From positions 1 through 24,045 of IMG/VR virus record IMGVR_UViG_3300017769_000125: a stretch of 24,045 bases of DNA. One strand, written 5' to 3'. Under the pieces are notes generated by a model. It had not been told where the DNA came from. It searched no databases and saw only the letters and a program-made list of their open reading frames with translations. Shown one piece after another: positions 1 to 24,045 of the stretch; positions within the stretch are counted from its first letter, which is position 1; every line of letters begins with the position of its first letter. Origin of the DNA: a virus. Made by a program: the position numbers and the translations under genes.

Positions 1-160
1 CCTCGGGATAAGCGGCGAGGATCTCACCGGCGGGGCTGTACAGCGCCCACAGGCGGCGCGGGTTCCCGTCGGCATCATTGCGGGCCACGAAATACAACAG
101 GCAGCAATCCTGGAGGGCGTCAACCGCGAACGCGCGCGCCTGTTCAGATGAGAGGGACAT
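1..160 (-). CDS. Hypothetical protein, N-terminal part (partial)
   Basis: An open frame runs from an ATG at 160 off the left edge, giving 53 residues that start MSLSSEQARAFAVDALQDC. It is absent from simple ORF lists only because it is cut by the window edge. The residues form a plausible soluble alpha/beta N-terminus, with an aliphatic/aromatic stretch (CLLYFVARND) followed by a basic/aromatic segment. It is the last visible gene of a minus-strand operon that begins at 872 and lies 20 bases after the stop of the gene at 181-447. No Shine-Dalgarno is visible before the ATG, as for several genes here. Codons are GC-rich like its operon neighbours. I do not recognise the family. Confidence 0.6.
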   Translation of the reverse strand, partial: MSLSSEQARAFAVDALQDCCLLYFVARNDADGNPRRLWALYSPAGEILAAYPE

Positions 161-180
161 TTTGGGTATGGGGTAGGGGG

Positions 181-447
181 TCAGGAGTCAAGAGAGGCCA
201 GCGCCTCGTCGATACGCCTGCCGACAAAATCGCCGACGGTCTCAAGATCTTCGAAGGGGTAGCCATCATCTAGGCGTTCGCCGCCGGGGGTTCGCACGTA
301 GAAAATTTGATCCCCGTCCTCGTCGGTGGTGTCTTCCACCGTGTAACCCGTGCAACTTTCAAGGAGACCGCTCAGCTCAGCCGGGGTTAGATAGGCGCCC
401 TCACGCCATAGAAGCTCAGGACAAGGGCGCGGGATTGTGAAGTTCAT
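181..447 (-). CDS. Small acidic hypothetical protein
   Basis: This is an 88-residue acidic protein. The start is placed at the ATG at 447 because it overlaps the TGA of the upstream gene as ATGA, the usual translational-coupling arrangement. A GTG nine bases further upstream would add only three residues. The middle is rich in Asp/Glu/Gly (TVEDTTDEDGDQIFYV), and the C-terminus looks helical. There is no signal peptide, membrane segment, cysteine motif or catalytic signature. It is the third gene of a four-gene minus-strand operon of small proteins. I do not recognise a family. Reality of the gene rests on operon packing and GC-rich codon use. Confidence 0.6.
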   Translation of the reverse strand: MNFTIPRPCPELLWREGAYLTPAELSGLLESCTGYTVEDTTDEDGDQIFYVRTPGGERLDDGYPFEDLETVGDFVGRRIDEALASLDS

Positions 448-635
448 GCGAGACACCAGGCAGAGACCTGTTGATAATTGACGCCAAGCCGGGCGCCTAT
501 GACCTTGCAGGACTGACCTGCGGCGCGCATGCGGCGCGCGCGCTGTTGTGGGCTCTCAGTGGCCCACAGCAGGATCAGGACCGGAAGAATCAGCAGGGCG
601 GCCACGATGGCCGCCGCAGTGGTGATGGTGGCCAT
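444..635 (-). CDS. Small membrane protein with HTH-like C-terminal tail
   Basis: The 63-residue product has a strongly hydrophobic N-terminal segment (about residues 4-25, TTAAAIVAALLILPVLILLW), enough for one membrane span. A short basic linker (QQRARRMRAAG) follows. The last ~24 residues (GQSCKVIGARLGVNYQQVSA) read like the recognition part of a resolvase/Hin-type helix-turn-helix. A strong Shine-Dalgarno AGGAGG lies 11 bases before the ATG, inside the last codons of the upstream gene, and the stop overlaps the next start (ATGA). A membrane span joined to an HTH tail suggests a membrane-tethered regulator. That reading is inference, and the HTH is too short to be sure. Confidence 0.65.
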   Translation of the reverse strand: MATITTAAAIVAALLILPVLILLWATESPQQRARRMRAAGQSCKVIGARLGVNYQQVSAWCLA

Positions 636-638
636 GAC

Positions 639-872
639 TTAGTAAACCTCCTTACGGTTTGCGGCATAGACGGCGAGCGAACTCATAACAAGCAGGATCG
701 CGCCGTTTTGCGCTGTGTTTGAGGCAGTGGACGCGAGGGACTCACAACGGGCGGCGCCGTAATCACAGGGGCCAGACAGGACAACGGCGCCGGCAATGGC
801 CAGCATTCCGCCGTAGATACAACCGCTGAGGCCTAGGGCAGTGGAGAAAACACCGGCAATGGTTCTGGGCAT
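639..872 (-). CDS. Small two-span membrane protein
   Basis: This 77-residue protein has two hydrophobic segments (about residues 5-31, and 55-69 NGAILLVMSSLAVYAAN) joined by a loop with two cysteines (PCDYGAARCESL) that could form a disulphide. It ends in the basic tail NRKEVY. It is the first gene of the 872-to-1 operon. A sigma-70-like promoter lies about 40 bases upstream. Its last codons carry the AGGAGG that serves the next gene. A role such as holin or membrane-stress protein is possible, but nothing in the sequence proves it. Codon use is GC-rich, unlike the replication genes beyond 1358. Confidence 0.65.
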   Translation of the reverse strand: MPRTIAGVFSTALGLSGCIYGGMLAIAGAVVLSGPCDYGAARCESLASTASNTAQNGAILLVMSSLAVYAANRKEVY

Positions 873-911
873 TGATAAAAGGGAAAAACTTCTGCGCCGT
901 GGCGCTCTCCC

Positions 912-941
912 TTTATATACGCGACCACAGGGGACTGTCTA
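912..941 (-). promoter_or_regulatory. Putative sigma-70 promoter for the 872-to-1 operon
   Basis: Read on the minus strand, TAGACA (complement of 936-941) and TATAAA (complement of 912-917) are separated by 18 bases. Each matches its consensus at five of six positions. The predicted start near 905 would leave a ~33-base leader before the ATG at 872. No competing element is as good in this stretch. Confidence 0.5.
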
Positions 942-1204
942 CCACTACAAGCGAAACCAGTGAACGAAGTGGCACACACCACACAACCACAGGACACAAC
1001 ATCAACGCGCCACACGGGCGACCACTGGCAGGCACTACGCGGCAAGGTCAGGGCGACGCGACCGACGAGTCGCGGCAATTGTTTATATATTGACAACAAC
1101 TCAAAAAATTACGACTGTCGGTGACATCGTAAACGGCACGGTTGTTGTTAGCGTCAGCGACAATCACAATCGCAAAATGTTATTTAACACATTTGCTTAT
1201 TGAG

Positions 1205-1223
1205 AATGAGAATCATTCTCATT
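1205..1223. promoter_or_regulatory. Fur-box-like operator (perfect 9-1-9 palindrome)
   Basis: The sequence AATGAGAATCATTCTCATT is a perfect 9-1-9 palindrome. Its core TGAGAAT-C-ATTCTCA fits the Fur 7-1-7 pattern (TGATAAT-n-ATTATCA) with only the permitted outer variation. A weaker copy follows at about 1231-1245, and the phrase CTTATTGAGAA occurs before both sites. On the minus strand, GATAAT overlaps the box 16 bases after TTGCAA, so it could be the -10 of a Fur-repressed promoter reading toward 872. That promoter is only a suggestion. Confidence 0.6.
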
Positions 1224-1340
1224 ATCACTTATTGAGAACGATTTGCAACAAAACTTTTTTACTTTTCGGGAAGAATCTCAAACATATAACATATAAACGG
1301 CCTGTGTATGTGTAAAAGTGCCTATAAAACCGACCCCCCG

Positions 1341-1357
1341 CAAGTCCTCGGACTTTT
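1341..1357 (+). terminator. Small terminator-like hairpin, plus strand
   Basis: AAGTC and GACTT flank a CTCG loop and run directly into a T-run on the plus strand. The stem is short (5 bp, extendable only by closing the loop). The minus-strand gene that ends at 1358 would read it with the A-run first, so it fits a plus-strand transcript from the control region better. No plus-strand gene is visible there. Confidence 0.35.
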
Positions 1358-1582
1358 TTAAATCTTGAACTTAAAAGGAGCCAGCCTTCCAGGCCTTAAA
1401 TTTTTTTGACTCACATACTGCTTTGATCGAGTTTGTGTGTTCTCAATCCTTACCAGTGGCTGACTCCTGTGCCTTCCAACAACAACGTAGGCACCACGCC
1501 AACAGTTGAACGTGTAGTCGTGCAAGTCAACGCTGGTGCCTACAGGAAACGGGTCTTTACCCTTTAGATCAATGTCAGGCAT
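1358..1582 (-). CDS. Small basic hypothetical protein, possible SH3/KOW-like fold
   Basis: This 74-residue protein begins MPDIDLKGKDPFPVG. The ATG at 1582 is chosen because it overlaps the end of the upstream gene by 8 bases. A longer frame starting at 1663 would lie almost wholly within that gene. The centre (GAYVVVGRHRSQPLVRIENT) is a run of short beta-strands with charged turns, as seen in small barrel domains, and the C-terminus is basic (KFKI end). It is the last gene of a three-gene minus-strand unit served by the promoter at 2322-2350. I do not recognise the family, and the barrel idea is a guess from the strand pattern. Confidence 0.6.
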   Translation of the reverse strand: MPDIDLKGKDPFPVGTSVDLHDYTFNCWRGAYVVVGRHRSQPLVRIENTQTRSKQYVSQKNLRPGRLAPFKFKI

Positions 1583-1811
1583 TGCCTTGTAGCTTCTCTT
1601 GTTTAAGCTTATTAAGAATCTCCCTATCATTGCTCTTGAACAACAATGTGTAATGTTCTCCAAGTCGGCTTTGCACCTTGATCTGCACAGAGCGTAACTC
1701 TTTGATCAAGCGGTGATCTTGCGGAAGCGAATAGTCCGTGAGCAAACTTCGCAGCCTAGAGTACAGAGCGTCGTCTATGACAGACAACTCTTGAGGAGTT
1801 AAATCATTCAC
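1575..1811 (-). CDS. Small helical hypothetical protein
   Basis: About 78 residues, mostly predicted helix (NDLTPQELSVIDDALYSRLR...), ending EKLQGNA. I prefer the GTG at 1811 because GAGGAG lies exactly seven bases upstream and the overlap with the previous gene is then 8 bases. An ATG-ATG pair at 1829/1826 is the alternative and adds six residues. The heptad-like spacing of leucines suggests a small helical bundle or coiled coil. Both neighbours overlap it, so the three genes are co-translated. No known domain was recognised. Confidence 0.6.
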   Translation of the reverse strand: MNDLTPQELSVIDDALYSRLRSLLTDYSLPQDHRLIKELRSVQIKVQSRLGEHYTLLFKSNDREILNKLKQEKLQGNA

Positions 1812-2265
1812 CTGCAGACTCCTCATCATGCCACTGGCTTACAAGAACAACTCGGCGTTCATGCAACTGCTTAGAGACCTCGGCCGACTTTGATTGGCAA
1901 TCTGAGAGGTTTTGCTGAGCTTTAGCGTACTTTTGCAAAGCCTCAATTTGCATTTTTCTAGCCATTTCTAATGAGTCACCCATTATCTCTATCACGCCAT
2001 CAGGGCTAAAACCGAAAGCTAAGCGAGCCATCTGCTCAGAATGGCTTGAGGCTCCACAAATTTCAAGATCTTGATAAGCAACTTGAACTGTGTTAAATAA
2101 AACACAAGCAACTTTGTAATTCCATTCAGAAGAATTAACTTCACTTGAAAGCTTGCTTTCTATCTCTTTGAAGCTGGCAACTTCTTTATTTAGAGCAAAC
2201 CATTCTTTGTCGCTTGCAAGAAACTCGTCAAGCCGTTCCCAGCGAGTTTTGGTCATAACAGTCAT
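1804..2265 (-). CDS. Hypothetical coiled-coil protein
   Basis: The product is 153 residues from the ATG at 2265 (MTVMTKTRWERLDEFLASDK); the ATG at 2256 is an alternative. The frame stays open to a TTG at 2295, which I reject for lack of a ribosome site. Residues ~15-45 and ~95-145 are rich in charged and Ala/Leu/Gln residues with heptad spacing (EALQKYAKAQQNLSDCQSKS), suggesting a long coiled coil. The middle has scattered cysteines without a metal-site spacing. It is the first gene behind a good promoter at 2322-2350 and overlaps the next gene by 8 bases. Function unknown. Confidence 0.65.
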   Translation of the reverse strand: MTVMTKTRWERLDEFLASDKEWFALNKEVASFKEIESKLSSEVNSSEWNYKVACVLFNTVQVAYQDLEICGASSHSEQMARLAFGFSPDGVIEIMGDSLEMARKMQIEALQKYAKAQQNLSDCQSKSAEVSKQLHERRVVLVSQWHDEESAGE

Positions 2266-2321
2266 GAGAAGAAGGGCATTGGTACTGGAGGTCAACAGGC
2301 AACCCCTGCTGACTTGTTCAG

Positions 2322-2350
2322 ACTGTAAGGGGTTACACGCCGCTTGTCAA
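2322..2350 (-). promoter_or_regulatory. Sigma-70-type promoter for genes 2265-1358
   Basis: Read on the minus strand there is a perfect -35 TTGACA (complement of 2345-2350), a 17-base spacer and TACAGT as -10 (complement of 2322-2327). Transcription would start near 2315, about 50 bases before the ATG at 2265. It lies just after the stop of the zinc-ribbon gene, so it defines a separate three-gene unit. Confidence 0.6.
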
Positions 2351-2352
2351 CA

Positions 2353-2613
2353 CTACAAGGTTCTTTTTAGGGTTGTCAGCGCCAACAGCGCCTCCTCACT
2401 CAAAGAAAACTCAGGCTTTATGCGGCCTTTGTGGACTCCAGACAGCCGCATGACTTTTTTGTAACGGATCGTCTGGCTCGGCAAACTCACCTCCGCCGTA
2501 GGCCAGACATTGCCGCAATGCAAGCAACGGCGCCTGCGAGCCACCACATCATTAGACGCATGACGCGACTCGATTACCGAAACAAGGCAAGAGCCACAAC
2601 TTGGACAAACCAC
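2353..2613 (-). CDS. Zinc-ribbon protein with NrdR-like N-terminus
   Basis: This 86-residue protein has a four-cysteine zinc ribbon at residues 3-33: CPSCGS, then VIESR, then the basic run ARRRRCLHCGNVW. The order CxxC - V(I/D)(E/D)SR - RRRRxCxxC - W/F.T.E is that of the NrdR N-terminal ribbon, but the ATP-cone domain of true NrdR is absent. The second half is a short basic/helical tail. It likely binds nucleic acid. The GTG start at 2613 follows the ligase-like gene after 3 bases, so the two are probably co-expressed. A phage transcription-regulator role (as for Ogr-like ribbons) is possible, but the sequence does not match the Ogr pattern. Confidence 0.65.
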   Translation of the reverse strand: MVCPSCGSCLVSVIESRHASNDVVARRRRCLHCGNVWPTAEVSLPSQTIRYKKVMRLSGVHKGRIKPEFSLSEEALLALTTLKRTL

Positions 2614-2616
2614 TGC

Positions 2617-3378
2617 TCAGCCGTACCTCTTGATTGCGAGCGCCCAGCGTAGAGCAACGCTATTACAGCCAAGCTTGCGTTGCACACGCTGATCAAAAAC
2701 CTTGACGACGATACCGTCCGTCGGCCACTGCTCGAAGATTGCACCACGCAACCAGCGTTGATGCAGTTCTCGCACCTCCACCAATGACGTGCAAACGATC
2801 GTGTCTGGCGTGTCAAAGCCCATTTTGCCACGCGCCACCTGGCTGCAGGACTCACTGCTAAGCGAGTTGACCAGCTTATAAGCCGAGAACAGCAAGCCAT
2901 CACCACTAGGCCGCGTCCTGCGAAGCGCTGCAGCAGCTCTCTGCTGCGATGTAAGGCGCTCTACCCCATACAGCTCACCATGGACCTCTGTAAGGCCCTC
3001 AGACTCCTCCCTGAGCACCTTGGGCACGCTTGGGACCAAATCAACCACAGGCATCGCCGAACGGCCGCTGCGGGTCCATGCGGCCTCCAATGCGCCGTTG
3101 CGATACCGCAAGCCAATGGCGCAACCGTCAATCTTGGGCTGCACCACAACGGCAGTGCTCTGCGGCAACGTCATCCACCATGCCTCAGGCATCTGGTTGT
3201 CAAGGCTTAACAGATGAGTGCCGCCACCAGGCACCTTCAACTCTGGTGCATGTGGCGCAAGCGCTGCGAGCTTAGCTTTCTTCATATCGAACTCAAGATC
3301 AGTCACTTGGGCATGTCCTTGCCGATACGCGGAATCCAGAGCGCATAATTCGGCACGCAAGTCCTTGATAGATGTCAT
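2617..3378 (-). CDS. Minimal NAD+-dependent DNA ligase-like adenylation protein
   Basis: A 253-residue protein with LigA-type features. A domain-Ia-like segment (VTDLEFDMKKAKLAAL, residues 25-40, like the ISDxEYD segment of LigA) precedes SLDNQ (58-62). The nucleotidyl-transfer motif KIDG follows, with candidate nucleophile Lys82, then HGELYG (133-138), TDGIVVKV (220-227) and the motif-V region ALRWALAIKR (242-251). It ends right there. The OB-fold, zinc finger, helix-hairpin-helix and BRCT domains of full LigA (~670 residues) are absent. Adenylation (AMP transfer from NAD+ to Lys82) is therefore plausible, but complete nick sealing is uncertain without an OB-fold. The next gene is a zinc ribbon but is not the LigA type. 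The ATG at 3378 is the only good start. Confidence 0.85.
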   Translation of the reverse strand: MTSIKDLRAELCALDSAYRQGHAQVTDLEFDMKKAKLAALAPHAPELKVPGGGTHLLSLDNQMPEAWWMTLPQSTAVVVQPKIDGCAIGLRYRNGALEAAWTRSGRSAMPVVDLVPSVPKVLREESEGLTEVHGELYGVERLTSQQRAAAALRRTRPSGDGLLFSAYKLVNSLSSESCSQVARGKMGFDTPDTIVCTSLVEVRELHQRWLRGAIFEQWPTDGIVVKVFDQRVQRKLGCNSVALRWALAIKRYG

Positions 3379-3421
3379 GGATGAGACAGAGCAAAGGTAA
3401 GGCGCTATCAGGCCTGCCGGG

Positions 3422-3451
3422 ACTATACCCTCTATCGCAGCGCTCGAACAA
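3422..3451 (-). promoter_or_regulatory. Possible promoter for the ligase-like gene
   Basis: On the minus strand TTGTTC (complement of 3446-3451) and TATAGT (complement of 3422-3427) are 18 bases apart, with a predicted start near 3413 and a ~35-base leader. The -10 is good but the -35 is weak, and it lies partly inside the end of the preceding gene. Confidence 0.3.
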
Positions 3452-4250
3452 TGTTCCGCTCAAGAAAGCGGTCAGCCCGATTGACGACGAACTTCTCCAC
3501 GGTGCCGTAGTAATCAAAGACCTTTGGCACGGTCGGATGAGACTTGGCGTAGGTGAACAACAGCTGCAGGTTGTCCTTGCCTTTAATCCTGTAGATGCCA
3601 GAGCCAATGCGATCAAACAAAGAATTTTTAGTTGGAGGGGCTTGTATAGCGCCTCCCATATAAATCTGTCCAGCGCTATTTTTTGAAAAATAACGGAAAT
3701 TATTATTCCTGTTAAAGCCAACGAGCCTTCGTGGCTGGCTGCCAAAACGAAGGCTGGGGTTGAGATCAGATTTTTTTATTGACCGCATAAGCGATGAGTT
3801 CAAGCCAGACCAGACTTTGGAGTATTCACCCTGCGAAACGTTGCCGTAGCGATTCTTGGCCAGGTTTTCTTTTACAGGAACTGGATACGGCCGTTCTGTG
3901 TTGACACCAGCTCGTTCAACAAACCGTGAAAACTTAGTGAGGTAAGCCCTGTCATCTTCAACGCTCATCGCGACAGGAGCGAGGTAGTTGGCAGGAGCGT
4001 TGCCCTTGCCGACATCAGAGCGGACACTTAGCTCCACTTCAAAGTTTGACTTGACCTTGTAGGAGATGCTCTTGGTCGTCAGGGGCACTGGGTTATCGAA
4101 GACAGCCTTCATGTATGCAGGCAAGTGCTTCTTAGCCAGCTGGAAGCCGATCTCCTTGACAGTCTGCTTGGCGGCGAAGGGCAACTGGCGACGCTGAAGG
4201 ATGTCGAGTCGCTTGACGACCTTGTCGATGTTGTGGGTGACAGAGGCCAT
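3432..4250 (-). CDS. Minor tail protein Z-like (GPZ-like) virion protein, tentative
   Basis: This 272-residue protein starts at the ATG at 4250 (MASVTHNIDKVVKRLDILQR). A GTG at 4304 would add 18 hydrophobic residues but would cut into the iteron region. The first ~70 residues (QRRQLPFAAKQTVKEIGFQL, then FDNPVPLTTKSISY) resemble the prophage minor tail protein Z family. In that family a helix with 'A...A.N.TA..' is followed by 'FDxPTPxTxxSxxV'. The remainder is basic with many Asn/Arg/Phe. Such proteins act in tail completion. It is unusual to find one alone between the candidate origin and a ligase-like gene, so the assignment is tentative. No catalytic motif is visible. Confidence 0.6.
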   Translation of the reverse strand: MASVTHNIDKVVKRLDILQRRQLPFAAKQTVKEIGFQLAKKHLPAYMKAVFDNPVPLTTKSISYKVKSNFEVELSVRSDVGKGNAPANYLAPVAMSVEDDRAYLTKFSRFVERAGVNTERPYPVPVKENLAKNRYGNVSQGEYSKVWSGLNSSLMRSIKKSDLNPSLRFGSQPRRLVGFNRNNNFRYFSKNSAGQIYMGGAIQAPPTKNSLFDRIGSGIYRIKGKDNLQLLFTYAKSHPTVPKVFDYYGTVEKFVVNRADRFLERNIVRALR

Positions 4251-4308
4251 AAAACCAAGCGTGAGCAGGTCTGAGACAAGGGTAGCCAAAAGGCTTGAAA
4301 ACACTGAT

Positions 4309-4592
4309 GTTACGCCAGTTACGCACCGTTACGGTAGGCGTAACACCCGAAATCCACTGCAGCGCAGGGGTGTTGCGTTAGTTAGTTACGAAGTTACACT
4401 GATATATATATATAGTATATATAAGGGATATATCTATTTCTAGTAGTACATACATACTTACTACCTCTTACTTATTTATATATATATCTCTGTCCTCAGA
4501 AAACGTAACAACGTAACGGTTTTCCGACATCCCTTGCGCCCCAACGTGTTACAGCGTTTCCGGCGACGTAACAGGGCGTCACTTTTGTTACG
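4309..4592. repeat. GTTACG iteron cluster around AT-rich core: candidate replication origin
   Basis: This covers the 343-base gap between genes. Twelve copies of GTTAC(G/A) occur in 284 bases. Direct copies start at 4309, 4318, 4328, 4385, 4393, 4548 and 4587. Inverted copies (CGTAAC) start at 4339, 4504, 4512 and 4567 (eleven listed plus the near copy GTTGCG at 4372). Neighbouring copies are mostly 8-11 or ~20 bases apart, about one or two helical turns. Between the two clusters lies an almost pure A/T stretch (about 4399-4490, TATATA runs), a good unwinding element. An imperfect inverted repeat CGTAACACC/GGTGTTGCG (4339-4347 and 4370-4378) lies in the left cluster. The flanking gene encodes a P4-alpha-like primase-helicase, a family that binds such iterons. 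Confidence 0.65.
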
Positions 4593-4593
4593 G

Positions 4594-7089
4594 TCAGAGC
4601 GTTTCGAGGCTCAATCGGACTGATCTGGTGGTGTTACCGGCACCCGTGAAGCGCTGCACCCCGCCCACCCCTGCGCCTGGAAGCCGCTTCAACACCGTCG
4701 CCCATGCATTGACCCATGGAGTGTCCTGCAGGATGGCCGTCAAGGCCTTGTGAGTGTTGCTGACGTACAGGCAGCGCTCCTGTGGCTCGACCTTCAGCCC
4801 ATGCCTCCCTAAGGCACGAACAGCTCCGCCAGTATCGAGGTCAAAGTCATTGGTCGATAGTGAAGCGATTTCAACCAGCTCACCAATAGATCGCGTAACG
4901 CTTTTACCTTCGCCTTCAATTTTAAGCTGATGTTGAAGAATATGTTGAATGCATTTTTTCTCATCGGCTATCTCTGTTGTTTCGCGATATGGCTCCCAAT
5001 CATTGCTATCAATTAGCATATTTGCCTGTGCCTCGGTAATCACTTCAGAGGACTGAAGCGCCCATGCCCCAGCCAGCAGTGTTCCATATTGATCACCAAG
5101 GCGCTGGCTATTGAACTTATCAGCAGCAACGCGAATCAATGTTTTAGCGCTCTCTCTGATAACAGGAATCAATTTAATAGTCCGATGGATAAGGCCGCGG
5201 CCGAAGTCTGTTGTGATGTATTTTTCAAGATCTGCGTCTAACTTATCCCAATGCTTTTGACGTTCCTCTTTGTCAATTTCATTTGGACTTTTAAGGGTCA
5301 ACTGAGCAAAACGTGATCGATCGGCACCTTGCTTTAGGTGTGTTGCGATTGATGACATCATAAACATGCTCCGAACATGATACCGTGTCGCCTCACCCGT
5401 AGCGCTACCTTTTACAGCTGTTGCTTGTGATTCAGATGATGCAACACGAGCTAAGGCGAGTATATTTTGCATCCGTTGTTTATCCGCTACTTCATTTGAC
5501 TCTGCCTCATCAAAGACAACTGGTAAGGCGTCTGATTTCAATGATTGACGTATGCCAGCCTCTGTTGTATTGCCAGCAACTAGTAAGCACATGTCATTCA
5601 ATAATGGCGTAACAAAGCGATCAAGGATTGCTGATTTGCCAGAGCCTGCGGCTGCAGTAAGCCAGATATGAGGTCGCCATCTCAAGGCACCGCAGATAGG
5701 TGCCAGAACAATCCAGCCTGCAAGCAACTGTGATGATGCAGGGACTTCCCAGTTGAAATCTTCAGCGATAGCAAGAACCCTGAAGGCCTCCTCGTCTGGT
5801 AAAGGTTGACAGCTGCCATAGCCATGAAGCTTGGTCAGACGTTGATAGACGTAACGTGATTCAAAATTTTCAGTAACAGGATGGATTTTGTTGTCAGCAA
5901 TAATGTGATCACCGAGATGCAAGACAGTACGACCGTTATCCCACCAGCAGCCGCGGCCACGAATGATCTGAGGGTTATAGACGCCTTGCTCTGAGTTAGC
6001 TTCAAAAAGCATTGATGCAGCACGAACCCAGTCAACGGATGTTTTGCTGCCTGGTGCAAAGACTTCCCAAAAGCAAAGGGGAGCTAAGGCGACGAGATTT
6101 GTTGATGTATGTGCTGAGCGTGTCAGGCGTGTGACCTGACCCGTGCTGTGGGGCTGAAAGTACCAGCCATCAGCGGCATAACCGAGATATGTGAACTGTG
6201 ATCCGATCTCGACAGGTTGTGGCTCTTCTGGCTCTGGATCAGGCTGCGATGCAGCGACCAGGATGGATGGTGTTGGCGGTTCTGAGATATTGTCCTTGAG
6301 ATCAGCAAAGGCCTGCTCTGAGGTCCAAGAGGCATCAGCAAGATCCCAGCCCTGTTCTACGTTTGGCGGGGGCGTGACGATGCGGATGTCTTTGACGCCA
6401 AGTTCTTGTAACTTGACTGCGACTTGCTCCATGGCCTGCTGGCCAGCCTCATCAGCATCAGGCCATAGGACGATTTTGCGTCCGATTAGGGGTGAGAAGT
6501 CTGATTTATTGAAGGCCTTGCAGCCTGATGACCATGTTGTGGCGGTGTAGCGAGGAAAGAGGCGAGCGGCTGCATCGCATGCCTTCTCACCTTCACAGAT
6601 GATGACTGTGCCAGTGGTGGCACGGATCTTGCCAAGGTTCAGGAGAGGGCGAAGGCCTGGTGGTACGCCTGGCTTCCATTCATTGCCATCAAAAGCAAAG
6701 GGCCGGTAACGCTTGCCGGAGAAGCGTGCGACGACAAAGTTATCGTTGTAAATCCAGGTGTGCTCAGCGTTTGAGGTCGGCGGCTGAGGGCGATCTTGCA
6801 CAATGCCGAGATGGGCTTCAATTTTGCGTGCAGCATCAGAGAACTCCATTCCAGTCTTTCGCATAAGCATGTCCATGCCGTTGCCAGCACCACCAGAGTG
6901 GTTTTTACCGCCACATTTATTGCAAAACCAAGAGCCGTTGCCATCTTTGTCGTCGAAGCGATAGCGATCCTTGCCACCACAGAGTGGACAGCCTTGGTGT
7001 TTATCGGTGAGCTGTTCAGCGCTGAGGCCTGCAAGGGTGCCAAGAATTGAGGGCCAGTGCCCCCTGGCGAGATCTGTAATCTTCTTCAT
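4594..7089 (-). CDS. P4-alpha-like primase-helicase
   Basis: This 831-residue multidomain replication protein starts with a zinc ribbon at residues 34-59 (CPLCGGKDRYRF...WFCNKC). A TOPRIM domain follows at ~160-225, with catalytic-type Glu166 (CEGEKAC) and WPDADEAG at 209-216. After a Pro/Glu-rich linker (~275-295) comes an ATPase/helicase region with Walker A TAAAGSGKS (478-486), Walker B FDEAE (526-530) and an arginine-rich GADRSRF segment. The order Zn-TOPRIM-helicase is that of phage P4 alpha, whose C-terminal domain binds origin iterons. Here the gene ends two bases from the iteron cluster. The protein probably makes primers and unwinds DNA. The start ATG at 7089 overlaps the upstream stop (ATGA). 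Confidence 0.9.
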   Translation of the reverse strand: MKKITDLARGHWPSILGTLAGLSAEQLTDKHQGCPLCGGKDRYRFDDKDGNGSWFCNKCGGKNHSGGAGNGMDMLMRKTGMEFSDAARKIEAHLGIVQDRPQPPTSNAEHTWIYNDNFVVARFSGKRYRPFAFDGNEWKPGVPPGLRPLLNLGKIRATTGTVIICEGEKACDAAARLFPRYTATTWSSGCKAFNKSDFSPLIGRKIVLWPDADEAGQQAMEQVAVKLQELGVKDIRIVTPPPNVEQGWDLADASWTSEQAFADLKDNISEPPTPSILVAASQPDPEPEEPQPVEIGSQFTYLGYAADGWYFQPHSTGQVTRLTRSAHTSTNLVALAPLCFWEVFAPGSKTSVDWVRAASMLFEANSEQGVYNPQIIRGRGCWWDNGRTVLHLGDHIIADNKIHPVTENFESRYVYQRLTKLHGYGSCQPLPDEEAFRVLAIAEDFNWEVPASSQLLAGWIVLAPICGALRWRPHIWLTAAAGSGKSAILDRFVTPLLNDMCLLVAGNTTEAGIRQSLKSDALPVVFDEAESNEVADKQRMQNILALARVASSESQATAVKGSATGEATRYHVRSMFMMSSIATHLKQGADRSRFAQLTLKSPNEIDKEERQKHWDKLDADLEKYITTDFGRGLIHRTIKLIPVIRESAKTLIRVAADKFNSQRLGDQYGTLLAGAWALQSSEVITEAQANMLIDSNDWEPYRETTEIADEKKCIQHILQHQLKIEGEGKSVTRSIGELVEIASLSTNDFDLDTGGAVRALGRHGLKVEPQERCLYVSNTHKALTAILQDTPWVNAWATVLKRLPGAGVGGVQRFTGAGNTTRSVRLSLETL

Positions 7090-7349
7090 TTGCTAAGCAG
7101 TACAAATTGTTTGACGCGAGCTTTGTTGAGTAGCTTCTTGCGTTCGCGTGATTTACGAATGCGCTCAAGACGTTGTGGGAATTCCTTCCATGCTCGGTCG
7201 AGGAGAGTCTGCTTGAAGGTGTGATCTAATTTTTCAAGGTCTACAGACTTGTCACCTGTCAAGTAGTAGTACATTAGATCTTCTGTCAGCCAGGTCTCAA
7301 GTTCTTTGAGGAACTTGTCCTTGACGCGCTTTTGGAAGTCAGTCTTCAT
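7086..7349 (-). CDS. Small basic helical protein
   Basis: The 87-residue product (MKTDFQKRVKDKFLKELETWL...) is highly charged and helical, with a strongly basic C-terminal third (ERIRKSRERKKLLNKARVKQ) that could contact nucleic acid. It overlaps the RHH gene upstream by 11 bases and the primase-helicase gene downstream by 4 (ATGA), so all three are translationally coupled. No known domain was recognised. Its position invites a role as an accessory factor for the primase-helicase, but that is inference from location only. Confidence 0.65.
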   Translation of the reverse strand: MKTDFQKRVKDKFLKELETWLTEDLMYYYLTGDKSVDLEKLDHTFKQTLLDRAWKEFPQRLERIRKSRERKKLLNKARVKQFVLLSK

Positions 7350-7494
7350 CAGGCCTCATTGCTAAGGCGATTAGCTGACGAACAAAGGCTGACCGAGAGA
7401 TGGTGAGTGCTTGGGCCTGCTGGTCTAGCCAGTCGATATGTGGCTGTGGGATGTCGAGGGTTATGGTGCGGCGTGACGCCCGCTCAGGCTGCAT
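7339..7494 (-). CDS. Ribbon-helix-helix (CopG/Arc-like) DNA-binding protein
   Basis: A 51-residue protein, too short for many ORF finders. After MQPERAS comes RRTITLDIPQPHIDWLDQQA, then QALTISRSAFVRQLIALAM. That is a short beta-strand with alternating residues followed by two helices with 'SRSAFVRQLI', the standard ribbon-helix-helix layout. Such dimers bind operators and often repress their own operon. It lies between the VRR-NUC gene and the replication genes, so an autoregulator of this operon is a fair inference. The ATG at 7494 is the only in-frame start after the TAA at 7537-7539, which is in the same frame. It overlaps the next gene by 11 bases. Confidence 0.75.
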   Translation of the reverse strand: MQPERASRRTITLDIPQPHIDWLDQQAQALTISRSAFVRQLIALAMRPDED

Positions 7495-7536
7495 GGAAAG
7501 CGCTGGGGTTTCGCTGGGGAAGACTGACGGTAGCCG

Positions 7537-7887
7537 TTATCCAAGAATGCGCAAGGCGTCTTGCAAGGATCTTGCGATGGCGCTGATGCCACCGGCCTTG
7601 CTGACAGCTTTTAGCCAATAGCTTTGCGCTGCAGTGGGTTTGCCTGAAGGGGTCTTCACTTCGAGACTTACAAACTGGGCAATGGTGGTGCCCACCATGT
7701 CAGGTGTAATTGTGACTGTCTTCCAGCCAACCAGATCAGCTGACCCTTTAGCGAGGCCAAACTGAACTGGGCGACCAGTGCGGGGATCAGGTAACTGGCC
7801 GACTTGATTCCTAAATAAGCGCACATCATCGCGAGTGCCAAGGCCCAGGCGAATCTCCTGCTGGATTTTGGTCTCGACATTTGCCAT
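7537..7887 (-). CDS. VRR-NUC domain nuclease
   Basis: The 116-residue protein matches the stand-alone VRR-NUC family (PD-(D/E)XK superfamily) along its whole length. It has the N-terminal helix with Glu (ETKIQQEI, residues 5-12), LFRNQVGQL (24-32) and FGLAKGSADLVGW (43-55) with the catalytic-type Asp51. EVKT follows (76-79, Glu76 and Lys78), then a Gln-containing helix (TAAQSYWLKAV, Gln88) and the GGISAIARS end. Phage members are thought to cut branched or structured DNA. The ATG at 7887 heads the minus-strand replication operon. No strong promoter was seen in front of it; TTGAGC with TATGCT 19 bases apart is the best, weak, candidate. Confidence 0.88.
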   Translation of the reverse strand: MANVETKIQQEIRLGLGTRDDVRLFRNQVGQLPDPRTGRPVQFGLAKGSADLVGWKTVTITPDMVGTTIAQFVSLEVKTPSGKPTAAQSYWLKAVSKAGGISAIARSLQDALRILG

Positions 7888-7906
7888 GCAATCAGCATAA
7901 GGGGGG

Positions 7907-7936
7907 TTGACGGATCCAGCTCAAGTGCTCTATGAC
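7907..7936 (+). promoter_or_regulatory. Possible promoter for the 8125-9273 unit
   Basis: TTGACG (7907-7912) and TATGAC (7931-7936) are separated by 18 bases. Transcription would start near 7943, giving a leader of about 180 bases before the ATG at 8125. The -35 matches five of six, the -10 four of six. Confidence 0.4.
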
Positions 7937-7940
7937 GCTC

Positions 7941-8103
7941 ATGCGGGCTTAAGCCTGCTCAACTCCGAGCACCGCATCTCTTTGCTTAGCGCATCGGTTC
8001 ACGTCCAATTGTTTTTACGCTGCTCTGTACTTATCTTTTCTCTTTAGAGCAATTCCCCGCCTTCTTCTGCCTTCGTCCGCCGGTCACGACTAAACCGGCT
8101 TTT
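7941..8103 (+). promoter_or_regulatory. Structured 5' leader with terminator-like hairpin
   Basis: At the start of the predicted leader, ATGCGG (7941-7946) pairs with CCGCAT (7972-7977). Inside, TGCTC (7956-7960) pairs with GAGCA (7967-7971) and a small GCTTAAGC palindrome sits at 7947-7954, forming a compact three-way-junction shape. Near the end, GCCGGT (8079-8084) pairs with ACCGGC (8094-8099) and is followed by four T, like a weak terminator, 21 bases before the start codon. The arrangement resembles a leader with an attenuator. No known riboswitch class was recognised. Confidence 0.35.
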
Positions 8104-8124
8104 ACAAATTATTGGAGTTAATCC

Positions 8125-8769
8125 ATGTCAATCCGCACTTTGCAAGTGACCGTAAATGGCACTGCAGGTCTTCTTTGCTCAAACGTTGCCTATTCAGACC
8201 CTCTTGGCGAATTCCAGCCAATGAAGGCATTTTTTACAGACAAAAAAGGTAAAGCCAAGACCGAAGGAGTTCACCGAGCAGTCCGAACTCTTGATTGGCT
8301 TTTCAGTGGTTATTGGCGCAATGAGGGCACTGTTGCGGTCGATGAGGCTGAAAATGCTGTCGGCTTTGAGGACTTTGCTGATCCCTACCTTCCAGGCGCT
8401 AATTTTCAGCGTTGCTTAAGGAATGCTGCTACTAAGTGGAAGCTAGGCAAGGACACCCTCCGCGCAATTGTTGTCACTAACAATCCAGACATCGATTACG
8501 ACGGTCCCAAAGATGCTGTTGAGATGTTTAACAGCCGTTCTCCCAAGTTTCAGCTTTGCAGCTTCACCGGTCGGGGTGTTTGGATCAATCGCCTTTACAT
8601 TCCCGATTGGTCAGCTCAGTTTGAATTGACATTGGATGACGAGATCATGGGGACTGATCAACTTCGGAGGATCGCAAACATGGCTGGCAAGTCTGAAGGC
8701 CTTGGGACTTGGCGGCCGAGGTATGGACGTTTTCAGGTGACTAATATCTCTGAAGTCGAGGAGGTTTGA
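8125..8769 (+). CDS. Phage protein of unknown function, terminal WRPRYGRF motif
   Basis: The 214-residue protein has the layout of a widespread unannotated phage family. The N-terminus has a '..LLCSNVAYSDPLG..' strand, and a middle segment reads YLPGANFQRCLRNAATKWKL. YDGPKDAVEMF comes about two-thirds along, and the C-terminus ends in a Gly-rich helix followed by GLGTWRPRYGRFQV. I know this pattern from many siphophages, but its function is not established to my knowledge. Its strand-rich character with a late Gly-rich loop is compatible with a nucleic-acid-binding fold, which is speculation. GGAG lies eight bases before the ATG. A structured leader precedes it, and the next gene starts 3 bases after its stop. 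Confidence 0.75.
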   Translation: MSIRTLQVTVNGTAGLLCSNVAYSDPLGEFQPMKAFFTDKKGKAKTEGVHRAVRTLDWLFSGYWRNEGTVAVDEAENAVGFEDFADPYLPGANFQRCLRNAATKWKLGKDTLRAIVVTNNPDIDYDGPKDAVEMFNSRSPKFQLCSFTGRGVWINRLYIPDWSAQFELTLDDEIMGTDQLRRIANMAGKSEGLGTWRPRYGRFQVTNISEVEEV

Positions 8770-8772
8770 TTT

Positions 8773-9273
8773 ATGGCAAATCGAAAGCCAAAGGATCTGC
8801 CTCTTGAGGTCGCTGGCATTGATTGGCGAGCCTTGAAGAAGGGCGACAGCATTACTGCTGAGAAAGTCAACGAGATGTGGGACATTCTTTTCGCTCAAAA
8901 CCGCAAGAAGGATCAGCAGTTTGTCTCGGTCAATGTCAAGGAGTGGCTTGATTCCGCTCTCAAGTCAATTGGCAAAGAGATGGTGCTTCGCGAGTCCAAG
9001 GGCATACTTATTGTTCTCACGGATGAGCAGGCAGTTGGCTATTTGGAAGCACAAGCTAATCAAGGCTTGAGGAAGCACAAGAACAACACTAGGAGGATGT
9101 TCACTGCTATTGATTCAAGCAACTTAAGCCAGCATCAACGTGACCAGTTGAATTCAAATCAGGCGAAACATGCTTTGATTTCCAGTTCTGCTGAGGGCGC
9201 TAAAAAGCAGGCTATGTCTTTAATCAAGCAGGGAGCAAAGCTTCCAAAGCTGAAACCACCAGAAGAGGATTGA
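8773..9273 (+). CDS. Hypothetical protein, partner of the upstream gene
   Basis: The 166-residue basic protein is without recognised domains. The first half contains a strand-helix pattern (FVSVNVKEWLDSALKSIGKE, then KGILIVLTDEQAVGYLEAQ). The second half is a Lys/Asn/Gln-rich helical region (LRKHKNNTRRMF...) ending in a Pro/Lys tail, KLPKLKPPEED. A strong AGGAGG eight bases before the ATG, inside the end of the upstream gene, and a 3-base gap make co-expression near certain. The stop codon is followed after two bases by the first of the twin hairpin elements. Basic composition suggests nucleic-acid contact (inference). Confidence 0.7.
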   Translation: MANRKPKDLPLEVAGIDWRALKKGDSITAEKVNEMWDILFAQNRKKDQQFVSVNVKEWLDSALKSIGKEMVLRESKGILIVLTDEQAVGYLEAQANQGLRKHKNNTRRMFTAIDSSNLSQHQRDQLNSNQAKHALISSSAEGAKKQAMSLIKQGAKLPKLKPPEED

Positions 9274-9275
9274 TG

Positions 9276-9439
9276 CCTGGGCAATGTCAATAAGCCCCAG
9301 GACGTCGAAGTGATGCGACTCAGGACCCCCTGATGCTTCTCACTTCAATTCTATGCACCTTCTTGTCGTGCAGTGCCCTTCTGTTCTTTGCGACGCCACT
9401 TAACGCAATCGCTTGCTGGTTCCACGATCAAGAACCAGC
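9276..9439 (+). ncRNA. Two-hairpin structured element, copy A
   Basis: Hairpin 1 has arms CCTGGG (9276-9281) and CCCAGG (9296-9301) with the 14-base loop CAATGTCAATAAGC. Hairpin 2 has arms GCTGGTTC (9415-9422) and GAACCAGC (9432-9439) with the 9-base loop CACGATCAA. Between them are GAAGTGA/TCACTTC (9307-9313/9340-9346) enclosing TCAGG/CCTGA (9320-9324/9329-9333), and TGCAC/GTGCA (9354-9358/9368-9372). Hairpin 2 is preceded by ATCGCTT and followed by a ten-base spacer and eight T (9449-9456). Copy B repeats both loops with compensated stems. The coding strand of the RNA, if any, is not proven; plus is assumed from the genes upstream. Confidence 0.6.
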
Positions 9440-9455
9440 TCATAAGTATTTTTTT

Positions 9456-9576
9456 TCTAGGCAACGTCAATAAGTCCTAGACCGTTGCTTCTTTCGGCGT
9501 TTCGGCCCAAAACAGCTCTATTCTGCCTGCAGCGCCTCCTAGCCATCGCTTTCCAGTTCCACGATTAAGAACTGGA
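9456..9576 (+). ncRNA. Two-hairpin structured element, copy B
   Basis: Hairpin 1 has arms TCTAGG (9456-9461) and CCTAGA (9476-9481) with loop CAACGTCAATAAGT. Hairpin 2 has arms TCCAGTTC (9552-9559) and GAACTGGA (9569-9576) with loop CACGATTAA, preceded by ATCGCTT as in copy A. Compared with copy A, two of six pairs in hairpin 1 and three of eight in hairpin 2 differ, each by a complete base-pair swap, while the loops are nearly identical. The spacer between hairpins is shorter (70 against 113 bases) and different. Together the copies fill the 305-base gap between two convergent genes. Confidence 0.6.
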
Positions 9577-9578
9577 CC

Positions 9579-10943
9579 TCAATACTTTCTCCCATAGAAG
9601 ATCTTGTAAGCCCAGCCGGGCTTGTAGCCTTTCTTTTTGGCGAGTGCGAGAAGTTCAGGCAGGGTTCGCGCCTTGCCTTGTTCTTTGCGTTTTTCGCGGC
9701 GCTCAATTGCGTCTTGCCGGCGCATTTCTTTGAGTTCGCCTTCGCGTTGTGTTAGCTGACGCTTTGGTTTAACCGGGAAGATAAAGCCACAACATGGACA
9801 GGCGGGTTGTGGCTTGAAGGCAGCAAAGCATTGTGGACATTGCCGCACTGACGGTGCAGGCTCATCGTTTCTCTTGCGTTTTTTGCTGTCAAGCGACCAA
9901 TCCCGGAGGTCATCGACGAAACCATGCCTAACAGTACTGCCGACGTGGTCAAGAACAATTGCGATCTTGCCCGCCTGCGGTCTGAGGATCCTGCCGACTT
10001 GTTGGAGGTAGAGAGATTCTGATTGGGTCGGGCGGAGCAGGATTGCACAAGAGACTGCTGGGACATCGGTTCCTTCAGAGACGACATCAACGGAGCAAAG
10101 AATTTGCGTTCGGCCATCAGCCAGCCCTGAAATTGCATCGTCACGCTCTTCCATTGGCATATCGCCTGTGACGAGCCTGGCGCGATAGCCTGCAGATTGA
10201 AATGATTGGCAGACAGATTTGGCGTGAGCTACTGAGCAGCAGAAAGCAATAGCAGGTAAACCATCAGCGCGTAGCCTGAAAGTATGAACGGCAGAACCAG
10301 TAATTGTGGGGCGATCCATCGCCTCAGAAAGCTGATCATTGGCGTAGTCACCTGCTCTTGTTTTTACCTTGCTTAGGTCGGCTAGGACAGGTGGTGCGAA
10401 AACACGATGAGGTGATAAGAACCCAGACTCGACCAGCTCTGCGACGGAAGGTCCTGACACTAGGGCCGAGAACCTTAATCCAAGCCCTTCGCCGGACAGA
10501 CGACATGGCGTTGCGGTGACGCCGATATGAATAGCGCCCGAAAAATGGTTGAGAATTTTGTCCCATGAACCGGCGACAGCATGGTGCGCTTCATCGATTA
10601 TCACCAGAGCGGGGTCAATTTTGATTTTGTCTAGGCGACGTACCAAGGTTTGTACAGAAGCGATTTGAATCTGGCCGTAGGTAGGCGGGAAGCCTGCAGC
10701 AATGATCCCGTGATCGACGCCAATGGCCTTGAGTTTGTTTGATGCTTGAGTGATTAGCTCACGCCTGTGGACAAGGATGAGGGTTGAGTTTCCTTTGGCT
10801 GCAGCGGCTTTGGCGATTTCTACAAAGACCACGGTCTTGCCGGCGCCTGTTGGGAGGACAAGAAGCGCTGATCTCTTACCACTGCGCACTACAGCACGCA
10901 AGCCCTCAATGGCTGCTACTTGATACTGCCTAAGACGGACCAT
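9579..10943 (-). CDS. Superfamily 2 DEAD/DEAH-box helicase (UvsW/SSL2-like)
   Basis: A 454-residue SF2 helicase: Q-motif-like RLRQYQ at the start, Walker A PTGAGKT (31-37), motif Ia LILVHRREL (55-63), DEAH (117-120), TAT (143-145), and in the second RecA domain SEGTDVPAVSCAILL (289-303) and QQVGRILR (314-321). After the helicase core come a four-cysteine zinc ribbon (CPQC 369-372, CPCC 382-385) and a very basic tail (~395-454). The family unwinds branched DNA such as D-loops and is common beside phage recombination genes. It is transcribed divergently from the exonuclease gene, 56 bases apart. The start is the ATG at 10943. Confidence 0.92.
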   Translation of the reverse strand: MVRLRQYQVAAIEGLRAVVRSGKRSALLVLPTGAGKTVVFVEIAKAAAAKGNSTLILVHRRELITQASNKLKAIGVDHGIIAAGFPPTYGQIQIASVQTLVRRLDKIKIDPALVIIDEAHHAVAGSWDKILNHFSGAIHIGVTATPCRLSGEGLGLRFSALVSGPSVAELVESGFLSPHRVFAPPVLADLSKVKTRAGDYANDQLSEAMDRPTITGSAVHTFRLRADGLPAIAFCCSVAHAKSVCQSFQSAGYRARLVTGDMPMEERDDAISGLADGRTQILCSVDVVSEGTDVPAVSCAILLRPTQSESLYLQQVGRILRPQAGKIAIVLDHVGSTVRHGFVDDLRDWSLDSKKRKRNDEPAPSVRQCPQCFAAFKPQPACPCCGFIFPVKPKRQLTQREGELKEMRRQDAIERREKRKEQGKARTLPELLALAKKKGYKPGWAYKIFYGRKY

Positions 10944-10947
10944 GGAG

Positions 10948-10976
10948 TTGCATGAAGCAGGTCTAGGCTATAGGAT
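10948..10976 (+). promoter_or_regulatory. Possible promoter for the recombination operon
   Basis: In the 56-base divergent gap, TTGCAT (10948-10953) and TAGGAT (10971-10976) are 17 bases apart on the plus strand. Transcription would begin near 10982, 18 bases before the ATG at 11000. Both elements are imperfect, but the spacing and position are right. Confidence 0.35.
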
Positions 10977-10999
10977 GCGACAGTCAAGCACAAGACCTT

Positions 11000-11836
11000 A
11001 TGCCTATTCGGGACTTATCCAATGCCCGCTACCACTCTCACTCGGCGATTTCAAATTCAGACTTGGGAGCTGCTGCGCAGTCTGGCCAAGCTTTTTACGA
11101 CAAAAAATTTGGCCCAAAACGTGAAAGCACTAAGGCTTTCGATGTTGGAACTTGCTTTCATTCTCTTGTGTTACCTGGCGAGCAGCTTTCACAAGTTGCA
11201 GCTGTTCGCCCAGAAGGTCTTGATGGTCGCACTAAAGCCGGCAAGGCGTTTGCAGCAGAGAATGCAGACAAGATCATTTTGAGCACTGCAGAAAAGCAAC
11301 AGCTTGATCTAATGATTGAAAGCGTTCAGAGACACCCTGCTGCTTCTGAGCTGCTTAAGTTAAAAGGCAAGGCTGAGGTCAGTATGTTTGGGGTTGACCC
11401 TGAGACTGAACTTCAAATAAAGGCTAGACCTGATTATTTATTGGATGACAGGTCGCTGATCCTCGACATCAAGACGACTGCTGACGCATCGCCGCGTGGC
11501 TTCCAACGTAGCTTTGCTAACTATCGGTATTGGGTGCAAAGCGCTTGGTACTTATGGATTGCTGAGATGGTGACAGGCAGACGGCCTGATGCTTTTATTT
11601 TTATCTGCGTAGAAAAACAGCGGCCGTATCACACGGCTGTGTACATCGCAGATGACCAGTCAATTGAGCTGGGTATTCAGGAAGCACGCAGGAATCTTAT
11701 GGACATTGCCAAGTGGCAAAACTGCAAAATGTTTCCTGGCTATAGCAGTAAGGCAGAGATGATGTCTTTGCCGCAGTGGATGCTTCCAAAAGAAGACGGC
11801 ACTCCTGCTGACCACCAACCTATTGAGCTTTACTGA
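11000..11836 (+). CDS. RecE/exodeoxyribonuclease VIII-like PD-(D/E)XK nuclease
   Basis: This 278-residue protein has the signature of the RecE C-terminal/DUF3799 exonuclease family. It starts with YHSHSAISNSDL (11-22), followed by FDVGTCFHSLVLPG (47-60) with His54, then a helical region. KARPDYLL (141-148) carries Asp145, ILDIKTT (154-160) has the Asp156/Lys158 core, and YRYWVQSAWYL (175-185) includes Gln180. Such enzymes resect one strand of duplex ends to give 3' tails for an annealing protein. A RecT-like gene lies three genes downstream, making a RecE/RecT-type pair. The stop overlaps the next start (TGATG). Confidence 0.9.
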   Translation: MPIRDLSNARYHSHSAISNSDLGAAAQSGQAFYDKKFGPKRESTKAFDVGTCFHSLVLPGEQLSQVAAVRPEGLDGRTKAGKAFAAENADKIILSTAEKQQLDLMIESVQRHPAASELLKLKGKAEVSMFGVDPETELQIKARPDYLLDDRSLILDIKTTADASPRGFQRSFANYRYWVQSAWYLWIAEMVTGRRPDAFIFICVEKQRPYHTAVYIADDQSIELGIQEARRNLMDIAKWQNCKMFPGYSSKAEMMSLPQWMLPKEDGTPADHQPIELY

Positions 11837-12087
11837 TGGAGAAAGTTACTGAGTTCGAATTGATGCAGGCTCTTTGGGACTGCAGTTGCTATGTAAGAGA
11901 TCTTCCTACAAAAGAAGAAACTCGTGCAATTAAGGATGTAGTCGGTGAACTCATGTCCAGGTGGATTGCGCAACAGCATTTAAGCAATGAGGAAGGTTTA
12001 GATCTTTTTAAAAAAGTTCTTGAGCCTGGACCTCTTTGCTTAGCTGCAAAAAAAGCATTGCGCAGCAGATACTTTGACAAAAGTTAA
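11836..12087 (+). CDS. Small helical hypothetical protein
   Basis: The 83-residue product begins MEKVTEFELMQALWDCSCYV. It is mainly helical and acidic in the first part, with a basic C-terminus (KKALRSRYFDKS). Its ATG overlaps the exonuclease stop by one base, and the next small gene starts directly after its TAA. No domain was recognised. The position between exonuclease and annealing protein suggests an accessory role in the recombination operon, without direct evidence. Confidence 0.6.
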   Translation: MEKVTEFELMQALWDCSCYVRDLPTKEETRAIKDVVGELMSRWIAQQHLSNEEGLDLFKKVLEPGPLCLAAKKALRSRYFDKS

Positions 12088-12255
12088 ATGCCCGGCGCAC
12101 AGTATGGGACCACGCAGCCCTTAGACAACATCGCTGCAGCCAAGGCCCGTGCTAAGGCTGCATTGAATGAGAAAAACCCAAAGCTCACAAGACTTGAGCG
12201 TGCTTTTTACGAGCTTTACAAGCGACACGGGCATCCTCCCCCCAAAGAGGTGTAA
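12088..12255 (+). CDS. Small basic protein, 55 residues
   Basis: A short gene begins with ATG immediately after the TAA of the upstream gene and ends at the TAA at 12253-12255. The product starts MPGAQYGTTQPLDN, has an Ala/Lys-rich helix (IAAAKARAKAALNE) and then a basic amphipathic part (RLERAFYELYKRHGH) ending in PPPKEV. The abutting stop/start and the sensible amphipathic pattern support it. No family was recognised. It is too short for a 60-residue ORF cut-off. Confidence 0.55.
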   Translation: MPGAQYGTTQPLDNIAAAKARAKAALNEKNPKLTRLERAFYELYKRHGHPPPKEV

Positions 12256-12287
12256 GTCCCGAACTGTTCACACTATTTTTTTTACTC

Positions 12288-12536
12288 ATGTCTCGACCGA
12301 CTGGCACTAAGAACAAAACACGCATTGAGATGACTATGTCACCTTGGTACGCCGAGAAGCTTAAGGAGCTTCGTATTGACTCTGGCTTCGAAACAAATCA
12401 AGCGTTTGCAAATTGGCTGCTGAAAAACACTGTTCAAATTCTTTGCGGACAGCGCGATCCAGGCAGTGAGAGACTGAACGACTTGCGTTTACGAATGCAG
12501 CAAGCACTTCCTGCACCTGAGGCGATCAATGAGTGA
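12288..12536 (+). CDS. Small basic hypothetical protein
   Basis: The 82-residue protein starts MSRPTGTKNKTRIEMTMSPW. The first residues (RPTGTKNK) resemble the GRPxGSKNK stretch common at the start of phage DNA-binding proteins. After a short strand (TRIEMTMS) come two predicted helices (WYAEKLKELRIDSGF, QAFANWLLKNTVQIL), a layout compatible with a ribbon-helix-helix-like unit. Its end overlaps the RecT-like gene start by 8 bases (ATGAGTGA), so the two are coupled. A DNA-binding role is likely but unproven. Confidence 0.6.
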   Translation: MSRPTGTKNKTRIEMTMSPWYAEKLKELRIDSGFETNQAFANWLLKNTVQILCGQRDPGSERLNDLRLRMQQALPAPEAINE

Positions 12537-13188
12537 TCAATCAGCGCTGACGACAACGTCCGTGAAATCGGTTTACAGCAGCATCCAGTCATTTGAGTCT
12601 GCTCAGCGGATGGCCAAATCGCTCGCCGAAAGCGACATTGTGCCGACTTTGTATCGGGGCAAACTTGGCAACTGCATTGTGGCGATGGAAATCGCTAATC
12701 GAATGGGCATGTCAACTGTTCAGGTGATGCAAAACCTGAACATCATTCATGGTCGACCCTCATGGAGCAGTCAGTTCATTATTGGCTTAATCCAGGGCTG
12801 CGGCAGGTTTCTCGACTTCGATTATGTTGAGGCTGCTGACTCGTGTCAGTGCGTTGCTACGGCAAAAACCACTGGCAAGCAGGTCTCAGGGCCAAAGATC
12901 ACCATGGACATGGCTAAAAGGGAGGGCTGGACGAAAAACACCAAATGGAGCACGATGCCGCAAACTATGCTGCGGTATCGAGCTGCAAGCGCGTTCGGTC
13001 GCTTTCACATTCCTGATTTGATCCTTGGCATTCAAAGCGTTGAGGAGAACGAGGTGATTGATGCAGATGTTGAAGTAATTCAACCACCAGCTGCACAATC
13101 AGTGGCTGATGACCTGAACCAAAAGCTTGCCTCCATTAAAACCGAACCTGAACAGGTGCAGGATGACTTCGACGATTTTCTTGAATGA
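12529..13188 (+). CDS. RecT-family single-strand annealing protein
   Basis: The 219-residue protein carries the RecT core. AQRMAKSLAESDIVPTLYRG (about residues 26-45) leads into NCIVAMEIANRMGMSTVQVM (48-67) and NLNIIHGRPSWSSQFIIGLI (69-88), the best conserved block of this family. TMDMAKREGWTKNTKWSTMP and the MLRYRAASAFGRF helix (about 144-156) follow. The C-terminal ~50 residues are acidic and probably flexible. The family coats single strands and promotes annealing and strand invasion. It pairs functionally with the exonuclease at 11000. It is slightly short against typical RecT (~270). The ATG at 12529 overlaps the previous gene. Confidence 0.85.
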   Translation: MSDQSALTTTSVKSVYSSIQSFESAQRMAKSLAESDIVPTLYRGKLGNCIVAMEIANRMGMSTVQVMQNLNIIHGRPSWSSQFIIGLIQGCGRFLDFDYVEAADSCQCVATAKTTGKQVSGPKITMDMAKREGWTKNTKWSTMPQTMLRYRAASAFGRFHIPDLILGIQSVEENEVIDADVEVIQPPAAQSVADDLNQKLASIKTEPEQVQDDFDDFLE

Positions 13189-13348
13189 TAAGCAGCTGTC
13201 AGAACGCTGGCAGGTGCATCGACATACGTTGATTTCATGGCGTTCGGCGGGCATTGGTCCGCCTTACGTCAAGATCAACAATAAAGTGCTCTACAAGCTG
13301 GCCGAAGTAGAAGCATACGAACAGGCCAACACGTTCCCCAACAACTAA
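13163..13348 (+). CDS. Excisionase/MerR-like small HTH protein
   Basis: The product is 61 residues, mainly a winged helix-turn-helix of the excisionase/HTH_17 kind. LNDKQLSERWQVHRHTLISW forms the first two helices, and RSAGIGPPYVKINNKVLYKL is the typical wing, ending with a helix (AEVEAYEQANTF). Such proteins bind DNA as excisionases or small regulators. The ATG at 13163 lies within the end of the RecT gene (26-base overlap); a TTG at 13181 is an alternative. No integrase is visible in this window, so a regulator or DNA-architecture role is as likely as excision. Confidence 0.78.
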   Translation: MTSTIFLNDKQLSERWQVHRHTLISWRSAGIGPPYVKINNKVLYKLAEVEAYEQANTFPNN

Positions 13349-13351
13349 TCC

Positions 13352-13789
13352 ATGAAATTCGACGCCAAGTTTAACGTCTTCAAGAAAAATGCTGAGGACC
13401 ACCAGAAGCGATACAAAGATCGCTATGACCCAAACAAAGATTATCCGACTCATGGCGGCACGCTTGAGTTGACTGTCCCTGAGGCGCAACAACTTGCTGA
13501 GTATCTTATTTACTCGCAAGCTACAGACTTGCCTTTTAATGAATACAAACAAGGCAAGATTATTCAGATTGAAGTCGAAGGGTATGCTTCTGTATCTAAG
13601 AATAATCCGAACAATAAGTATTTAAGACTTGGCATGAAGCCAAGATGGTCCACGCTACAGGAAGCACAAAAGGTCAAGGAAGCGCACCTATCAAAAACCC
13701 AGCAGCCGCAGGTCCAACAGGAACCAGCAGCTAGCCTGGCTAAGGCCACTGATGGTGACGTTGTGACACCTGAGGACGACGTTTTCTGA
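13352..13789 (+). CDS. SSB-like protein with acidic C-terminal tail (tentative)
   Basis: A 145-residue protein. Residues ~1-100 are mixed alpha/beta with many Lys/Tyr/Asn (TLELTVPEAQQLAEYLIY, GKIIQIEVEGYASVS). Then comes a Gln/Pro/Ala-rich flexible linker (~110-130), and the chain ends PEDDVF. The combination of a globular N-terminus, a disordered Gln/Pro linker and an acidic tip ending in phenylalanine is the hallmark of single-strand DNA-binding proteins. It sits right after RecT and the HTH gene. I do not recognise a clear OB-fold signature, so SSB function is inference from tail and context. It starts 3 bases after the previous stop. Confidence 0.6.
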   Translation: MKFDAKFNVFKKNAEDHQKRYKDRYDPNKDYPTHGGTLELTVPEAQQLAEYLIYSQATDLPFNEYKQGKIIQIEVEGYASVSKNNPNNKYLRLGMKPRWSTLQEAQKVKEAHLSKTQQPQVQQEPAASLAKATDGDVVTPEDDVF

Positions 13790-13790
13790 C

Positions 13791-13982
13791 ATGGAAATAC
13801 CAGACTCTCCGACAAGGTTCATGCAGCAATGCGCAATTGACTCACTAGATAGCTTGCCTGGAGGGTCTGAGGTCTCCGTGCCAGTAGAACAGCTAAAGCA
13901 ATTGCTCCAAAATTATATGGATTTACTTGACACCGTACAAGACCTCCGTAATCTTTTGGATGAAAAGATCGAGAACCTTTGA
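13791..13982 (+). CDS. Small coiled-coil protein
   Basis: The 63-residue acidic protein starts MEIPDSPTRFMQQCAIDSLD. Its second half (VPVEQLKQLLQNYMDLLDTV, then QDLRNLLDEKIENL) has clear heptad leucines and should form a parallel coiled coil. The ATG follows the preceding TGA by one base. No catalytic or binding motif is visible. It belongs to the plus-strand early operon. It may be an oligomerising adaptor; there is no direct evidence. Confidence 0.6.
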   Translation: MEIPDSPTRFMQQCAIDSLDSLPGGSEVSVPVEQLKQLLQNYMDLLDTVQDLRNLLDEKIENL

Positions 13983-13998
13983 GTCGATTGGGTTACAG

Positions 13999-14202
13999 AT
14001 GTTGCGCTGGGGCAGCAAAAAGCCTATATGGGTTATTTCGCCGCCCAGCTGGGTTGTACAACATCTTGAGCCGCTGCCTAGGTGCTCTTTGGGCGATGAT
14101 TTATCGCCAGTCGGCAAGATTGGTGCATGGATGATCGAAAGGTCAAACCCACTTGCTAACATACAAAGGACCAATAACCTGATCAAGATTACGCTGCCAT
14201 GA
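13999..14202 (+). CDS. Small hypothetical protein
   Basis: This 67-residue frame begins at the ATG at 13999 (MLRWGSKKPIWVISPPSWVV). The frame is open further upstream but would then overlap the previous gene. It has a basic/aromatic N-terminus and an unremarkable rest, with no recognised domain. It fills the space between two better supported genes in the same direction, which is its main support. No Shine-Dalgarno is seen. Confidence is limited. Confidence 0.45.
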   Translation: MLRWGSKKPIWVISPPSWVVQHLEPLPRCSLGDDLSPVGKIGAWMIERSNPLANIQRTNNLIKITLP

Positions 14203-14243
14203 CCAACTTGTTGATGTACACTCAATTATCGTTTTAATTAGCT

Positions 14244-14618
14244 ATGGCGCCAACTTATGACAGCAAGGCCTTGGGGCAGGTTGTATCATTTGCAGACTTA
14301 AGTCGACTAGACAAAGTTAGTCTCAACATGTTGCAAGAAGAGCTGCAGATTGCTATTGAAAACATGCAGCTTAAAATCAACAAAGAAGTTGAGCAAGGGC
14401 CAGACCCTAACTGGCTGCATAGGATTCAATTCAAAAAGAAACTTTGCACGAACTTTTTAGAAAAAATTGAAATTGAGCAAAACTTTGACCGCGTTAAGTT
14501 TGAAGCTTTGCATTTGATGTACATACGCAATCGCCTTAAAACTTGTATTGGTCCACTAGAAGGTGAGAGGCTTTACCAAGATGCTAGGAATGCTGCTCTT
14601 GCTCATTTCAACAAATAA
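14244..14618 (+). CDS. Helical hypothetical protein
   Basis: The 124-residue, highly helical product (MAPTYDSKALGQVVSFADLS) has long stretches of charged and leucine residues (NMLQEELQIAIENMQLKINK; RIQFKKKLCTNFLEKIEIEQ). It looks like two or three long helices, possibly a coiled-coil hairpin. Its stop is immediately followed by the next start. No family was recognised. A weak promoter-like pair, TTGATG and TTAATT 17 bases apart, precedes the ATG. Confidence 0.65.
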   Translation: MAPTYDSKALGQVVSFADLSRLDKVSLNMLQEELQIAIENMQLKINKEVEQGPDPNWLHRIQFKKKLCTNFLEKIEIEQNFDRVKFEALHLMYIRNRLKTCIGPLEGERLYQDARNAALAHFNK

Positions 14619-14780
14619 ATGGACCAGGCGCTGCTGGCGACACTTGAAGAGATTTACAAGGGTCAAACCAACGTTGCAGTAAAAGCAATGGAGCATGACA
14701 TGACCCTGCAAGAGATGTGCCAACTCTTCAATGAGTACGTGAAAGAGCGCCCATTTGATATTGACAGTTACAAGGTATAA
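14619..14780 (+). CDS. Small acidic protein, 53 residues
   Basis: The short gene starts with ATG directly after the TAA of the upstream gene and ends at the TAA 14778-14780. The product (MDQALLATLEEIYKGQTNVA) is acidic and entirely helical by composition, with four methionines in the middle. The perfect stop/start abutment and the AAGG-rich end that serves the next gene support it. No homologue was recognised. It is below a 60-residue cut-off. Confidence 0.55.
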   Translation: MDQALLATLEEIYKGQTNVAVKAMEHDMTLQEMCQLFNEYVKERPFDIDSYKV

Positions 14781-14788
14781 GGTTGTGT

Positions 14789-15100
14789 ATGCCTTCTTTG
14801 CGCTATCACGCCGGTCGCATGGTCCTCCACCAAGAGGACGATCGATGGAAGGTGCGCATTAAAACCAAGGATGCGCGAGTCCTATATGGCCTTGAGTCAG
14901 AGGAGCTTGAAAATGCAGTGCTAGAAGCGGAGCAAATTTACGCTGACATCAAGGCCATCAACGTAGGCAAGCCTTTGTGTGCTGACTGCATCCACTGGGA
15001 GGCTATCAAGGCCCAGTGTGGGGTTGGTTGCCCTGAGGGCAGGATGACCGGCGGCAGTTTTGCTAAAGACTGCTCCTATTTTTGGTCAAAATCCACTTGA
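14789..15100 (+). CDS. Small protein with cysteine cluster (putative metal site)
   Basis: A 103-residue protein from the ATG at 14789, with AAGG seven bases upstream; a TTG six bases earlier is rejected. The first ~60 residues form a small alpha/beta part (RWKVRIKTKDARVLYGLESE). The last third carries CADCIHW, then AQCGVGC, then DCSYFW: five cysteines with spacing typical of small phage zinc- or iron-binding domains. A DNA- or RNA-binding role is likely for such domains, but no specific family was identified. Its end abuts the next gene. Confidence 0.65.
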   Translation: MPSLRYHAGRMVLHQEDDRWKVRIKTKDARVLYGLESEELENAVLEAEQIYADIKAINVGKPLCADCIHWEAIKAQCGVGCPEGRMTGGSFAKDCSYFWSKST

Positions 15101-15105
15101 ACTAC

Positions 15106-15279
15106 ATGTCTAAACGTTCTATTCAGAGGGTCAGGCTTCAGGGCCAATGGTATTGGCAGATCTGTTTCGCAGGCATGTGCCGTTATGAGCGTCATGACTG
15201 GCGTGCGGAACAACTACACGAGGCTGCTGGCCTGTACTACACAGATGCTTCAGCCCAAGCATCAAGCTCAGCAATATGA
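15106..15279 (+). CDS. Small basic hypothetical protein
   Basis: About 57 residues from the ATG at 15106 (MSKRSIQRVRLQGQWYWQIC), five bases after the previous stop. The N-terminus is basic and aromatic, the centre has CFAGMCRYERHDW, and the tail is Ala/Ser-rich. It is the last gene of the plus-strand early operon. Its last 43 bases lie antisense to the end of the minus-strand gene at 15237-15449, so the tail may be read only by default. No family was recognised. Confidence 0.5.
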   Translation: MSKRSIQRVRLQGQWYWQICFAGMCRYERHDWRAEQLHEAAGLYYTDASAQASSSAI

Positions 15280-15449
15280 CTGACTGCTTGTTTTAGAAGG
15301 ATTTTGTGCATCCATGCCTGTCTGGCCATGCCAGCACAGATGTCTTGAACAGTTTTTAGGTCTTTAACCTCGTAAATGCTTCGTATCGACTGCTCAAGAG
15401 CCAGCTCCTCCTCCAATGTCTGCTTGACGATCATCCAGTCCATGGTCAT
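15237..15449 (-). CDS. Small helical protein, last gene of the minus operon
   Basis: About 70 residues from the ATG at 15449 (MTMDWMIVKQTLEEELALEQ); the ATG at 15443 is an alternative, and the frame extends to 15512 without good support. The sequence SIRSIYEVKDLKTVQDICAG, MARQAWMHKILLKQAVSHIA is a run of amphipathic helices. The pattern 'EEELxLE...V..IC..MxRQ....LxxAVxHIxEL' is familiar to me from small cyanophage proteins of unknown function. It overlaps the upstream gene end and the plus-strand gene end. Confidence 0.6.
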   Translation of the reverse strand: MTMDWMIVKQTLEEELALEQSIRSIYEVKDLKTVQDICAGMARQAWMHKILLKQAVSHIAELDAWAEASV

Positions 15450-15636
15450 GCTCCAGTGACTGCAGAATGCGACGCTCGGAGGCGTAAGGCTCCCTAGCAC
15501 GCTTGTAGTCATGTATAGCGGGTACGAGCCACTCGTGCGGTGGCCAACAGTACTGCCAATTAATGGGCTGGAGACAGCCGATCACGACGGTCGTCCAAAA
15601 CGCGCTGACATTGCTCCAGAAGACAAACCAGCTCAT
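15394..15636 (-). CDS. Small membrane-associated protein (tentative)
   Basis: The 80-residue product starts at an ATG that overlaps the dCTP-deaminase-like stop (ATGA). Residues 3-31 (WFVFWSNVSAFWTTVVIGCL) are hydrophobic and Trp/Phe-rich, one likely membrane span. The rest is polar, with a Gly/Ala end (DIGGGAGS). It overlaps the downstream gene by about 56 bases, which is more than usual, so the last part may not be functional. Unknown function. It belongs with the other small membrane proteins of this operon. Confidence 0.5.
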   Translation of the reverse strand: MSWFVFWSNVSAFWTTVVIGCLQPINWQYCWPPHEWLVPAIHDYKRAREPYASERRILQSLEHDHGLDDRQADIGGGAGS

Positions 15637-16151
15637 GCGACGCTTGGCATAACGGTGAGGTGGCCGTTGTAATGGCCAACCTTTGCATAGCTTTGCAGAG
15701 GCACGTTACTCATGGCATGGAACACCATCTGACCAATTTTTAGGCCTGGATACAACGGCAAGGAGTGGTGGCGACGGTTGTTTTTTAATTCGAGCGTAAG
15801 TTTTGACCCATTCCAGCCTGGGTCGCACCAGCCAGCAACAGCGTGCTGATAGCCATCTCTTGCACGGCTTGACTTGAGCACAAATTGGCTGCTGACATCA
15901 TCTGGGAGATTGAACTGCTCAAGTGTCTCTGCCAGACAAAATTCATTAGGCAGTAGCCAGTAGGCATCTTCAAGAGTGCGATCTGAAATATCAATGCGCA
16001 ACAGCTCGCGCTGATCTGACACCTCCATCATGAGGTGATTTCCAAGGCGCAGGTCCAAGCTGGCTGGATTTAACAAGGATGCGTCGAACGGTGTAACCAT
16101 GTTGCTGCCAGTGCAGCGAGCCTTTATTTCCCAGTCACACAGGACAGCCAT
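15633..16151 (-). CDS. dCTP deaminase / dUTPase family protein
   Basis: 172 residues from the ATG at 16151; a longer frame would run through the peptidase gene. It has SLDLRLG (31-37), the signature block KSSRARDGY (93-101) with the substrate-binding Ser/Arg, then AGWCDPGWNGSKLTLELKN (106-124) with Glu121 as candidate catalytic residue, then IGQMVFH (139-145) and a flexible GHYNG end. This order matches dCTP deaminase (Dcd) and bifunctional Dcd-dUTPases, which lower dUTP and feed dTTP synthesis. A glutamate in this block favours deaminase over pure dUTPase. Length is slightly below typical Dcd (~190). It lies 22 bases after the peptidase gene. Confidence 0.85.
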   Translation of the reverse strand: MAVLCDWEIKARCTGSNMVTPFDASLLNPASLDLRLGNHLMMEVSDQRELLRIDISDRTLEDAYWLLPNEFCLAETLEQFNLPDDVSSQFVLKSSRARDGYQHAVAGWCDPGWNGSKLTLELKNNRRHHSLPLYPGLKIGQMVFHAMSNVPLQSYAKVGHYNGHLTVMPSVA

Positions 16152-16173
16152 GCTTAGGCAAAAATCCAGTGTA

Positions 16174-16872
16174 TTAGTTGTTGACGATGATTGCCCACCC
16201 TGAACTTGGGCCTTCAACCTGCCAGCGCTGGTGAAAGGCAGGACGACTGACACGGACATACTCGCCTGATTTCCTGCTGTTATGACCGCCTCTTTCCATG
16301 AGAGGGAGGCCCATTGGATCATGCATGATCCACTCGTCTCGGTTGAATCCCACAATGACACTCCAGTGCCCTAGGCCCATTGGCGGGTGACCTTGCAGCA
16401 TGTCACCGCGATGCAGCCATCCGACCATGACAGGTCTGCCTGCTGTTATTTCTTCCTCGATCAAGTCTGAGTCAGCATTTTGCGTGAAATCAACGTCTAA
16501 ACCCAATACACGCAAGGTCGTCACCTGTGCGTTGACTGAAGTCGTATCACCAAGCGTCTCGCGAATCTTGTTGTAGTAGTCATCACTGCTGACCCTGCCG
16601 TAGAAAGCGGCAACCATAGCCGCTGCACTAGAGAAACATTCCCTGTACCCACGTCCTGTCTCGTTATCGAGCTGGTGGTAGTAGGGAGCCCAAACCTGCT
16701 GCTCAATGCCGCTTGCCTTCCAAGCTTCGAACCACTCTGCGTCTTCATCCAATACGCTTTGCGGCAAGGACTCTTCAAGCTGTTTAACAGCAGCCAGCTG
16801 GTGGGGCGTACCACGGAAAAACTGAAAAAACGGCAAGAGTGTAAGGGCCACAGCGAGAAGTAGCCAGATCAA
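16174..16872 (-). CDS. Membrane-anchored C39-like cysteine peptidase
   Basis: The 232-residue protein has an N-terminal hydrophobic segment (residues 1-19, IWLLLAVALTLLPFFQFF), probably a membrane anchor. A papain-like C39-family domain follows: QLDN..YRECFSSAAAMV with catalytic-type Cys79 (67-87), GLGHWSVIVGF with His169 (166-176) and WIMHDPMG with Asp185. The gene starts at a TTG at 16872 that overlaps the upstream TGA (TTGA), with GAGG ten bases earlier. C39-like domains cut peptides or serve in lysis and peptide processing. I recall such proteins in marine cyanophages, but the role there is unknown. Confidence 0.82.
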   Translation of the reverse strand: MIWLLLAVALTLLPFFQFFRGTPHQLAAVKQLEESLPQSVLDEDAEWFEAWKASGIEQQVWAPYYHQLDNETGRGYRECFSSAAAMVAAFYGRVSSDDYYNKIRETLGDTTSVNAQVTTLRVLGLDVDFTQNADSDLIEEEITAGRPVMVGWLHRGDMLQGHPPMGLGHWSVIVGFNRDEWIMHDPMGLPLMERGGHNSRKSGEYVRVSRPAFHQRWQVEGPSSGWAIIVNN

Positions 16873-17021
16873 TTTGATATTGCCTCAGGACAAGTGGTTT
16901 TGCCAGCGTAATAGCCTAGATAAAACAGTGTTCCGCCACCAAACACAACAAGCACAACTGCACTGCCCAGCGCAAAGAAGCTAGCAACTGCTACTAAAGT
17001 TGGACGGTTCTTAGGTATCAT
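16869..17021 (-). CDS. Small single-span membrane protein
   Basis: 50 residues from the ATG at 17021, overlapping both neighbours (ATGA with the upstream stop, TTGA with the peptidase start). The sequence MIPKNRPTLVAVASFFALGS, AVVLVVFGGGTLFYLGYYAG contains one long hydrophobic stretch with two glycine-rich parts, so one or two membrane spans, and ends KTTCPEAISN. Possible holin or spanin-like helper of the peptidase; this is inference from position and topology. Below a 60-residue cut-off but well supported by tight packing. Confidence 0.6.
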   Translation of the reverse strand: MIPKNRPTLVAVASFFALGSAVVLVVFGGGTLFYLGYYAGKTTCPEAISN

Positions 17022-17191
17022 TTCTCAACTCTGGTGGTTGGGAATAAATTGTGCTTGACAAAATCGACAACTTTATCGTCAATCGTGTTGTCCGTGCTTT
17101 TGCAGTAAGCCTCAAGAAGTTCGATGACTAGGTTCTTGACGCCTTTTGATTGAAGAAATTTGAATAAAATTGGCTTGATCAGGAAAAGCAT
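17018..17191 (-). CDS. Small hypothetical protein, first gene of the minus operon
   Basis: 57 residues from the ATG at 17191: MLFLIKPILFKFLQSKGVKN, then LVIELLEAYCKSTDNTIDDK and VVDFVKHNLFPTTRVEK. It is an amphipathic helical protein with a hydrophobic start. It overlaps the next gene (ATGA at 17018-17021). It heads the 17191-to-15237 operon and is divergent from the plus-strand gene at 17236, only 44 bases away. No promoter with good boxes was seen in that gap. This N-terminal style (hydrophobic start, KGVKN) occurs in small cyanophage proteins; function unknown. Confidence 0.6.
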   Translation of the reverse strand: MLFLIKPILFKFLQSKGVKNLVIELLEAYCKSTDNTIDDKVVDFVKHNLFPTTRVEK

Positions 17192-17235
17192 GATGCGTTG
17201 AGAACGGTACGCTGTAAGCGTAGCTCCGTCCTGCT

Positions 17236-17508
17236 ATGGCTTCCAACAACGAAGAACACGACGAAAAGGAAGGCATCTCGATCGCCGATGTCGTTAAGTG
17301 CATGGTTCTGTTCTGGAGTGCCACACTCCTAACCGTCTCTTACCTTGGCTTATTCCCTCAGATGAAAATGGACAATACGTTCGTAGCGTCCCTTCTCACT
17401 GGAGCCATGGCTTCCTTTGGCATCGAGCGCAAGTCCAACGGCAATGGAAACGGCAACAAGAAACCTCCTATCATTGATAACAAGGACACAAAAGCCGGAA
17501 TCCAATGA
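17236..17508 (+). CDS. Small membrane protein, holin-like (tentative)
   Basis: 90 residues with a charged N-terminus (ASNNEEHDEKEGISIADVV), two hydrophobic segments (about 20-43 KCMVLFWSATLLTVSYLGLF and 48-62 FVASLLTGAMASFGI) and a polar tail rich in Gly/Asn/Lys (GNGNGNKKPPI). The size, two spans and charged tail fit a class II-like holin, but no defined motif proves it. The stop overlaps the next gene start (ATGA). No Shine-Dalgarno is seen. It heads the plus-strand secreted-protein operon. Confidence 0.6.
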   Translation: MASNNEEHDEKEGISIADVVKCMVLFWSATLLTVSYLGLFPQMKMDNTFVASLLTGAMASFGIERKSNGNGNGNKKPPIIDNKDTKAGIQ

Positions 17509-17999
17509 AGAAGGCGCTCCTACTGCTAGCCGCCAGCTTGCTCACCGCTCCAGCGCAAGCCGACATCACGCATAAAATCCACTCAAGCATTTCATTGTCG
17601 GTTGATGGAGCGGGATCAACGGCAATCCGCCAACCGTCTTCTATGGCGGTATCTGGCTCTAACGTCACTTTGGGCACTGCACCTACTCTTGACGCCCTTA
17701 CTTCCGGGACCGCTCTTGGGTACACTCCTGGCGCTTACAGTATTACTACTGCTGGTGATGCTTTTAGCTACAGCGAAAGCTATACAGAAGGAGACGACGT
17801 CCCAACAGTTCTTTCAACAACAGTCACCGCTGGAGTAGTACCGGCATTGCCTGTATTCGGCAATACAACGACTACAACTGGTGGGGTCGCTGGAACGCTA
17901 GCTGGCACGATTGCAACTGATGGAGCCATTGCGATTACAGCGGGTTCGGCAGGTACTACAGCGATCGGACAGGTCATTCAAGAGCTGACGATCAAATGA
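17505..17999 (+). CDS. Secreted Thr/Gly/Ala-rich protein
   Basis: The 164-residue product starts with a classical Sec signal peptide (MKKALLLLAASLLTAPAQA, cleavage expected after AQA, residue 19). The mature part is low in charge and rich in Thr, Gly, Ser and Ala (VTLGTAPTLDALTSGTALGY; NTTTTTGGVAGTLAGTIATD), probably a beta-rich or fibrous protein. First of three successive signal-peptide genes with ATGA-type overlaps. Similar proteins exist in marine cyanophages as far as I recall, with unknown roles. It may sit in the host periplasm or envelope. Confidence 0.7.
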   Translation: MKKALLLLAASLLTAPAQADITHKIHSSISLSVDGAGSTAIRQPSSMAVSGSNVTLGTAPTLDALTSGTALGYTPGAYSITTAGDAFSYSESYTEGDDVPTVLSTTVTAGVVPALPVFGNTTTTTGGVAGTLAGTIATDGAIAITAGSAGTTAIGQVIQELTIK

Positions 18000-18415
18000 T
18001 CCTCCTGCTGCTTTTGTTTGTAGCCGCTCCAGCAGCAGCCGTTCCAGTAGTCCCAAACTTTTCTCAAGGCGTACTTAGTTCAACAACGACCACCAAAACT
18101 AAAGTCACAGAGGTCATTAACTGCTACGAGTACCGCACTGGCTACGAATACTCAGTCAGTGGCACCAACATTCAGAGTAATGGTGCTATTGCTCCAATGG
18201 ACTTGACGACAACGTCAAACACCATTCAAGGCGTCACCAGTCGATGGACCAGCCTTGACGCTGTCAAAAAACCAACCTGGACGATTGTCAATCAAGGAGC
18301 CTCGTTCCAGTTTGTCGAGACCCTGAACGGCCCTGGTTTGGTGAACCACACACTCGTTAACCGTGACACGGACATCGAATCTATAACTGAAACGACAAGT
18401 ACCTTTACGCAATGA
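17996..18415 (+). CDS. Secreted hypothetical protein
   Basis: 139 residues with an N-terminal hydrophobic segment (MILLLLLFVAAPAAAVPVVP), likely a signal peptide cut after AAA. The mature chain has a single Cys (VINCYEYRTGYEYSVSG), many Thr/Ser/Asn, and a regular strand-like pattern ending TETTSTFTQ. It overlaps both neighbours by 4 bases and is clearly part of the secreted-protein operon. No domain was recognised. Beta-rich fold and envelope location are inferences from composition. Confidence 0.68.
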   Translation: MILLLLLFVAAPAAAVPVVPNFSQGVLSSTTTTKTKVTEVINCYEYRTGYEYSVSGTNIQSNGAIAPMDLTTTSNTIQGVTSRWTSLDAVKKPTWTIVNQGASFQFVETLNGPGLVNHTLVNRDTDIESITETTSTFTQ

Positions 18416-19140
18416 AGCGAGTCATAGCAACGCTTTTGCTGCTTGCGAGCCCTGCACAAGCACAAGTCAGCAGTACCGCCGCTCCAGTGGCTAATAGTTC
18501 TGGATCGGTCACAAATCAAGCTGTGCAGGTTGTGCCATCACGCACATTCGGCTTCAACTACTCAGGAATATCCTGCCAAGGTGCAACGCTCCACATCAAT
18601 CCCTTCCTAAGTACAACTACTAGTTGGGCACATCCCTATGAGAACTATTACTCAGAACCGGTTTATGACCAGCTCGATCTGGTTGGCTCGTTTGATCCGG
18701 AAGGTAATGCCGTCCCAGATGGCCAGCCCGATAATCCGGGCAATGTCCTTTACTATCGTCCAATCAGGACGGGTCAAAAAACTAATTACTCGATCAACGG
18801 CGGAATCACAGCCACAATATCGCTACCGCTTGACCGTTCCCACGTCAGAAGCTGTAGGAGAGCAGCTGAGAAACAGGTACTTTTACTCGACGCCCAGTTG
18901 GCTGACAAGCGACTTAACTACGAAATAGCCAGACTTAAAAACTGTGCCTCATTAATGAAGGAGGGAATCTCGTTCCACCCGGACAGCCCTTACAGCAAAA
19001 TCTGTGCAGACGTAGTCCTTCAAAATCCGCCTGGCGTCATACCGCCTCACGTACACAAAATTATTTACGAAGAGAACGCTGAAACTTCACCCGCTCAGCA
19101 ACAGACTCAGGACGAGGCTTCTTCCCCAGAATCGCCTTGA
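18412..19140 (+). CDS. Secreted hypothetical protein with cysteine pairs
   Basis: 242 residues. A signal peptide (MKRVIATLLLLASPAQA) is followed by STAAPVANSSGSVTNQAVQV, a phrase I know from secreted marine cyanophage proteins, and then GISCQGATLHINPF. A helix (about residues 143-175, CRRAAEKQVLLLDAQLADKR) and further cysteines (Cys 53, 143, 172, 193) suggest disulphides. The C-terminal tail (QQQTQDEASSPESP) is disordered. Its last 80 bases are antisense to the 3' end of the gene at 19061-19843. Possibly part of the virion or the infected cell envelope; function unknown. Confidence 0.7.
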   Translation: MKRVIATLLLLASPAQAQVSSTAAPVANSSGSVTNQAVQVVPSRTFGFNYSGISCQGATLHINPFLSTTTSWAHPYENYYSEPVYDQLDLVGSFDPEGNAVPDGQPDNPGNVLYYRPIRTGQKTNYSINGGITATISLPLDRSHVRSCRRAAEKQVLLLDAQLADKRLNYEIARLKNCASLMKEGISFHPDSPYSKICADVVLQNPPGVIPPHVHKIIYEENAETSPAQQQTQDEASSPESP

Positions 19141-19843
19141 CCTTTTTGACCACTTTCTTCACCGTAGGCTTGATCAACTTCAATGCATAATCTCCAAGCG
19201 GTTTAGCCACAATGGCTGACGTTGCAGCCGTGGCAGCAATAGCTGCTGTAGACAACGCAACAGGAGCAGGCGGCAGGTAATTATCGATAATCCTTGCTAC
19301 AGGCAGTGGTTCGTACAGCGTGACACACTCAGTACCAACACGCTCGTAACCAGTCACGACAGCAGTGCCTTGCTTGCCCTTCGCTCCAATAGGTATTGCA
19401 TCGGGTGGTGGGCATGGCAGTAGTTCGTTATCTATAGGGTCATCAGGCAACAAGTCTGATACCGATGGAAGGGTCACCGTCGGCTGGACTGCTTCACCAG
19501 CCGATTTTTTTTCCTCCTTTTTCTTTGCCTCAGGCTCTTCTGGTGGCTTTGGCAGTCTTGCCGCTCCATACGTCAACGTTCCAGGCGTATAGTCGATCGG
19601 CTTGTATGACGGCATTTGACCGCCGCAGACTGTGATGATCCCTTTTGGATCTGTGTTGTAGATCTCCTTGTCGCCTGCCGCAGAATTTCTGGTCTGCACA
19701 CAGCCCGGAATATCAGCAACAGGAAAACCGATTTGTAGCGTGATCGGCGGTTCAACCGGGATACTCTGAGGAGGCATGGCTCGCCAGGCCGGGATTTCCG
19801 GCACTTGCACTGCGCGAACACCAATCTCAGGGATTTCTGGCAT
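19061..19843 (-). CDS. Proline-rich membrane-associated virion-like protein
   Basis: 260 residues. The N-terminal part is proline-rich (VPEIPAWRAMPPQSIPVEPP, then ITLQIGFPVADIPGC). The middle is a disordered Pro/Glu/Lys stretch (PKPPEEPEAKKKEEKKS). A central Cys-containing domain follows, then an Ala-rich hydrophobic segment (about 196-212, STAAIAATAATSAIVA) and a very basic tail (KPTVKKVVKKVKAILGKK). I recall this N-terminal phrase in marine cyanophage proteins of unknown function. The start ATG at 19843 shares the bases CATG with the plus-strand gene at 19842. The 3' end overlaps the gene at 18412-19140 antisense by 80 bases. Confidence 0.7.
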   Translation of the reverse strand: MPEIPEIGVRAVQVPEIPAWRAMPPQSIPVEPPITLQIGFPVADIPGCVQTRNSAAGDKEIYNTDPKGIITVCGGQMPSYKPIDYTPGTLTYGAARLPKPPEEPEAKKKEEKKSAGEAVQPTVTLPSVSDLLPDDPIDNELLPCPPPDAIPIGAKGKQGTAVVTGYERVGTECVTLYEPLPVARIIDNYLPPAPVALSTAAIAATAATSAIVAKPLGDYALKLIKPTVKKVVKKVKAILGKKPRPESVAERVKFQRSLRK

Positions 19844-20141
19844 GAAGGCAGAACGGTTTGTTGCTGGTCAACTGTGGATCGAACGTTGCCGTAGACGCGA
19901 AGGCCCTGAAATCACTTACACCGTACTAAGCGGCAGGTCATCTCGGTTGTTTACAGATCACAAGATGATCCTGCGTTATGTCAAATGGCCAAAGGGCACG
20001 CCAACAGGTGATGCACTACGTGAATGGCTTGAGTCGTTTGAGCAGAAACCAGAAGTGATCGAATCTAAAATGGCGATTCAATCGGGAGGCCAGTCTTTAC
20101 CGGCAGTTCAGGCATTGCCTCATCAAGCAGTTCAGGCATAA
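19842..20141 (+). CDS. Small conserved-looking basic protein
   Basis: 99 residues from the ATG at 19842 (MKAERFVAGQLWIERCRRRE). The pattern continues with GPEITYTVLSGRSSRLFTDH and WPKGTPTGDALREWLESF, a compact strand-strand-helix unit that I recall from cyanophages and picocyanobacteria. The last ~25 residues are antisense to the gene at 20065-20319 and look like read-through tail. The start codon overlaps the divergent start of 19061-19843, so there is no room for a promoter between them. Function unknown. Confidence 0.68.
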   Translation: MKAERFVAGQLWIERCRRREGPEITYTVLSGRSSRLFTDHKMILRYVKWPKGTPTGDALREWLESFEQKPEVIESKMAIQSGGQSLPAVQALPHQAVQA

Positions 20142-20319
20142 CCTCGTCAATCTGACTAGGAACCATGTCAGTGACCATGTTCGTCAGCTCGCCTTGCAAC
20201 TGACTCATGTAATGCTTGGTGATTGAAGGAATGCGCGTGTAAAACACCACAACTCCAGCAAGCATCGCTCCAGACATCACGAAGGATGTGACGGACAGGA
20301 CGTTGAACAGCTTTTGCAC
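20065..20319 (-). CDS. Small single-span membrane protein
   Basis: 84 residues. An N-terminal span (LSVTSFVMSGAMLAGVVVFY, about residues 8-27) is followed by an extramembrane part, RIPSITKHYMSQLQGELTNM, and a repetitive Pro/Glu/Met tail (MPELLDEAMPELPVKTG). I recall this arrangement (membrane span, 'FYTxxPS', 'MPELP.KTG' tail) from marine cyanophages. The gene begins one base from the -35 box of the candidate ncRNA promoter on the other strand. Its 3' 77 bases are antisense to the plus-strand gene. Function unknown. Confidence 0.7.
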   Translation of the reverse strand: MQKLFNVLSVTSFVMSGAMLAGVVVFYTRIPSITKHYMSQLQGELTNMVTDMVPSQIDEVMPELLDEAMPELPVKTGLPIESPF

Positions 20320-20348
20320 TTGACCAAAGCGCAGGTCACAGTCATACT
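20320..20348 (+). promoter_or_regulatory. Promoter of the candidate ncRNA
   Basis: TTGACC (20320-20325) and CATACT (20343-20348) are separated by exactly 17 bases. Each matches the sigma-70 consensus at four or five of six. Transcription would begin about 20354, directly at the first hairpin of the candidate RNA. No plus-strand gene lies downstream before the terminator at 20474. Confidence 0.5.
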
Positions 20349-20350
20349 AG

Positions 20351-20498
20351 CCATACGCAAGCAGACCACCCCTGCGTAGGGAGTCCGTTACTGCGTTGCC
20401 AGCTTTGAACGCCCCTTAGCCGTGATGCAGGCTAAGTTAAAGTGGTCAACAACTCTGGCAAGCATCTCTTGAGAACCCCGTCCTAGGCGGGGTTTTCT
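20351..20498 (+). ncRNA. Candidate structured phage small RNA (~145 nt)
   Basis: Between promoter (20320-20348) and terminator (20474-20498) no reading frame is evident, but pairing is dense. P1 is CC-a-TACGCA (20351-20359) with TGCGTAGG (20373-20380). P2 is TGC-g-TTGCCAG (20392-20402) with CTGGCAAGCA (20455-20464), ten pairs with one bulge. Inside P2 are CTTT/AAAG (20403-20406/20439-20442) and the perfect 7-bp hairpin CTTAGCC/GGCTAAG (20415-20421/20430-20436) with an 8-base loop. P4 is the terminator. It matches no RNA family known to me. The region is not explained by the neighbouring genes, both of which are on the minus strand. Confidence 0.6.
20474..20498 (+). terminator. Rho-independent terminator of the candidate ncRNA
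   Basis: AACCCCG (20474-20480) pairs with CGGGGTT (20488-20494) over a 7-base loop, with a T-rich tail (TTTTCTT) on the plus strand. Read on the other strand the tail is poor, so it serves plus-strand transcription. Confidence 0.75.
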
Positions 20499-20504
20499 TG
20501 TAGG

Positions 20505-20535
20505 CATAAAAAACCCCCTGGTGAGGACAGGGGGC
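20505..20535 (-). terminator. Rho-independent terminator for the minus-strand late operon
   Basis: Arms CCCCCTG (20514-20520) and CAGGGGG (20528-20534) enclose a 7-base loop. On the minus strand they are followed by a run of six T. It lies about 26 bases after the stop of the barrel-protein gene. With the plus-strand terminator next to it, it forms a convergent terminator pair. Confidence 0.85.
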
Positions 20536-20560
20536 GCATCTCGTTCGTTCTAAGACTAGC

Positions 20561-20938
20561 TCAGAAGTTGTACTTCACGCCAACCTTTGTGCCGTAGCTG
20601 ACGTCGTCGTCGCCAGTCATGAAACTGATTTCTCCATAGGCCCCAAACTGCTCGGTAGCTTGAACGCTTCCGCCAATTTTGCCAGACAGCTCAAACTCGC
20701 CGTCATCACCATCAGGCTGCACATAGGCAGGTCCACCTTGCAGGTAGAAACCATAAACGCCTTCACCACCCTCGTAACCGACATGAGCGTCAGTCACTGA
20801 TCCGTTGAAATCAGAACCGGTGAAACCAGCGTTGTTTTCAACGTTGACGTATGGGCCTGCTTGCGCGGTTGCAGACAGGCCAGCCAATGCAAGTGAACCA
20901 GCGAGAACACCAGAAACAATCAAGCTGTTGTTTTTCAT
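20561..20938 (-). CDS. Secreted outer-membrane beta-barrel-like protein
   Basis: The 125-residue protein starts with a signal peptide (MKNNSLIVSGVLAGSLALAG...ATAQAG, cut after AQA). The mature part is a series of alternating strands with Gly/Asp turns (YVNVENNAGFTGSDF, VYGFYLQGGPAYV, FELSGKIGGSVQ, GAYGEISFMTGDD, YGTKVGVKYNF). It ends in an aromatic strand with terminal Phe, the recognition signature for outer-membrane insertion. At ~100 mature residues only 6-8 strands fit, like a small OmpA/OmpX-type barrel. I recall similar proteins in cyanophages. Placing it in the host outer membrane is inference; it could affect superinfection or lysis. Confidence 0.75.
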   Translation of the reverse strand: MKNNSLIVSGVLAGSLALAGLSATAQAGPYVNVENNAGFTGSDFNGSVTDAHVGYEGGEGVYGFYLQGGPAYVQPDGDDGEFELSGKIGGSVQATEQFGAYGEISFMTGDDDVSYGTKVGVKYNF

Positions 20939-20952
20939 GATTTGGAGAGGGA

Positions 20953-22782
20953 CTAGAAGGTGCCACCATCGAGATCGATGTTACTGATGGAACCACCAGT
21001 AATGCTCACATTATTGGCGGCTTGTGTGGCGATTGTGCCTAGGCCAAGGCTAGTTCTTGCAGTGGCACCAGATTCAGCGACGAATGTTGAGCCATTGCCA
21101 ACAATGAATGCGCCATCACCTGCTGTGAGCCCAGAGATTGCTGCGAGCAATGCGTGGTAGCCCTGAACGTCGCTGCCGATTGCGACTCCAAGAGTGCTTC
21201 GTGCAGTAGAAGCATCTGCATCGTCCAGCAGTGTGCGGGCGAAAGATGTCAGATCAGTTGTTGAGGCTGTGCCGCTACCGGTGAAGAACGGCAGTTTGTC
21301 AGCTGCACTGGTCAGACCGGCCAAAGCGGCGAGGTCAGCATCGAAGGCCTGAACATTTGTACCAATGACCAAGCCTAGGGTCGTCCTGGCAGCAGCTGCA
21401 CTGCCGTCATCCAACAGCGTGCGAGCAAAGGCCGTCAGATTAGTAGTTGCAGCAGTAGAGCCAGAATCAAAGAACGGAAGCTTGTTTGCCGCCTGTGTCA
21501 ATCCTGCGAGGTCATCGAGGATCGCATTGTGCGCCTGAACGTTAGAACCGATTGCAACACCCAGGGCAGTTCTGGCTGCAGAGGCTGATGTAGCACCAGT
21601 ACCACCATCACCAACAGCCAAAGTGCCGGTAATGCTGGAAGCGCCAAGGTCAACTGCAAGCGCATTGCTTTCAGTTACGATTCCGCCGTTTGACTTAATG
21701 TCGGCAGAAATCGTAGTGCCTGTCTTGGATAAGCCAGTACCAGCCGAGATCGAGCCAGCTCCAGAGAACTGAGTAAATGCCAGTCCAGTAGTGCCGACAG
21801 TGATACTGCCGTCAGTTGTAAGTGTGAAGCCGGCATCGCTATTGGCAGAACCAGACTCTACGAATACGAAAGCGCCAGATGTTACTTCTGTAGAAGAATC
21901 AAAATCAGTGGCGCGTGTCCAACTGCCACCATCAACGACCACATATAAGCCGTTTTCGCTGGCGGTGGACTGGTTTTTCACCAGTACACGATCACCAGCG
22001 CTTAGAGAAACACCATCGATGGTTTGAGTGTTTGCCAGCGTAATATTGGCAGTCGTCGCTGCCCGCACTGAATCCTTGACATCAAGGCCAGTTTTTACAG
22101 CGTCGACATATGCCTTCGTCGCGGCCGATTGTGCAGATGTTGGGTCTGCAACGTTCGTAATCTCTTGGCTGTTGAAACTTACCGACGATGTCGGTGCAGC
22201 CATCTCATCAAGCCGATTGGCTTGTACAACACTGTCAAAATCACTGACTTTTGCTGCAGTAATCGACGGCAGGTCAGAAGCCTGCAGTGCTGCGATTGCA
22301 GTAACAAGACCTTTGGCGTTAACAGTTACACCAGACGTAGTGCCGGGAGAACTGTTGACAGTGGCAAGGGTTCCAGCGATGGACGTAGTGCCAGAGCCGG
22401 TAAGATCTCCGGACAGCGTGATTGTTTGGTTGGCGCTAATGTAATTTTGCGCCTTTACAAATCCGGTTGTAGCAACACTTGTGTCGTTGTCACCTGTAGC
22501 GGGAGTTGTTGCAGTCGCTGAACCACCGAGTGCAACAGTGCCGCTAAATGTTTTGTTGCCGCTTAGCGTTTGGTTGCCGCTTAGCGTGCAATACGCACCA
22601 TCGCCACCGATTGGAACGATTGATGTTGCGCTGCCACCTGAGCCGCCAGTTCCAATGCCGATATAGAGAATGCCATTACCGGCATCACTCTCGTTATAGG
22701 CTAACTCCGCCTGCTCAAGACTTGCGGGGCTGCCCGACGAGCCTCCTGCAGACCGTCGCTTGATCCTTAGTGTGTTTGGCAT
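20953..22782 (-). CDS. Tail fibre protein with internal repeats
   Basis: The 609-residue protein begins MPNTLRIKRRSAGGSSGSPA, followed by an 'ELAYNESDxxLYIG' section typical of phage fibre N-termini. LSGNQTLSGNKTFSGTVALG comes next, and a T4-gp37-like block (TKAYVDAVKTGLDVKDSVRA, VLVKNQSTASENGLYVV, at about 222-283). GGTGATSASAARTALG (393-408) follows, with three copies of a ~62-residue repeat. The end NIDLDGGTF has no enzymatic or receptor-binding domain I can name. It is Ser/Thr/Gly/Ala-rich and virtually free of cysteine (one, residue 65), as expected of a trimeric beta-fibre. It attaches the virion to cells or supports the receptor-binding tip. It follows the 77-residue gene. Confidence 0.85.
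   Translation of the reverse strand: MPNTLRIKRRSAGGSSGSPASLEQAELAYNESDAGNGILYIGIGTGGSGGSATSIVPIGGDGAYCTLSGNQTLSGNKTFSGTVALGGSATATTPATGDNDTSVATTGFVKAQNYISANQTITLSGDLTGSGTTSIAGTLATVNSSPGTTSGVTVNAKGLVTAIAALQASDLPSITAAKVSDFDSVVQANRLDEMAAPTSSVSFNSQEITNVADPTSAQSAATKAYVDAVKTGLDVKDSVRAATTANITLANTQTIDGVSLSAGDRVLVKNQSTASENGLYVVVDGGSWTRATDFDSSTEVTSGAFVFVESGSANSDAGFTLTTDGSITVGTTGLAFTQFSGAGSISAGTGLSKTGTTISADIKSNGGIVTESNALAVDLGASSITGTLAVGDGGTGATSASAARTALGVAIGSNVQAHNAILDDLAGLTQAANKLPFFDSGSTAATTNLTAFARTLLDDGSAAAARTTLGLVIGTNVQAFDADLAALAGLTSAADKLPFFTGSGTASTTDLTSFARTLLDDADASTARSTLGVAIGSDVQGYHALLAAISGLTAGDGAFIVGNGSTFVAESGATARTSLGLGTIATQAANNVSITGGSISNIDLDGGTF
21103..21576 (-). repeat. About 186-base repeats within the tail-fibre gene
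   Basis: The fibre protein contains AR(T/S)(A/T)LG(V/L)(A/V)IG(S/T)(N/D)VQ beginning at residues 403, 465 and 527, so the period is 62 residues. Each copy continues into 'LAGLT.AA.KLPFF..G...TT.LT.FARTLLDD' (truncated in the third). Repeats of this kind lengthen fibres and can recombine. Confidence 0.75.
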
Positions 22783-22817
22783 GGGTTCAGATCAGATGAG
22801 CGGGAATGTGATGGCCT

Positions 22818-23051
22818 TCAAAAATTTCCGCCATCGGCGAGTGTTGCTGTCGTATGAACGTTGTCAGCCTTGAATTGATTGGCAGCCAAGTCATAGTAGA
22901 TCACACTCTTGTCCACTTTAGCGACTTGATCTAGATCGAAATCGCCTGGCGGTCCCTGCGGACCAGCAGTCGTGGCAGTTACAACAGTCGACTGTCCGCT
23001 TGTCGAAACAGTAACCGTGTTTTTTTGGGTCGTGACGTTGACAGAGGTCAT
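22818..23051 (-). CDS. Small tail-associated protein with collagen-like motif
   Basis: 77 residues starting MTSVNVTTQKNTVTVSTSGQ, a Thr/Val/Ser strand-rich part. A short collagen-like stretch (GPQGPPGDF, about residues 31-39) follows, then an acidic section and an end, ATLADGGNF, that resembles the end of the fibre protein downstream (DGGTF). Its ATG overlaps the stop of the upstream gene (ATGA). Such collagen-like pieces are common in phage fibre-associated proteins. It is probably a fibre or baseplate accessory. Confidence 0.7.
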   Translation of the reverse strand: MTSVNVTTQKNTVTVSTSGQSTVVTATTAGPQGPPGDFDLDQVAKVDKSVIYYDLAANQFKADNVHTTATLADGGNF

Positions 23052-23386
23052 TCGGTGTAGCCCTGGTCGACGTTGATGATCCCTTCGACGTAATAGTCCT
23101 TATTGCCGTTGCTGCTGGTGACTAAAACGTCGTAATACAGCTGATCTGGGAACGTGCTGGTTTGAGCCGCAGTCAAGCTGATTGTTGTCTGGCCGTTAGT
23201 CCTGTTAGTGTAAGCAATGCCAAAGTCTGCATACTTGCGCGTTCTGGCTTCATTCCAAGCCTGTGCAGCAACAGTGGCACCGCTTAAATTGATGGCATCG
23301 TTATTGCTGTCTTTAAATTGCAGCAAAACACTCCAGCTGGCGCGACGCTGGAGCGTGAAGTTGTAAGTCCCAGGGCTGATAGCCAT
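23048..23386 (-). CDS. Structural protein of the tail/baseplate region
   Basis: 112 residues beginning MAISPGTYNFTLQRRASWSV. LLQFKDSNNDAINLSGATVA and a strand-rich rest (TTISLTAAQTSTFPDQLYYD) follow, ending in VEGIINVDQGYTE. The pattern (N-terminal 'W.....L.F.D..G....L.G....AQ.W', later 'YD..V.......Y..G.I.V') is common in small phage virion proteins located beside fibre genes, where they look like immunoglobulin-like or tail-accessory folds. A perfect AGGAGG lies six bases before the ATG, and the stop overlaps the next gene (ATGA). The exact role is unknown. Confidence 0.72.
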   Translation of the reverse strand: MAISPGTYNFTLQRRASWSVLLQFKDSNNDAINLSGATVAAQAWNEARTRKYADFGIAYTNRTNGQTTISLTAAQTSTFPDQLYYDVLVTSSNGNKDYYVEGIINVDQGYTE

Positions 23387-23407
23387 AAAGCACCTCCTGA
23401 GTAGAGT

Positions 23408-23542
23408 TTAGCGCCCTTGACCTCTAGGAAGTTTTCTAGTGCCACGAGGTTTGCTGTTTTTGCCGTGACCTTGCTTGGTTTTTTTGGGTTTATTGGGCTG
23501 CCATTCAACGATGGCAAGCCCAGTCCGAGACTTAACAGCCAC
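23408..23542 (-). CDS. Small very basic protein (44 residues)
   Basis: A GTG start at 23542 overlaps the TAG of the preceding gene by one base (TAGTG), and the frame ends at the TAA 23408-23410. The product is MAVKSRTGLAIVEWQPNKPK, then KTKQGHGKNSKPRGTRKLPR, GQGR. The beginning 'MAVKSR.GLAxIEW.P.KP' and the Lys/Gly/Arg tail are familiar to me from marine cyanophages. It probably binds nucleic acid or packs in the virion; no function is known to me. Being under 60 residues and starting with GTG it would be missed by most simple ORF lists. Confidence 0.72.
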   Translation of the reverse strand: MAVKSRTGLAIVEWQPNKPKKTKQGHGKNSKPRGTRKLPRGQGR

Positions 23543-23877
23543 TATTCAGCGGCATTCCAGCCATCAGGGACACCAGAAGCCTTAGTTGGAGAGGTCATCT
23601 CATCCAGCTGATCCTGAAGTGCAGCTTCAATAGCGGCGACATTGCTGTCACCTTCGTTCAATTTGTCCTTCACCCATTGCACGCAGGTTGCCTTGGTGAG
23701 ATCTGCGAAAGGAATAACGGTGTCGCCTGCTGCAGGGGCTTCCAGTGCGATTGAACCATAAGCACCTTTTTCATAGGTGCCGTCATTTGCATTAACGGTG
23801 TAATGAACGGTGTACACAATGCCATCAGCAGTGGTGCGCTCAAGCTGAGCGACTGCCCATGTGTAGGTAGTAGCCAT
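23542..23877 (-). CDS. Small tail-associated hypothetical protein
   Basis: 111 residues beginning MATTYTWAVAQLERTTADGI. The strand-rich N-terminal half (VYTVHYTVNANDGTYEKGAY) leads to GSIALEAPAAGDTVIPFADL, then a helical part (CVQWVKDKLNEGDSNVAAIE) and ALQDQLDEM. The 'TYxWxVxxLE......G.VxxVHYxV.A.D' pattern occurs in many marine phage proteins near tail genes (a DUF7936-like family by memory). It is the first gene of the unit after the S74-type gene and its terminator. No Shine-Dalgarno is obvious. Confidence 0.75.
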   Translation of the reverse strand: MATTYTWAVAQLERTTADGIVYTVHYTVNANDGTYEKGAYGSIALEAPAAGDTVIPFADLTKATCVQWVKDKLNEGDSNVAAIEAALQDQLDEMTSPTKASGVPDGWNAAE

Positions 23878-23904
23878 GGTGAAAAGAGGTTACGAGGGTG
23901 AGTG

Positions 23905-23935
23905 TAAAAGAAAAGCCCCGCGATGTCACGGGGCG
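23905..23935 (-). terminator. Rho-independent terminator after the S74-type gene
   Basis: On the minus strand GCCCCG and CGGGGC (23915-23920 / 23929-23934) enclose an 8-base loop and are followed by TTTTCTTTT. It lies nine bases after the stop of the tail-fibre chaperone gene at 23944 and separates it from the 111-residue gene. Confidence 0.85.
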
Positions 23936-23943
23936 GTAAACCG

Positions 23944-24045
23944 TTAGGCGATACCAGCATCAGATAGACGCTGCTCAAGGGTTTCGATCGCTTCTTTTTG
24001 ACGCTTGATTAGATTTAGCAGATGAGGAACAAAACGTTCATAGAC
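23944..24045 (-). CDS. C-terminus of tail-fibre protein with S74-type chaperone end (partial)
   Basis: The last 33 residues (VYERFVPHLLNLIKRQKEAI, then ETLEQRLSDAGIA) before a TAA enter from the right edge. 'YxRFVPHLxNxIKxQxExIExLExRL' is the characteristic final helix of S74 intramolecular chaperone domains, where it forms the C-terminal coiled coil of fibre and spike proteins; the catalytic part lies outside the window. The gene is followed by a strong terminator. The start of this gene is not in view. Confidence 0.7.
   Translation of the reverse strand, partial: VYERFVPHLLNLIKRQKEAIETLEQRLSDAGIA

Follow-up and report, generated by a model that had tools for sequence, protein, structure and literature searches.

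An array of short repeats (iterons) at positions 4309-4592 of the DNA analysed here is, with high probability, a phage replication origin, and the adjoining rep gene (7089-4594, minus strand) would encode the cognate initiator that reads these iterons by the mechanism proposed below. The argument is built on sequence and on analogy to characterized replicons. The first-pass annotation had suggested an origin with its own initiator at this place. That suggestion is supported and strengthened because the layout recurs 3' of rep in most close relatives, because the iteron word co-varies with a C-terminal residue of Rep, and because Arsenophonus plasmids carry the same helicase as their sole recognisable replication gene.

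The window and its genes

The window, meaning the whole stretch of 24,045 nucleotides, is a 24-kb phage record. Genes for tail fibre, minor tail, decoration and assembly proteins bear out the earlier description of a phage with tail genes, and a cyanophage-type outer-membrane-like protein (Phage_OMP) is also encoded. A nucleotide search of the window against known phages gave no match, and Rfam and tRNA scans were empty. Genes in the vicinity of rep include the following.

3432..4304, minus strand: minor tail protein gene, downstream of the origin
7537..7887, minus strand: VRR-NUC nuclease gene, member of a conserved replication neighbourhood
9579..10943, minus strand: SF2 helicase gene, kept with rep in ~190 related loci

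The PHROG match of the minor tail protein begins at residue 19, so that its true start is probably the ATG at 4250. Genes for the VRR-NUC nuclease, the SF2 helicase, an exonuclease-VIII-like protein and RecT form a replication and recombination neighbourhood at 7537-13188, and the nuclease and SF2 helicase genes are found beside rep again in ~190 loci. Adjoining the tail gene beside the origin is a gene (2617-3378) whose product corresponds to an NAD-dependent DNA ligase reduced to its adenylation part; a ligase-adenylation gene occupies that place in L036, L037 and L306 as well.

A two-armed iteron array 3' of rep

Eleven GTTAC(G/A) sites in both orientations lie between the minor tail protein gene on one side and the rep stop codon on the other. 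Their spacings, in order, are 9, 10, 11, 46, 8, 111, 8, 36, 19 and 20. The array and its parts are as follows.

4309+, 4318+, 4328+, 4339-, 4385+, 4393+, 4504-, 4512-, 4548+, 4567-, 4587+: starts of the GTTACR sites, with strand
4309..4344: outer iterons of the rep-distal arm, GTTACG at 4309+, 4318+, 4328+ and 4339-; an equivalent arm is found family-wide
4385..4398, plus strand: inner iterons of the rep-distal arm, GTTACG at 4385 and GTTACA at 4393; this orientation is common to ~87% of family iterons in the core-nearest bins on that side
4399..4498: AT-rich core with TA repeats, likely DNA-unwinding element; the family AT maximum lies ~130 nt past the rep stop
4504..4517, minus strand: inner iterons of the rep-proximal arm, CGTAAC at 4504 and 4512, reversed relative to the distal inner pair; orientation kept in the family
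4548..4592: outer iterons of the rep-proximal arm at 4548+ (GTTACA), 4567- and 4587+, the last ending 1 base short of the rep stop codon

The earlier count of at least 11 copies in 284 bases proves right in both number and place. In 5,000 dinucleotide-preserving shuffles of the 290-base intergenic stretch, GTTACR occurs 1.0 times on average and at most 5 times, against the 11 sites observed, and GTTACG alone is present 9 times in that stretch (shuffle mean 0.6, maximum 5). Equal-length stretches in the rest of the 24-kb window hold at most 2 sites. The first-pass annotation had noted that a GTTACG equally frequent elsewhere would speak against an origin; instead, 9 of the 17 copies in the window fall within the array, which makes up 1.2% of the window's length. 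A chance cluster or compositional artefact, which has the AT richness and nothing else in its favour, is refuted by a shuffle maximum of 5 versus 11 and by recurrence at the same place in >100 loci, and its probability is negligible.

Two details of the earlier description need correction. The array does adjoin the Zn-TOPRIM-helicase gene, but it abuts the stop codon and not the start, as the gene runs from 7089 to 4594 on the minus strand. The core between the arms is indeed A/T-rich, but "almost pure" overstates a composition of ~80% A+T over 4405-4484, where one 20-base bin reaches 19 of 20.

Recurrence across homologous loci

Homologues were drawn from viral contigs, bacterial genomes, phages and plasmids. 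The 400 bases past rep were scored for over-represented 6- and 7-mers (log10 p < -6) in the 173 loci with enough sequence, close relatives included. An EM motif finder applied to single loci had drifted to low-complexity sequence, and k-mer over-representation with in-gene controls was used instead. A strong repeat array lies 3' of rep in 115 of the 173 loci. At the same strength, the controls yield 1 locus for any of up to three in-gene windows and 8 loci for windows further downstream. Loci with an array come mostly from uncultured phage contigs and cyanobacterial genomes, and also include Synechococcus phage S-H1, Bdellovibrio phage phi1422 and plasmids. In the complete phi1422 genome, 11 of 14 GGTAACA copies fall in the 330 bases past rep.

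Averaged over 101 dereplicated loci, the iterons form two groups, at ~0-100 and 160-290 bases past the rep stop, and the AT maximum lies between them with a median start 131 bases past the stop. The inner iterons are opposed: 3-19% are on the plus strand on the rep side (40-99) and 83-89% on the far side (160-199). The array of the window agrees with this average two-arm layout. The layout is not universal, since about one-third of homologous loci, mostly distant ones, have no detectable 3' array. Such arrays are missing in nearly all members of a clade of larger phages (L201-L238), with L231 as an exception.

Individual picocyanobacterial genomes can hold several rep loci with differing iterons. 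Synechococcus HJ21-Hayes has four (L121, L125, L135 and L152), and Cyanobium Cruz-8D1 has ~5-6, among them L130, L133, L147, L149 and L194. In S-H1 (L379), rep and its array are directly followed by a gene (18187-19236) whose annotation is DNA polymerase III beta subunit.

Rep is a mosaic protein

The domains of Rep are laid out as follows.

4594..7089, minus strand: rep, putative initiator/primase-helicase of 831 residues, with Zn ribbon, TOPRIM, AAA+ helicase and a putative C-terminal DNA-binding domain
6892..7002, minus strand: Zn_Ribbon_Prim, residues 30-66; by BLASTP, the sole part with clear homology to P4 alpha
6403..6609, minus strand: TOPRIM primase domain, residues 161-229; fold match to the DnaG RNA polymerase domain, Z ~14
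4972..5835, minus strand: AAA+ helicase domain, ~residues 419-706, with Walker A at ~482-486
4597..4965, minus strand: C-terminal domain, residues 709-831, helices and then a beta-hairpin (807-813/820-827); putative iteron-binding domain
4651..4653, minus strand: R813 codon; iteron base 6 varies with this residue

Pfam detects the primase zinc ribbon and the TOPRIM domain in Rep, and no match to DUF927 up to E 10. An AlphaFold model built with 92 relatives reaches a pLDDT of 92.8; with 11 sequences the model had been poor (pLDDT 56). The best VIA match to this model is the SCCmec Cch helicase 5dgk (model residues 293-830, Z 15.9 over 419 residues), but the rmsd of 7.0 is large and identity is 12%. 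MCM and DnaG chains follow, along with the SaPI5 primase-helicase 7ola (Z 13.9), and Foldseek also finds 7ola/7pds at E ~1e-5. As MCM chains score alike with the Rep helicase, these matches indicate a shared fold class and not a specific subfamily. At the level of sequence, neither 5dgk nor 7ola is among the profile matches up to E 1. A profile of the Rep C-terminal domain finds no match in PDB sequences up to E 10, and a Pfam search with the C-terminal alignment gave nothing convincing.

The first-pass annotation called the gene P4-alpha-like, which stands for the zinc-ribbon/TOPRIM end and fails for the helicase and C-terminal part. The zinc-ribbon region, the only part that BLASTP aligns, is 45% identical to P4 alpha over 88 residues, and both proteins have a TOPRIM domain. 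However, the D5_N, DUF5906 (SF3 helicase) and Pox_D5 C-terminal domains of alpha are undetected in the window Rep (E up to 10), and hhalign of P4 alpha against Rep assigns the helicase a probability of 16% and the C-terminal part one of 0.5%. The C-terminal structure of P4 alpha is not among the VIA matches listed, which is not evidence of absence. Because likeness to P4 alpha is limited to the zinc-ribbon end, the helicase folds like those of SCCmec Cch and SaPI5, and the C-terminal domain is unmatched, Rep is a mosaic of a P4-alpha/DnaG-type primase end, a Cch/SaPI-type helicase and a C-terminal domain without Pfam or solved-structure sequence match.

Rep is 1257-1262 residues long in L194 (Cyanobium Cruz-8D1) and L179 (a Lake Pavin cyanobacterial MAG). 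The extra length comes from ~350 residues inserted in frame within the Walker A motif (GTGK / ...VVTHN-T), a segment that resembles a homing-endonuclease-type intein.

Residue 813 tracks iteron base 6

Iteron words vary by lineage and include CGTAACA (window), CGTTACA, CGTAAGA, CGTGAGA, CGTGACA, CGTTAGG, CGTTAGA, CGTAATG, GGTAACA and others. In the register C1 G2 T3 n4 n5 n6 n7, positions 6-7 track residue 813, which is R in the window and precedes the near-invariant F814. Among the training loci, Y occurs with GA in 7 of 7, W with GG in 10 of 10, K with CA in 2 of 2 and R with CA in 41 of 46, and H occurs with GA or TG. As read from these sequences, the rule for base 6 is that R and K go with C, Y and W with G, and H with G or T. 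The five R exceptions (L034, L082, L195, L197 and L200) lack CA when read in the chosen register; at position 6 several of them carry a different base, and several are readable in another register. GTNAC words have C at position 6 whichever way they are read, so the result is independent of orientation. Among the columns of the C-terminal domain, 813 carries the most information about position 6 (z = 19, with the next column at 9).

The rule was then applied out of sample. It was written before the new loci were fetched, iterons were found blind to the protein, and the register was set by a fixed algorithm; loci were included if their array was significant and their C-terminal domain shared <90% identity with every domain in the training set. 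Position 6 is predicted correctly in 39 of 39 new loci, compared with a best of 33 and a mean of 23.8 in 20,000 permutations. Residue 813 is R in 28 of these loci, and the six H cases carry less weight because either G or T counted as correct for H. Among the new backgrounds are Y with CGTATGA (L294) and W with CGTATGG (L285, whose array is just below the significance cut).

A tree of helicase-domain sequences alone also shows the co-variation, with joint changes of residue and base on 11 of 307 branches (16 residue changes and 19 base changes), the best result of all C-terminal columns. The hypergeometric p of 6e-12 (4e-11 without merging R and K) is indicative, since the tree and parsimony are simple. 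A search on the tree for iteron positions 1, 4, 5 and 7 revealed no single residue comparable to 813.

In the AlphaFold model (pLDDT ~93), residue 813 ends one strand of the C-terminal hairpin. Together with the co-variation, this position suggests that residue 813 contacts base 6 of the iteron. A different account, in which the 3' end of rep and the origin are swapped as one recombination block and residue 813 travels with the iteron without touching the base, draws on the adjacency of domain and origin, which would be transferred jointly. Such a block would tie all C-terminal columns equally to the iteron, yet 813 far exceeds the others (z 19 vs 9; Jaccard 0.46 vs 0.31), and identical residue-base pairs recur in distant backgrounds, as in L183 and L189 from Burkholderiales-type hosts, cyanophage L005 and L294. 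Passive co-travel is thus unlikely.

Proposed mechanism and comparison with known systems

Direct contact between residue 813 and the iteron would fit a mechanism that may begin with binding of each iteron by the Rep C-terminal domain, base 6 being read through beta-hairpin residue 813. Rep would then assemble on both arms, probably as two hexamers facing opposite ways, and the assembled protein would melt the AT core. At the melted core, Rep would load its own AAA+ (MCM/Cch-like) helicase rings; its Zn-TOPRIM module would prime, and bidirectional replication would start. Layout and co-variation are seen directly in the sequences; binding, melting, loading and bidirectionality are proposed by analogy to work on SaPI, PICI and Cch2 (PMC6092414, PMC7581432).

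In SaPIs and PICIs, the origin is found immediately 3' of rep, its iterons set to either side of an AT-rich stretch, and the rep-ori of a Gram-negative PICI supports replication of a plasmid (PMC6092414). The likeness to the window is threefold. The origin directly follows the initiator gene (here stop 4594 and array 4309-4592; 115 of 173 homologues), two iteron sets surround an AT-rich region in both the window and the family average, and the initiator is of the hexameric-helicase type (PMC6092414, PMC7581432), judged here by fold match to the SaPI5 primase-helicase 7ola/7om0. The differences are that the replicons described here are in phages with their own structural genes, that a Zn-TOPRIM primase is fused to the helicase, and that neither DUF927 nor sequence similarity to solved SaPI/SCC helicases is detected. 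A PICI element is a satellite lacking structural genes of its own, whereas the window has tail, decoration and assembly genes.

The Cch2 C-terminal domain alone binds an iteron-bearing origin downstream of its gene (PMC7581432). SCCmec Cch/Cch2 is also the best structural match to the Rep helicase and C-terminal part, as described above. Cch elements differ in having separate small proteins and a separate primase-polymerase, whereas the primase of the window is on the helicase chain. Phage P4 has a similar arrangement directly 3' of alpha, where crr (P4 4291-4590) carries repeated 8-mers in both orientations. Unlike the window, in which no such element was found, P4 has a second, distant ori at 9086-9809.

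Plasmid iterons are often control sites as well. The array might accordingly be mainly regulatory, with Rep or another protein repressing or limiting transcription or copy number (operator or handcuffing) and replication starting elsewhere. A sigma-70-like match in the core (4442-4414) and the placement of the array between rep and the tail gene are in keeping with this role, but the count of promoter-like matches is no higher than in shuffles, and an array 3' of rep cannot be the operator of rep's own promoter. Moreover, two arms around an AT core match the published SaPI/PICI origin layout, and the iteron word co-varies with the primase-helicase itself. A mainly regulatory function is therefore improbable.

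GC skew, proposed earlier as a check on the origin, proved uninformative. The window, a partial genome, has a broad minimum at ~3-5.5 kb, and the complete relatives S-H1 and phi1422 have theirs away from the array; for this reason skew is not used as evidence.

Plasmid relatives

In Arsenophonus nasoniae plasmids of 8-12 kb, a Rep-type helicase is the sole recognisable replication gene, and 7-13 repeats lie 3' of the helicase gene. Their C-terminal ends do not align with the C-terminal domain of the window Rep. Three such elements (L356, L357 and L358) encode a protelomerase, an Rpn-family protein and Rep, and have the appearance of minimal linear plasmids or of N15-like remnants. The repeats they carry (GCATTAC, GGTTGTA and CTAACAA) go with a different C-terminal end.

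An Atlantibacter relative lies on a phage-plasmid of 19 kb that also carries ParA and a terminase-like gene. This relative combines residue K with GGTAACA, in agreement with the residue-813 rule. The presence of ParA in this relative, and the fact that centromeres too have repeated sites in both orientations, would be compatible with a site for partition or packaging (parS- or pac-like) to which another phage protein binds. Against that role, neither ParB nor ParA was found among the window genes scanned, the co-variation is with Rep's own C-terminal residue, and in those relatives with an array, it comes after rep and not after a par or terminase gene. A partition or packaging site is very improbable.

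An initiator code and its implications

Correspondence between initiator residues and iterons was known before from geminivirus Rep (PMC12548392), and co-variation of initiator and iterons from PLE (PMC8263062). In geminiviruses, the short iterons of closely related viruses differ, and variable residues in the iteron-related domain of the cognate Rep correspond to them (PMC12548392); geminiviruses are unrelated ssDNA viruses of eukaryotes with an unrelated rolling-circle Rep. In PLE RepA, origin iterons and the initiator DNA-binding domain vary jointly between elements (PMC8263062), but RepA has a RepA_N domain and ~30-bp iterons, and whole domains are swapped in place of a single-residue correspondence. 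The nuclease Odn of the attacker ICP1 mimics the PLE RepA domain, which provides a reason for diversification (PMC8263062). No report of a residue-iteron correspondence for this Rep phage family was found among the open-licence papers searched.

A broader proposal, somewhat less probable than an even chance, is that a readable initiator code extends family-wide, one hairpin residue setting one base of the origin repeat. Lineages would have switched repeatedly among R, Y, W and H. Related elements in one cell (four loci in HJ21-Hayes, six in Cruz-8D1) would thereby keep separate, non-cross-reacting origins, possibly attacked by origin-mimicking rivals as in the case of PLE and Odn.

How an initiator recognises its own origin, and how this recognition changes without killing the replicon, is seldom visible from sequence. 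About 150 natural initiator-origin pairs here yield a simple, testable rule. The residue-813 rule predicts the outcome of a single-residue change. Given a Rep sequence, it allows the origin of an uncultured phage to be located, and it points to compatibility groups among phages, plasmids and integrated elements. This origin layout, which has been described as exclusive to PICIs, is also present in phages, in a phage-plasmid and probably in small linear plasmids, and this wider occurrence bears on the origin of PICI replicons.

Follow-up and report, generated by a model that had tools for sequence, protein, structure and literature searches.

A putative small RNA gene of cyanophages appears to be an optional, promoter- and terminator-framed mosaic of structured modules

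The RNA unit and its neighbours

The window, by which we mean the whole stretch of DNA analysed, is a 24,045-bp virus record. Near its end, two minus-strand genes flank a plus-strand unit, and the features of this region are as follows.

20065..20319, minus strand: 84-aa gene, PHROG 568 named 'plasmid stability', a conserved neighbour of the unit in relatives
20320..20499, plus strand: whole RNA unit, comprising promoter, strongly folded non-coding stretch and intrinsic terminator
20320..20348, plus strand: promoter TTGACC-17-CATACT, adjoining the 84-aa gene at its GTG start and divergent from it
20353..20355, plus strand: predicted transcription start, 5-7 nt past the -10 box, inferred from spacing; CATAC/CATGC is conserved in related units
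20357..20394, plus strand: RNA module A, with GCA/TGC, GAC/GTC and CCC/GGG helices and a 7-nt loop; nhmmer matches in many units
20398..20466, plus strand: RNA module B, with GCCAG/CTGGC stem, TTG/CAA, CC/GG, hairpin CTTAGCC/GGCTAAG and a pseudoknot
20470 (approximate)..20499, plus strand: intrinsic terminator GAGAACCCCGTCCTAGGCGGGGTTTTCTT
20513..20535, minus strand: terminator belonging to the 125-aa gene; together with the 84-aa gene it brackets the inserted RNA unit
20561..20938, minus strand: 125-aa gene, Phage_OMP (cyanophage outer-membrane-protein-like beta barrel)

The Phage_OMP family is found in 450 phage records, nearly all from Synechococcus or Prochlorococcus phages, and because it is nearly confined to these phages the host is probably a marine picocyanobacterium.

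The promoter proposed in the initial annotation is present on the plus strand, with its -35 box TTGACC at 20320-20325 and, after 17 nt, its -10 box CATACT at 20343-20348. Taken alone, such a motif is at chance level (1 found, 1.0 expected in shuffles). Its support comes from conservation across related units and not from the match in the window itself: TTGACC/T-17-CAT[AG][CGT]T recurs at the same position in about ten of them. The first module starts almost immediately after the predicted transcription start. The 145-nt stretch that follows folds at -57.4 kcal/mol, against -43.4 ± 3.8 kcal/mol for dinucleotide shuffles (z of -3.65, none of 200 equal), and contains no notable start-to-stop reading frame. 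At its end the terminator, also anticipated on this strand, folds as a 12-bp hairpin with a T-rich tail; a simple terminator scan missed it because the stem extends into the T tract. The same terminator frame recurs in IMG/VR, where 57 stretches have it and almost all are units of this kind.

An optional insertion at two accessory slots

Relatives were collected through both flanking genes; the gap statistics refer to the contigs collected through the 84-aa gene alone. The first slot, between the 125-aa and 84-aa genes, measures 61-97 nt in 45 of 46 contigs and 248 nt in L083 (the same contig as L002), which carries the window's unit. Because the gap is compact in nearly all relatives, we regard the unit as an optional insertion. 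A second slot follows the 84-aa gene on its downstream side and faces a convergent gene of 104 aa; in 39 of 47 contigs it is no longer than 25 nt. Where it is enlarged it holds an RNA unit in L091, L093, L106 and L117, and a minimal version in L095. Nearly all units in this slot share the promoter TGTGCTATAAA, which has an extended -10. Other phages carry small ORFs at these places, of about 64 aa in the first slot (L008:4352-4629, L010:4352-4674) and of 71 aa in the second (L113/L114; seen in L064:4662-4923), with only a weak PHROG match, and for this reason both slots look like accessory-gene sites. At L052:4500-4600 the promoter is fused straight to half of a terminator and the RNA body is missing, probably as the remnant of a deletion.

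These surroundings bear on whether the unit might be no more than a cis-acting element (a riboswitch, attenuator or transcription insulator) without any function in trans. An intergenic position and a terminator at the end would suit such an element, but the unit is served by a promoter of its own and is absent from most relatives, and both neighbours lie on the opposite strand, in the window as in both slots of the relatives. Riboswitch and attenuator readings fail because neither slot has a same-strand gene downstream, which makes cis-regulation unlikely; we consider the cis-acting reading largely refuted and would be most surprised if it were correct. The earlier proposal of a stand-alone small RNA gene opposite both of its neighbours is supported, with the proviso that transcription itself remains unproven.

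Modules A and B

The window and contig L002 carry modules A and B. Module A is closed by pairing of TGC (20392-20394) with GCA (20357-20359). Over 27 instances, all 243 cells of its helices are paired, compared with a mean of 211 (maximum 223) in 2000 column shuffles, and one helix alternates among phages between GAC/GTC, AAG/CTT, CAC/GTG, GAG/CTC and GCG/CGC. We stress that this alignment was made by hand, as automatic alignment misplaced divergent members, and that it was fitted to the structure, so that the effect size is an upper bound; even so, we see little doubt that the predicted helices covary. Where present, this 38-nt hairpin is found once or as a tandem pair. Mimicry of an anticodon loop by its 7-nt loop was considered and rejected, since position 33 is not a constant U.

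In module B, the stem GCCAG/CTGGC (20398-20402/20455-20459) and the hairpin CTTAGCC/GGCTAAG (20415-20421/20430-20436) both covary in homologues. The pairing extends to a pseudoknot between the loop GATGC (20424-20428) and the 3' tail GCATC (20462-20466), the loop GAUGC and tail GCAUC being complementary in 12 of 12 sequences; in L215 the pseudoknot is kept by a compensatory AAUGC/GCAUU, the single such change. Overall, 97.7% of 263 cells are paired, with 10 double-change pairs against 4.0 in shuffles, and the signal is lost when the partners are slid. Module B is non-coding, because its lengths vary in all three phases; with module B found in all three phases and the frames short, we rejected coding potential for the unit. 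Searches of about 0.75 Mb of other loci with covariance models of modules B and E turned up no additional copies. A weak B-like match within the 84-aa gene, antisense to it and on the plus strand of the window at 20187-20268 (17.8 bits, E of 0.58), was treated as chance.

The initial annotation had drawn much of this fold from the single sequence. Its inner hairpin CTTAGCC/GGCTAAG is real, whereas of its '10-pair stem' the GCCAG/CTGGC core covaries and the outer TGC/GCA pairs are not the conserved ones; its 5' hairpin exists but is best drawn as the three helices of module A. Disrupted stems in homologous phages would have refuted the structure; instead, the pairs of both modules are kept by compensatory changes.

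A catalogue of structured modules

A single terminator pattern yielded the 57 IMG/VR stretches, whose upstream contents were then read and split by profile searches. In these related units a fixed promoter and a fixed terminator frame changing contents, and across about 60 IMG/VR contigs, all of one cyanophage group, we distinguish ten or more structured RNA modules that are unrelated to one another: A (38 nt), B (64-73 nt), C (56 nt), D (82-86 nt), E (about 100 nt), F (75 nt), G (165 nt), H (132 nt) and I (37 nt), with J/K and L also recurring. Pairs are kept through compensatory changes in modules A, B, D and E. For module E we counted 9 double-change pairs against 5.8 in shuffles (1/500), together with a loop/tail pseudoknot UAGCC/GGCUA that includes one G-U variant, and for module D the covariation score is 0.249 versus 0.156. 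Complementarity between loop and 3' tail can also be read in modules F, G/H and I, by inspection only. Structured inserts are seen within the loop of the terminator hairpin at L204:882-916 and L189:5747-5781, and the terminator loop can evidently host a module as well.

The nature of the conserved elements speaks to the possibility that the unit encodes a base-pairing small RNA whose module loops would pair with host or phage mRNAs and whose targets would be rewired by module exchange. Its size, promoter and terminator suit a trans-acting small RNA, and the loops of module A differ between phages. However, the best-conserved loops, those of B and E, are occupied by pseudoknots, no conserved single-stranded seed is seen, conservation resides mainly in helices and not in loops, and unrelated multi-helix domains exceed the needs of a seed; we consider this explanation unlikely.

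No Rfam 15 family matched the window or 18 loci at the gathering cut-off (cmscan), and a relaxed cut-off applied to four units likewise gave no match, the best sub-threshold score in the window being sroD with 24.5 of 50 bits, mainly in the terminator. ARAGORN found no tRNA or tmRNA in the window and no tRNA in 13 unit-bearing loci, in agreement with the view that the unit is neither. These searches also bear on an RNA sponge, in which pseudoknotted domains would act as aptamers that soak up signalling molecules such as the cyclic nucleotides of CBASS, Pycsar or type III CRISPR. Modules D and E are riboswitch-like in complexity yet do not stand at a cis-regulatory place. Set against this, no aptamer family is matched in Rfam and very high RNA levels would be required, and we know of no RNA sponge of this kind; we give the explanation little credence.

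A distant blastn search found no module in sequenced phage isolates or plasmids, and an open-access literature search returned no description of such a locus. The match H41 was a 24-nt chance match and was rejected, as was the single match of a module C 19-mer (the only query used against genome contigs) in a Bacteroidetes MAG, which has unlike flanks and agrees roughly with chance expectation. Tyrosine integrases were absent from ten contigs checked, which is weak evidence given that many are fragments; on this evidence we rejected a role in a prophage or in lysogeny.

Mosaic architecture of the units

Reading about 65 units as strings of modules, we found at least 23 multi-module strings, including AB, AC, AAC, AF, AI, EC, EA, EAF and ECF as well as DB, DBC, DBBI, DC, DCF, DA, DAA, DI and EE. 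Since some contigs are near-duplicates (L134/L181, L146/L163, L147/L174 and L162/L166), the unit counts are not all independent. Modules A, B and E are also duplicated in tandem. Order is constrained: within multi-module units, D comes first in 13 of 13 cases and E in 13 of 14 (the exception being the E-E tandem), B is first in none of 13, and F and I are always last. In L162/L166, F sits past a first terminator, in a second tandem unit. Spacers between modules are short and constant, with 2 nt between E and C in nine of nine cases, 4 nt between D and B, 3 nt between D and C and mostly 4 nt between A and C.

Two pairs of contigs capture the gain or loss of a whole module. L161 (AF) and L171 (EAF) have flanks that are 95.5% and 98.3% identical and differ by one whole module, with E cleanly inserted between the promoter and A in the alignment. 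Between L182 (DC) and L153 (DCF), whose flanks are 94.3% and 97.6% identical, the difference is exactly F. The mosaic evidence consists of metagenomic contigs only. Chimeric assembly is an unlikely source, as EC, AB, DBC and AC recur in independent contigs, which come from roughly 38 IMG data sets as judged by the numbers in the contig names. On these grounds we are highly confident of a mosaic RNA architecture framed by promoter and terminator, as far as contig comparison can establish it, and what the initial annotation saw appears to be a single example of a locus that is modular, mosaic and optional. Some phage contigs carry two RNA units, namely L154, where they lie at different intergenic places, L162/L166, and the contig of L164 and L221.

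The modules could in principle be small selfish or recombinogenic DNA cassettes, that is, mobile structured elements whose expression is incidental. They do move as whole units, and module C stands alone after ssb in two contigs. Yet promoter and terminator are conserved around a changing body, module order is constrained, and covariation in A, B, D and E shows selection on the RNA, and we regard such cassettes as improbable. When modules A, B and C were scanned across IMG/VR, they were confined to the units of this group except for that lone module C, which directly follows the ssb stop codon without the unit's promoter or terminator (L218:5067-5121, L220:2103-2157); its position also fits a role as a 3'-UTR.

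Comparison with known RNAs

Small stable non-coding RNAs, mostly of unknown function, occur in phages and picocyanobacteria, as exemplified by the Yfr family, CfrI and T4 stable RNAs C and D. To our knowledge, none of these is a mosaic of exchangeable domains, and the unit, which lacks an Rfam match, differs from them in this respect too.

The closest parallels come from RNAs that act on toxins or defence systems. Type III toxin-antitoxin antitoxins (ToxI, CptI, TenpI) consist of tandem pseudoknotted RNA repeats followed by a terminator and neutralise a ribonuclease (PMC5086642), and phage pseudo-ToxI evolves by repeat expansion and recombination, by which phages escape ToxIN (PMC3475682). The unit shares with these the promoter, the tandem structured or pseudoknotted RNA and the terminator; like the phage copy it has no toxin gene, and both kinds of locus are mosaic, changing by repeat gain or recombination (PMC3475682, PMC5086642). 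A pseudoknotted fold is met by modules B and E. In contrast, the antitoxins are tandem repeats of one motif of 34-50 nt (PMC12373285, PMC5086642), a criterion the unit does not meet: it mixes different modules, with tandem copies only of A, B and E and not in every case, and its modules range from 38 to 165 nt, those of 66-165 nt exceeding the known repeats. The Rfam scans gave no sequence match to these antitoxins, and no toxin gene accompanies the unit.

For AbiF, neutralisation in trans is achieved by an RNA (abiF motif RF03085, RCd22) in which a short hairpin motif stands in two tandem copies before a terminator (PMC12373285). Module A is likewise single or in tandem, but the unit has no RF03085 match (cmscan) and no abiF gene follows it. 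RNA anti-CRISPRs (Racr) are also phage non-coding RNAs, short, promoter-driven and acting by mimicry of CRISPR repeats (PMC10651486); each resembles one such repeat, whereas the modules here are larger, diverse and combined. Phage tRNAs, which defeat retrons and other defences (PMC11555353), offer a further case of a phage-made structured RNA used in counter-defence, although ARAGORN found no tRNA here. As the criteria of identical tandem repeats, the abiF model and the tRNA fold are unmet, we do not assign the unit to a known family.

A proposed function

The sequence comparison supports conserved transcription signals, covarying helices, combinatorial gain and loss of whole modules and optional presence in two slots. 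Expression, action in trans and protein binding are inferences, and for transcription during infection we have no expression data. Within these limits we hypothesize that phages carry the unit as an accessory gene, its product being a stable non-coding RNA made up of exchangeable domains that fold independently. The RNA would be transcribed during infection and act in trans, the latter being an inference from the lack of a following gene on its strand. Each domain would bind a host protein, in the likeliest case a ribonuclease (defence or toxin) or another RNA-binding defence factor, and inactivate it as a decoy or RNA-antitoxin mimic; by recombination, phages would re-assort the domains to match the defences of their hosts. 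We favour decoy or antitoxin-mimic domains because whole modules that come and go rapidly at accessory slots are what an arms race would produce. We hold this proposal, in which protein-binding domains are exchanged within a stable RNA that acts in trans, most likely as an anti-defence decoy or antitoxin mimic, only tentatively, its function being inferred and the chances of its being right somewhat below even. The stronger form, in which every one of the at least ten domains has a separate target among the defence and toxin proteins of the host, which it neutralises, and the domains are shuffled within one transcript, much as integrons shuffle gene cassettes, is possible but doubtful. Counting against decoys are the absence of any Rfam family match (the library includes abiF RF03085), the absence of copies in isolates and plasmids, and the lone module C after ssb.

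Another possibility is a generic host-takeover RNA, a stabiliser or a binder of RNases or ribosomes, which would keep RNase E, RNase J or some other RNA-binding housekeeping protein occupied. The structured 5' start, the 3' tails locked by pseudoknots and the terminator hairpin would make for a long-lived competitor, but a single target would not obviously select ten unrelated, re-assorting domains, and we think there is only a small chance that this accounts for the units.

If the domains are decoys, as we tentatively prefer, each would serve directly as a probe for a defence protein of marine Synechococcus that is still unidentified, and a host's defences would be predictable from the modules its phage carries. 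Even without a known function, the units represent about ten new structured RNA families, with natural pairs that differ by whole-module deletion and with rules of module order that can be tested. Phage proteins are well known to evolve as mosaics; in these units it is entire RNA domains, complete with their helices and pseudoknots, that appear to be inserted, deleted, duplicated and rearranged within a single small transcript.

Elsewhere in the window, positions 2617-16361 encode a primase-helicase nearest to that of Synechococcus phage S-H1 (53.5%), as well as a ResIII helicase, a DUF3799 PD-(D/E)XK nuclease, a weak RecT match, a dCTP deaminase and an NAD-ligase adenylation domain. This recombination set might drive the exchange of modules.
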